Below, piece by piece: positions 1-64,000 of a stretch of DNA of 64,000 nt; within the stretch, counting starts at the first letter, position 1, and each line of letters starts with the position of its first letter. Made by a program: the position numbers and the translations under genes. The DNA is taken from assembly GCA_013368375.1 (NCBI GenBank), contig JAACJP010000057.1:62001-126000 (forward strand), in the 5' to 3' direction. The notes under the pieces are model-generated. The model was not told the DNA's origin. It made no database searches and worked only from the letters and a program-made list of their open reading frames with translations. Source of the stretch: Tricholomella constricta (lineage: Eukaryota > Basidiomycota > Agaricomycetes > Agaricales > Lyophyllaceae).

Positions 1-2278
1 GACGACCTTCGGACCGCGGTGATCCACGCTTCGAGGGCGTGGACGAGCGGCGATGTCTCAACTTTGACAGCTATGAAAACACGTTGTTATGTTCATCCTG
101 ACCAAGATACCTGATATATAACAGCTGTGATGCAGCGAGGCGGAGTAATGAAATTGAAGCTCGGTCGTCAGGCCTTCATGGAACAGCGAGCGCAGTGGTG
201 ACAAGAACAAGTCGACAAGGACGACTGAGATCAACACGGTGATTACACCGTTACAAACAAAGCTGAAAGATTGGTTTTTTTTTTTTTGATGGATCCCCAA
301 CTGGACATGGACCTCGAGGATGAGGAGTGCGTCGAGCAGGTTCGATATTCTTCCTTTGTCTTTTTCTTTAGGTTTGCGTAATATCTGCATAATGCTCCGA
401 CCGAACTGCAATATGAGGGTCGTTTTATCGCCTTGGCGCGGCTCACTCCTGATGCGCACTCGTAGCCGTTTTGTTTTTCCCCGTGCCTCTCGTCCACGAG
501 GACGTCAGAGTCTTCGGTAATTCACAAAAAACATTCGAGACCATGGGAGAATGAAAAGCTTCGCCTTGTACGTACCACTACTGTTCTTCAGTTTCTGCGT
601 CGATTTCCATTCTCCAGAAAGCCCTAGGCGCGAAGGCGAGGTGCGCGGCACCAAGTACGAAGCTTACCTTGGGTCCATGACTTGCTGAGAGCATACTAAA
701 AAGCTGGGCGCTTTGCGCAGGTTCTGGTCGCGCTTTGCGCAAATTCCTGGCTGGTCCGTCAGTCGCGCATTCCGTCTTATATCCGCTGCGAAGTACTGCC
801 GCACTAGCACTTCCGGTCTCGCCGACGGCAGTGTCATTGACAAAGCTTACGAGAAATGGACTCACGAGACCCACGACTTTGAAGAACTCATGCCACGCAG
901 TTTTGTTTTATGCGAGCGAATGCCTCCGAACGTGACGATTCCGACCCCGTTTCAAATCATGTTTCCATCGATAACCTCCGTATTTTTAATTGACTGACCG
1001 CTGGTGCTTTTCATACTCCAGTAAGAAGTGTGCACGTATGCCCATCGCCCACGGCACATGGGAAATGACACTCGGTTACACCCGATTGGCTCCATCGGCT
1101 GGAGATGAATATATCCATGAACAAAAACGCGTGTATCATTTTTCATCATGAACCTGCATATTCGACACGTTTTGATCCAATTTCTACCAGACTCTTGAGC
1201 AACGCAAGCTGCAAAGTCTGGGCTCTGACATTAGCTTAGCATACGCCGCACAGGACTGTCTGGAGGCATCCGTGTGCGCTTTGCTTCAGGGCTTGTCATT
1301 TACTCTGTCAGAGCCTGCATCAAGGCGCGTTCATGTCGATGCGCACTAGCCCTCGTTGGATAAATTGGACATGTCTGTAATGAACGAGGTGCTTGTCAAT
1401 GGCTACTCAGGAAACGATTCTTGAAATCGCGGCGCAGACGTTGGCGACAGCCAGAAGGGAACTTGCCTTTATGGGACCAAAGTCTGATAACCTCGAGGCA
1501 TCGAACGCCACCACTAAACCAAAATGTCAATTGATGAACTCATCTCTGCAATAAATGCATTCATTTATGAGAATTTTTTCTCATCTTAATATTCTTCAAT
1601 TTAGCATTGTTGGATCGCTTTCATCGATGGGCACGCCGGGAGGGCACGGGTTACGCAGTGCCGTTGTCCCTCGACGGCGGTGTCCAAGGCGACTTCGTCA
1701 AACGTGGTAAGTATCACAAGTTCGAGCCAGCTCCCGCCCAATCAGCGATGCTCCCATCCATCCTCGTTCCTAGCCCGGCAGGCAGAAAGTCAGCACTCGT
1801 CATGACTTCAACTGTCTTGAATTACTTTGGCAGAAAACTTCGCTGTATGACGAGATAAGGCTCAGTCACATGAACCCAAGAGCCTCATTTCGTCATTGAA
1901 CGGGGACAATGTAAATCACAGACTTCATCCGCGATACCCAGTCGCCTCGCAACTCCTGGGGTCCTATATTCACCCTTGCTGGGCGGCTACTCCGGACTGC
2001 TGCAAAAAAAGGCGCTTAAGCAGCTGAATAAATATGTCAATTGATTTCTCCGACCTTCGCAAGCAGTGAATTAGTTGGTGAGAGCATCAACCAATGTAGG
2101 AATGTCGCGTCGCGTCGTGTAATTTAGTATCGCGTGACCCCAGAGCTTCACGTGATTACACCGCCATGAGCCGGGGTCGGACAGTCGTCATTATCAGCCT
2201 ATCTGGTCAATCGTCCACCTTGTACGTTCAGAATAACCGAGTGACTATCGCGCTGGAAGACAATCGAAAGCGCGTAAT
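1..2278. other. Unassigned region upstream of BZZ1
   Basis: I could not assign a gene here. Frame 1 is open from the left edge to a stop near base 114 and could be the last exon of a gene outside the window. A short acidic reading frame starts at the ATG at 289 and runs into a GT..AG-like boundary near 340, but its continuation meets stops. Another ATG frame begins near 1399 and ends near 1554. A reading frame at about 1607-1710 ends at a strong donor (GTAAGTATC). These may be exons of one or more small or decayed genes; none matches a family I recognise. Confidence 0.3.
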
Positions 2279-5200
2279 ATGCAACCAACCGGCCAAAGCT
2301 ATGGTCAAACCCTTCCAGTAATGTCAATTGACTCAGATAACCACGAGTTCAGCTAAACGTCTCGCGACCTACCATCCAGGATCAGGTGGAGCGCATAGCC
2401 GCGTTGTTCGACGCGCATCTAGAGCTGATAAGCGATGTAAGCATCCGTACTGGACGAAAGGATGTTGGGATGGCCAGTTGATTACCTGGTTGAACCTAGG
2501 TTCGCGAACTGTATGCGGCCCGTGCCGCACTTGAAAGGGATTACGCCGCGAAATTGCAAGTACTTACCAAGAAGGCTCTCGAGAAGAAAACCAGGATGGA
2601 GATACCGATCGCGATCGGCGAGCATCCCACCAAGGCGTGGGATGCGAGCTCGCTCATGCAGAAGTGGAGTCCCCTATGTCCCAACAGGATGCACGAAGCT
2701 GAAAAACTGACGCGAATTTTGCAGTTCTTTGAATGCGGCATACACTGAGCTCATGGATTCCATGGCCACCACTGCTCAGGACCACGTAAATATTGCGGAC
2801 GGACTGACGACGCAGGTCGTCGAAGTCTTGAAGACGGTCGAGAAGAAAAGCGAAGAGGCAAAGAAGAAGGTTCTATGCCTTTTTATGAATTCTGGAACAA
2901 CTATCTGAGTTGAGATGGTGCACTTTTAGGAAATGCAGTTCTTCCAGAAGCTGCTGGCCGATAGAGATCGTGTCTATGCTGACCGCCTTAAGGCATGTAC
3001 CTCGTGTGTAATTTCGCCCTCCCTTTAGTTCTCATGTTGTCTATACTTCTCAGAGCAAGCAAAAGGCAAGTAAGATTAAATCCTGGGGTTAAGCTTAATG
3101 ATTGACTGGTTTGAATTGCAGTACGACGAAGACTGCAACGAGGTCGAAGCATATCGTCAGAAGCAGGTATCAAACCCCCGCGTTTCATTAATTTGAGGAT
3201 TTCATTACATCATGACCACAGGGTCGTGCCCATGATGACAAGCATGCTGATCGCGCTGCGAAGCAGGCAGAACAGCAGCGCATCGATATGCTTGATAGCA
3301 AGAAGTAGGTTCTCTGAGACTGAATTATTCTGGACTGAAAATGACGAAATACAGCGTTTATCTAATTTCGATTGCTGTCGCGAACAATGCGAAAGCCGAA
3401 TTCTATAAGGAAAGTCTACCGACTCTTGAAGACGTGCGTAGACGGTTGACTCCGATCCTGTTGATTAATAATCCTAGACTTTCTAGCAATTGCGTGCGCT
3501 TTTATTCGTGTTCAAGAATAAGTATTCGTATTCACATATGTCCAGAACATCTTCAACGCCGCCTGGTCGAGCGATTCACAAAAATCCTCCAACACTCGCA
3601 GGCATTGCAGCTTGGTCATCTTGATTCCTTGAGGAACAGAGTTAATCGAGTGGAGACTGCTCTTGAACGTGTAGATGCCGCGAAGGATCAAGATCTTTTT
3701 ATTGACCACAACTTGAGACCATTTACAGCACCAGATAACTGGGCATTTGAGCCCTGCCCCACTCACTATGACACTGTGAGGGATCCGCCCTACTCCTGAA
3801 CGGTCATAGGGCTCACCCTTTTAACTTAAGGGAGAAATGAGCGTCGACCCTGCTCCCAAGATATTCCTGCAAAACAAGCTCAGTAGATGTCGATCTAAGT
3901 TGGAAGAGTTGGGTCCTCTTGTTGATGCAAAGCGTTAGTTTCCAAATACCAACGCTCAGGGTTTGAGAGCTAACGTGTACCTCAGGCAGGGAACACGATC
4001 AGCTGCTGAAACAAATATCCTCATACAAGGCTGATCACACTGTCGGCAATATTGATGAAGTATCGGACGTAAGTTCCTTGTTGTGCCGAGCCCGGATGAT
4101 CCTGATGTTCTTTTTATAGAACTTTTTGGAAGCTCTTCACCAACTTAGATTCTACACAATATCTGAAAGGATTCTACAAGCAGAGGTGGAGACCATTGTC
4201 GCCGCCATTGGGGGTAAATATAACCATTGTGGTCGTTCATTTTTTCCGACTCACCACTGTGACCAGCTGATGAGGGTGCCCGGCAGCCCCACGCATTCAA
4301 AAGCTCTTCTTTCTCCATCCCAACGCAGTGCGGATACTGCAAGGTACTTTTCTGCGCGACATTACGATGTTTTATCTACACCGTCTTTCTAGACATCAAT
4401 CTGGGGGCTAAGCAAGCAGGGGAAGACCTGTAAACTTTGCGGGATTTCCGTTCATTCTAAATGCGAGCTCAAGGTGGGAGCCCTGCGATTTCTGGGCGGT
4501 ACTTTGCATGACAGAACACGATTAACCAGGTACCTGCCGACTGTCAGCAGGCTAGTGCGATCAAGCCTCCATCCACTAGTCGGTTGTCAGTGTCACGCAT
4601 GAGTTCTCGAGGTATTCGGCATGCGAAACCATCGCTTCATCAATTGATTCATTTCTCCGTTTGTAGTATCAGCTTCCCAACAGCCTCCCACCGCTTCCTC
4701 TTTTGTCCAATCAACCACTTCGGAGGAATCAAACGAGGAGGTGTACCCTGCGGCTCGCATGCTCTTTGACTTTAATCCGACCTCTGAGTTTGAACTGAGT
4801 GTTTCTGGTACTGAACTATTTTTGCCCCCTTCTTCGGGTCCTAACGGGCTTGCACACAGAGGGCGCGATTGTTCATGTGGTGGAACCAGACGACGGTTCT
4901 GGATGGGTTAAAGTCTCCGACTCGTTGGGAAGAGATGGGCTCGTCCCTGCGTCGTACCTTGAACATGACGACTCTGTCACGTCGATTAGTCAAGCGCCGG
5001 CCATTCAAGACGGTTCCGGACAGTACGGTAAGTTCCACCACTGACCTGTGGCGATCACGATCGCTCATGATATGGCGTGTAGTTCGTGCTATCTATCCGT
5101 ACGAGGCTCAGGGGCAGGATGAGCTCGGCCTCTCTGAAGGCCAGACTATTCAGCTTACGGGCGGTCCATCAGGTGGCCAACATTATGGTAACGGCTGGTG

Positions 5201-5380
5201 GGAAGGTGAGATCACATTAGTCCTTGCCGCAGCGTCCTCTCATTGATCGCTTGGCTTCTGTGAAAGGGCTTGACTCCAAGGGAAGGAAGGGAATATTTCC
5301 CAGCAACTATGTATGTATACTGTTCCGAGAATCACTTGACGCTTGAACTTATTAATGCCTGGCAGGTGGAGATGGCCTGA
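2279..5380 (+). CDS. BZZ1: BZZ1-like F-BAR, C1 and double SH3 protein
   Basis: Cortical actin-patch protein. Yeast Bzz1 binds curved membrane through its F-BAR domain and recruits WASP/Las17-type actin nucleators through its SH3 domains during endocytosis. About 21 short exons can be joined. Exon 1 (2279-2317) encodes MQPTGQSYGQTLP and splices to 2380 (DQVERIAALFD). F-BAR helices follow (RELYAARAALERDYAAKLQ, DRDRVYADRL, QDLFIDHNLRPF). A C1 domain at about 4265-4560 has the complete H-x12-C-x2-C-x13-C-x2-C-x4-H-x2-C-x7-C ligand series. Two SH3 domains come last: ARMLFDF.., GSGWVKV.., VPASYLE, then VRAIYPYEAQ.., NGWWEG.., GIFPSNYV. The stop TGA is at 5378-5380. A 7-nt microexon (3487-3493) is needed to keep frame. 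The domain order is that of the family. The start was chosen because SYGQTLP followed by DQVERI matches the usual F-BAR N-terminus. Confidence 0.9.
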
Positions 5381-8062
5381 TTGTGAAGAGTGTCCACTCG
5401 TCATTGTTCTGTTTTTATGTACTGCTCTTCTCGTATTTACAAATCTTCGTTGCCCGGATCATTCGTCTCGCATCCAACGTGCACCACTCGAGCTCATGGC
5501 GTTGAACTTATTTTATTCAAAGAGTACAGGGTCATCAACGCCCTTCTCCGAGATAATCAAAAGCGCTGCCTCGTTAGCATGTCACGAGTGCACACAACTT
5601 GGCGAAGGACTTTATCTGAGCAGGCTACTCAATCCTCAGGGCTCAGACCATCCAGAACTGGCGGAGAGGGGAGGATGGAAGATCCCACACAAAGTCTAAA
5701 TCGGTGTACGGTTGCATACGGGCGAATAAGTAGTGTCAATTAAATTCTCATGTCAGATCCATGCATTGCCAGTGGCGTTCCCGAGAAGTCTAAGGACCCT
5801 GAGGGAGATTGTCTTATTGTGGGTTCTGGAGGAGCGGCGAGGACTGGATGACTCATACCTAAGATATGGGGAGGCACGTCGCCGTGTGGCAGAGTGTGAT
5901 GAGAAGGTCGCCTGCCGCCGCCCCACGAGAGGATTCAACCCGATGAAGCAACGATTGAAAGCGGTTCTGTCAGTTCCCAGATCCCGGAGATGCATTTTAC
6001 CAATATCATCATTTCGAAATTACTTCCCAGCCTTGTAAATTTGACAGATTTTTGTATTGCTTGAGAGACCGCCGCCATTTAGTTCGCTGAGAATAGATCT
6101 GTGTTCGAAATTTCTGGAGACCAAACTGGAGGTAAGTAGGCGCCGACGCAATGTCATGGTCGTCGACCATTTTCCGACGCTAAATGGTTTGTTGTAGAAG
6201 CGAGCCTTCGGCAAGGTGAAGATGGAGATTGGCTAAGATGAAGAATTTGGGTATCAGAGGACCAAGATATTCCAGGAAGAGACCCAAGCTGTCACACCAT
6301 CTTGACAGAGGAACACGATCACTACCAAAAGGCCAGAGAAGAACCCTTAACAACGATTACCGAACTCACCTTGTTCATTATCCTCCCAAAGTGTACTTCG
6401 TGAAAAAAGTCGATTGGTGGTTGTGTTTTACCAGCTATCCGCAATCCTTGTGCTCTCTTGCTGACGCACATTGAGCCCGGAGCCCTCCGCGCGGCACAGA
6501 CAAGACTATGTGCCGCACCACGGTCTAATATAGAGCGGAGATTTTCGGCACAACAATGCAATCGTCCAAAAGAACCTTCTTCTCAGTTCCATGAGGCTTC
6601 TTACGTGTCAAGGCGGCTAGTGCCTATCGATGGAAAGTGGAGAGAATGGGAATTAATGAGCTCCAAGAGCCGCGAAAGGCAAGAAAAATCGTACGTGCAT
6701 GCAATGTGTTGCTGCTTCCGTGACAGGAGACCATACGAAACGGCAAAACTCTCCAAAGCACGGCGAACACGAGTCCGTGGAGTCCAAGTGTTATAAAAGA
6801 CGCCAAAATATCCATAACCTGCAGTAGAGCCCCAATTTTCACCCCTCGTTCCAGGTCCTGGCTGGGACGCTGAAAGCTGGGCAAGATGTCACTGTCCTTG
6901 ACCATTTACGCAGACCACGGCCGGAAGAACTCGAAGGCGCCAGTTGCTCCCAGTTACTATCCACAGAGGTTTGTCCCTTTAATCCTTGACTCTACCGCGA
7001 GTATAAAGTCTCTATTTTCCAGGACAAGTAGCTGCGGGGTTCAAGAATCCCTCAAAGACAAGGTCAGAATTAATTGCCCGTCGAGAAAAACATAACCAAG
7101 CCCAGACAGTCAAGTTCGCCCCTCCAAGAGACTCACGCGTACGTGAGTAGCCCACACGTTGAGAAACATGTCACGCCCAGATGGAGACATTACCGGTATG
7201 CCCATTTACAGCTCGAAGGTATTCCTTTTGACGGATAGTGTCCATGAATCGTAGGTCGAAGGTCGACAGTTAGTCATAGACGAAGGTTTCGCGACGGCCC
7301 TTAAGACTAATTTCCTCTTCTTGTTCTTTTTTGCTTCGGCGACACAGGCTACGCACCTCTTCTTTCATTCTACCAGCCGGCCGGTCGGACTAGTCGTGCA
7401 GTGTACGCGACTACCTCCTTCGGTATCGTCATCACAGCGCCCTCTCCGAGTACGCTTTGCAGCACTTGGTGTGCTCACTAGGTGACGCACGAGTACTCCT
7501 GCGATGGATGACTGCAATGACGATTCCGCTGCAGGTATGAAGTGATACACGCACACTGTCCCGGCAGAATTTTTTTTTCCATTAGTACAAGGGGCTCGAA
7601 ATTGATTGGATTGACCGTTGGAAATCCGAGGGTGTCGATGCTAGGCAGTGCCACGTCTCTGGAAGAAGTTTATGCGTGTAGACAGCCTACCTAATAGCCA
7701 GCGATTGGCGACCCTGGTCAGCTCAAAGTTTAAATTCCGTGTCGGGCTTGAGTGCATGACTCGGAGGGGCGCCGTGCAAGCGCGCCGTACAGTGATATGT
7801 TCTCAACCTTTCGAGTCCGGACTTTGGCAAGAACGTGCATCCCGCTCAACAGAGAGACCGTACGTGGATGCCTGCGCTCCTGCGAATGCGAGGGTTTAAT
7901 GGTTGCCGTTGCAACTCTACGCTTCCTCCGAGCGATACCTCCGAGTCCGAACGTCGCGTGATGACTACTATCACGTGGACTTGCACAATCTCAAGGCTGA
8001 GGCTGGAGCTGCAAGAAATGTATACAACAAATGGGATAGTAATACAGGTATGTCAACAATGG
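5381..8062. other. Unassigned exon-like pieces
   Basis: No confident gene. The plus strand holds pieces bounded by plausible splice sites: an ATG frame from 5751 (MSDPCIASGVPEKSK) with a stop 34 codons later; an about 5920-6030 stretch reading EMHFTNIIISKLLPSL before a GTAAAT donor; 6109-6123 (VFEIS) and 6199-6236 (GEDGDW) after acceptors; about 6270-6390 (TEEHDHYQKAREEP); and about 6856-6969 (GTLKAGQDVTVLDH). The order and codon-like texture suggest one intron-rich gene, possibly decayed, but I do not recognise it. From 7100 to 8062 I see nothing assignable apart from the probable 3' UTR of the POP2 gene on the other strand. Confidence 0.25.
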
Positions 8063-9339
8063 CTACCGTCCCCCCACTAACGACGCCCTCATGTAAGGGC
8101 CATTGCCACCCATCCCATATGAAACTGATGATGGAAGCGGCGTCGGCATCCCAGACTGCATGGAACCCATTGTCATCGGGTTTTGCGATGAATTCGAGCC
8201 GGGAGTTTGATTGTGCGAATCTCTCGCCGAGCCACGATCCTCGCGTTCCGCAATCGTCGCGCCACCCCGACCAGGATCTGCGAGGCCGTTCGAGACGGAG
8301 AATGTTTGCCCCAGGCCGTAAAGTTTCCCAGAATACTCGGCATCGTCAATTTGATCGTTGAAATAGAGTTCCCGTGTTTTGAAAAATGTGGAAGCGGTAA
8401 GAAGAGAATCCGAACCAGCTTGATTGGAGGGCCCAATCCGTTGGATCTGCATTTGGTAGACAGTTGGAGGAAACGCCACGCAAGGGGAAAGCATGAAGGG
8501 ACGTACGCCTAGGTCGTCGGCAAGCTCTTGCAAGCTACCCCGAAGGACTTTTGTTGAGCGCATGAGGAATTTTAGGTCGTACACGGTAGGGAACCATATT
8601 CGGAGGAGATTGAAGAATTGGTCTTCCGTAGTCGGTAACGACTCTGCGGTCAACAGCTTCACGAAGTAGCCAAAGTCATAACCACTAATGAGGTGAGAGA
8701 CAAAATACCCAATCAATTATGCAAATCCGTGAGGTGAGACAAAGAGCGCAAGTGGCTCATACAACGTTCCGACTCACCTGTGGAATGAGATCCACTTCGT
8801 TTCCGGGGCCAACACCATCCCCGACGTAATCATGAGCTCTGCAAAGTCGTTCGGCAATATCCCAAACTCTTCATGTCGCTGAAAATCGAACCCAGACTTT
8901 TGTAAATGGTCTATTGACTCTGGTGCGTACATATCATCGCTGGCGGTCAATCTTTAGCACCCGGCACAAACGCATCCAACAGTATCACGACTCACTTGAC
9001 ATTGAACTTGAAATTAAACTGCCAAGTCGAACACTCCTGGGGAAAGTTCCCGTCCTCGTCCGCAAGCGTGATGCCAACCTGGATTATCTTCAGTAGATCG
9101 ACATTACACCGCATCGTCTGGTAATGATAATCCGATGACGTCTTGAACGACCCAATCGGGCGTGCCACAACACCAGGGAATTCCGTGTCCTGGACTTGGC
9201 GTAAGCCAACTGTTATTATGAGGTGCGATGATGGCTAGAGTACGACCATTGCGATGTACGGGTAATTCTCGATAATTTCACGAATATTCCGCATTTCTAC
9301 TTCGAGGTTGGGTGCCCATACCTCTCGTATTCGGGACAT
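8063..9339 (-). CDS. POP2: CCR4-NOT deadenylase subunit POP2/CAF1
   Basis: Catalytic DEDD-type 3'-5' exoribonuclease of the CCR4-NOT complex, shortening mRNA poly(A) tails in the cytoplasm. Four exons on the minus strand (9339-9247, 9189-8996, 8939-8778, 8684-8063) sum to 1071 nt, giving 356 residues. The start [16 protein letters not shown] is typical. Active-site motifs seen are DTEFPG (Asp, Glu), GYDFGYF (Asp) and AGSDSLL (Asp). The histidine five residues before the last Asp in human CNOT7 is Asn here (SNQAGSD; AAT instead of CAT/CAC). The C-terminus is a low-complexity Ser/Pro/Met-rich tail of about 80 residues ending ASLVGGR. The assignment is firm. Whether the Asn affects activity is unknown. 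Confidence 0.95.
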
Positions 9340-11687
9340 ATCGAGCGCAGAGTCGGTTGACGAGCGTGAGGGAGCCAGTGTGCCGGTGGTATAGTGTCAA
9401 GAGGAAATGGTTACGTAACGAACGTTCACTGAAAACGTCTTTGATGAAATCTAGACAAGAGGTACTCGTCCAAGTCCGTCCATCGAGTGAATATTTCCCT
9501 CTCATAACTAGAAAAGCGACGTTGAAACTTGCTGCGATGTAAGGCTAGTTCTGTACTGATGTATTGATATCTAACCGCGCCATACCAACTTTTTCAAGTC
9601 AATCATCATGGTATGCTTGAATAACTGACACGACAACTGGGATTGAGGTTCACGATTTAGGGGATAATTTCCGCCGACTTCCTCAAAGGTCTGCTTTCGT
9701 TCAAACTCTGGAGCCGACACCGAGCACATTCGGAGATTTTCTGAAGGGCATCACTCTACATCTATCTGCATTCATCTCACAAAAGTATTGGCTACTCTGG
9801 CGGCAATATCTTCAAAGTGTTTTCGAAATACTGTGTCCCGACGTCAAGCTTGCTTCTTCTTTTGGGCTGCCTGTATGTCCTGGGTTCGACCATCACACGA
9901 CTTCAACTTTTTTTTAATCGTCAATCGAAATCCACTGCTCAAATGTTCCTCATGGTCCTCGTCCGCGATAGTCTCTTCTGGCTCTCCATATACAATCCGT
10001 CGTCAGATTTACGATGAACAAAGAATGTGGCATGTACCCAATCCGCATCAAAAGCTCTCCGTATTGGCACTGACGACTCGAGGACTGGCGGGATCACATT
10101 TATACCCAAGCAACGACATCTATCACTCACAAGCCTCTATTCGGAGGATAACATGAAAACATAGCGCATGGAGTGCCTCAACTTTTGCAAGAGGCACGGA
10201 CGTCGTTTGCGTTCTCTTGACATCCATACATCTCAGGCTGGATGACGAATGGATTACAGTGTAAATGTCGTTTTATTATATCTGTTTCTCAAACTTTCAC
10301 TCACGTTCTATCCTGAAGTGCTGCTCGTTTATAAATCAATCCTCTGACGCGATCGCAATCTTTTCAGAGTCTGGGAAAGCTCGTGATCGTTTCTTTTCTT
10401 TCTCATTTTTTTTCCTACAGCGATCGACGACTATGCAGCTGAGGTCTTCCCAACCTTTCAAGTTCAATGGCATTCCTCACTGTTACTACCTCCCACAGCG
10501 GTCCGCAAGCACTTTGAAGCCAAACCGATACCTTCCGGCCGGAATCTTGATCATGATCTTTCTTCGTGCCACAGTTCCCAACTTCCTTCTTGATCCACAT
10601 TTTAACTGCCGGCCGTAATTCCCCTCCGCGCAAGACAATCGCTCTAAAAGAAGACAATCATCATGGTTTGCCGAAATAGGCGCGACGTTGGAATCTGGTT
10701 TCGGCGACTTCATTATTTTCCGCTCTCCTTCGAATTCTGGAGGATCGAGCAGAAAACTGTGCGAGCTTGTCAAGTGCCGCTCTTTCGTCACTACATAAGG
10801 GTACATCTATTGACTATCGGACCTGGCAATAAAGCAACACGATGCCTTGGAGTTTGGGTTCATGGAAATCTATGTTCGACATGACCTGGGCTGCGTCTGG
10901 GCCGAACGTTAAATGGATGGCGGGAAGTGGAGCGATGACAGCGACGGTAGAGATTATATCTCTGATACTTATCGATTCTTCTTCTTCAAGGGACACTAAC
11001 CCCCCATCGAATAACTTCCGAAGACTATGAATCCTTGAGGTCTCTCCCATATGCAACAGCAGGGACCCGCCGCGTTGACGTTGAGCCTTCGCCACCTGTA
11101 AGTAAATAGTAAATCAAATCATCTAATACAGATAGGCCGAGCTTCCTGATCATTGATCAGACAATGACGCGAATTAGTGCAACCTTGAACTCAACGCAAC
11201 CGTGGCTACTACGCACGCAAGTTGATATATGCCCCTCCCTGAATGCGAAAGTCACCAGCGCGGTCGGGACCCACACCTGAATGAGGAGTGCGGAGGGGAC
11301 AAGGCGTGGTACCGAGGTGGCGTTGACGCTAGCCACTACTCTCTTCTCTAGACCTGACATACGTGCACTGGGGCAGCTCGATGTTCACTGATCATCTGTC
11401 GTCTTGAGGACCTTATCAATGAGCACGAGCATGGCTGTGGTGGTACGTACAGAGCAGCAAGGTGCAAGGTGCCAGTCGTAGTGTTGGCACCACTCAGACG
11501 TGCATGTACCCTTGGTCTTGTTCGGTCAAGAAAAGCCCGCAGGGCCGGGGGTATATGGTATTGTGACATTGCAAGATATACTGACAGCACACCATTAGAT
11601 CCAACCACGTAGTAATTCCAGTCCCAAAAATCAGCACCGGTATCAACGGGGGACCGGGGACGTCCATCTCCCTCGTTTTTTGTATCT
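9340..11687. other. Unassigned region, possible minus-strand gene
   Basis: No confident gene. On the minus strand, stretches from 11095 down to about 10814 (LPAIHLTFGPDAAQ), 10760 to 10486 (DPPEFEGER; KIMIKIPAGRYRFGF) and 10010 to 9870 (ADEDHEEHLSSGFRLTIKKK, then a Lys-rich end) look more protein-like than their surroundings. They may be exons of one hypothetical protein, but I could not join them into a single frame. Another minus-strand frame spans 11608-11348. I recognise no domain. Confidence 0.2.
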
Positions 11688-12720
11688 TCAGTTGTCCTTC
11701 GTTTTAGCCGCCTGCTGACGGAGAGCGCGCGCGATGTGGCCGTATGAGTCGACCATGAGCGCCAAGGGGACGATAACCCATCTGTGTGTCGGCAGTTCAG
11801 TTAGCAGTCAGCCAGTCAGTCCGGGGGCGGGTACGTACATGATGTTCATAAACTGTCGGAAATCAGAAGTAAGGGGAAGGGATTGGGGAGTGGGAATTGG
11901 AAATTGGAAATTAGCGGGGGAGGAGGGGCGGGAGGAGGAGGAGGGGGCGGGGCACGCACGAAGAGGTACACCCAGAGGAAGAGCGGGTTGGAGGTATCGA
12001 GGTTTTTACTGCCCGTGAGCCATTCCGGGCAGAAGGTCATCCACCTACACCCAACACCCGCATCACCTTCAGTCACCGGGGAAAACGCAGAACGCAAAAC
12101 GCAAAACGCAAAGACGCACCCGCCATAAATCTCAGCCGTGCAAAGCACCACGATCCAATAATGGCGCGCGGGGTCCGCACGCGCGAGGAGGAGGAGAATG
12201 TAGCAGCACAAGGGCCCGGCGCCGAGTACGGTCAGGAGCTCGAGGGCCACGACGGTTGGGTCGGAGAAGCCCCAGCGGAAGTCGGCGGCGGCGTATTCGC
12301 GCCCTGTAGAGGGGGGGGGGGTTGTCTCAGTAAGGGAGGGGAGAAAGGAAGGGAGGGAGGGAAACGGAGGGGAGGAGACGAACACATGACGGCGAATGCC
12401 CCGGAGCTGGTGTTGACCTGCCGGCCGAAGATAGAGAGGTAGAGGAAGGAGCCTTCGAATATGAAGTGGATGAGCGCGTCGAAGGCCTGAAGTCATGGTA
12501 TTATTAATATAGTATGTCATAGCGAGAATGAGCGGAAAGAAGGAAAACGTACGAGCCAGATGAAGGTCCACCGTTCCACGCGACGCGAGTTTTTCGGGAG
12601 GCAGGCCTTTGCACCCAGGAGCGCGACGAGGTAGACGGCTAGGACGCCGCCGAGGGAGTACGCGGATGTGAGCGTGAAGATGTCGGAGAGTGATTTGGGG
12701 GCGGGCGGTGACGGTGACAT
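11688..12720 (-). CDS. EBP-type (EXPERA) sterol isomerase-like membrane protein
   Basis: Emopamil-binding-protein family, the animal/plant type of delta8-delta7 sterol isomerase, an ER multi-pass membrane enzyme. Fungi usually use the unrelated Erg2, so the substrate here is inferred only from family. Six exons (12720-12553, 12486-12384, 12303-12120, 12044-11960, 11852-11839, 11781-11688) sum to 648 nt, giving 215 residues, close to the family length. Residues expected in the active site are present: H and E in LIHFIFEG, the motif WREYAAADFRW, E-x2-T in ALELLT, and N-x2-W in MNIIWVIVP. Hydrophobic segments alternate as expected for four to five membrane helices. Exon 5 is only 14 nt. The start at 12720 (MSPSPPAPK) was chosen; an in-frame ATG exists at 12777. 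Confidence 0.85.
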
Positions 12721-14863
12721 AGTAGCGTGCTCGTTGGCTTGGACGACGACGAGGGCGAGATCGAACCACAATGTCAATGTGCGCGCCCGGAGGGGTCACG
12801 TGGTGAGAACAAATACGCGACGTTCTTTCAGATGGCTCGCTTTTCGCTGCCACCCTCCTCGTTGGCGAAATCCAGAGATGTACGTTCATACGCATGCGTT
12901 CCAACAGCACTTTACCTGCGCCATCATGCCACATCACGCACCGCACACTGTAATGACACGCACACCGACGCTGCACACTGACACGGTCTCCTGACTCTAG
13001 CACCAGCATGCACGGAAGGCCCACTTCTCTGTATCTTTCCTCAGGCCTCTCCTCGGCATCGACGCTCAATTCAAGCTCAAGCTTCTGCTTATCACCGTCT
13101 CTGCCTCTCAGCTCTTGGCGATCGCTGCCCATCTGATTCGATGCGATACCCCGTGATGGTGATTGGTCGCGTCGTACTGTATGTACCCGTCGCACTTGGG
13201 CTGGCCAGCTATTCTGAGCATACCCGGCGCCGAGACTTGTGTATCTGGATGGAATTGGAAGTGCTGTGTATGTATCGCTATTGCACCCATGACCCGGGAG
13301 CATTTAAGGGGGCGGGGGTGTTGACGGCGAAGTCACGAATGGCACTCACGGGCATGATATGTAAGCAAGGCATTGCTGCCTCGACGCGGCATGTGTCACT
13401 GTGCCACGATACACTGATCATTGACATGAAGCTGTCGTGCGTCTTGTAACTTGCATCTTACGTGTTTTGTTGTTGCGCTCACTTACTGACTTGCTTATTG
13501 ACACCCTATCAGAAGGTTAAGAAAAGAGAAAACGGCGTTGATGTGTGTGTGTGATCATTTGTATCATAATGATAATGACATGAGTACATATACACTCAGT
13601 GTCTCTGGGAAAAGGACCCAGCTCGTGCTTTTTTACCCACGACCTGCTTGGATACGGAAGACAGAGCGGGTCTCACGGGAAACGGGGGATGTCGTGGCTT
13701 GCCGATTGTCGGGATCGCTGGGAGGATGCGGGAAAGGGCACTTTATGTGTGATCGCAGACGGTAATGGAAGGCTGATCATGGATCGCCCGCCCTGGCTGC
13801 TAAATGTAGCTCTCTCACCTACTTTTACTGTGCATTGGATTCCGTTATGGTGAAAGTGAGCCTGTGATTATGTATATGTCCTGGGTTGCGCAGCTCGGAG
13901 TCAGTTAATTGAAGATCCTTGCAGTTGGTTGCTGCCATCTATTAGTCCACATCTATCCATCCCACTCTGCGCAGCACTACTTATGCAGTGCACATAAAGC
14001 CCATACTTATTTATGTCCTCTGTACTCGGACGTCTTCGGTCGTACAGTCTCAGACGTAGGGCGGTGCCTTACGACAATGATCCCTGATCTTTGTGTTGTG
14101 CCAATTATCATCGGATTAATGTCGAGGGCAGGTGACCTCATAAGTTACCTCTCTAGGCTTATTTGCTCCCTCGGGCAGTCGGCCGATTTTGACGGCGCGC
14201 TCGAAGCCTTATATTGGCTCTCTCAGGGCAACAGCGGTCCCGGATTTTTAGGTAGGATCTCGACATCGCCTACGTCGTCGATTGGGCCGCTGAAGCGATG
14301 AGAGCGAACGCATGGACCCCGGTGAAAGAACGCGTACTAGTACGTGTACTGTGGTACTTTTATTTTCGAGCCGCATTGGTATGTTTAGAACTCAATTGAC
14401 TTTTATTCTTGTGGACACGCCCAGGAGGAAATTGGGCATACCTCCGGAATCTCGATTTCGGCACTGTCCGTGATTCTCGCATGCGCTGGCAGAGAGGGGG
14501 GTTTGATGGCGTTGTGTGTGCCCACCGCGGATCTGCCTTGTGCGGTAAGGGAAGGGGTGGAGGAGGGGGGTGTAGCTTGTGGGCTTTGGGGGTTGAAGAG
14601 GAGGATGGAGAGGGCGGGCCCCCAGAAAAGGAACCTTATATTCCAGATGGGGGTGTGTGTGAAAAAGAGGGTGGCGGTGGGTGGGAGGAGGTGGAGAGAT
14701 CAAAATGATGGACGTGGGGGGGACCAAACTCAAATGCGAGCTTCTGGCACACATGGGTGAGTTATGTATACCCTTATGTACGGCCCACGCAGCCTATACA
14801 TACGTACTTACTTGCCACCTTCAGCCGCCCTCCGAATAACACGCACCTCCTCGTCTAGCTTAG
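12721..14863. other. Intergenic region between divergent EBP-like and regulator genes
   Basis: No gene supported. The EBP-like gene (minus) and the first Zn2Cys6 gene (plus) point away from each other, so promoters for both should lie here. The stretch 14540-14720 is strongly purine-biased (G/A runs) on the plus strand. Long reading frames here are compositional. Confidence 0.4.
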
Positions 14864-17800
14864 ATGGCCCCGGAGCCCCTGCCCCCTCACCCCAGCCTCC
14901 CTCTCCATCTCCCCGACTCCGACCCTCGCCCTCTCAAGCGCCCCCGTAAGAACCCGCTCCCAAAGGAGGAGCACCAGCACCAGCAGTATCATGAACCTGC
15001 ACCACCACCCCAACCCGTCGACCATATATTCATTGCAGAGGGTAATGTTGCCAAGAAACCTGGTGGAAAGAAGGTCTGTAGTTGTGTCCTGCGGCCCGAA
15101 CGACATACTGAGGCACCCTCCCCTGCCAGGCCCCACTCTCGTGCTGCGAATGTAGAAGGTGCGTTGCCTGTTCCAGCGTTGGGAATGGCGATACTTGATT
15201 TAAATTTTATTGATGCCTTTTCGTCCAGGCTCAAGCTAAAGGTACTGCTGCTCCTGCTCCTGCTCCTGACCCTGATATCTCCATGTCCCTTGTTAATGTC
15301 TTTTGCCCTTTCATTTTATGTAGTGTGATCGAAATTTCCCGTGTGCGTCGTGCAAGGTCAGTGCTTGAAGTCCAGATTTAAAAGCTATTGTTTAATTGAT
15401 GTGTTGTTTCTCTAGAAACGCGGCTGCGCTGAAATATGTCCCGAAGGTATGTATTTTACTTGTACCGTACCGTGTACGCTCCAGTTCGCCCATTCACCTA
15501 TCATATATATTCCACCCTTCCCCTATCCCGCAACGATTGTACTCATGGCACTACAGGTGTCCTCGTCTCCGGTAAAGGCACACGCTTCATCCTTGCCAAC
15601 ACCGAGCAGCTCCACACCAAGATTCATGAGATGAGCGAGCGCATCCGCCAGCTCGAGGAGGCACTGGAGAGCTGCCGCTGCTTCCCGAGCGCTGCCACTA
15701 CCCCCACCTCCCCGTTCTCGCCGCATGTGGAATCGCATCCACATTCACACACGCACACGCATCCGTTGCTGGCGCCGAACCTGCTTGCGATCAAGAGCAC
15801 GATGGGGCTGTATGGGGGCACGCAGGCTGGGGATAATGGGAGCGTGCAGCAGAATGGGAACGGCAATGGGCGTGAAAGAGAGAGGGAGAGGGAAAAGGAG
15901 GGTGAAGAGCGGAAGATGGATGTCGATGGCGACGTTAATATGAGTGGGAGCTCGAGCTCGGCCAGCCGCGGGGACAGCGAGGAGGTGCATGTGCACTCAA
16001 ATACGAGCACTGCCCTTACGATCCATGTACGTTTGCCCACTCAATGTTCTCTCCCGTAATTTAGATGGACTGATTCATTTGTGCCGTAGGACCCCCACGA
16101 CACGATGTTCGCAGAGGTGCTGCGGCTCAGCCAGTCCTACCCGCTCCCAGACAACGTCTCGCCCGAGCCAAACATCAAGCTGCGCGCATACCTCCGCGGG
16201 ATGCTCCCCCCCCGCGATGAGGCCGAGTACCTCTGGTCTCAGGCGCTGCAGAATGCGCTATGGCAGTACGTCCCCATCCCCATCCCCTTCCTTCCTCCGT
16301 TCCATTCCCCCGCACACTGACGTCCAACGATGTAGATACAACCCCCACCCCTCCGAAACCTTCTTCCCCAACCTCGCGCACCACTGCTACACCTCCCCCG
16401 CCGCGGACCTCTCCCCCCGGCGGCTCGCGCTCCTCTTCATGATCTTCGCCGTCGGGTGTCTCGTGGACCTGCACCGGCGCCCGCCGGACTCGCCCGACGC
16501 GGAGCGCTACCACCAGTTTGCGCGCGCGGCGCTATGCGAGATCCCAGTCATGGAGGAGACGAATGTGGAGACCATCACGGCGCTCTTCTATGAGATTTGG
16601 TATTTGTTGGTGTTCTCGGATAAGAAGAAGGCGGCGGGGTATGCGTGGGGCCTCATGGGCCTTACGGCGAAGCTGGCCCAAAGCGTGAGTGTTGCACACA
16701 CGACCCTTTGAGTTTGGGCGTTGGGCGTTGGCGGGAATTTGAGGTGCTGATGTGTTTGTGATCCTGCAGATTGGCCTCCATAGGAATATGGGAGGTGCTA
16801 AGGTCATACCTGAGGAGGTCGAGAAGCGCCGCTCGCTGTTCTGGGAGCTGCTGTATCTCGATGCGCGCCTGGTGTGTTGTTCTTTTATCCCCGTGCCCTT
16901 GTCGTTGTCGTTGTTGAAGATGGTGTGTATGCGTGTCATGACAGTCCCTCTCCCTCGGCCGGCCGCCCTCCCTCTGCATCAACCACATGGACTGCCAGCG
17001 CCCCTCGTACCAGCCCGACCACGGCTGCGATCCCTCCGAGTCCCTGCATTACTGTACGTCTCAGCCTCCTCCCCACTTCCCCGCACCACGCAACTAATCT
17101 CCTTTTGGATTATCAGACCAGGAATGGAAACATTCCTGCTACACCGAATGCCTGGCGCCCGTGCTCGAGCTCACGTCGCAACCGACCATGGAGTATGCCG
17201 CTGTGATCGGGCTCGATACGCGTATCCGCGACTTTTCGTTCCCGCTCCCCCTTAGGTCGGGTGCGGCCCCGCAGACGAGGAGCTTGCTCATGCAGAAGGC
17301 GTCCTTGAGCATTGCGCTGGAGGCGGGTGAGTGGTTTTTGCTGGCCTTCCTCCCCCTCCTTCCTCCAATCGGAAAAGCGAGCTGACATATGATGTGCCCC
17401 TGTGCATAGTGCTTCTACAGTTGCACCGCTCGTTCTTTACGCGCGCGCTGAGCGGGCCCGAAGAGTCGTTCAATAGGAGACACAAGTACGCGCCGAGTGT
17501 CGTCGCCGTGTTCCTCAGCGCGTCGCGCATGATTGCGACCGTGCAGGATTTGTACCACCGCGAGCCGCAGCTCACGGCGCGGATATTGGGGTACTGGTCC
17601 AATGCGTTTTCTGCAGCCGTAAGTTTCTGGTCTCTGGTGGTGGGGACGATGATTGAATTAAGAATTAATGGACGGATGGATACGCAATAGGTTGCACTGT
17701 GCCTGCTCGTGTCGCGGGCCCCGTTCACGTGCCTCTCGCCTGCGGCCCTGCAGGAACTGGAACGCGCGAGGATGCTGTTCAAGTCTGCGCGCGACACGTG

Positions 17801-18585
17801 TCCGCGCGCCCTGCAGGTCATCGTGAGCCCCATTATTCAACCCATTAACTCCCTGATTCACGCCCCCCCCCCCCCTTTTGTAGCCGATTTTGGAGACGAT
17901 GGTGAACAAGGCGAATGATATTTACAATCGCTGGTCAGACGGGCAGGAGGTGCAGACTGTCCTGCAGCATGTTGTTAGTAACGACCCCGCTGCGGTTGAG
18001 TTTGACGCGGCGTTCGCTGCCGGCAACACCAACGGAAACGGAAACGGCAACGGGAATGGGAATGGGAATGGGAATGGGACTGGGAATGGGAACGGGAACA
18101 GCGCGTACGGGTCCCCATCGCCCCCGCCCGCGGCAGACCCCTTCTCGAGCACGCACCGCAGCCTGGCGCAGTGTATCGTCGAGGTGCATGAGCGTGCGCG
18201 GGCTCTGTACCCCCATCGCAAACCGTGCTCGTGCTCCAAGTCCAAGGGCGGGTCGAGGCTGCAGGCTGCACCCGTGGCGACGGTGCAGCAGCAGCAGGAG
18301 TGCCCGCCGTCGCACTTTTGGGCGCCGCCGCCGATGCTGCCGCCGCAGGCGCAGCAGAGGTCGCCTGTGCTGCCGAATTTGGACGTGAGGTATAGTTATA
18401 GTTATAAGGAGGCGGGGGCGTTTTTGCCGCCGGTTATGGAGACGGGGACGGGGAAGGGGAAGGGGATGATGAGGTTGGGAGGACCGGATGGGGGGTCGAA
18501 GTTGGCGGCGGTGGTGGAGACGTTGAATTTTGAGCTGGGCGCGTTGAGTTCGAGTGGGGAGCAGAGTTGGATGTCGTTCTTCTAG
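14864..18585 (+). CDS. Zn2Cys6 transcription factor, paralogue 1
   Basis: Fungal binuclear zinc-cluster regulator expected to bind DNA in the nucleus; target genes unknown. The N-terminus is Pro-rich with a basic patch (PLKRPRKNP). The zinc cluster is assembled from tiny exons 15130-15158, 15229-15241, 15324-15356 and 15416-15446: LSCCECRRLKLKCDR, then FPCASC, then KKRGCAEICPEG. A dimerisation helix follows (RFILANTEQLHTKIHEM, then RIRQLEEALE). The fungal-specific middle homology region spans about 16090-17900 (ALWQYN, LALLFMIFAVGCLVDL, AGYAWGLMGLTAKLAQSIGLHR, RRSLFWELLYLDARLSLSLGRP). The C-terminus has an Asn-Gly hexanucleotide run, Gln/Pro-rich low complexity and ends QSWMSFF. About 13 exons. 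The start at 14864 is the first ATG of the open frame. Confidence 0.88.
18022..18101 (+). repeat. Coding GGGAAT/GGAAAC hexanucleotide repeat
   Basis: About a dozen imperfect 6-bp units (GGNAAY) encode an Asn-Gly run inside the regulator at 14864-18585. Unit purity (GGGAATGGGAAT) suggests recent slippage. Length is likely to vary between strains. Confidence 0.85.
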
Positions 18586-19303
18586 ATGGGGTGGGGGCAA
18601 TGGTGAAAATTAATGAAGGGGCCTCCGACTCGGACCCCTTCAAGGGCTCAGCTTCTGGTGAGGGATCGTCTGGCTTCAGGAGGGTAACATTCGATCCTTG
18701 CCCTTGCCCTTGCTCTTCGGGCCGTCGGCGTTGGTGTGATGTATCCTGTCGTTTGCTGCCCCCCCTGTCGGAGCAGTGATGGTTTCTTCTCAGATGTACG
18801 ATTCTGTTTTTTTGCTATGCTCTTTATTCGTTTGGCGCTTTCTCCGTACTATGTCTCTGTATTGTATGTTTACGTACCTGGTCCTCCTTCTCGCGCGCGC
18901 TGTACTCTTATTATACAATCTCCCTTCCCTCCTCAATTGAAATACAAATACCAATTCCGCCAAGCGAATGTACTCCTGCTCAGTGAGTGATCTCCGTGAT
19001 ATTCGCAGTCCGAGTGAATCGCAGAAGGAAGGAAATAAACAATGCACACGCGTATCAAGTATGATCATGACGACTCGAAGGAGCGAACTAATCAGATTAG
19101 GATAGATAGATGGGATATGCGACCCTGTATATAGCCGCGAGGGAGTGCTGATCCCGGTGCCCGACGGGAGGAGTGCGTTGGGCGTCTGTTTCTGACGATT
19201 CTGAATCCGAAGGTCACGGGTACATCGAAGGGTTACGTTTGTGGTTCACCTGAAAGCTTACTGCTGCTGCGTTACGAATTACGGGTTGCCTCCGCCCACC
19301 ACC
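18586..19303. other. Spacer between tandem regulators
   Basis: About 700 bp between two genes in the same direction. It should hold the 3' end of paralogue 1 and the promoter of paralogue 2. I see no further gene or strong motif. Confidence 0.5.
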
Positions 19304-22300
19304 ATGATGTACGGACTTGGACCACCACCACCACCGCCACCACCTGCGACGCCGCATGTTGGCGAGGAACAGAGCACCAGCACAGACACCCGCCCCGTTA
19401 AGCGGGCACGGAACACGCTCGACGACCGCGCTGAGCCGTATCATTATCAGTATCCGCAGCCGCATCCGCATCCGGACTCGGGCACGTTCGCTGCATTGTC
19501 AGAGCACTCGCCGACTACGGGCGAGACCACGAAAAACGCCCGTCAGGACACGCAGCCGCTGCGCGGCCCCCAGGAAAAAGACAAGAATCGAAGGCTTTCC
19601 TGCAAGGAGTGTCGCCGGTGAGTTGTTTTGTAGCGTATGGTAAAGCTGGACGGAGCTGAATATTGGATCTTGGGTAAAGATTGAAGCTCAAGGTGTGTGT
19701 GGTAGGGCTTCATCGGGTCGTCGAAACTAACTCGATTGGATAGTGCGATCGCGTTTTCCCTTGTCAGGTCGGTGTTGGTGTTGATGGTGTGTTCCGAGTT
19801 TAAATCTAACTTTTGTAAAAGTCGTGCGTCAAGCGAGGATGTGGCAGTTTGTGTCCGGAGGGTGCGGTGCTTCGTCTTATCATCCACGTCTTTGTTTTGA
19901 CACTCGTCATCAGGTGCATTGACGTCTGGACGTGGAAGTCGGTGAGCGCACACACACTTGGGAGCTCTCGAGATCTATCACGCTCACGCCCCGCCAGGTT
20001 CATTCTCGCCAACACGGAACAGCTGCATGAAAAGATCACGGTCCTCAGCGATCGTGTCCGCGACCTCGAGGATGCCCTCCAGGTACTCCAATCCACGTGC
20101 TCGAACCAGCCACATCCCCTCCTCTCCCCTGAACTTCTCCGTATCAAGACCTCGCAGGATCTCTACATCGCCCCCCAGCCTGCCGCAACCCAGGCCCAGG
20201 CCCAGGCCCATCCTATCGCCGGCCCCTCCGGCCTCAGCGGCGAAGACCCCACTCGCTCAACGGGCGCGCTGTCTCTCACTCAACCACCGTACGCCCCCGT
20301 GGGCACGTCCAGTTCCGGCGCCAATGACACGACGACGACGACGACGGCGTCCCGCGCTCCCCCGCCGGACGTGCCTCCGGATATTCTACAACTCAGTAGC
20401 ACATTCCCGTTCCCGTGGTGCGTGGACCTCAGCATCCGCAGGCGGATCCGCGACGCGCTACCTCCCCGACACGAGGCGCAGGCGATATGCGAAGAGGCAC
20501 GAAATAATGCCCTCTGGCAGTACGTTGCATCTTTCTTTCGTTTACCCCCCCGCTTTATAGCTGAACTCTAACATTACAAGATACTACCTTGACGCCTCGG
20601 AAACTTTCCTCCAAAACCTCATCCACCACTGCTATGCGACCTCCATCGAGGACCTCTCCCCGCGCCGCCTCGCCCTCCTCCTCATGGTCCTCTCCGTGGG
20701 CTCCCTCGTCGATCTCCGCCGGCCCCTTGGCTCCTTGTATGGTGAGGCGTACCACCACCTTGCGCGGGCGGCGGTGTGTGAGATTCCGCTGATGGAGGAG
20801 CCGGATTTCGATGTGCTGCATGCGTTGGTGAGTGTTCGTGTGTACGTGCGTCAAGGGCGAAAAGCTGATGCGCCAAGGGTTAGTTTTTCATGATCTGGTG
20901 GCACCTCGTCTTTTCGGATAATAAAAAGGCGGTCGGGTACGCGTGGAACCTCATGGGCTTCGTCGCGAAGCTCGCGCAGGGCGTGAGTCCTCCTTTTTCT
21001 TTGCGTTTCCTGCTTGGATTAATCGGGGTTTTCTCGTACAGCTTGGACTCCGTGCGTATCGTCTCTGCTTTGTCGTCGTATAACTGTAAAGTGTGCGCTG
21101 ACGCGACTTGCAGACCGCGATAACCCGCGCCTCAAGGGTATCCCCGAGGAAGACGAGAAGCGCCGCGCTGTATTCTGGGAACTGCTCAACCTCGATGCGC
21201 GCATGGTGCGTCTCCCCTCCTAGCGAGCGTGTAATAGACACCAAGGCTGATGGACGTTTACAGAGCCTGTCTCTCGGCCGCCCGCCTTCGATATGCCTCC
21301 GCCATGTCGAGACGAAGCCGCCTGCGTTTAGAGGCCCGGGGATGTACGTCTCGCGTGAGGAAATCGTGTGTGCGTCTACCCCCCTTCTCTTTCCTTCTTT
21401 CCCTCTGGACCTGGCTGAGTCGATGGGTGTATTATACAGACCACGAATGGAAAAACGCCTTTTTCATACAGTGCCTCACGCCCGTGCTCGAGGCGGTGGT
21501 GGTCGTGGAGCCACTGCCGTATGAGGACATTGTCGAGTTGGATCGGCGCGTCAGGGAGTTTGCGGTCCCGGAGATTTTGAGCTCGGGCGAGCACGGTGCT
21601 AATAACGGAGACTTGATCATAAATGGCGCGGAACCGCGGTTTTTGGTGATGCAGCGTGCGCTGGTGGCTACAAGCCGCGATGTTGGTGAGCCCTGCCTCT
21701 ATCCGCTTTTTGGCGTTGATATCGTTATAATTGTGCATGTACTGATGATATGTCGCACTCGTATAGCCCTCCTACAGCTTCACCGCCGCTTCTTCACGGC
21801 GACTATGAGCCGCCCCGACGCATTCGACCTCCACCACCACGCGTACGCGCCCTCCGTCCTCGCGACGTGCCTTGGCGCCGCGTCTCTCATTGCGAGCGTC
21901 GAAGCACTATTTGACAGGGAGCCCCAGCTCAGTGCTCGCTTTTTGTATTTTTGGTTCAACACGTACAACGCGGCGGTGAGTCTGCAATTGTCACTGATGC
22001 TTGGTTTTTGACCGTTGATGGTGAACAGGCGACCCTGGCACTGTTCGTGGCCCGCGCGCCTGCGGCATCGTTTGCGCCAGAGGCGCAGACGCATCTTGAT
22101 AAGGCGTGCAGGCTGTTTGCGCGTGCGGCGCAGATCTTGCCGCTGTGCAGAGGATTACTCGTACGTCTTTCTCCTTACGTTCGCTTTTGTTAGCGTAGTG
22201 CTCACATGATGGTCACAATCTAGCATGTCGCAGAGAAGCTCGCAGACAAGTCCCGTCTTGCGCTCAGCCAGTATCAGAGCGCCTCCGCGTTAGTGGGACT

Positions 22301-22730
22301 CCATGCTACCGGACGAGGCGGCGATGTCCATACGCACGCGGCGGGGGAGGACGTCGTCCCAGAGTCGTTCCACGGCGCACACCCCGTGCTGCGGCACTAC
22401 GCCGAGCAACAGCAGCCGCAGCAGCAGCGCATGCTCCCCGACCGCCACGCGCATGCGCAGGGTGTTAACAACAACCGTGACAACCCAGGGCAGCACGGGT
22501 GCGGGCAGGAGTCGTACCTGCCGGATATATACCGCTACCCGAATGCGGGCGTGAGTAGGGAGCTGAGGTATGCGTTTCCGTTCCCGCCACAGCAGACGCT
22601 GCCGCAGACCCCGGCGCAGACGCCGTTCATCCCGGGCGCGCCGAGGGTGAATGCGAATGAGGAGTTCAATTTTGATCATGGGGCGTTGGGCTTGCAGTGT
22701 GAGGAGACGGGGTATATGGCGTGGTTTTAA
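19304..22730 (+). CDS. Zn2Cys6 transcription factor, paralogue 2
   Basis: Tandem paralogue of the gene at 14864-18585, with the same domain order and intron pattern. The start ATGATG at 19304 follows ACC; an in-frame ATG at 19241 is possible. Basic N-terminal patch PVKRARN. The zinc cluster is split over exons ending 19617, 19680-19692, 19744-19767 and 19822-19861: LSCKECRRLKLKCDR, then VFPCQSC, then VKRGCGSLCPEG. A 28-nt exon (19914-19941) then restores GALTSGRGSRFILANTEQL. A coiled-coil helix follows, then the fungal middle region (ALWQY.., YAWNLMGFVAKLAQG, RRAVFWELLNLDARM). The C-terminus ends EETGYMAWF, echoing the aromatic end of paralogue 1. The function is regulatory by family; its targets are not visible. 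Confidence 0.87.
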
Positions 22731-23182
22731 ATTTTGAATTCGGCAGGAAGGGATAGAAGGGAAGGGAGGGAGCCATTGATTTTGCTTGGATTGGATTTGG
22801 GTTGGGTGTATGTATCGATTCGGTTTGTATGGGTGTAGATAAGTATATAGATATGTGCAGTGGGTGTTGTACATTTTTTCTTTTGGATGGGGCTGTGGGC
22901 TGAGCGGAGGTAGGTGACCTTGAGCAGGAAACTATTACACTGTAGGACTGTTGGATCTATTCGAAATTAGGGACATGTACAGCTGATCAGAGGTGGCAAG
23001 CATGTATGCGAAGAAGTCGTTGCAGGGGGTTCCTGTTCAGGACAATGCCACCCAGATCCAACTAAAAGCGACAGACATACCAGTGTTAACAAGCCATAGG
23101 AGAGCATCGCGAACTGCCTATGATTACTTGTGCTGTCTAATTAGGTGGATTCAATGCAACATGCACACGTAACGTTGGAATA
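22731..23182. other. Convergent intergenic region
   Basis: Lies between the ends of a plus-strand regulator and a minus-strand HNH gene. AT-richer than its surroundings. No gene or repeat recognised. Confidence 0.5.
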
Positions 23183-24558
23183 CTAAAGACAAATACCCTT
23201 GAGAAGTAACTTGGCATCCAGAATATCACAGAAATCATTCGAGAAGAGGAAATTCTGCGGGAAGTCCGAGTCATCGGCATCCTCCATCCATTGTGAGATG
23301 ACTTCTGCAGCACCACTCATGTTCAGGACACGAGCCACAGCGAGCTGGAGGTTGCACAGTAACGGCAGGGGTCCACCTCCGAGGCATGATCCTTCAGTTC
23401 CTAGTCCGAACTTGATTGGATCACCATCCCGTAATATAATGGATGCTGGGCCAGTTTCAAGTACGAGTGGAACTCTCCGATAGACATATTTGACCTGGCA
23501 TTCCAAAGTGAGTTACGACATCAGCAGACAACAAATTTAATAGTTCGCACCATTCCATCCTCGTTCCGAGCTTCAATCCCCCATTGAAGGTCATTGTATG
23601 CCTCATGTGCATCGTTCTGTAGGTTCATAACATTCCCGATTGCATTCGAATGCTGGACAACGAGGTCCCTCGCTTCATTCCCAGCGAACATGGCAATACA
23701 CTTGAGCATATCCGGCTTGAGGACGAAATAGGTCAGTAAATAAGGTGTTGGAAGAAAGTAACACTAACTTTGCCATGCACCGAATTGGGGATAATGTGGG
23801 AAAGACTCGGATTGAAGTTGTAGCCGCGGTGGAGCTTGTAGCCGCTGTGGACCTCGTTAAACTTCACCCCAGTCATTACACATGAGTAGCCATCGCGTTT
23901 GAACGACTAAACCGCAATAAAGTCAGTTCTTGCAGGCAGTTATATGGCTCCAGGACACACCAAGCGCTTGAGGGCCGCCTGTTTCCGCACTCCGAAACCC
24001 GCTTCTTGGGCCACGGATAGGAGCTGGTCCGTCTCCATTTTGACAATATCGCCAACAGAGTGAGGAGTACCGCCTCCAGATTTAGGTCCTCCCGGATTCA
24101 TAACTACCATTCGGTCATTTGGTAACCTTCCCAGGCAATGATAGTGTATACGTACATGCAATTCCGAGATGGGTAAAGTACTCCGCTGCCATTTTGAATA
24201 TTGGTTCAAAGTCAACGTCGTTTCGGTCTACCCCCTCAAACAACATTGCTGGGGCCTCGTCGAACAGTACGGACGGAGCGTTGCGAATGTTATTGACTAG
24301 GCATATCAGTTTGATGTGAGTATAATACCAGAATCACGACGCACCTTTTTCCTTGAACTTAGGATGGCATTCTTCGAGCTGTTTCCAGAACTGATCCAGA
24401 ACGGTACCGCCAAGCAGTTGCGACTCTTTGATCAAGTAAGATATCAGCTTTAGCATGATCGCCTTGTAGTTGCCCCCTTGCTTCTCCAGGATGCGCAGCG
24501 TGGGTGGCCAGGTCCAAGACTCCACCTCCGCTAAAAGCGCTATCGCGTGTTTGTCCAT
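23183..24558 (-). CDS. HNH-nuclease-domain protein
   Basis: Fungal protein of the HNH_2 type; biological role not established. Six exons (24558-24345, 24296-24156, 24103-23961, 23906-23769, 23715-23551, 23494-23183) sum to 1113 nt, giving 370 residues. The putative nuclease core is RDGYSCVMTG, then LSHIIPNSVHGK, then NVMNLQNDAHEAYNDLQWG, giving the H...N...H pattern. The N-terminal about 165 residues are helical (LKLISYLIKES) without a recognised domain. The C-terminal part contains LVLETGPAS and an acidic segment. The ATG at 24558 gives MDKHAIALLAEVES. The promoter side borders a dispersed repeat that begins within about 130 bp, so its upstream region may be transposon-derived. Confidence 0.75.
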
Positions 24559-24689
24559 GGATGAGTCGTTTGCGCGGTATAAGGAACGACTGCGCTTGAG
24601 ATGTAATGGTGTCGGATGTGGATGTGTTTTCGTATCCGACTCCTTTACAGGAAATTCTATTTCCCGATATAGGTTTCAGTGGCTCGTCC

Positions 24690-25435
24690 ATCAGCAAATT
24701 TGGGAAATTGCTACGGTGCTTTGACCGCGCCATATATGTCCATATAAGGGTCTACATATGCCACATGGCCATAAGGGGTCACCTAGTCGGACGTGATTAC
24801 AGATATTGCCAGTTCCCACCGCGATTATCGATTCCACATTCACTCTCTTAGTCGACAAGGCCTTATATTAGCTTTATAATTTACTATACAAGGGATATGA
24901 ATTCAGATTGCGTGCCCTTGTTGTTCATGGAGCTCGAGGTGGTAATGAAAAAAAAATATAGATTTCATAAAATACAGCAATAGTTATTAAAACAGACATC
25001 TAAGTGGGAATCCGCTGCCCCCGCCGCCGCTTTCAATCAACTGCTGAATGTCGATCAGCAAACCTCCGACTCGGCACCTTCGAAGACCTTGGCGACGGAT
25101 GGTGATGGATGGTGGATGGTGATGGTGATGGCGACGGATGGATGGTGATGGCGACCTGTTGACCATTGTTGAATGGGGGCAGAACGAGAGCGCGAGGGAG
25201 AGCATGAACCTGGGTCTGAGTGTGAATCGTTATATGCGGAGGGCAGGAGTCAGTGATGGCCAGCCGACAGGCTTAATTTTTTTTCAGTCATAAGCAACAA
25301 AATTATGAAAAGACAGGACGTACCTAGCCACAGCCATAGGGATTGTCTTGAGGAATGATAGTGACCGTCCTGATTAGACATGTCAGTGTGGGGGAAGCGA
25401 GTTGTACATAAGATAGCATAGGGGCCCCCTCCCCT
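24690..25435 (+). repeat. Dispersed repeat, copy 1
   Basis: Aligns in the same order and orientation with 46575-47230. Shared landmarks are CATCAGCAAATTTGGGA, CCGCGCCATATA, CACATTCACTCTC, GACAAGGCCTTATATT, a GGCCAGC..GACAGGCT block and TGTCAGTGTG with GAGTTGTACA. Identity is patchy (roughly 70-85% by eye), with indels. Copy 1 contains an extra GATGGTGATGGCGACGGATG mini-repeat near 25090-25150. No coding sequence or terminal repeat was recognised. It may be a remnant of a non-autonomous element. Confidence 0.7.
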
Positions 25436-25499
25436 CATATTCCAAGTTCCGGCACCTCCTCATATTCCATCAGACCGCCATGGCCTCACCTGGCCACCC

Positions 25500-26773
25500 C
25501 CAAACCAGCCCACCACCACTCAGCATCCATGGAAGATGCGCAAGAGTCAACGGAAGGATGTCCGGACAACTGACCGGATGGATGTCGATTCGACGGCCAT
25601 GACCTCGGCCGTGATAAATACTCCACGGCATCCCGCACCCGCACTCACGCCGCGTGCAGCAAGTAATGCAGCGTCATCAATTACCGTCCCTCCTGCATGT
25701 GCTCCAAGTGTGGCCGATGCAGCCTTTGACTTCTCCATTCCATTCCCTGGTGCTGCGCCCGCCCCTCCGGCTGGAAGTGCAGCGGGTTCGGATTTCGATT
25801 TTTCCATTCTGTCGGCGGACTTGACCCTGCTGCTCAATTTGCAAGCAAGCCCATTCTGGACATTATAATTTCACTTCCGTGGGCGGGTCGCAATCACCAC
25901 ACTCCAAGCGAGGCGGCCTCAGACTTTGATTTTTCACTGTCCCCTGCCACGCACACAATGGCTACTGGTAATGCTGTTGCCCCAGCCCCAAATGAAGCGG
26001 ATTCAAACTTCGACTTTGAAATCCGACCCAACCCGGTGGCAGCCATTAGTAAAACGGAGTCGGACTTCGACTTTGAAATCTGACCCAACCCGGTGGCAGC
26101 CCCTAGTGAAGCGGAGTCGGACTTCGACTTTCACATCCCACCTGATGCAACAGCTGTCCCCCGTGAAGCGGATTCAGAGTTCGACTTCACCATCCCACAC
26201 AGCCCGGCGGCGGCCCCTGCTGAAGCGGATTCGGAGTTTGACTTCAGCATCACACCCAACCCGGCGGCGGCCCCTGCTGAAGCAGATTCGGAGTTTGACT
26301 TCAGCATCGCACCCAACCCGGCGGCGGCCCCTGCTGATGCAGATTCGGAGTTTGATTTCACCGTTCAACCCGACCCTGCACCCCCCCCAAGTGAAGCAAA
26401 CTCTGACTTTGATTTCACAATTGAACCTGATTGAGGAGCTGCCCCCAGTGAAGCGGGATCTGATTTCGACTTCGGCATAGGTGACCAAATGGACCTTGAC
26501 AACCAGGTAAGCGGTGATGAAGGGGACAACGATGGGCATGGACACTCACTCAGCAACAAAAGTGACACGGACACGGAAAGCAAGGCAGATGTGGAACCTG
26601 ATACAAATGTAGAACGGGACGTGGACACGGACATGGAAACAAACCCAGAAAGCGGAACAGATTTGGAAACAAATCCGGACACGGGACCGCAGGGCCCCTA
26701 CTCCGCTGCCCATTTTGCCGAATTTTCTGATGCATTTATTCTGGGTGACAATGAGGAAGACTCGGATGACTGA
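25500..26773 (+). pseudogene. Broken gene with tandem FDF-motif repeats
   Basis: Reads as a Pro/Ala-rich protein made of 19-20 residue repeats with the core (E/A)ADSEFDF(S/T)I and spacer PNPAAAP. About ten repeats lie between 25906 and 26480, with two earlier degenerate ones near 25720-25810. The frame changes between 25800 and 25900. There are in-frame TGA codons at 26081 (the neighbouring unit has CGA) and 26432. After the repeats comes a very acidic tail (Asp/Glu/Thr-rich) ending EFSDAFILGDNEEDSDD with stop at 26773. I do not recognise the family. Confidence 0.6.
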
Positions 26774-27327
26774 CCACCACAGATTGGAGTCATTGGGAGT
26801 GGGACATGTGCATACAACTTAGAATATCAACCTGCACATATTTTCAAAACTTATATTGATTTGCCATTCATTGCTGCCTATTTTGAGCATCAGATGAAAC
26901 CCCTTTTGAAGTGAGAGTGAAACAGCAAAATGCCTGAGTTCATTAGAGCGGAGCAGCAATGGAAGTGTATTGGTAATCCTGACAGTGGCGCACCCCGGAG
27001 GTAGACAGATTGACCATCCAGCAACCCGACACCTGAGTGTCCATCTGCACGTATATCCGTGAGGTTATTGGCAAACTGGACTCAACACAGCTGAACAGCA
27101 ACAAAAGTGTATTGATAGACCCAACAGTGGCTGACCTGCATCCCGGATGCATATAAATCAAAGCCGTGAGTCCATCCAGCAACCCGACGCCTGACCGTGA
27201 TCCGGACCATCCGGAAACCCGATACCTGACAGTCAACCGGATGTATATAACGCCTGACCGTCACCCAGACCGACAGTGGCTGACCGGCAACCTGGATGGA
27301 TACAGATTGAATCCTTGAGACCATCCG
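26774..27327. other. Degenerate repeat-like spacer
   Basis: Contains loosely repeated strings such as CATCCAGCAACCCGACACCTGA (27014), CCATCCAGCAACCCGACGCC (27172) and CCGGAAACCCGATACCTGA (27211), in blocks of irregular spacing. No gene recognised. Ends at the 5' LTR of element A. Confidence 0.4.
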
Positions 27328-27776
27328 TGTTAGGGGAACTCCCTTTTGCACCCTCCAACGCTCATGCGATCGTTCCCGACTGTACGCGATCCCGACCCCC
27401 GACACTCCGACCCAAGCATCGGTGTATATACTTACACACTTCCTGTCTTTTCCCATCTCTCCCTGCGCGCGCACGACGCCGATCCTGACCACCCGACATC
27501 CCGACGTCGGCTGCGCCAACTCGTGCCTGTACCCTGAGCCACGAGGATCAGACAGCGTCGGGAACATGTCCATAAACGCGCTGCAGACCATTCCTTGATT
27601 ATTATGTACAGTACTCGTATATAGTCAGCCTACTGGCATTGGGGATCCTTAGTCTATTCTCTTCGGATTCCCCTCTGCCAGGTAAGTCCCTCTTTACATT
27701 CCTTACTGTACTTAATATAACTTCGGATTCCCCTCTGCCAGTACGACTCAGCTCTGCACGTGAGGTCGCCCTAACA
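27328..27776 (+). repeat. 5' LTR of element A
   Basis: 449 bp, TGTTAGGGGAACTCC to GGTCGCCCTAACA, with 7-bp inverted ends. TATA-like GTATATAG lies at 27618-27625. The sequence AGTCTATTCT at 27651-27660 is complementary to the bases just inside the LTR and is the likely start of R. A directly repeated CTTCGGATTCCCCTCTGCCA occurs twice near the 3' end (27661 and 27721). Confidence 0.95.
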
Positions 27777-27778
27777 GC

Positions 27779-27788
27779 AGAATAGACT
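27779..27788 (+). promoter_or_regulatory. Self-priming PBS of element A
   Basis: AGAATAGACT, two bases after the LTR, is the reverse complement of LTR bases 27651-27660, about 26-33 bp after the TATA box. This matches Tf1/sushi-type self-priming, in which the 5' end of the RNA folds back as primer. Confidence 0.65.
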
Positions 27789-27904
27789 GAACCTGAGACC
27801 CGACGAGGCCGACCGATCAAGCCCCCGTGTCGTAACACGTGTCTGCTACACGCAACCCGTCCAACGTGTGCCCGCTCCAATCATCGCCCGAGTCCCGTCT
27901 CGAG

Positions 27905-29540
27905 ATGTCCGAATTCGGTGAATTTGACACGCCTTCGTCTCCTGCTGCGCTCATGCCAGAGGAACGATTGGCAAGCCTTGAAACCGCGATGTCGGCTCTC
28001 TTCTAATCCAACACCACCAACTCGGCCACCATGGACCGCCTCGCCACTCTTTTAGATACCCTTGTCTTGGGGAACCCCTCCACCGCCTCCCCAGCAGCAC
28101 CTACGACCCCCGCGACACTGGCGCAACCTTCGCTGACGTCCCCTCCCCCTCTGCGATTGGGATCGCACATTCGGCCGTCGCCTCCTCCCATCTACGATGG
28201 TGCGCGATCGGGCGGACGCGCCTTCTGGAATGCGTGTCAACTGTACTTCTCGTTGACTACCGGGCAGTTTTTCGATGACTACGCTCGGATCAGCTGGGTG
28301 CTGTCGTTCATGCAACACGGTCGCGCTGCCGACTTCATCGGTTGCATCTTTCAGTACGGATCGGTGAAGCGCGCATTCCCGACCTGGAACGACTTTGCAT
28401 CAAACTTCGAGAAGGAGTTCTTCCTGTTTGACGAGGTCACTGACGCCGCACTTGTTAGGGCGACCTCACGAGCAGAGCTGAGTCGTACTGGCAGAGGGGA
28501 ATCCGAAGTTATATTAAGTACAGTAAGGAATGTAAAGAGGGACTTACCTGGCAGAGGGGAATCCGAAGAGAATAGACTAAGGATCCCCAATGCCAGTGGG
28601 CCGACTATATACGAGTACTGTACATAATAATCAAGGAATGGTCTGCGGCGCGTGTATGGACACGTTCCCGACACTGTCCGATCCTTGTGGCTCAGGGTAC
28701 GGGCACGAGTTGGGGCAGCCGACGTTGGGATATCGGGTGGTCGGGATCGGCGTCGGGCGCGCGCAGGGAGAGATGGGAAAAGACAGGAAGTGTGTAAGTG
28801 TATTCACCGACGCTTGGGTCGGAGCGTCGGGGATCGGGGTCGCGAACAGTCGGGAGCGATCGCATGAGCGTCGGAGGGCATGAAAGGGAGTTCCCCTAAC
28901 AGCACTCACCCTCGAGTCGACGGCGTATTTCCAGAACAGGCGCACTATCGATGAGTACATAGACTCGTTCAAGGCCCTGTGGGTCAAGGCCGACTACCCG
29001 GATGGTTGCCACCTGGTCCTCAAGTTCCGTCGGGGCATGGACCCGAAGCTTTCGAAGCGACTCGGAAGCATCACCACAGGTCGGCCTGACGACTCCAAGA
29101 TCGAGGACTGGCTAGCGATCGCTCGCTCCCAGGACTTCTTCATGAGGACCGAGGAGGACTTCCACCGTCGCACGCCTCCAGCAATCCTGACAAGTAGTCG
29201 CCCGACCGCCCCCATTCCAGCGCCCACAGTCGCGCCCGCTCTCCACTGGCAACCCTCTGCACCACTAGCCGCTCCTGCTCGTGTGTCAGCTCCGACGCAT
29301 GTCGTGCATGCCCCCCGGGCACCGGCTCTCTCCCCCGGTGTCCCTATGGACATTGATCGATTCACCGGTCGCCCTGTTCGCGACGACAAATGCCGTTGGT
29401 GCAAACAACCGGGGCACTTCTGGCATGACTGTCCATTGCACTTCGACGTGCGCCTACTGGCGCGCAAGGATGCAATCCCGGCTGACCCGACTCCTGAATC
29501 GGCCAACCCGACCGCCTTGGCCACGGAAGAGGATTTTTAG
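27905..29540 (+). pseudogene. gag of element A, interrupted
   Basis: Structural protein of element A. Starts MSEFGEFDTPSSPAAL. An in-frame TAA at 28004 stops it after 33 codons. The frame resumes (MDRLATLLDTLVLG, then FWNACQLYFSLTTGQFF, a retrotransposon capsid-like region) until DEVTDAAL, where the solo LTR (28453-28901) is inserted, and continues TLESTAYFQNRRTIDEYIDSF. A CCHC zinc knuckle, CRWCKQPGHFWHDC, lies near 29391-29432. Ends EEDF at 29540. Removing the insertion plus one GCACT copy restores frame. Confidence 0.85.
28453..28901 (-). mobile_element. Solo LTR of family A, reversed, in gag of A
   Basis: 449 bp LTR in opposite orientation to its host, flanked by GCACT at 28448-28452 and 28902-28906. 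It aligns end to end with the LTR at 27328-27776. It presumably arose by LTR-LTR recombination of a full insertion. Confidence 0.95.
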
Positions 29541-32500
29541 TCGCACAACGGGTGAAAAGTACGCCCCCGTTGTCTAGTCGTAATCGGTTCGCCCCCCTAT
29601 CTGTAGAGTACCCCAATATACTTAATATTGCTGCTACTTCTACGGGTGAACCAATCGACGAAGATGTACAATCCTCCCCCGACCAATCACCCTCCCCTTC
29701 GGTCGCTTTGACCAAGCCAACCGCACCGTCGCGTCGCGGACTACCACGCTGGGAAAAACAACTACCCCGTCACTTCGTGATCGCCGCCTCCCCCGACTCC
29801 TTATCCCTGTCACTCAAGGTCGAGCTCGAGACCATCGACACCCAGGAGACGCACTCGCTCACTGCCCTTGTCGACAGCGGAGCCACTGGATGCTTCATTA
29901 ACACCGCCTTTGTTGAGAAGCACAAACTGAAGACCCGACAGTTAAACCGCCCGACACTAGCCTATAATGTCGATGGAACCCCTAACCAAGCGGGTGCCAT
30001 CAGATATGTTGTAGACGCGGTTCTACGCTACGACGGTCACTCCGAACGGGTGCTGTTCGCGGTCGCAGGCATCGGGAAGCAGGATCTCATCCTCGGATTC
30101 ACCTGGCTTCGAGACCACAACCCCGACATTGATTGGGCGACGAAGAAGGTGAAGATGAGTCGGGCACCGACGCACTGCGACACCTGCAAGGTCGAGGCCA
30201 AGGAGGAGCGGTGCTCGCGCACCAAACTGTGAGCCGCCATTCGGGCCTGTCGAGCGGAAGGGATCCCATCCACTGAACCTGAGCTGAGGGCCCCGACCAA
30301 TCCCTACGTCGAGGACGACTCTGATGCCGATGAGTTCCTCCCTTACACCCCAATCATGGAGGAACCCGATCCAGAGTCGGACGACTTCCTTGTGGAGACC
30401 TTCCTGAACGGCGATCGCATCTTTGCGACTGCGATCCACCCCCTCTGACCGTAACGCACATCCGCGCCAGTCAAATAACATCGCAGCGACTCGCTGAAGC
30501 GCATGCTGTGAACTCTGTGCCCAAGTCGTTCCGCGATGCCATTCCGGCCCACCTCCATGACTTTGAGGACGTCTTCTCCAAGGTCGTGTTCGATGAGCTT
30601 CCCAATCGCAAGCAGTGGGATCACGCGATCGAACTGGAGCCAGGCGCGTCGCCGTCTGGCACCAAGGTCTACCCACTGTCGCCGGCGGAACAAGTCGAAC
30701 TCGACGCGTTCCTCAAGGAGAACCTCGAGTCGGGTCGGATCTGACCGTCAAAGTAGCCTATGGCGTCGCCGGTGTTCTTCATCAAGAAGAAGGACGGAGC
30801 ACTCTGACTGGTGCAGGACTATCGGACGCTCAACGCGCTCACGGTGAAGAATCGGTACCCGCTGCCCCTCATTAGCGAACTGGTGAACAACCTTCGCGGT
30901 GCGCGGTACTTCACCAAGCTGGACGTCCGATGGGGGTACAACAACGTTCGGATCAAGGAGGGCGACGAGTGGAAGGCAGCGTTTCGGACGAACCGCGGTC
31001 TCTTCGAGCCGCTCGTCATGTTCTTTGGCCTCACGAGCAGCCCCGCCACATTCCAGACCATGATGAATGACATCTTCCGCGATCTGATCACGGAGGGTGT
31101 TGTTTGCGTGTACCTCGACGACATCTTGATTTACACCAAGACTCTCGAGGAACATCGTCGGGTCGCGCGACTCATGCTGGACCGACTCCGCGAACATAAG
31201 CTGTTCTTAAAGCCCGAGAAATGCGAGTTCGAGCAGAACAAGATCGAGTATCTTGGGCTGATCATTTTGCAAGGGCAAGCGGAGATGGACCCGGTTAAAG
31301 TCACAGGAGTGTTGGAATGGCCAGCGCCGAAGAACAAGAAGGAAGTGCAAGCGTTCCTAGGCTTCACTAACTTCTACCGACGGTTCATCCAGGACTTCTC
31401 GCATCATGCCCAACCCCTGTTCGATCTGACGGGCAAGGACGTTGCCTGGCGGTGGGGAGAGTTGGAGCAGTCGGCCTTTGACCTCCTAAAGTCTGCAATC
31501 ACGTCGCGACCGGTGCTCAGGTTCCCCGACGACGACCGACCATACCACATCGAAGCTGACTCGTCCGACTTCGCGATGGGCGCAGTCCTGTCGCAAGAGT
31601 CGCCGTCTGATGGCAAGTGGCACCCGGTCGCGTTCTACTCGAAGAGCTTGAACACAGTCGAGCGGAACTACGAGATCCATGACAAGGAGATGCTGGTGAT
31701 CATCCGGTCTCTGGAGGAATGGCGACACTTCGTTGAGGGCGCAAAGCACAAGGTGGAGATCTGGACCGACCACAAGAACCTTGAGTACTTCCTCACCGTG
31801 AAGAAACTCAATCGGCGGCAAGCCCGCTGGTCGCTCTACCTCGCCAACTTCGAATTTGCCCTCCACCACCGTCCTGGAAGCAGCATGGGCAAACCCGATG
31901 CGCTATCACGACGTGCCGATCATGGCGACGGAAACGGAAGTGGCAACAATGCCGACATCATACTCCTCAAGCCCGAGTTCTTCGCAATTCGCGCGACCAA
32001 GGGTCTTGTACTGGTCGGAGAGGAGGACGATGTGGTAAAGGCAATTTGCAAGGGCAATCGCGACGGCGCACAAGAAGATGCAGTTGCTAAGGCGGCTCAA
32101 CTGGTCAAGGCTTCCAAGGTTGCCGGCCGCTCCCTACGCTTCGGCGAGTGGGGGGAGGAAGGCGGTCTGCTCACGTTCCGTGGACGGATGTATGTCCTGA
32201 ACGTTCCTGACCTTCGCCGACACATTGTGGAGCAGCATCACGACTCCAAGGTCGCCGGTCACCCAGGTCGCTGGAAAACGTTAGAGCTGGTGTCGCGCAA
32301 CTACTGGTGGCCCCAGATGTCGTGCTTCATTGGTTCATACACCAGCACCTGCGACATGTGCTTGCGCACGAAACCCCGCCGCCAACTCCCCGTCGGACAG
32401 CTGCAGCCGCTCCCAATCCCCGAAGGCCAATGGAATGTCGTGTCGGTGGACTTCATCACCAAACTCCCCGAGTCCAACGGCCACGACGCGATCATGAACG

Positions 32501-32962
32501 TCGTGGATTCAGTCAGAAAGCGCGCGCACTTCATCGCATCGCATACAACCTGTTCGGCTTTGGGAGCTGCCAACCTCTACCGTCGCCACGTCTAGAAGCT
32601 GCACGGTCTCCCCAATGCATTCGTCTCTGATCGAGGTCTACAGTTTGTCGCCGAGTTCACGTGCGAACTGTACAGACTTTTGGGTATCAAACTGTCGGCT
32701 TCGACGGCGTACCACCCGCAGACCGACGGACAGACTGAGCGTGTCAACCAGGAGCTGGAACAGTTCTTGCCGGTCTTCTGCAATGAGCGCCAGAATGACT
32801 GGGAGGACCTCTTGCCCGACGCCAAATTCAGTTACAACAACCATGTACATTCAGCGACGCAGCAGACCCCCTTCCTGCTCGACACTGGTCGGCATCCACG
32901 CATGGGCTTTGAGCCGCATCGGGGTGCTTCCAAGAACGAGTCGGCCGACGAGTTTGTGGAGC
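29541..32962 (+). pseudogene. pol of element A, 5' part (PR-RT-RH-IN)
   Basis: Single retropepsin (ALVDSGATGCF, then LILGFTWL) at about 29800-30170. RT fingers/palm with YLDDILIYT near 31111. RNase H (IEADSSDFAMGAVLSQ, WTDHKNLEYF). Integrase HHCC (HHDSKVAGHPGRW, CDMC), then the first catalytic Asp in SVDFITKLPES, SDRGLQF and AYHPQTDGQTERVNQ with the Glu. Inactivated by in-frame stops at 30230, 30446, 30452, 30476, 30742, 30754, 30805 and 32593, most explained by CGA-to-TGA, CAA-to-TAA or CAG-to-TAG, and by a frame change near 30480-30510. The reading frame is cut at FVE by insertion of B1 and resumes at 43422. Confidence 0.9.
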
Positions 32963-33308
32963 TGTCACGACCGCTCCTAAACTCGCAATCACTTACGCTT
33001 TCCCACGCACGTCCACCGTATATATGATGGCACCACTTCTTTTCAGACTCTTTACCTCGATATTACCATTTGTTAAGACCAGTTCCTGTTCTCGTTCTCG
33101 TTTCTATCTCTCTTTCTCAATATACTTGGCTTCACACTAGTATCACCTGAGCTCGTTCGATCGAATTAGCTCCGGTGAACTCCTTCGTCAATGCTCACGA
33201 CCTCCGAATATCCTTTCGAAGGCCGTTTTCCTTGACGAACGTCAGGCCTGTCCGCTTCGGTGGTTCCAGAGTACATCTGTAACCGACGTGCTACGCAGAG
33301 TCCTAACA
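32963..33308 (+). repeat. 5' LTR of B1
   Basis: 346 bp. TATATA lies at 33019-33024. ACCTCGATATTA at 33054-33065 is the predicted RNA 5' end because it is complementary to the PBS. Ends GAGTCCTAACA. Confidence 0.95.
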
Positions 33309-33320
33309 TAATATCGAGGT
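33309..33320 (+). promoter_or_regulatory. Self-priming PBS of B1
   Basis: TAATATCGAGGT directly abuts the LTR and is the exact 12-nt reverse complement of LTR bases 33054-33065, 30 bp after the TATA box. The same pair is preserved in B2 (48235-48246 with 47981-47992) although the LTRs have diverged. Confidence 0.75.
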
Positions 33321-33337
33321 CTCCCCACCCACCGGAC

Positions 33338-36187
33338 ATGCCCTCGACGATAGTGGAGCCCAACACCACAGTCCGCTATCAAAACTTCGAAGGTCCCTCT
33401 TTCACACAAAGAAGACCTTCACCACCACCTTTCGAAACCTCCCCTGCCTCAACAGGACACATGATGCAAGGGACCTTCGGAACCAACAGGTCCAGGCTGG
33501 AACACAACATTTTCCAACCAGGCCAACACGAGGGGGACTTTTCCTCAGCCAGTCAGGACCCTCGACGACCCCTACCCCGGACCCCCTCAAACGTATTCAA
33601 CCCGTCCTACCAACTCGCCACCCCCAACTATCCCCCCTTACCACCATCCGCAACGGCCTCCGGACCTCCGCCTTCAAGTAACCAGACTCCCGGGTCATAC
33701 TACGAAAGGTTGAGGCACCCGGAGATGTTCCAGAGGAGGGATAGGGCTCGGGAGGAGGGACAGGGACACTTCGCTCGTCAACAAAACCCCTTCCTACACG
33801 GTTCAGACCACGAAAGGATACTCTACGAGCTCCGCATGACGCGGGAAGAGTTTTCGCGACAAGCGCACGAGCTCCTAGTCGAAACCATGGGGATGGATCA
33901 TCAACCCCGAACACCGGAACAATGGGCCAACCTCGTGTTGTCGACCATACAACTGCACGAAGCCCATCGATTACCCCCACAACTGACGGTGTTGCTACAA
34001 ATGGGGGGAAACGAAAGAAGGTTACGCGCCCTGGCTGGAGAAATCCAGACGTCCAACGAGGGAAGAAGATTCTCCAACCCCCAAAGCGCGGGACGTTCCT
34101 TCCACATGCCAATTCAGGAGCCCGTTCCCTCCAGAATCGAATCTAGATTCGAAGAACCTCCACGAGCGACAAGCACGGTCAATACGCAGACAGCTTCGGC
34201 TCTACTCAGGAGGATGAACCAAGGGAACGCACCCCCCAGCCAAGAAGGGTTCGAACCCACCGTCACACCAGGGACAGATGCTCGAAGAGCTCCGACGTTC
34301 GGGTTCTGGGGAGCCCACAACTTACAAAGAATCCCCGAAGAGAACCCCCCTGTCGAAGGACCGTTTTCCAGGCCAAATTCGGGTTTTCAGGGCCCACAGA
34401 GGACCTTCGCAAACCAAGAAGGAGTACCTCCGAGGGAACCTGAGAACATTCCCCTACCTCCGTCGGAACGGGGAATCCCAACGCCACTGTCGTACGCCCA
34501 CAGCTACGAACTACGCGAAGAAAACTTGGAAAGAAGAGAGGGAGCACCCCCTAGGGCACGAGAAGACTGGCGCCAAACACCACCTCATCTGGCAAATCAG
34601 AACAGGAGGTCACCGCAAGGCCCACGCCCAATCTCCCCAAGAGAACGACGTGGAATCGGAGCGGACCCCGGCCCCGGTCAAAACGTAAACATCCTCGACG
34701 GAAGGCAAGGGACCCAACAACAATTCCCCCAGTTCGAACAATACAGAACCGGCTACAACCCCAGACCAGCCCCACCCATACCCGGCGGACGACCGAACCC
34801 CCAGTACAACGGACCACCTCCACAGCCCCAACCACCTCCGGGATCTTCGGGACCACCTACCCCGAGAGGAACTCAAGGGGGAAACGGCCCCGGAGGACCA
34901 GGAGGGGGAGGAGGAGGTTATTGGGGAAACGGCCCCGGAGGAACAGGAGGTCCTGGAGGAGGGGGAGGTCACGGAGGATACGGACCACCACAAGGACCAG
35001 GAGGCCCGGGAGGCCCCGGAAGTCCCGGAGGGGGAGGAGGAGGAGGAGGAGGCCCACCCGGAAATCCGGGAGGAGGCCAATTCGTAAACCCTCAACGACC
35101 CCCACCTCCACCGCAACAGCTCTTAGGCCCAAACCAAAACCTGACCCCGGAACAGTACCGACACCTCCTAAACCTGGAATCGAAAATCGACATCAGGAAA
35201 CCGGACCCCTTCACTGGAAAAGAACCGAGAAGATGGAAGACCTTCGTCACGGAATGCCTAGTAACGTTTCAAGCCAAGGCGATCACCTACGAACAGGATC
35301 ACCTGAAGGTGTCATTCGCGAGCTCCTACTTAAAGGACGGAGCTATGGACTACTTTCGGCTGCAACTCACGTACAACCCCCAACACCCAATGTTCACGAA
35401 TTGGGAAGGATTCGTACACGAATTAGGATCACGCTTCGGAATACCAAACTCGAGAGTGGAAGCCGAGAACAACATTTCGCGACTGAAAATGAAGGAATGG
35501 GAAAAGTTCACAGCATTCATCGTCAAGTTCGAACAAGAAGCATACGAAACAGGCTGGAACTGGGTAGCACTACAGTTCACACTCCGGAAAGCGCTCCCCC
35601 AGCGAATCCTTAACGTCCTGGCCATCGCACCAAGCCCCGAAACCTACGAAGGTTACCGAGATCTGGTCACCCAAATCGACCGGAGGTACTGGGAACATCG
35701 CATAGAAAATCCAGAGTCCTACAAACCCCTCTGGGCGAATAATGCGAACACCTCCAACACCTCCGCACGACCTCCGATGGGACCTTCGGCCGGACCCGCA
35801 AGCCGCACGACGCCGCAAACGGCTCAAGGGAACAGGAACGCACGCTTGAACGCCGAAAGTCACGATCAGGACCCGGACTCAGGTAAGGAAGGTAAGGCGC
35901 AAGACCAAGAAATCGCATGGGATGACGAAGAGGCACTACAAGCCAACAACTTCGGGTTCAAGAAGTCAACACGCCCCTGGGTGAAGATCAATGAAGACGT
36001 AAAGCAACAACGAATTCGAGACAAGGCCTGCATCCTATGCGGTGACCTGGAACACTGGATGCGCGACTGCCCAACAGCAAACGCCATGGGCAGAGCCACC
36101 TACCTCATCGGCGACGACATCTTCGAATTCCATCACAAGACAGAAGAGGGAAACGCGGGGGCGATTCAGGACTTACCCGGGCTCTGA
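33338..36187 (+). CDS. gag of B1
   Basis: Retrotransposon structural protein, about 949 residues, longer than most Ty3-type gags. Starts MPSTIVEPNTTVRYQNF just after the PBS. The N-terminal half is Pro/Arg/Gln-rich and disordered. A Gly/Pro-rich stretch (about 34850-35070, GGPGG/GGGGG) precedes the capsid-like region (PDPFTGKEPRRWKTFVTECL, SYLKDGAMDYFRLQL). One CCHC knuckle, CILCGDLEHWMRDC, is near 36028-36069. The stop TGA is at 36185. Pol is in the -1 frame and open from before this stop, so a -1 shift or reinitiation is needed; no canonical slippery heptamer was seen. Confidence 0.9.
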   Translation: MPSTIVEPNTTVRYQNFEGPSFTQRRPSPPPFETSPASTGHMMQGTFGTNRSRLEHNIFQPGQHEGDFSSASQDPRRPLPRTPSNVFNPSYQLATPNYPPLPPSATASGPPPSSNQTPGSYYERLRHPEMFQRRDRAREEGQGHFARQQNPFLHGSDHERILYELRMTREEFSRQAHELLVETMGMDHQPRTPEQWANLVLSTIQLHEAHRLPPQLTVLLQMGGNERRLRALAGEIQTSNEGRRFSNPQSAGRSFHMPIQEPVPSRIESRFEEPPRATSTVNTQTASALLRRMNQGNAPPSQEGFEPTVTPGTDARRAPTFGFWGAHNLQRIPEENPPVEGPFSRPNSGFQGPQRTFANQEGVPPREPENIPLPPSERGIPTPLSYAHSYELREENLERREGAPPRAREDWRQTPPHLANQNRRSPQGPRPISPRERRGIGADPGPGQNVNILDGRQGTQQQFPQFEQYRTGYNPRPAPPIPGGRPNPQYNGPPPQPQPPPGSSGPPTPRGTQGGNGPGGPGGGGGGYWGNGPGGTGGPGGGGGHGGYGPPQGPGGPGGPGSPGGGGGGGGGPPGNPGGGQFVNPQRPPPPPQQLLGPNQNLTPEQYRHLLNLESKIDIRKPDPFTGKEPRRWKTFVTECLVTFQAKAITYEQDHLKVSFASSYLKDGAMDYFRLQLTYNPQHPMFTNWEGFVHELGSRFGIPNSRVEAENNISRLKMKEWEKFTAFIVKFEQEAYETGWNWVALQFTLRKALPQRILNVLAIAPSPETYEGYRDLVTQIDRRYWEHRIENPESYKPLWANNANTSNTSARPPMGPSAGPASRTTPQTAQGNRNARLNAESHDQDPDSGKEGKAQDQEIAWDDEEALQANNFGFKKSTRPWVKINEDVKQQRIRDKACILCGDLEHWMRDCPTANAMGRATYLIGDDIFEFHHKTEEGNAGAIQDLPGL

Positions 36188-39096
36188 ATCGCGAAGATCT
36201 GAAACCGGGCCTTGACACTAAACTACGCGCAACGGCATTATCGACAACGGACACCCGCACTGTAACACTCTCCTCCCACTTGTCCCTGGCATTCTTAATA
36301 CACCTCACGCCAAACGGAGGAGGAGAAAAACCCGAAAATACGCTTATCGACAGCGGAGCTACCGACAACTTCATGGACTCCGACATGGCGACATCACGCG
36401 GGCTCCACCTTGAGGAGCTCAAACCCCCAATAAACCTTTGCCTATTTGATGGAGAACTCTCCGCATCGGGCAAAATCACACACTATACCACCAACGACGT
36501 CAAATTCAGTGACGGCACTACGCAGAGGATAAGGTTCCTCCTTACGAAACTCCACGAGACAGCTGCGATAGTGTTGGGACTATCATGGTTGAAGGAGGTC
36601 AACCCCCGAATAAACTGGAAAGACCTCTGCATCACGCTACGAAGGGGGTCAAACGGCAAAATTGAAGGATCACTACCGGACCTCCGAAGGAAAAAGGAAG
36701 TCGTCCCAACGACAACAGGCACAGGAGATCAACGCTTACCCTCGCGGTCAGCTCGCTCCTTCACGATCGAAGTACAGTTAGAAGGATCCTCAACGCAACT
36801 ACGGGCAGTTATCGATAGTGGAGCGGCGGGAAATTTCATAGCACAATCCTCGTGTACGAAACCGGAACCTCTCGCCAGCCCCATGACCCTACAACTGTTC
36901 GACGGAAACCCCAGCGGAGGTGGAGCCATTTCACACCATAGTCCTGAAACAATCAAACTTGAGAACGGACTAGAGTATAAGGTCGACCTCCTCATAACAC
37001 AGTTACACCCGGCCACGCCACTAGTGCTCGGATTACCTTGGTTACAGGAAGCAAATCCGGACATCGACTGGCGGGAAATGTCCATGACCATGGAACAAGG
37101 GGCAGGACTAGCCGCGATATCGCTTTCCCAGAAGACGCAATGGAGAACCATGACCCTTGAGGAGGAGGAAGACGTCGAAGCTCCGAAACCAGCCAACCCC
37201 CTTTCGGAAAAACAACCCCTCCTCAGGGACCTCCTGGACGACGAAAACGATCAGAACGACACCTCCAGCGATAACATGAAGGAGGAAGACACCCGCCCAA
37301 ACACCAACGAACCTCAGGAGGAAGCACCAACACCAACAACAGAGTCGCCAGAGGAGGTAACGGGACGGAAACGCACCCGAAAACCACCTCCACCGAACTA
37401 TTTCCCTCCAAACGTTCCGAGGTCCAAATTCAAACCCCACCCCAAACGGAAATCCGCAACGTCCCCAACGACAGAAACACGGGAAGAAGATGAAGCCAAC
37501 CCGGAAACGGAGGTCGAAGACGAAACCGGAGAGGGAGAAGAGGATGTCGAAACACAAAACATCCGCCTGATCGGAGCGGCGCCATTCGCGAACCTCATCA
37601 GGGACGGAGCCACAGCGTTCCAACTACACATCTCCCCCACCGAACAGGAAGAACACCTCCATGCCAATAACACCTCCGACGACGAACCCAAGCAACCAAA
37701 GACAGAAAAGGAAATCTTTGAGGAAGTCGTACCTCCGGAGTACAGGGACTTCGAAGACGTATTCTCAGCGGGCGAAGCGAAAACCATCCCCCCACACCGA
37801 CCTTACGATCACACAGTGGAACTCGACGAAAACACTACCCCTCCCTTCGGAAAGATATACAACATGTCCGAACTGGAGTTGAAAGCATTGAAGGATTACA
37901 TCGACGAGATGCTCGGAAAAGGGTTCATCCGACCTTCGAGTTCGTCAGCGGGAGCTCCGGTACTGTTCGCAAAGAAGAAGGACGGATCACTCCGGCTATG
38001 CGTGGACTATAGAGGATTAAATCGGATCACCAAGAAGAACCGTTACCCTCTACCTCTGATCGGAGACCTCATAGACCGACTTCAAAAAGCGAAAGTATAC
38101 TCGAAGATCGACCTCCGAGTGGGCTACAACAACGTCCGCATAGCTCCGGGACACGAATGGAAGACAGCCTTCCGCACTCGTTATGGACTTTTCGAATACC
38201 TGGTAATGCCTTTCGGCATGACAAACTCACCCGCGACATTCCAACACTTCATGAACGACATCTTCCATGACATGAACGACGTGTTCGTAGTGATCTATCT
38301 CGACGACATTCTGGTTTTCTCGGAGACCTTAGAGGAACATCACGGACACGTTCGGAAGGTCCTCGAGAGGCTCCGGAAACACAACCTTCATGCGAAACCG
38401 GAGAAATGCACGTTTCACACTACGGAGATCAAATACCTAGGCGTCATCGTATCCCCCGGCGGAGTAAAGATGGATCCAGGAAAAGTCGACGCGATCCGGA
38501 AGTGGCCTAGACCGACGAAGGTCAAGGAACTCCAATCTTTCCTAGGCTTTGCAAACTTCTATCGGCGGTTTATCGACAATTACTCGGGCATAACAAAGAG
38601 GTTAAACAAACTCACGCAAAAGGACACAATCTGGAAATGGGATTCCGAATGCGAAGGAGTCTTCAAACTATTGAAGAAAGCATTCTCCTCCGCACCCATC
38701 CTACGACACTTCGATCCTCAACTACCGGTGATATTAGAGTGCGACGCTTCCGACTTCGCCATAGCGGGGATCATCTCCCAATTTGACGAGACATCACAAG
38801 ACTTACGTCCTGTCGCCTTCTACGCGAGAACTATGATAGACGCGGAGCTCAACTACGACATCTATGACAAGGAGCTCCTAGCAATCGTGGAAGCGTTTAA
38901 GCAATGGAGGGCCTACCTAGAGGGATCTCCCCACCGCATTCAAGTGTACTCCGACCACAACAACCTACAGTATTTCTCTACGACCAAGCAACTCAGTCGC
39001 AGACAAGCACGATGGTCGGAATGCCTGGCAAACTTCGACTTCCAAATAAATTACAGACCTGGAAGATTAGGAGCGAAACCAGATGCCCTCACGTGA
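36188..39096 (+). CDS. pol of B1: two retropepsins, RT and RNase H
   Basis: Polyprotein frame open from before the gag stop to TGA 39094. First protease: NTLIDSGATDNF (Asp codon 36349) with VLGLSWLKEVNP. Second protease: RAVIDSGAAGNF (Asp codon 36814) with VLGLPWLQEANP. A long acidic, Pro-rich linker follows (37150-37560). RT has the YLDD box at 38296 (VVIYLDDILVFS). RNase H motifs are [25 protein letters not shown] and [10 protein letters not shown]. The stop lies between RNase H (KPDALT) and integrase (RPDVYPKEG), at the same place and codon as in B2. No other stop interrupts the frame. Confidence 0.92.
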
Positions 39097-40653
39097 CGGC
39101 CAGACGTGTATCCCAAGGAAGGGTTCGAACAGGATCATAATTCGTTCAACAACCGCATCATCATACCCCCCGAACGATTGAACGCGGCCCTAATACTGAA
39201 CAAGGAGCTCCTACTAAACAACATCCGGAACACACCCCGAGACGAATTCTTCGAGAGACACGCACCCAAACCCGGAGATGAGACCTCCGCGTTCTCCCTA
39301 TCCGATGATGGCAAACTACTCCTTCGCGACGGAAGAATCTACGTACCGGACCATTCCAGATTACGCCTCGACATCCTACAGCAACATCACGACCACAAAC
39401 TGCGCGGACATCCAGGGATCAGAAAGACCACACAACTCATCATGAGGACTTATTTCTGGCCCGGATTAAGGAAGGAGGTCACTCGATACGTCCGAAGCTG
39501 TTATACCTGTAAAAGAGCGAAGGTCCCACGCCATAGCCCATACGGACTATTGAAACCACTCCAGATTGGGCGAAGGGCGTGGGCCTCCATATCCATGGAC
39601 CACATTGTAGAATTACCGGAATTGGATGGGTACGACGCCATACTGGTCGTAGTATGCCGCCTCACCAAGCAGGGCATCTTCATACCCTGTCACACAACGG
39701 ACACAGCAAAGGAACTCGCTCAATTATTCTTGGAACATGTCTTCTCCAAGCACGGACTGCCCGACGACATCATATCGGACAGAGGCACCCTCTTCGTCTC
39801 CCGTTTCTGGAGCTCGCTATGTAAAGCCCTGGACATCAAATCAAACCTCTCGACCGCGTATCACCCGGAGACCGATGGCCAGACGGAACGAGTAAATCAG
39901 ACACTGGAGCAATACCTCCGGATGTACGTGAACTATCTCCAGACCAACTGGCAAATTCAGCTCCCTCTGGCGGAATTCACGTACAACAATACGACCCATT
40001 CGACCACGGGAGTTTCCCCTTTCTTCGCGAACAAGGGCTACCACCCCCGCTTGACAATCTCTATAAAAGATATACCGGCGAAAGAAGCCCAGGAGGTAGC
40101 CGTAGACCTCCGGACCCTCCAGGACTACCTCCGCAAAGAAATAGAGATCACAAATGAAGCTTACAAACGATTTGCAGATAAGAAACGGGACCCTACACCA
40201 GACTGGGCCGTAGGAACGGAAGTATGGCTCGACTGCCGGAACATCAAAACGAAACGCCCCTCCAAAAAGCTGGACCACCGGAGACTGGGCCCCTTCAAAA
40301 TCCTGCAGAAGATCTCCAGCCACGCGTATCGACTGGAACTACCTCCGACACTGAAAGGGATTCACAATGTCTTCCACGTCAAGTTGCTCGAGAAGCACGA
40401 GCACGAGAATTTCCCCGGACGATCAAAACCACCTCCGCAGACGATCGAAGTCGAGGGCGAAGAACACTACGAAGTGGGACAGATCCTGGATTCCCGAACA
40501 CGAGGGAAACACGTCCTCTACTTGGTACGATGGGAAGGGTACGGCCCCGAAGACGATACCTGGGAACCAGCGGAGAATATAGAAGGAGCAAAGGACATGG
40601 CCCTCGAATTCCACCGACTATTCCCAAGAAAACCACGGGACCCCACAATTTAA
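39097..40653 (+). CDS. Integrase with chromodomain of B1
   Basis: Continues the pol frame after TGA 39094. HHCC zinc domain (HHDHKLRGHPG, then CYTCKRAK), catalytic core with Asp in SMDHIVELPE, Asp in IISDRGTLF and Glu in DGQTERVNQTLEQY. C-terminal GPF/chromatin region (LGPFKI, YRLELPP, HNVFHVKLL), then a chromodomain (HYEVGQILDSR, YLVRWEGYG, DTWEPAENIE), ending FPRKPRDPTI. The chromodomain places the element among chromoviruses and is expected to guide insertion to histone-marked chromatin. Confidence 0.92.
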   Translation, partial: RPDVYPKEGFEQDHNSFNNRIIIPPERLNAALILNKELLLNNIRNTPRDEFFERHAPKPGDETSAFSLSDDGKLLLRDGRIYVPDHSRLRLDILQQHHDHKLRGHPGIRKTTQLIMRTYFWPGLRKEVTRYVRSCYTCKRAKVPRHSPYGLLKPLQIGRRAWASISMDHIVELPELDGYDAILVVVCRLTKQGIFIPCHTTDTAKELAQLFLEHVFSKHGLPDDIISDRGTLFVSRFWSSLCKALDIKSNLSTAYHPETDGQTERVNQTLEQYLRMYVNYLQTNWQIQLPLAEFTYNNTTHSTTGVSPFFANKGYHPRLTISIKDIPAKEAQEVAVDLRTLQDYLRKEIEITNEAYKRFADKKRDPTPDWAVGTEVWLDCRNIKTKRPSKKLDHRRLGPFKILQKISSHAYRLELPPTLKGIHNVFHVKLLEKHEHENFPGRSKPPPQTIEVEGEEHYEVGQILDSRTRGKHVLYLVRWEGYGPEDDTWEPAENIEGAKDMALEFHRLFPRKPRDPTI

Positions 40654-40873
40654 AAAGACACTCGACGAACACTCACGCACACCAACACATCACGAAAATT
40701 ATGCAAATTTTCCCAAGACTAAACTCTACTATACGTATTCAACCACCAGCGCAACAATATCACACAAAAGAAAAAATATCAAGAAAAAAGAAAAAAACAA
40801 ACGAACGAACTCCGGACTGTAACTATTCAGCAAAAAAAATAAACGCAGGCCAAGACGCTGCAGAAGGGACCGA

Positions 40874-42853
40874 CTACTCGATGCGACGACGCTTGGAGGG
40901 ACCCGCACTGGAAGAAGAACCGCCCTCACGATCACCCCCCACCTCCCCAACCAACCCTATCTCCAGGGGACGCATCGACGCAATGTCCTGCTCGTCGTCG
41001 GCGATCAACTGAGACTGAGATACGAACTCCGCCAAGGCACCTTCGCGGGTAAGAGAAGGGCGATGAAGAGCAAGGAAATGCTCGAACGCGGGGAACGGCG
41101 ACTCGGGATCGACGGGGGGGCGGAACAGCTCCAGGAGCGAGTGCCGCTCAAGAATCTTGTGGGCGCCATCGATGATACTTCGGACTGGCGACGCCTCCAA
41201 CTCGACGAGGGCACGACGCAAAGCACCATCCGCGATATACATATCGGACGCGAAGGCGGTACGCGCAAGGTCGAGGGCTACGAAAAGTCTTAGAAACAAG
41301 AAGGAGAAAATGAAGGGAATCGAAACTCACCGTCAACGCGAGTGCGGAGGTCCAAGGCATGACCACGCCAATGATCCCTAACCTCCTGAAGGTGGACAAC
41401 GTGCCCCTGCAAACCAGCAACCTCATCCTGAAGAACCGACACCTCCATCCGAAGATCCTCAACCTCCGCGTCACGATCGACGTCTACGACCTCCGAAGTC
41501 TGCGCCTGCAGATGAAGGAAACGCTCACGTTCATCGGTGAAGTCGGCCAATACGCCACGAAGATGGGACTTGGCACGCTGACCCTCGACCCGGAGAAGCT
41601 CGACTTGAACAGAGAGGGCCTGCGCGCGCGCGACCTCCTGGTCATAGAGGCGTTGAAGACGGAGGTACTCCTCAGACGAGGGAGGGGAGGGAACCGGAGC
41701 AGCAGGGGGGGTCGAAATCAACATGGCGGGGGGGGAAGAGGGCAAAACGGGTGAAGAAGAGCCTGAGGAGGATGACCCTTTTAAAAAGAGAGGCTCCGAA
41801 GGGCCGGCGATGGGGGAATCCGGAGACTCGGTGCGCACAATGGGCCCAGAACGACGAACGGGGACAAGCGAAACCGAACTATCGCGGGAGGAGGAGGGAG
41901 AAGGGCCAGGGATAGGCGAAGAGCGCACCTCCTGAACGGACAAGCGCGCACCCCTATGGCCAACAGGCACAGACTTTCGACCCTGGCCTCGCGTACCGCG
42001 AAAAAAGGCGCGAGGCGGGGGAGCACAAGGAGGAGGAACAGCACCGGACCCTTCAGGGGATGTGGAAACAACGGGAAGAGGAGGGGGGAGCGGTAAACGC
42101 AAGGCGCGACGGATGCTGGTAAAGGACATCGCAACGCCAGTGCGAGAGAAAGCAAAACCTTCCGCACGAGAGCGCAACCACGCCAAGGGAATCCCCAACT
42201 GCCTAGCGGCCACTTCTAGGCCATGCTCCAACGAAAGCGAACACAGGGAGTGCGCCGCATGGCAGTCGACACAGGGCAGGGTCCCGCGAAGACGGACCTC
42301 CTAAAATCGACAGGACAGCTGATGCTCCCGACAACGATCACACTAACGAAGACCCCAAAATGGAATCAACAATCGATCGCAGAAAAAGGGCAACACTTAC
42401 CAGTGCATGCGTCTCACACCACGCCAAGGAAGGGGGAACCCGCACAGCGGTACGCAAGATCTCCGCCAACAGCTCATCCGTCAAAAGGGACCCCCAGGAC
42501 AACGAGGTCGCCGCCGGATGTGACACAGGATCGCTGGCCGGTTCGAACTCAACCTCTGGAGTGGAGGAACGAGGACGCCGGATCTGTCGAGATCGAACCG
42601 GCAGACGGATGACCAGACGATGATCGGGAATTGAGGGAGGTGCGGGAGAAGATTCGGGGACCGCCCCGACACTCCCATCGACAAGTGTGACGATCCCAGG
42701 AAGAGAGGACGTCGGGGAAACGGGTCGGGGTACGCCAAGGAACGCCACACGCGCCCGATCTTCGACGGACAGATGCGCCAACTCGGAATCGCGCAAAATC
42801 GTGCTAGGGTCAACGGAGGCGGGGGCCGCGATATCGGGATTGAAGGACGACAT
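40874..42853 (-). pseudogene. Antisense Zn2Cys6-like gene in B1, one stop
   Basis: Opposite strand to pol, between the integrase ORF and the 3' LTR. Exons 42853-42401, 42342-41331 and 41277-40874 total 1869 nt, in frame, with GT-AG introns of 58 and 53 nt at the same positions and phases as in B2. Exon 2 starts CDRCREHQLSCRF and then has TAG at 42301-42303 where B2 has CAG, followed by TLPCVDCHAAHSLCS. The stop falls between the third and fourth cysteine of the cluster, so this copy would make a 164-residue fragment. The remainder (coiled coil EVARAQALSVQVELLRVEG, C-terminus PSKRRRIE) is intact. Confidence 0.8.
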
Positions 42854-42959
42854 GAGCAGGACGAAGAGAAGATGGAGGAGGAACAAACAACCTAAGTTTT
42901 TTCTCTTTCAATCTCCGAGATCCTCAAAAACACCCACAAGGACCTACAACCGAGACCGA

Positions 42960-42976
42960 CACGTGCCCCTCACGTG
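42960..42976. promoter_or_regulatory. Twin CACGTG motif upstream of the B1 antisense gene
   Basis: Two CACGTG palindromes 11 bp apart (42960 and 42971), about 107 bp before the antisense ATG. The same pair with the same spacing lies about 111 bp before the B2 antisense ATG. CACGTG is the core of bHLH (E-box/G-box) binding sites. Promoter function is inferred. Confidence 0.5.
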
Positions 42977-43062
42977 ACCGCGCGCGACCCAGAAAGGAGA
43001 ATAACCGCCACACTCCCCGTATTCGAACATTTCTTTTTCCGCGTCTCAGTGGCTCGACGCTT

Positions 43063-43421
43063 GAGGAGGGGGTAATGTCACGACCGCTCCTAAACTCGCA
43101 ATCACTTACGCTTTCCCACGCACGTCCACCGTATATATGATGGCACCACTTCTTTTCAGACTCTTTACCTCGATATTACCATTTGTTAAGACCAGTTCCT
43201 GTTATCGTTCTCGTTTCTATCTCTCTTTCTCAATATACTTGGCTTCACACTAGTATCACCTGAGCTCGTTCGATCGAATTAGCTCCGGTGAACTCCTTCG
43301 TCAACGCTCACGACCTCCGAATATCCTTTCGAAGGCCATTTTCCTTGACGAACGTCAGGCCTGTCCGCTTCGGTGGTTCCAGAGTACATCTGTAACCGAC
43401 GTGCTACACAGAGTCCTAACA
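43063..43421 (+). repeat. Polypurine tract and 3' LTR of B1
   Basis: GAGGAGGGGG at 43063-43072 is the polypurine tract for plus-strand priming. The LTR runs 43076-43421 (346 bp), matching the 5' LTR except for a few substitutions, and is followed by the TSD GGAGC. Confidence 0.93.
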
Positions 43422-44046
43422 GGAGCGCATAAAGGAAGCTCAGGAGGAAGCCAAGGTGGCGCTTGCAAAAGCAAAGGACGACATGGAGCGGTATTACAAC
43501 CAGCGACACGCCCCAATGCCCGACTACCAGCCTGGCGACAAGGTGTACTTGGACGCGACCGACATTTCTACGACCCGACCGTCTAAGAAATTGTTGCATC
43601 GCTACCTTGGCCCCTTCGTCATGCAAAGGCGAGTCGGCCCGCTCGCATATCACCTCCTGTTGCCTCAGTCCATGAAGCGCATCCACCCAGTCTTCCACGT
43701 CATAAAGCTTGTCTCCGCTGTCACTGACCCTATTGAAGGTCGACAGTCCGATCCACCGCCGCCCCCAGACATCATTGACGACGAGCCCCATTACGAAGTC
43801 CACAAAATCCTTGACAGCCGCATCTTCCGCAAAAAACTCCAATACAAGATCTTGTGGAAAGGCTACGGCTATGAAGAAGCTTCGTGGGAGCCCCGGGAGA
43901 ATGTCGCCGCCCCCGACCTGGTTCGCAAATTCCACCGCGACAATCCCGATGCCGCGCGCCACATCCGTGGCATCTTCACTCTGTCCCCCGCCGTCTTCGC
44001 CACCGTCACCCCGCACCAAGCCGTTGCGATTCAAGAGGGGAGGTGA
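43422..44046 (+). pseudogene. Element A integrase C-terminus and chromodomain
   Basis: Resumes the pol frame of element A across the B1 insertion: FVE at 32954-32962 joins RIKEAQEEAKVALAK here once one GGAGC is counted. Contains the conserved integrase C-terminal region (GDKVYLDATDIS, LGPFVMQRRVG, HPVFHVIKL) and a chromodomain (HYEVHKILDSRI, YKILWKGYGYEEASWEP), ending AVAIQEGR. The PPT AGAGGGGAGG precedes the 3' LTR. This segment has no stops, but it is cut off from the rest of pol. Confidence 0.92.
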
Positions 44047-44486
44047 TGTTAGGGGAACTCCCTTTCACGCCCTCCGACGCTCATGCGATCACTCCCGACT
44101 GTTCGCGATCCTGACCCCTGACGCTCCGACCCAAGCGTCGGTGTATACACTTACACACTTCCTGTCTTTTCCCATCTCTCCCTGCGCGCGTCCGACGCCG
44201 ATCCCGACCTCCCGACGTCGGCTGCCCCAACTCGTGCCTGTACCCTGAGCCACGAGGATCGGACAGCGTCGGGAACGTGTCCATACACGCGCCCAGACCA
44301 TTCCTTGATTATTATGTACAGTACTCGTATATAGTCGGCCTACTGGCATTGGGGATCCTTCGTCTATTCTCTTCGGATTCCCCTCTGCCAGGTAAGCCCC
44401 TCTTTACATTCCTTACTGTACTTAATATAACTTCGGATTCCCCTCTGCCAGTATGACTCAGCTCTGCTCGTGAGGTCGCCCTAACA
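44047..44486 (+). repeat. 3' LTR of element A
   Basis: 440 bp. Matches the 5' LTR apart from substitutions and a 9-bp deletion in the ACCCGACATCCCGACG stretch. Divergence from the 5' LTR is clearly higher than within the B1 or B2 LTR pairs, in line with A being older than B1. Confidence 0.95.
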
Positions 44487-44487
44487 G

Positions 44488-44880
44488 TGCCGCGGCATGA
44501 AATACACTGTATTGCACTGCCGGATTTGTATGAGGACCTTGCAGGGGTTAAAAGCGCGTCATTTGGCACCGCGGCATAAGAGGCCACGAAGGGGATTTCC
44601 ACCCCGCAGAATGCATGATACAGTGTATCGGGTTGCACGGTGGAGCGGGCCTGTACAAGGTATCGGGATGGACGGCACCAGCAGGCCCATTGCAGGTATT
44701 GAAAATACCTCATTTTGGTGCCGCGGCGTGAGATACAATGTATCGGGTTGCACGGTGGAGCGGGCCTGTACAAGGTATCAGGAAGGACGGTGCCCGCGGG
44801 GCCCATCGCAAGGGTTGGAAGCACTGCCGCGGCACAAGCATGCACACTGCGGCATGCATGTTACACTGCATTGTGTGAAT
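44488..44880 (+). repeat. Short tandem array, about 115-bp unit
   Basis: The block starting GATACAGTGTATCGGGTTGC at 44617 recurs at 44732 (GATACAATGTATCGGGTTGC), followed by GGAGCGGGCCTGTACAAGG in both. A partial earlier unit is at 44498. TGCCGCGGC or CACCGCGGC recurs at about 44488, 44567, 44718 and 44825. Two to three degenerate units. No coding content. Confidence 0.7.
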
Positions 44881-45096
44881 TCTTGTGTCCCGAATATGCC
44901 ACGTGATACACATACATACTCTCTCCCTCCGTCCTCTTCCTAGTAGACTCTCGGTCGTCTTACACACACACCCTCACATTTACTTGCCTTTTTCCCCACC
45001 CTCCTCTCCCTTTTTATCATAGACAAACACGAGTGAGGCCATTGGTGACCCGTTCCCGTCCCCAATCGGCCTCGCAAACTGGAGGCCTGGTGATTA

Positions 45097-45456
45097 CTGT
45101 ACTAATATGACCAAGTCTTCAGTCACTTGTCACGGGTACCTCTGAATTGAAGAGTTTTTGGGCTTGTCACACATCACAAATGCTTTTGAAAGAGTGTGAC
45201 CAATTGCACCCGCCCATCCTAATTTTTTTTTTTCCGCCGCAGGCGCATTCTACATGAGATATACTGATACAATATACACTCCACCAATTGCAATGTAGCC
45301 ACTGCATTTTTGCAACAGTGAAACATTGACTACATCCTCACTCCTCATGAAGAAATTTTGCTTTGGTCACACCAGGCGAGTGGCCTTGAAGAGGTGAAGA
45401 GATCGTGCAGCTTGTCACACGTCACATCCAGCGAAGACTTGGTCGTATTAGTACAG
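45097..45456. mobile_element. MITE with TA target duplication
   Basis: 360 bp. The left end CTGTACTAATATGACCAAG.. (45097-45120) is the inverted complement of the right end ..CTTGGTCGTATTAGTACAG (45433-45456), 24 bp with one mismatch, flanked by TA at 45095-45096 and 45457-45458. No coding capacity. TA duplication and TIR length fit a Tc1/mariner-derived MITE; no partner transposase is in the window. Confidence 0.8.
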
Positions 45457-45458
45457 TA

Positions 45459-46574
45459 GCGCCCGACCTTCCATCCCCAACTCACACGTGTTTGTCTACA
45501 CTGTACTACAATCTATTGGCAGATGGGCATTGACGCAAGAGTAAATAGTGGAGGCTCTTGCGCAATTCCATGTAATTTTTGCATCCTGAGGTCCTTGAAC
45601 GTCACCCATTCCCTCTTTCAAGAAATTAGTCGCGGTTGTGCGCGTGCGGACGATAAGATAGATCAAGGCCTTCGTGACTATCATCAACACGACATCAAAC
45701 TCTTTGCACGGTGATGATCATAACGAGCAAAACATGACTTTGCCTACAAAATAAGAAACAGAGCAAGTCGTCAAGTATTCGCTGTGTTCACCGTCCGGTC
45801 CGACAATAGTTAATTACATACAGTTGTATGTTTTGCAGGTCAGAAAATCGCGATCGAACGGATGCGTAATATTAGGTCTGCCGCGCTTAAACTGTTTAAA
45901 AGACGCAATTAAAACGTTCCTCGTATGTGGATCCTTGGCTGATGGTTTCTTTCATAGCACTGAGTCGTTCAAGGCTTTCCAGGTAAGTATGTGGGAATCC
46001 AATCGATTCACTTGCTTGATGGTGATAAGCAAAAAAGGAGATCGTACTCCAGTAAATAGGCGCAAACATATTTCTGTGCCTGCCGCCAGCCCTCGTTCAA
46101 GCGTTCAATGTTCGCGCCCACAATCTTGAAACGATTATCATTTTGGCTTCTAGACCCTTGAACCCAGATGTGACTCAGACTGTGTACTAAGGCTCCTGGA
46201 TGCCACGAAAGTCATTGTTTTAATGTCCGTTGTGCTCGACGTCCATCAGATATCTCCAAAATCTCAGGCAATAAATTCGTGACTCATCTGCTTTGCTATA
46301 AATAAAAGAAGTGCTGGTACTGCAACTCTACATTCTTATTCGATGGCCACCCAACAAATTCTTGACGCTCTAGGGAAAGCAATCAACCGCAAGCCACCTT
46401 TCTGCCGGCACTGGCACTATTCCTGTCTCGCCCGATAGTATCACCCTTTTTTACAAGCAAGGTGGTAAAAGCGCCGGGTAAGCATGGTCTCGTTGCAACT
46501 GGGTGCTAGGCTATAACAGCTTCCCAGCTGGCTGGATCTGTCGAAGGCGACAGAAGAGGAGTTGCAAGCTCTTC
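45459..46574. other. No recognised feature
   Basis: AT-rich DNA with only short reading frames. I could not support a gene, repeat or RNA here. Confidence 0.5.
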
Positions 46575-47230
46575 ATCAGCAAATTTGGGAGATTGCGACC
46601 GCGCCATATAATGCCCTTATATGGACTACAATCGTCACAATGCCATAATTTGTCACCTCGACGGTAGAAGTTACAGATATTGACAATTCCCACCTCAATT
46701 ATTGATTTCACATTCACTCTCGTGGTTGACAAGGCCTTATATTGGCCTTGTAATCTACACTAGGGATATATGATCTGATTCAGATTTTGTCCCCTCATTG
46801 ATACATAGCGGTAATGAATATTTGAATAATATTCCATAGAATACAGATATCTACATAGCACATGGTAACTTTAGACTACGTCAACATGCCTCCCCTGCAC
46901 GACGACCAGCCCCTCGTAAATACCGTCAGACCTGTAACAAAGGTTGAGCCCTGCCGTAACTGAAAGAGAGAGAGAAAAAAGGCTCACCTTGACCAAATCC
47001 AACTGTGTGACCCGGCGCGACCATCACCTGTGACGGCCAGCGGACAGGCTCAATTTTTCGTAAGTCAAAGCAACGACAAAATATGAACAGTTGACACACC
47101 TGGCTAAAGACAACTGAAGGCTGCCATGAGAGTTGTCTCAAAGAATGATACTGGTTGCCCTAAAAAAAGATGTGTCAGTGTGAGGGAAGCATCGAGTTGT
47201 ACACAGGGCGGCATCACAGTGATGACATGG
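46575..47230 (+). repeat. Dispersed repeat, copy 2
   Basis: Same-orientation match to 24690-25435: CATCAGCAAATTTGGGA near 46575, then CCGCGCCATATAATG, CACATTCACTCTCG, GACAAGGCCTTATATTGG, GGCCAGCGGACAGGCT and TGTCAGTGTGAGGGAAGC. Shorter than copy 1 because it lacks the GATGGTGATGGCG mini-repeat. Function unknown. Confidence 0.7.
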
Positions 47231-47439
47231 TGCTTGTGCCAACAGAGTTGCACACAGAACGGGTGATCTCAATATGAGACACCACAAGCACCAGGAAGGA
47301 GACATTATCCTCCACAAATAATGGGGAAAAATGGGGGGACAGAGGCAGGAAGCAACGAGCGACGTGACAACGGAACTGTGGCTTGATGGACATTGAAGCG
47401 GAGTTTGATTGGACTTGTTCGTTTTTTTTTCTTTTTGTT

Positions 47440-47876
47440 CGTCGTAATGGCGGGTTCCAGGGGTAAGGAGCGATTTCGCAGGCCTCTGCCCCCGGTCTGG
47501 AACGTTCCCGATCACGCCCCACGTGAAGCTCTCCCTACCTTCGGGGCGGATCAATTGCGCACCGCGCGCTGGGTTCGAATACGCCCCTCCCTATTCAGTT
47601 TCGTTCTCTCTGGACCTCCGCGTCGCGCTATTTTTTAGCAGAGGCGGCGCGGCAGGAAGTTTTCCGAGGGTTCATTTACTTATAAAATCCTGGGCTGGGC
47701 GGTCCCGTTTTTCCACCGTCCTCGCTTCTGCCAGCCCAGGTAAGCGCTCCGCGCCTTCTCCGCTGCTCTCCAGCTTACACCGAAATCCAGTGACACCTCA
47801 AAGCTTCGCTTTCAGTCTCGTTTCGCTCAGACTGTGTCACCGGATTTCGGTATGTTCCCGCTCGGCTCCGCCGCCC
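47440..47876 (+). mobile_element. Left part of tyrosine-recombinase retroelement
   Basis: The sequence left of B2 continues at 59878 once B2 and one CGCCC are removed, so it is the 5' leader of the element whose ORFs lie at 60069-64000. It has TATAAAAT at about 47680-47687 and a strong 71-nt hairpin at 47780-47850. The exact left terminus is not clear; it lies somewhere after the dispersed repeat ending near 47230. Confidence 0.7.
47780..47850 (+). other. Long hairpin in retroelement leader
   Basis: Arms CCGAAATCCAGTGACAC (47780-47796) and GTGTCACCGGATTTCGG (47834-47850) pair with one mismatch. CAGTCT and AGACTG inside can extend the structure. It could be a replication, packaging or translation signal, or part of a terminal repeat of the element. 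Confidence 0.6.
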
Positions 47877-48246
47877 TGTCACGACCGCCCCTAACAACCA
47901 CCCCTAAAATCACATCCCACTACGCTTTCCCACGCCTACCCACTGTATATAACATGACACCACTTCTTTCCAGACTCTTCACCTCGATATTACCATTTGT
48001 TACGACTAGTTCCCGTTCTCGTTTCTTATTCTCTCTTACTCTCTCGGTTTACTCAGCTCCGCAATTGTATCACTTGTGCTCATTCGTTCGAATAAGCTCC
48101 GGTGAACATCCTCGTCAACGCTCACGACCTCCGATTACCCTATCGGAGCCCGTCTTCCTTGACGACGTCAGGCCTGTCCGCTTCGGTGGTCTCGGAATAA
48201 CTCCGCAACCAGCGTGCTACGCAAGGTCCTAACATAATATCGAGGT
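47877..48246 (+). repeat. 5' LTR and PBS of B2
   Basis: LTR 47877-48234 (358 bp) with TATATAA at 47946-47952 and ACCTCGATATTA at 47981-47992. The PBS TAATATCGAGGT at 48235-48246 is its exact reverse complement, as in B1. Confidence 0.93.
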
Positions 48247-48263
48247 CTCCCCACCCACCGGAC

Positions 48264-51200
48264 ATGCCCTCGACGATAGTGGAGCCCAACACCACAGTCC
48301 GCTATCAAAACTTCGAAGGTCCCTCTTTCACACAAAGAAGACCTACCACCTTTCGAAACCTCCCCTGCCTCAACAGGACACATGATGCAAGGGACCTTCG
48401 GAACCAACAGGTCCAGGCTGGAACACAACATTTTCCAACCAGGCCAACACGAGGGGGACTTTTCCTCAGCCAGTCAGGACCCTCGACGACCCCTACCCCG
48501 GACCCCCTCAAACGTATTCAACCCGTCCTACCAACTCGCCACCCCCAACTATCCCCCCTTACCACCATCCGCAACGGCCTCCGGACCTCCGCCTTCAAGT
48601 AACCAGACTCCCGGGTCATACTACGAAAGGTTGAGGCACCCGGAGATGTTCCAGAGGAGGGATAGGGCTCGGGAGGAGGGACAGGGACACTTCGCTCGTC
48701 AACAAAACCCCTTCCTACACGGTTCAGACCACGAAAGGATACTCTACGAGCTCCGCATGACGCGGGAAGAGTTTTCGCGACAAGCGCACGAGCTCCTAGT
48801 CGAAACCATGGGGATGGATCATCAACCCCGAACACCGGAACAATGGGCCAACCTCGTGTTGTCGACCATACAACTGCACGAAGCCCATTGATTACCCCCA
48901 CAACTGACGGTGTTGCTACAAATGGGGGGAAACGAAAGAAGGTTACGCGCCCTGGCTGGAGAAATCCAGACGTCCAACGAGGGAAGAAGATTCTCCAACC
49001 CCCAAAGCGCGGGACGTTCCTTCCACATGCCAATTCAGGAGCCCATTCCCTCCAGAATTGAAACTAGATTCGAAGAACCTCCACGAGCGACAAGCACTGT
49101 CAATACGCAGACAGCTTCGGCTCTACTCAGGAGGATGAACCAAGGGAACGCACCCCCCAGCCAAGAAGGGTTCGAACCCACCGTCACACCAGGGACAGAC
49201 GCTCGAAGAGCTCCGACGTTCGGATTCTGGGGAGCCCAAAATTTGCAAAGGATCCCTGAAGAGAACCCCTCTTTCGAAGGACCATTCTCCAGGCCAAACT
49301 CGGGTTTTCAAGGCCCACAAAGGACCTCCGCAAGGGAAGAAGGAGCTCCTCAGAGGGAACCCGAGAATATTCCCCTACCTCTGTCGGAACAAGGAATCCC
49401 AACGCCGCTGTCGTACGCTCATAGCTACGAATTACGTGAAGAAAACCGAGAAGAAGGAGGAGCACCCCCAAGGACACGAGAAGACTGGCGCCAAACACCA
49501 CCTCACCTGGCGAATCAGAACAGGAGGTCACTGCAAGGCCCACGCCCAATCTCCCCAAGAGAACGCCGTGGAATCGGAGCGGACCCCGGCCCCGGTCAAA
49601 ACGTAAACATCCTCGACGGAAGGCAAGGGACCCAACAACAATTCCCCCAGTTCGAACAATACAGAACTGGCTACAACCCCGGACCAGCCCCACCCATACC
49701 CGGCGGACGACCGAACCCCCAGTACAACGGACCACCTCCACAGCCCCAACCACCTCCGGGATCTTCGGGACCACCTACCCCGAGAGGAACTCAATGGGGA
49801 AACGGCCCCGGAGGACCAGGAGGGGGAGGAGGAGGTTATTGGGGAAACGGCCCCGGAGGAACAGGAGGTCCTGGAGGAGGGGGAGGTCACGGAGGATACG
49901 GACCACCACAAGGACCAGGAGTGTTAGGGGAACTCCCTTTCGCGCCCTCCGACGCTCACCGATCGTCCCCCCGCTCATGCGATCGCTCCCCCGACCGTTC
50001 GCGATCCCGACCCCCGACGCTCTGACCCAAGCGTCGGTGTATATACTTACACACTTCCTGTCGTTCCCATCTCTCCCTGCGCGCGCCCGACGCCGATCCC
50101 GACCACCCGACATCCCGACGTCGGCTGTCCCAACTCGTGCCCGTACCCTGAGCCACGAGGATCGGACAGCGTCGGGAACGTGTCCATACATGCGCCGCAG
50201 ACCATTCCTTGATTATTATGTACAGTACTCGTATATAGTCGGCCCACTGGCATTGGGGATCCTTAGTCTATTCTCTTCGGATTCCCCTCTGCCAGGTAAG
50301 CCCCTCTTTACATTCCTCACTGTACTTAATATAACTTCGGATTCCCCTCTGCCAGTACGACTTAGCTCTGCTCGTGAGGTCGCCCTAACAAGGAGGCCCG
50401 GGAGGCCCCGGAGGTCCCGGACGGGGAGGAGGAGGCCACGGAGGAGGAGGAGGAGGAGGCCCACCCGGAAATCCGGGAGGAGGCCAATTCGCAAACCCTC
50501 AATGACCCCCACCTCCACCACAACAATTCTTAGGCCCAAATCAAAACCTGACCCTGGAACAGTACCGACACCTCCTAAACCTGGAATCGAAAATCGACAT
50601 CAGGAAACCGGACCCCTTCACTGGAAAAGAACCGAGGAGATGGAAGACCTTCGTCACGGAATGCCTAGTAATGTTTCAAGCCAAGGCGATTACCTACGAA
50701 CAGGACCACCTGAAAGTATCATTCGCGAGCTCCTACTTAAAGGACGGAGCCATGGACTACTTCCGCCTGCAACTCACGTACAACCCGCAACACCCAATGT
50801 TCACGAACTGGGAAGGGTTCGTATACGAAGTGGAATCACGCTTTGGCATACCGAACTCCAGGGTGGAAGCCGAGAATAACATCTCACGACTGAAAATGAA
50901 GGAATGGGAAAAGTTCACAGCTTTCATCATCAAGTTCGAACAGGAAGCATACGAAACAGGCTGGAACTGGGTAGCGCTACAATTCACGCTGCGAAAAGCG
51001 CTCCCCCAACGAATCCTCAACGTCCTAGCCATCGCACCAAGCCCTGAAACCTACGAAGGTTACCGAGATCTGATCACTCAAATCGACCGGAGGTACTGGG
51101 AACATCGTATAGAAAATCCAGAGTCCTACAAACCCCTCTGGGCGAATAACACGAATACCTCCAACACCTCCGCACGACCTCCGATTGGACCTTCGGCCGG

Positions 51201-51594
51201 ACCCGCAAACCGCACGATGCCGCAAACGACTCAAGGGAGCAGGAATGCACGCTTGAACGCCGAAAGTCACGACCAGGACCTGGACACAGGTAAGGAAGGT
51301 AAGGCGCAAGACCAGGAAATCGCATGGGACGACGAGGAGGCCCTACAAGCCAACAACTTCGGGTTCAAGAAGTCAACACGCCCCTGGGTGAAGATCGACG
51401 AAGACGTAAAACAACAACGAATTCGAGACAAGGCCTGCATCCTATGCGGTGATCTGGAACACTGGATGCGCGACTGCCCAACAGCAAACACCATGGGCAG
51501 AGCCACCTATCTCATCGGCGACGACATCTTCGAATTCCATCACAAGACAGAAGAGGGAAACGCGGGGGCGATTCAGGACTTGCCCGGGCTCTGA
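48264..51594 (+). pseudogene. gag of B2, broken
   Basis: Aligns with B1 gag throughout. Defects relative to B1: a 5-nt deletion near 48342-48347 shifting frame; TGA at 48889 where B1 has CGA; the solo LTR insertion at 49922-50390; and TGA near 50503 where B1 has CGA. The zinc knuckle CILCGDLEHWMRDC and the downstream end (GAIQDLPGL, TGA 51592) are retained. It cannot make a full Gag. Confidence 0.9.
49922..50390 (+). mobile_element. Solo LTR of family A inside B2 gag
   Basis: 469 bp, TGTTAGGGGAACTCC..GCCCTAACA, with TSD AGGAG at 49917-49921 and 50391-50395. It carries a short extra duplicated segment (CGATCGTCCCCCCGCTCATG region near 49960-49990) compared with the 449-bp LTR at 27328. It shows that family A was active after family B existed. 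Confidence 0.95.
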
Positions 51595-54500
51595 ATCACG
51601 AAGATCTAAAACCGGACCTTGACACTAAACTACGCGCAACGGCATTATCGACAACGGACACCCGCACAGTAACTCTCTCCTCCCATTCGTCACTGGCATT
51701 TCTAATACACCTCACGCCAAACGGAGGAGGAGAAGACCCCGAAAACACGCTCATCGACAGCGGAGCTACCGACAACTTCATGGACTCCGACATGGCGACA
51801 TCACGCGGGCTCCACCTTGAGGAGCTCAATCCCCCAATAAACCTTTGCCTATTTGATGGGGAACCCTCCGCATCAGGCAAAATCACACACTATACCACCA
51901 ACGACGTCAAATTCAGTGACGGCACCACTCAGAGGATAAGATTCCTCTTAACAAGACTCCACGAGACAGCGACGATAGTGCTGGGACTATCATGGCTGAA
52001 GGAGGTCAATCCCCGCATAAATTGGAAAGACCTCTGCATCACGCTACGACGGGGGTCAAACGGCAAAATTGAAGGATCACTACCGGACCTCCGAAGGAAA
52101 AAGGAAGTTGTCCCAACGACAACAGGCACAGGAAATCAACGCTTACCCTCGCGGTCAGCTCGCTCCTTCACGATCGAAGTACAGTTAGAAGGATCCTCAA
52201 CGCAACTACGGGCACTTATCGATAGTGGAGCGGCGGGAAATTTCATAGCACAATCCTCGTGTACGAAACCGGAACCTCTCGCCAACCCCATGACCTTACA
52301 ACTGTTCGACAGAAACCCCAGCGGAGGTGGAGCCATTTCACACCATAGTCCCGAAACAATCAAACTTGAGAACGGACTAGAGTATAAGGTCGACCTCCTC
52401 ATAACACAGTTACACCCGGCCACGCCACTAGTGCTCGGATTACCTTGGTTACAGGAAGCAAATCCGGACATCGACTGGCGGGAAATGTCCATGACCATGG
52501 AACAAGGGGCAGGACTAGCCGCGATATCGCTTTCCCAGAAGACGCAATGGAGAACCGTGACCCTTGAGGAGGAGGAAGACGTCGAAGCTCCGAAACCAGC
52601 CAACCCCCTTTCGGAAAAACAACCCCTCCTCAGGGACCTCCTGGACGACGAAAACGATCAGAACGACACCTCCAGCGATAACATGAAGGAGGAAGACACC
52701 CGCCCAAACACCAACGAACCTCAGGAGGAAGCACCAACACCAACAACAGAGTCGCCAGAGGAGGTAACGGGACGGAAACGCACCCGAAAACCACCTCCAC
52801 CGAACTATTTCCCTCCAAACGTTCCGAGGTCCAAATTCAAACCCCACCCCAAACGGAAATCCGCAACGTCCCCAACGACAGAAACACGGGAAGAAGATGA
52901 AGCCAACCCGGAAACGGAGGTCGAAGACGAAACCGGAGAGGGAGAAGAGGATGTCGAAACACAAAACATCCGCCTGATCGGAGCGGCGCCATTCGCGAAC
53001 CTCATCAGGGACGGAGCCACAGCGTTCCAACTACACATCTCCCCCACCGAACAGGAAGAACACCTCCATGCCAATAACACCTCCGACGACGAACCCAAGC
53101 AACCAAAGACAGAAAAGGAAATCTTTGAGGAAGTCGTACCTCCGGAGTACAGGGACTTCGAAGACGTATTCTCAGCGGGCGAAGCGAAAACCATCCCCCC
53201 ACACCGACCTTACGATCACACAGTGGAACTCGACGAAAACACTACCCCTCCCTTCGGAAAGATATACAACATGTCCGAACTGGAGTTGAAAGCATTGAAG
53301 GATTACATCGACGAGATGCTCGGAAAAGGGTTCATCCGACCTTCGAGTTCGTCAGCGGGAGCTCCGGTACTGTTCGCAAAGAAGAAGGACGGATCACTCC
53401 GGCTATGCGTGGACTATAGAGGATTAAATCGGATCACCAAGAAGAACCGTTACCCTCTACCTCTGATCGGAGACCTCATAGACCGACTTCAAAAAGCGAA
53501 AGTATACTCGAAGATCGACCTCCGAGTGGGCTACAACAACGTCCGCATAGCTCCGGGACACGAATGGAAGACAGCCTTCCGCACTCGTTATGGACTTTTC
53601 GAATACCTGGTAATGCCTTTTGGCATGACAAACTCACCCGCGACATTCCAACACTTCATGAACGACATCTTCCACGACATGAACGACGTGTTCGTAGTGA
53701 TCTATCTCGACGACATTCTGGTTTTCTCGGAGACCTTAGAGGAACATCACGGACACGTTCGGAAGGTCCTCGAGAGGCTCTGGAAACACAACCTTCATGC
53801 GAAACCGGAGAAATGCACGTTTCACACTACGGAGATCGAATACCTAGGCGTCATCGTATCCCCCGGCGGAGTAAAGATGGACCCAGGAAAAGTCGACGCG
53901 ATTCGGAAGTGGCCTAGGCCGACGAAGGTCAAGGAACTCCAATCTTTCCTAGGCTTTGCAAACTTCTATCGGCGGTTTATCGACAATTACTCGGGCATAA
54001 CGAAGAGGTTAAACAAACTCACGCAAAAGGACACAATCTGGAAATGGGATTCCGAATGCGAAGGAGTCTTCGAGCTATTGAAGAAAGCATTCTCCTCCGC
54101 ACCCATCCTACGACACTTCGATCCTCAACTACCGGTGATATTAGAGTGCGACGCTTCCGACTTCGCCATAGCGGGGATCATCTCCCAAGTTGATCCCCGT
54201 ATCATCTCCCAAGTTCTCAGCCCTCAAAAACCGATGGAACGAACGATGGAAGAAGTCCCCCCGATTCGAAAAATACCGGAAATACAAAGACTGCTTCCCG
54301 TCCGCTGGCTTTCGACGAGCGACGAAGAATATCACCAGACGACAGCACAGCTTGCTCATCCAGCTGCGAACGGGTCACGCCCCCCTCAACCAACACCTGC
54401 ACAGGATGAAAGTTGTCGACGAGCCGAAATGCCCGCACTGCCCAACGGAAGATGAAACAATTCGACACTACTTATATCAATGCCGGGAATATCGATACGC

Positions 54501-55166
54501 CAGGACCGATCTCATCACGAGGCTCGGAAGAGACGCGCACGTCGCGGCTATTCTGTACGGGACGAAGAGAGGCATCAAGAGCCTCCTACAATATGTGGAA
54601 GACACGGCAAGAGTGAAAAACACTTTCGGTGATGTTACCCCATCTAATATCGATGACGATGAGGATGATGACCCCACTCAGCCAGACTTCGATTACGATT
54701 GGGAGGGGATTGGAGAGATAGAGGACTAGAACGATCACAAACACCTATCGCTCGAAATCGGGGGGGCAGTAAAAAGGGCAGGGTATAAGGGAGGGACGGA
54801 GTCCCGGAATGGGAGCCACTTGGCTTGCCAGGGAATTACTTACTTACTTCTCTCCTGCAGCAGCCGTTCCGACGGCCCGCCTCCTCGTGCACATCCCCCT
54901 CGGGGGACGAGCACTTTGTTGAAGACACCCACGGACGCGCGAACACTCGGCGGATCGGAAACGGTACCCTGCACACGTCAGGGAGAGGCGTCTAAAACAG
55001 GGACTCAGGTCTCCGGGCCACCGGGGGGCGACGAGCACGGCCCGTCGGTGCGCGCATTCGCAATCTCAGCAGGCGCAGGAATATGGGGGCAAGGGGCCTT
55101 CTTTTATTACTGTACTAAGCATGTAAAGACCAACATGGGCTAACGCCCAGCGGTCGATAAACAAGG

Positions 55167-55200
<34 letters not shown>

Positions 55201-55520
55201 CCCAAGTTGACGAGACATCACAAGACTTACGTCCTGTCGCCTTCTACGCGAGAACTATGATAGACGCGGAGCTCAACTACGACATCTATGACAAGGAGCT
55301 CCTAGCAATCGTGGAAGCGTTTAAGCAATGGAGGGCCTACCTAGAGGGATCTCCCCACCGCATTCAAGTGTACTCCGACCACAACAACCTACAGTATTTC
55401 TCTACGACCAAGCAACTCAGTCGCAGACAAGCACGATGGTCGGAATGCCTGGCGAACTTCGACTTCCAAATAAATTACAGACCTGGAAGATTAGGAGCGA
55501 AACCAGATGCCCTCACGTGA
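51595..55520 (+). pseudogene. pol of B2 (PR-PR-RT-RH), cut by LINE
   Basis: Same layout as B1: two retropepsins (LIDSGATDNF then VLGLSWL; LIDSGAAGNF then VLGLPWL), acidic linker, RT with YLDDILVFS, and RNase H start (LECDASDFAIAGIISQ). The frame is interrupted at 54194 by a LINE fragment and resumes at 55197 ([15 protein letters not shown]) to DALT and TGA at 55518-55520, the same stop as in B1. About 52.1-54.17 kb is nearly identical to B1. Confidence 0.9.
54194..55196 (+). mobile_element. 5'-truncated LINE with poly(A) tail
   Basis: 1003 bp insertion flanked by ATCTCCCAAGTTGA (54180-54193 and 55197-55210), ending in a run of about 26-27 A. It encodes the C-terminal end of a LINE polyprotein: LRTGHAPLNQHLHRM, then CPHC, ETIRHYLYQCREY, and an Asp-rich tail with stop TAG near 54727, then an about 440 bp 3' UTR. 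The first bases contain an extra copy of ATCATCTCCCAAGTT (54201-54215) and TGATCCCC, filler-like sequence at the 5' junction. Confidence 0.9.
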
Positions 55521-57077
55521 CGGCCAGACGTGTATCCCAAGGAAGGGTTCGAACAGGATCATAATTCGTTCAACAACCGCATCATCATACCCCCCGAACG
55601 ATTGAACGCGGCCCTAATACTGAACAAGGAGCTCCTACTAAACAACATCCGGAACACACCCCGAGACGAATTCTTCGAGAGACACGCACCCAAACCCGGA
55701 GATGAGACCTCCGCGTTCTCCCTATCCGATGATGGCAAACTACTCCTTCGCGACGGAAGAATCTACGTACCGGACCATTCCAGATTACGCCTCGACATCC
55801 TACAGCAACATCATGACCACAAACTGTGCGGACATCCAGGGATCAGAAAGACCACACAACTCATCATGAGGACTTATTTCTGGCCCGGATTAAGGAAGGA
55901 GGTCACTCGATACGTCCGAAGCTGTTATACCTGTAAAAGAGCGAAGGTCCCACGCCATAGCCCATACGGACTATTGAAACCACTCCAGATTGGGCGAAGG
56001 GCGTGGGCCTCCATATCCATGGACCACATTGTAGAACTACCGGAATCAGATGGGTACGACGCCATACTGGTCGTAGTATGCCGCCTCACCAAGCAAGGCA
56101 TCTTCATACCCTGTCACACAACGGACACAGCAAAGGAACTTGCTCAACTATTCTTGGAACATGTCTTCTCCAAGCACGGACTGCCCGACAACATCATATC
56201 GGACAGGGGCACCCTCTTCGTCTCCCGTTTCTGGAGCTCGCTGTGTAAAGCCCTGGACATTAAATCGAACCTTTCAACCGCGTATCACCCGGAGACCGAC
56301 AGCCAGACGGAACGAGTAAATCAGACACTGGAACAGTACCTCTGGATATACGTGAACTACCTCCAGACCAACTGGCGAACACAGCTCCCACTGGCGGAAT
56401 TCACGTATAACAATACGACCCATTCGACCACGGGAGTCTCTCCTTTCTTTGCGAACAAGGGTTATCACCCCCGCCTGACAATCTCTATAAAAGACATACC
56501 GGCAAAGGAAGCCCAGGAGGTAGCCGTAGACCTCCGGACCCTCCAGGACTACCTCCGCCAAGAGATAGAGATCGCAAACGAAGCCTACAAACGATTCGCG
56601 GACAAGAAACGGGACCCTACACCAGATTGGGCCGTAGGAACGGAGGTATGGCTCGATTGCCGGAACATCAAAACGAAACGCCCCTCCAAAAAGCTGGACC
56701 ACCGGAGACTGGGCCCCTTCAAAATCCTACAGAAGATCTCCAGCCACGCGTATCGACTGGAACTACCTCCGACACTGAAAGGAATTCACAATGTGTTCCA
56801 CGTCAAGTTACTCGAAAAACACGAACACGAGAACTTCCCAGGACGATCAAAGCCACCTCCGCAGACAATCGAAATCGAGGGCGAGGAGCACTACGAAGTA
56901 GAACGAATCCTAGACTCCCGAACACGAGGGAAACACGTGCTCTACTTGGTACGATGGGAAGGATATGGCCCTGAGGACGGCACATGGGAACCAGCAGGAA
57001 ACATAGAGGGAGCAAAAGACATGGCCCTCAAATTCCATCGTCTATTCCCAAGGAAACCACGAGACCCCACAATCTAG
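55521..57077 (+). CDS. Integrase with chromodomain of B2
   Basis: Open from after TGA 55518 to the stop at 57075. HHCC and catalytic Asp/Asp/Glu positions are kept (SMDHIVELPE, IISDRGTLF, TERVNQTLEQY). B1 DGQTER reads DSQTER here, a Gly-to-Ser change next to the catalytic Glu motif. The chromodomain reads HYEVERILDSR, YLVRWEGYG and GTWEPAGNIE. Whether it can be expressed is doubtful given the upstream breaks. Confidence 0.85.
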   Translation, partial: RPDVYPKEGFEQDHNSFNNRIIIPPERLNAALILNKELLLNNIRNTPRDEFFERHAPKPGDETSAFSLSDDGKLLLRDGRIYVPDHSRLRLDILQQHHDHKLCGHPGIRKTTQLIMRTYFWPGLRKEVTRYVRSCYTCKRAKVPRHSPYGLLKPLQIGRRAWASISMDHIVELPESDGYDAILVVVCRLTKQGIFIPCHTTDTAKELAQLFLEHVFSKHGLPDNIISDRGTLFVSRFWSSLCKALDIKSNLSTAYHPETDSQTERVNQTLEQYLWIYVNYLQTNWRTQLPLAEFTYNNTTHSTTGVSPFFANKGYHPRLTISIKDIPAKEAQEVAVDLRTLQDYLRQEIEIANEAYKRFADKKRDPTPDWAVGTEVWLDCRNIKTKRPSKKLDHRRLGPFKILQKISSHAYRLELPPTLKGIHNVFHVKLLEKHEHENFPGRSKPPPQTIEIEGEEHYEVERILDSRTRGKHVLYLVRWEGYGPEDGTWEPAGNIEGAKDMALKFHRLFPRKPRDPTI

Positions 57078-57282
57078 AATCCGACGAAATTCACGCACTT
57101 CACGAAATTTATGAAAAGCCCCTTCAAGAAAACGATTTTTATCACAAAATGTATTTCGAACACCGGGACAACGACACTACAAGAAAAAGAAAACACCAAG
57201 GAAAAAGAATTAACGAACTTCACATGTAAATATTCAACAAAAAGAAAGCAAAGAAGGTCCTAGACACCACCAAGAAGACCGA

Positions 57283-59297
57283 CTAGTCAATGCGACGACG
57301 TTTGGACGGACCCGCGCTCAGAGTGGAACCCTCCCCGCGACCAAACCCGACCTCCCCATCCAACTCCCCCTCCAACGGACGCATCGAAGCAATATCCTGC
57401 TCATCGTCGGCGATTAATTGGGATCGAGACACGAAGTCCGCAAGGGCGTCTTCACGAGTGAGCGAAGTGCGGTGCAAAGCAAGGAAATGATCGAACGCAG
57501 GGAAGAGTACCTCGGGGTCGACGGGAGGGGGGAAGAGCTCGAGGAGCGAATGCCGCTCCAGGACCTTATGGGCAGCGTCGACAATATCCCGGGCCGGCGA
57601 CACCTCCATCTCGACAAGGGCGCGACGCAAGGCACCGTCGGCGACAAATATGTCCGACGCAAAGGTGGTACGCGCAAGTTCAAGGGCTATGACAAACTCA
57701 GACAACGAGAGAGGAACGACACGAATCAAAAAACTCACCGTCGACACGAACGCGAAGGTCCAAGGCATGACCACGCCAATGGTCCCGGACCTCCTGAAGA
57801 TGGACGACGTGCCCCTGAAGACCCGCTACCTCATCCTCGAGACCCGCAACCTGCATCCGCAGATCCTCAACCTCAGCGTCACGATCGACGTCGACGACCT
57901 CCACGGCACGCGATGTCTGCGCCTGCAGATGAAGAAGGCGTTCACGCTCGTCGGCGAGTTGGGATAGGACTCCGTGAAAACGACCTTTGTGGCGTTCACC
58001 CTCGACCTCGAGACGCTCGACCTGGGAGGAAAGGGCCTGAGCACGCACGACCTCCTGGTCGTAGAGACGCTGGAGACGGAGGAACGCCTCCGGCGAAGGA
58101 ACGGAAGGAGCAGGGGTAGCGAGGGGGGACGACAGCAACATGGAGGGAGGGCAGGACTGCAGGGCTGGCGATGGCGAAACTGAATTGGACGAGCTCTTTA
58201 AAAAGAGAGGTTCGTCAGGGGTCGTATCGGGGGACACCGCACGCGTAGCGCCCGACAAAGGAGGAACCAAAAGAGGAGAAGTCGGCGCCGCGGGAGAAAG
58301 GGAGGGGGAACGAGGCAAAGGACGCCCCCTAGACCCCTGCAGACCAGACCGCATACCCCCACGACCAACAGACGCTAATTTTCGACCCTGTCCTCGGGTA
58401 CCACGAAAGATAGCACACGCAGGCGGAGCACGGCTAAGGCGAACGGCGGCCTCATCCCCAGAAGAAGAGGAAAGGGAAAGGACCTCCGTAGAAGGCACGG
58501 AGACAAGAGAGGAGTCGAAGGAGGGGGACGCCACACGCAAGATACGACAGATAGCGGAAAAGGACATAGCGACGCCGGTGCGGGAGAAGGAAAAACCTTC
58601 GGTACGGGTCCGCAACCACGCCAAGGGGATCGCCAATTCCCTAGATGCCACCTCTAGACCATGGTCAAGCGACAGGGAGCACAAGGCGTGCGCCGCGCGG
58701 CAATCGACGCAGGGCAAGGTCCCACGAAGACGAACCTCCTGAAAACGGCAAGACTGATGACGACCCCGACACCGATCACACTAGCAAAGAGCCCAAAAAG
58801 AGAATCAGCGGAAGGATCCAGCCCGATCACAAACAAAAGACGATACTTACCGGTCCGTGCGCCTCACACCAAGCCAAAGAGGGAGGAACCCGCACAGCGG
58901 TACGCATCACCTCCGCCAGAACCGCATCTGTCAAGAGGGGCCCCCAAGACAATGAAGTCGCCGCCGGACGCGACACGGGATCACTGGAAGATTCGAAAAG
59001 GGCCTCCGGAGTGGTCGAACGGGGGCGACGGATCTGCTGAGCCCGGACCGGAAGACGAATAACCAGTCGAGGGAAGGAGGGCGTAGGAGGAACGGGGGAA
59101 GAACTGGGGACGGCCCCGACGCTTCCATCTGGGAGAACGGCGATCCCAGGGAGAGAAGGAGTAGGGGAGACGGGTCGGGGCATGTCCAAGAACGCGACGC
59201 GCGCCCGATCTTCTTCGGATAAACGCGCCAACTCTTGATCGCGCAAAATCTGGGCAGCGGAGGCAGACGGTGCAAAATCTCGATTGAAGACTGACAT
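57283..59297 (-). CDS. Antisense Zn2Cys6-like coiled-coil protein of B2, intact
   Basis: Accessory gene of the retrotransposon on the strand opposite pol. Exons 59297-58851, 58780-57739 and 57686-57283 (447, 1042 and 404 nt) sum to 1893 nt, giving 630 residues without a stop. Introns are 70 and 52 nt, GTAAGT..CTAG and GTGAGT..ATAG. Exon 2 begins with six cysteines at about 150, 153, 160, 173, 176 and 183 (CDRCRGRHQSC, then CVDC, then C), spacing C-x2-C-x6-C-x12-C-x2-C-x6-C as in fungal binuclear zinc clusters. A Ser/Pro-rich region follows, then a coiled coil (LQRLYDQEVVRAQALSSQ, VAGLEDEVAGLQGHVVHLQE), a helical C-terminal part and the basic end PSKRRRID. Role unknown; DNA binding or chromatin targeting is inference. 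Confidence 0.8.
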
Positions 59298-59407
59298 GGA
59301 GATGATAAAAAGAAATTAGAGGAGAAAAAACAACCAGAGCTCTCCTCTTTTTCGATCTCCGAGATCCTCCAAATCACCCACATGGACCCACAATCGACCT
59401 AGACCCG

Positions 59408-59424
59408 CACGTGCCCCTCACGTG
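59408..59424. promoter_or_regulatory. Twin CACGTG motif upstream of the B2 antisense gene
   Basis: CACGTG at 59408 and 59419, same 11-bp spacing as in B1, followed by the shared ACCGCGCGCGACCC. Lies between the antisense start and the 3' LTR, so it could drive the antisense gene. Confidence 0.5.
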
Positions 59425-59506
59425 ACCGCGCGCGACCCAGAAAGAAAAACAACCGCCACACTATCCGTATTCGAACATCTCCCCGCGTCTCAGTGGCTCG
59501 ACGCTT

Positions 59507-59877
59507 GAGGAGGGGGTAATGTCACGACCGCCCCTAACAACCACCCCTAAAATCACATCCCACTACGCTTTCCCACGCCTACCCACTGTATATAACATGA
59601 CACCACTTCTTTCCAGACTCTTCACCTCGATATTACCATTTGTTACGACTAGTTCCCGTTCTCGTTTCTTATTCTCTCTTACTCTCTCGGTTTACTCAGC
59701 TCCGCAATTGTATCACTTGTGCTCATTCGTTCGAATAAGCTCCGGTGAACATCCTCGTCAACGCTCACGACCTCCGATTACCCTATCGGAGCCCGTCTTC
59801 CTTGACGACGTCAGGCCTGTCCGCTTCGGTGGTCTCGGAATAACTCCGCAACCAGCGTGCTACGCAAGGTCCTAACA
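59507..59877 (+). repeat. Polypurine tract and 3' LTR of B2
   Basis: PPT GAGGAGGGGG at 59507-59516. LTR 59520-59877 (358 bp), apparently identical to the 5' LTR, then TSD CGCCC. Confidence 0.93.
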
Positions 59878-60068
59878 CGCCCGTGCTTCGCACTAAATAA
59901 CTTCTCGCTTTATCTAGCTTACCTTCGGTACCTTGATAGTACGCTCGGTCTCCGTACCGTTATCTTATTCCTTTGCTAAATTTTTACTTCAGTTCCTAGT
60001 ACTACTTCCTACTCCTTTCGTTCGATCCACTCTCGGTTCCTTCGACATCTTAAATCACTCAATTTGGC

Positions 60069-61472
60069 ATGTCTGATGGCGCACACCTTCCTGGGCCGCC
60101 GCGTGAGCCCACGTTGGCTGACGAACTCGCTGCTGCCGAACGCACTCGTCTTCGAGGAGAAAGGTTCGAGAGCCTTGTTGACGACGCTCTCAACGGCCGT
60201 CTTACCGTCTCGGAATTCGTTGGTAAACTCATTGCCGAAGGAGCCACACTGGAAGAAGGGAAGGATTACGCCGACTTGCTCGCTCAGCGCTACGCTCAAC
60301 GTGGCGCCCCAGTCGCTGGTGTTGAAGGAGCAGGCGGAGATGCCGTTGAGCGGGAACCTACTCCCGATTTGCCTGACGACGAGCTGGAGACGTTCAGAGA
60401 GCAGCGCGCTCACCTCGCGGAACAAAATCATCTCGCTGCTGAAGAAGCACGCCGCAACGCTGTCGATGCTGCTGCCTGGGCGGTCTTACAAGCAAAACTT
60501 GGTCGACTCTCGCTGGGTGCAGATACCCAACGGAGTAATGCTGGGTTCAGTCCGGGTTTCTTTGCGAACCTTCTCGGACTTGATCCCATCCAGGAACCCC
60601 TCATCCCTGCGTCAGTACTGGCCGTCGCCCCTCACTTGGGCGATCTCGCTGCGTCGGTTGGCGACCCCCATCTCGAATCCACCTGGAAGCTGCGGTGCGC
60701 TTACGCAGGGGAGAAGGTCCTCGACGCTATCGTTAATGTCATGCAGACCATGCAAGTGCCTGATCCCATTCCTCGCCCAGTTTGGCGGACCATGGCTCAG
60801 GATGGGTACGTTGATTTTGAGAAATTGTACGCCTCGATGGAGCGTGGCTACGACCACGGCGACGAGCAAAGCTCCCTCCCGGGGGGGTTCGCCCTTGTTA
60901 GGAAAGACCATATCTCAGCACGCCGCCCTATTCGTTCAGAAGCTGAGTGGACTCGAGTTTTTGACACTTGGGCCGCGGGCGTGGGCATGTTGTACATCCA
61001 CCGTGCTCAAGAGTTGGGTACCTATCGCAAAATCGTCATCGACCTCTTTCGCCTGTCTGCTAACCCGGTCGTCGCCATCCAATTCGACCTTGACGCTCGC
61101 GACCGCTATGCGAAACTCCCTTTCCGGCTTGACGATCGGGTGGAGCTGCAGACTCCCCTCTTCGCTCAGATCTTCCGGGGTTCGGCGTCGTCGTCCGCTT
61201 CTGGGAAACGCAAGGCGTCTTCGTCCTCAGGCGGTGGTGGAGCTGGCACGCCGTCTCCGAAACGCCGCGACGTTGCTTGCCAGAATTGGAACCTCGGGCT
61301 TTGCGAGGAGACCCCGTGCGCGTTTGGGCGTCGCCACGGCTCTTGCAGCGAATGCGGGGGGAAGCATAGGGCCAAAGACGAACCAGGATGTCTTATCCTC
61401 CTCCAAGCTCGACGATCTGTCGGAACAGGAAGAGGTGGCAGCTCGGGTGGCGCTGGCTCTGGGAGGGCCTAA
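60069..61472 (+). CDS. Gag-like ORF1 with C3H-type zinc motif
   Basis: 467 residues, start MSDGAHLPGPP. The N-terminal third is charged and helical (EFVGKLIAEGATLEEGKDYADLL). The central region (PASVLAVAP.., RRPIRSEAEWTRVFDTW, FRLSANPVVAIQFD) resembles the nucleocapsid-like protein of fungal DIRS-type elements. Near the C-terminus is a Ser/Gly-rich linker and a Cys/His motif (ACQNWNLGLCEETPCAFG, then CSECGGKH, then C) likely to bind RNA. It ends in the region where ORF2 is already open in another frame. Confidence 0.8.
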   Translation: MSDGAHLPGPPREPTLADELAAAERTRLRGERFESLVDDALNGRLTVSEFVGKLIAEGATLEEGKDYADLLAQRYAQRGAPVAGVEGAGGDAVEREPTPDLPDDELETFREQRAHLAEQNHLAAEEARRNAVDAAAWAVLQAKLGRLSLGADTQRSNAGFSPGFFANLLGLDPIQEPLIPASVLAVAPHLGDLAASVGDPHLESTWKLRCAYAGEKVLDAIVNVMQTMQVPDPIPRPVWRTMAQDGYVDFEKLYASMERGYDHGDEQSSLPGGFALVRKDHISARRPIRSEAEWTRVFDTWAAGVGMLYIHRAQELGTYRKIVIDLFRLSANPVVAIQFDLDARDRYAKLPFRLDDRVELQTPLFAQIFRGSASSSASGKRKASSSSGGGGAGTPSPKRRDVACQNWNLGLCEETPCAFGRRHGSCSECGGKHRAKDEPGCLILLQARRSVGTGRGGSSGGAGSGRA

Positions 61473-63327
61473 ACGCTTGAGCCAGAAAAGAAGCGCCGAG
61501 TCCGCGCAGTTGGAGGCGCCGCGCTTTCGTAGAGGTTTCGTTTGGTCTGACTCTCATTCATACTCTCCCGACAATATATCTCCTTCTGCCCTGTACACTG
61601 AGACTGCGCCTCCCCTTCCCTCGCCACCATCTCATCTCGTTAATGATCCATTGATACAAGCGTCCCTTCACTCCATGCGCCACCATGTAAAAGTCGACAC
61701 CCCATTTGACGTCGATAAGTTCGAAGCCATGCTTCATGACCACCCGAACAGGCCATTCGTTGACTCCGTGATGTCAGGCCTTCGTAATGGTTTCTGGCCC
61801 TTCGACGAAGGCGACTGGAAGATTGAACTGGAGGAGTTCGAGGGAAACTACTCGACTGACGACTGCGACCTCTCAGCGATCCGAGCATTTCGCGACAAGG
61901 AGTGTGGCGCAGGTCGCTGGTCCTCGGCTCTCCCTTCCTCCGAGCTTCTTCACGGAATGAAGCTATCCCCTATGTTCGTAGTCTGGCAGCGGGGGAAGGG
62001 GCGTGTGGTAACCGACCACAGCGGCTCTGGTATCAACGACGGCATACCCAAATCCGAAGGGAAGGTCCGTTACGACGACCTTCACGTTTTCGGTGATGTG
62101 CTCCGCGACGCCCGGTCCTCGGCTGGCCCACGGCGTATCATCGTCTGGAAGTCGGACGTAGCCTCGGCTTTCCTCAATCTCCCAGCTCATCCCATATGGC
62201 AGCTCCACCAGGTCGTTTCCGTCGATGGACGCCTCCACATCGTCCGGCGTCTCGTGTTCGGCAATAGGGCTTCGCCCCGTTGCTGGTGCGCCGTCTCAGG
62301 TCTGTTGTGTTGGTTGGGAGTTCGTAAGCTTCGCATCATTGGTTTGCTCGTCTATATGGACGACTTCTTTTGTTGGGACTACGCCGGCAACCTGGTCTGG
62401 TTCCATGGTAAACTGCGGCCTAAGAAACAAGTTCAACTTCTTCTCCTGTGGGACGCTATTGGCTGTCCTTGGGAGGACAAGAAGCAAGAGCACGGCGAGG
62501 TCCTCAAAGTCATCGGTTTTTGGGTGGACCCCAATCAGGGTTCGTTCTCGCTAGCTCCCGACACCGTCATCGATATCATTGAGAAGATCGACAACTTTCT
62601 CCTGGCCCAGTGGCGCCACCCTCCCCTTCGCGACTGGCAGCGCCTGGGTGGACACTTGAACTGGCTTCTTAACGTCCTGCCTTGGGGGCGCCCCGCCCTC
62701 ACAGAGCTGTATAGGAAGACGGCGGGGAAGTCGCTTCCCTCGCGTGGAATCCCTCTCAACGCCGCCGTGTGCGCTGACCTGTCTTGGTTGAAATCGATTA
62801 TCCCTTCCGCCATTGGTGTCTGCTTCATCGACGACGGCTGTTGGCGCGTCAGCGACGCCGATATGGTCGTTTGGACGGACACCAGTACCTCGAGGGGCCT
62901 GGGGTTCGTCTTCAGTAATCAAGGGTTTTGTTACGGTTTGCAGCCGTCTTCGTCGAAGTCCCCCATCGATATCTTCTTCCTCGAGCTGGTTGCCATCTTG
63001 TCGGCCATCTCACACGTCGCCTCGTTGCCGGCTCCGCCTCGCAGGCTCCTCATCTGGACGGACAGTCTTAACTGCGTCGGCGCGTTGAACGCGCTACGTG
63101 TTTCTGAGTCTCTTCATAATGGGCCTCTGCTCGCTATCGCGGGCATCATCCTACAGACGAATATCGACATGCGGGTGTGTCATATTCCGGGCGAGGAAAA
63201 TGTTCGCGCCGATCTGTTGTCTCGACTCATGCTCAACGAGTATCGTCGCAAATTCCCCGCCGACCGCGTCCGCTCGTTCGCTCCTCCACGGGAGCTTCTG
63301 CCGGCGCGATGGAAGGGGTGCTTTTAA
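60076..63327 (+). CDS. Reverse transcriptase and RNase H ORF2
   Basis: The recognisable protein starts near 61400. RT motifs: VVWQRGKGRVVTDHSGSG, WKSDVASAFLNLP, LVFGNRASPRCW, and the palm motif LLVYMDDFF near 62355. RNase H-like part: VVWTDTSTSRGLGFV, FLELVAILSAI, IWTDSLNCVGALNAL, ADLLSRL. The stop is at 63325. The frame is open all the way from 60064, overlapping ORF1, and its first ATG (60076) is 7 nt after the ORF1 ATG, so the true N-terminus is uncertain: leaky scanning, frameshift, or a start within the overlap. Confidence 0.85.
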   Translation: MAHTFLGRRVSPRWLTNSLLPNALVFEEKGSRALLTTLSTAVLPSRNSLVNSLPKEPHWKKGRITPTCSLSATLNVAPQSLVLKEQAEMPLSGNLLPICLTTSWRRSESSALTSRNKIISLLKKHAATLSMLLPGRSYKQNLVDSRWVQIPNGVMLGSVRVSLRTFSDLIPSRNPSSLRQYWPSPLTWAISLRRLATPISNPPGSCGALTQGRRSSTLSLMSCRPCKCLIPFLAQFGGPWLRMGTLILRNCTPRWSVATTTATSKAPSRGGSPLLGKTISQHAALFVQKLSGLEFLTLGPRAWACCTSTVLKSWVPIAKSSSTSFACLLTRSSPSNSTLTLATAMRNSLSGLTIGWSCRLPSSLRSSGVRRRRPLLGNARRLRPQAVVELARRLRNAATLLARIGTSGFARRPRARLGVATALAANAGGSIGPKTNQDVLSSSKLDDLSEQEEVAARVALALGGPKRLSQKRSAESAQLEAPRFRRGFVWSDSHSYSPDNISPSALYTETAPPLPSPPSHLVNDPLIQASLHSMRHHVKVDTPFDVDKFEAMLHDHPNRPFVDSVMSGLRNGFWPFDEGDWKIELEEFEGNYSTDDCDLSAIRAFRDKECGAGRWSSALPSSELLHGMKLSPMFVVWQRGKGRVVTDHSGSGINDGIPKSEGKVRYDDLHVFGDVLRDARSSAGPRRIIVWKSDVASAFLNLPAHPIWQLHQVVSVDGRLHIVRRLVFGNRASPRCWCAVSGLLCWLGVRKLRIIGLLVYMDDFFCWDYAGNLVWFHGKLRPKKQVQLLLLWDAIGCPWEDKKQEHGEVLKVIGFWVDPNQGSFSLAPDTVIDIIEKIDNFLLAQWRHPPLRDWQRLGGHLNWLLNVLPWGRPALTELYRKTAGKSLPSRGIPLNAAVCADLSWLKSIIPSAIGVCFIDDGCWRVSDADMVVWTDTSTSRGLGFVFSNQGFCYGLQPSSSKSPIDIFFLELVAILSAISHVASLPAPPRRLLIWTDSLNCVGALNALRVSESLHNGPLLAIAGIILQTNIDMRVCHIPGEENVRADLLSRLMLNEYRRKFPADRVRSFAPPRELLPARWKGCF

Positions 63328-64000
63328 GCGCCCTGGGCGGGTTGGGCGCTCCGCGCTCGGCTCGCCCACCCGTGGACCTGGCGGACTTAGACAAGCACGC
63401 GTTGCACCTCCAGGTTCACGCGCTGGAGAAGTCCACGTCTCTCGGGTACGCCACCGGCGCCCGTGACTATGTGCGCTTCTGTCTCAGCGCGAATCTCCCC
63501 CTCGATCCTACTCCCCTCACGCTCTCTCGTTATGTGGCCTTCTCGTCGCGCCACATCGCATCCGGACCCAAGTATCTTACCGGGGTTCGCCATTTTCTTC
63601 GGGATATCTACCCGGACTTCGACACCAATCGCGCCCACCCTCTCGTTCAGACAACTATCCGCGGCTCGAAGAAGATTCGTGCGGATCGGGTGAAGCGCAA
63701 GCTCCCGCTGCGTGTCGCGCATCTCTCTCAGTTCCTGGCGATCGCGCGGGAGACAGGGTCATACGACGACCTCCTTTTTGCTGTTATCATCTCCTGCTGC
63801 TTTTATGCCTGTCATCGCTCGGGGGAGCTCGTGCAGAAGAACGGCTCTGCCCTGTTTGATTGGCGTAAGGTCATTAAACGGACCTCCTTGCAGTTTTCGG
63901 AGGGCCACGCGCAGTATTTCCTGCCTTATCACAAGTCCGACCCGTTTTACCGGGGCACCGACATCCTTTTTACCCCTCAGGAGGTCTTGGACCCCGTGGC
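63309..64000 (+). CDS. Tyrosine recombinase ORF3 (partial)
   Basis: Starts MEGVLLSALGGLG, overlapping the last 19 bp of ORF2, and is open to the window edge (about 230 residues). N-terminal SAM-like/core-binding region (SLGYATGARDYVRFCLSANLP, YVAFSSRHI), then the catalytic domain with the first Arg box FYACHRSGELV near 63805-63837. The remaining catalytic residues (His-x-x-Arg, Tyr) lie outside the window. Expected to integrate circular cDNA in place of a DDE integrase. Confidence 0.85.
   Translation, partial: MEGVLLSALGGLGAPRSARPPVDLADLDKHALHLQVHALEKSTSLGYATGARDYVRFCLSANLPLDPTPLTLSRYVAFSSRHIASGPKYLTGVRHFLRDIYPDFDTNRAHPLVQTTIRGSKKIRADRVKRKLPLRVAHLSQFLAIARETGSYDDLLFAVIISCCFYACHRSGELVQKNGSALFDWRKVIKRTSLQFSEGHAQYFLPYHKSDPFYRGTDILFTPQEVLDPV

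Follow-up and report, generated by a model that had tools for sequence, protein, structure and literature searches.

An intron-containing antisense gene for a Zn2Cys6-like protein, under purifying selection, in a probably self-priming chromovirus from Tricholomella constricta

The window analyzed here is a 64,000-nucleotide stretch of the agaric Tricholomella constricta (GenBank assembly GCA_013368375.1, contig JAACJP010000057.1, positions 62,001 to 126,000 of the forward strand), and all positions are counted from its first letter. It contains a Ty3/gypsy LTR retrotransposon that carries, on the strand opposite pol, an additional gene with two introns (Table 1), here called the aORF. The LTR pair of this element is identical at 358 of 358 nucleotides and is flanked by a 5-bp duplication (CGCCC), which together indicate a recent insertion. 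A Pfam scan of pol returned RVT_1, an RNase H-like domain, Integrase_H2C2, SH3_Tf2-1 (74.4 bits) and Chromo (51.1 bits). The chromodomain follows the integrase and the primer site is complementary to the predicted 5′ end of the RNA, both of which are characteristic of Tf1-like self-priming elements. The RNA is predicted to begin at 59624 from a TATA-like box 35 nt upstream and from the point at which element types have exchanged sequence (see below).

Several neighboring features deserve mention. An insert of about 1.0 kb in pol (54194–55196) ends in an A-run, is bounded by a duplication of about 14 nt when set against the second element of the window, and looks like a LINE-type retro-insertion; pol of this element is therefore interrupted. 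Another insert, of about 0.47 kb in the gag region (49922–50387), has an end duplication of about 8 nt and a partial repeat at 44294–44486, and is probably a small DNA transposon. Just past the 3′ LTR (60064–64000) lies a long ORF with reverse-transcriptase-like motifs recognizable by eye, followed by a second ORF; Pfam returned a weak RVT_thumb match alone for this region, which is perhaps a tyrosine-recombinase (Ngaro/DIRS-like) element running beyond the window. The second aORF-bearing element of the window (copy A; the element of Table 1 is copy B) shares stretches of 100% identity with copy B in the 5′ region and pol, for example 33424–33723 with 48345–48644, and the regions from the aORF to the LTR are 67–81% alike in 300-nt steps.

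Table 1. Positions of the element, its antisense gene and associated features within the window
Feature	Positions	Strand	Basis
Second window copy of the aORF (copy A, type A), TAG at codon 165	40874–42853	-	
Ty3/gypsy LTR retrotransposon with chromodomain, bearing the aORF	47877–59877	+	LTRs, target duplication, Pfam domains
5′ LTR	47877–48234	+	
Candidate primer site for self-priming, 12 nt able to pair with ACCTCGATATTA (59624–59635, LTR)	48235–48246	+	
pol (protease-like, RT, RNase H, integrase, chromodomain), interrupted by the insert at 54194–55196	51780–57077	+	
aORF exon 3, 404 nt including stop; product ends in SKRRRID	57283–57686	-	
aORF intron 2, 52 nt, GTGAGT...ATAG	57687–57738	-	
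aORF exon 2, 1042 nt	57739–58780	-	
Codes for the greater part of the long predicted helix, a possible coiled coil	57739–58093	-	AlphaFold2 helices, heptad test
Zn2Cys6-like cysteine cluster, residues 150–183	58679–58780	-	invariant cysteines; Zn_clus best match
aORF intron 1, 70 nt, GTAAGT...CTAG	58781–58850	-	
aORF exon 1, 447 nt, residues 1–149	58851–59297	-	
Leader, candidate antisense promoter, from U3 to the aORF start	59298–59519	-	
Polypurine tract GAGGAGGGGG	59507–59516	+	read off the sequence
U3 of the 3′ LTR, sense TATA-like box at 59589	59520–59623	+	
R-U5 of the 3′ LTR; 59624 is the predicted RNA 5′ end and the exchange point between element types	59624–59877	+	

The aORF of copy B occupies 57283–59297 of the minus strand, between the end of pol at 57077 and the start of the 3′ LTR at 59520, and comprises three exons with 630 codons plus a stop. 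The original prediction, of a three-exon gene of about 630 codons antisense to pol, is thereby confirmed in location and structure. Exon lengths (447, 1042 and 404 nt, against 453, 1012 and 404 nt in copy A) differ by exactly the 6, 30 and 0 nt that had been given, and the GT-AG introns do lie at matching positions and phases in the two copies. That both elements carry the gene is right as to structure, but codon 165 of copy A, within the cysteine cluster, reads TAG in frame, and this copy is for that reason not intact; two further copies of its type (L041 and L043) are intact and have Q at this codon.

An alternative acceptor for intron 1 (TTTTCAG/GAGG, 42 nt downstream and in frame) would excise CDRCRGRHQSCRFQ and so render the TAG of copy A harmless. 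It was rejected as the main form given that L041 and L043 have Q, that the 14 codons concerned are themselves constrained (dN/dS 0.20), and that copy A, with two TAGs, stands alone among the 16 matches listed to residues 148–490 of the related protein P0001. Its use in a minor isoform is possible. The first donor is GTATGT instead of GTAAGT in two type D copies (L042 and L046). The sense RNA would read the introns as CT...AC, which should be unspliceable, and this may be why they can persist in the element; two degenerate junction patterns, with as many as two mismatches allowed, matched no spliced copy in the genome. Possession of introns by an antisense gene suggests that a genomic gene was captured. 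The leader upstream of the aORF contains two CACGTG boxes at 59408–59424, present in all seven aligned rows (five types), and the palindrome GATCTCGGAGATC, complete in four of the seven; both may serve as antisense-promoter or target sites.

Across the 44.1 Mb assembly (118 contigs) the aORF family has a minimum of 94 distinct loci, counting fragments, when the lists from a DNA query (at least 42 matches) and a related protein query (at least 101 matches) are merged. An aORF match lies within 4 kb of at least 36 of 40 scored pol matches, among the matches listed, and these counts uphold the view that the antisense gene belongs to the element. Its orientation antisense to gag-pol, its location between pol and the 3′ LTR, its occurrence in most copies (in the proportion just given, among the matches listed) and its conservation at the protein level are those of the aORF-3R class. 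We read 41 copies, starting with those that matched copy B best and going on to examples of other types, thus a non-random sample, and 38 full-length copies were left when three partial ones were dropped. The gene is intact, with an ATG, a single terminal stop and both introns GT-AG, in 22 of the 38; 16 are broken, L034 at a splice site only, and 151 of 152 splice dinucleotides are retained. The copies are not independent events, as L027 and L028 have identical stops. The Zn_clus profile gave 27 matches over the whole genome, counted at any locus. A public gene model, P0002 (T. constricta D9615_009035), joins a piece of Ty1/copia RT to a type-A-like aORF product, and antisense aORFs therefore get annotated as parts of host genes or as chimeras.

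There is strong reason to regard the aORF as a real protein-coding gene. One intact representative of each of five aORF types was compared in all 10 pairs, and in the reading frame of the gene dN/dS is 0.19–0.32 (dS 0.43–0.84, dN 0.10–0.20) with 0 stops. Four other frames have dN/dS of 0.94–2.52 and 9–46 stop positions per pair, and the fifth, a reverse-strand frame that mirrors codon position 3, has 0.29–0.42 and 16–22 stops. Because the low ratio is frame-specific, it goes beyond chance, and a dN/dS near 1, named beforehand as the outcome that would speak against the gene, was seen in none of the 10 pairs. Identity in four pairs is 65–80% in intron 1 and 56–72% in intron 2, against 71–86% in the exons. 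That the aORF is a protein-coding gene under purifying selection is, in our judgment, practically certain. Selection within types is weaker (pN/pS 0.41 among 11 intact B1 copies, and 0.74 between two B2 copies at a very low dS of 0.012), as expected of copies that drift after insertion. By region, in five copies of four types that include the broken copy A, residues 105–225 are best conserved (dN/dS 0.12, 0.20, 0.05 and 0.15 in four successive stretches), followed by the C terminus (0.16 over 130 residues), the helical part (0.25) and the N terminus (0.33 over 104 residues); constraint is loosest in the linker, at 0.51.

The products of the five representatives are 622–635 residues long and contain seven invariant cysteines. 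Six of these have the spacing C-x2-C-x6-C-x12-C-x2-C-x6-C, exactly as read from the window sequence at the outset, and the seventh lies six residues upstream. The Zn2Cys6 motif is C-x2-C-x6-C-x5-12-C-x2-C-x6-8-C, and it (PF00172) is matched in all five representatives. When the cluster segments are isolated, Zn_clus is the best Pfam match for each of the five (E 0.00013 to 0.0042); one exceeds the cut-off of 21 bits and the other four reach 17.6–20. The best stretch in four of the five segments is in the other half-register, with the upstream half aligned to the second half of the profile. Four of four full-length members match Zn_clus at E values up to 5 (best 0.019), one member scoring 10.5 bits. 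The description of the protein as Zn2Cys6-like is therefore only partly sustained: the spacing is exact and Zn_clus ranks first in all five segments, but the Pfam threshold is passed by one segment of five. On spacing and constraint a zinc cluster is likely, and the protein would be expected to bind zinc and DNA.

The remainder of the protein is less sharply defined. The long heptad-like region that had been proposed is clear in three types, in which 8, 2 and 5 of 300 shuffles reach its signal, but weak in two (55 and 28 of 300). An AlphaFold2 model of P0001, built from six sequences, has a mean pLDDT of 42 and leaves the cluster unresolved; predicted helices at 372–431 and 440–518 (about 47–73) are the sole regions that high. 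The basic C-terminus also anticipated is a short KRRR motif, found in all five representatives. No significant relative was returned from the PDB (the best was LEU3, E 7.7), and no fungal transcription-factor middle domain appeared among the Pfam matches listed. Protein searches, which need shared 5-residue words and scored 7,987 candidates (752 in one search), returned two T. constricta proteins only, and with so limited a pool relatives may exist in other organisms. A scan of viral contigs yielded no relative.

The aORF types appear to have a history different from that of the genes alongside. In a comparison with one representative per type (for type A, the window copy in gag-pol and L043 in the aORF), dS between the five types is low in gag and RT (0.03–0.19 over 101–202 codons, and 0.01–0.15 over 803 codons), against 0.43–0.84 in the aORF, so that by appearance the aORF types are of much greater age than their accompanying gag and RT. 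Integrase is a mosaic: over its last 115 codons dS is 0.55–0.66 in 8 of 10 pairs, 0.20 between A and D, and 0 between B1 and B2. Since this end is as diverged as the aORF in 8 of the 10 pairs, the linked block is not always the aORF and U3 only, and in most types the old block extends back into integrase.

On the other side of the aORF, a strict pairing with the whole LTR fails, as aORFs that are 99% identical occur with LTRs 88% alike; for B1 and B2 the pairing is restored when the LTR is split at 59624 into U3 and R-U5. At 20 loci (16 B1, 4 B2; copy B is L009) the leader (99–100%) and U3 (97–100%) match the aORF type without exception, and all four B2 loci have a common leader and U3 that differ from those of all 16 B1 loci. 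These three parts are thus inherited as a block in the two types. The R-U5 of the B1 loci is that of copy B in four, D-like in nine, of type A in one and poorly fitting in two (L021 and L023); L025, a B2 locus, has the R-U5 of copy B, and the remaining three B2 loci have another. Copy B and L012 have 0 differences in leader and U3 and 46 in R-U5, the first at 59638, and copy B and L025 have 87 differences up to 59623 and 6 beyond. The same step at 59624 is seen between L012 and D and between L020 and copy A. Exchange of R-U5 between types thus falls at the predicted RNA 5′ end, where transfer of first-strand DNA to a second RNA molecule would place it. Under such transfer the aORF, leader and U3 stay together unless a template switch falls between them, and their linkage accordingly also follows from the mechanics of reverse transcription, with no need of selection. 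Types A, B3 and D contribute one row each to this comparison, and in the single rows of D and B3 the U3 is 89% and the leader 76% alike; this has no clean fit to pairing and may reflect a template switch, a hint that U3 can be exchanged too.

Some features of the aORF have counterparts elsewhere. Fungal Zn2Cys6 factors of the Gal4 and LEU3 type consist of the cluster, a linker, a helical region and a basic motif, and the aORF resembles them in cysteine spacing and general layout. Their cluster usually lies near the N-terminus, whereas that of the aORF begins at residue 150 and has a borderline profile score. HTLV-1 HBZ is a spliced bZIP regulator, and it and other retroviral antisense genes are like the aORF, by description, in being antisense protein genes, but HTLV-1 is a virus of people and HBZ has another DNA-binding motif. 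Zhao et al. reportedly described an antisense gene, brtn, in the element Boty of Botrytis cinerea and Sclerotinia sclerotiorum in 2011.

Antisense aORFs have a published background (PMC7264820, PMC11963269, PMC8365987, PMC4227169, PMC5987419). The fungal LTR element Boty has a chromodomain in its gag-pol gene (PMC4227169) and carries one more gene, in antisense, in the interval from pol to the 3′ LTR (PMC7264820). The element described here agrees with Boty in this layout, but has a basidiomycete instead of an ascomycete host. Plant LTR elements with antisense aORFs, among them Grande (GENE23), RIRE2, Retand (TRP28) and PvRetro13 (PMC7264820 and PMC11963269), agree with it in position, orientation, presence in many copies and suspected DNA binding. 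Unlike the present element, Retand is not a chromovirus, and TRP28 was not among the Pfam matches listed for the aORF protein. GENE23 is described as nuclear, with transcription driven by an upstream promoter of its own, HTLV as having an antisense promoter inside its 3′ LTR, and antisense genes of LTR elements as lacking a known function (PMC7264820). The word ‘intron’ is absent from the main texts of PMC7264820 and PMC11963269, and ‘antisense’ from those of three papers on fungal LTR and transposable elements (PMC3411680, PMC2864245, PMC3248453). No basidiomycete element with an antisense gene appeared in the literature titles and abstract openings searched, a set that lies mostly outside subscription papers.

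A mechanism can be proposed from these observations. The element would be a Tf1-like self-priming chromovirus whose accessory gene is read toward pol, with transcription starting in the leader/U3 part of the 3′ LTR, and whose transcript would be spliced twice to encode a protein of about 630 residues. This protein, with its Zn2Cys6-like cluster, loose linker, long and probably dimerizing helical region and KRRR tail, is probably nuclear, for which, as for a separate antisense promoter, Grande GENE23 offers a published parallel, and most likely would bind and regulate the adjacent U3 and leader, and through them the sense promoter of the element, its own gene, or both. The aORF is well placed to regulate U3, because its start is 222 nt away and the two are rarely separated, and their co-travel with the leader (20 of 20 loci, two types) mildly favors a promoter-linked role. 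To the mechanism as a whole, a promoter-linked DNA-binding regulator encoded antisense in a self-priming chromovirus, we would give slightly less than even chances.

A chromodomain is a targeting module and pol already has one, and between B1 and B2, which differ in the aORF, dS is 0 over the final 115 codons of integrase; it thus seems somewhat unlikely that the protein is real but serves integration targeting, nuclear import or chromatin tethering instead of regulating transcription. Such a role would nonetheless suit the KRRR tail of all five representatives, the long helices predicted with low confidence, the last 115 integrase codons, which are as diverged as the aORF in 8 of 10 pairs and so often co-travel with it, and the nuclear location or SMC domain reported for plant aORFs (PMC7264820). 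A protein that counters host silencing, whether RNAi, quelling or methylation, would fit both retention in high-copy families and the split into types. Against it stands the weak argument that the sequence has no pointer to RNA binding or to a silencing component, and no family or relative with a known function, and we consider it decidedly unlikely.

The two readings that dispense with a protein fare worse. An effect of the antisense RNA itself, through dsRNA or interference with sense RNA and with the ORF incidental, has been suggested for the antisense RNAs that LTR elements produce (PMC7264820), but is strongly disfavored here by frame-specific purifying selection with 0 stops across five types and by retention of the frame in 22 of the 38 full-length copies, and is very improbable. 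The sense strand does hold ORFs of 233 and 200 aa at the same place, as might be expected if the aORF were open by chance or arose as a side effect of a sense-strand gene. However, the three sense-strand frames have 9–34 stop positions per pair, two of them with dN/dS of 0.94–2.52 and the third, which mirrors codon position 3, with 16–22 stops; on frame-specific dN/dS and stop counts this explanation is excluded and almost certainly wrong.

Antisense accessory genes at this position have precedents in plant elements and in the Botrytis element Boty. Four features seem to be new, none of them reported in the titles and abstract openings surveyed: a basidiomycete as host, a pair of conserved introns, the Zn2Cys6-like cluster and inheritance as a block with U3. 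The aORF of T. constricta is also unusually legible, with dozens of copies, five diverged types and close linkage to the adjacent promoter, and its introns make any antisense transcript recognizable. The R-U5 exchanges are a record of intermolecular first-strand transfer, or template switching, in a self-priming element. The legibility of this aORF turns the question of what antisense aORFs do into a testable pairing of protein type with U3 type. An extension of the proposed regulatory mechanism, which we think unlikely, is that an interchangeable gag-pol backbone carries a diversified control cassette of aORF, leader and U3, of which there are five types or more. Each type would encode, in antisense and through a spliced transcript, a zinc-cluster protein able to recognize the promoter that accompanies it, and the types would resemble compatibility groups. 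If this were true, each protein would control the elements that carry its own U3, and selection for differing control would maintain old, diverged types on a young, shared backbone.
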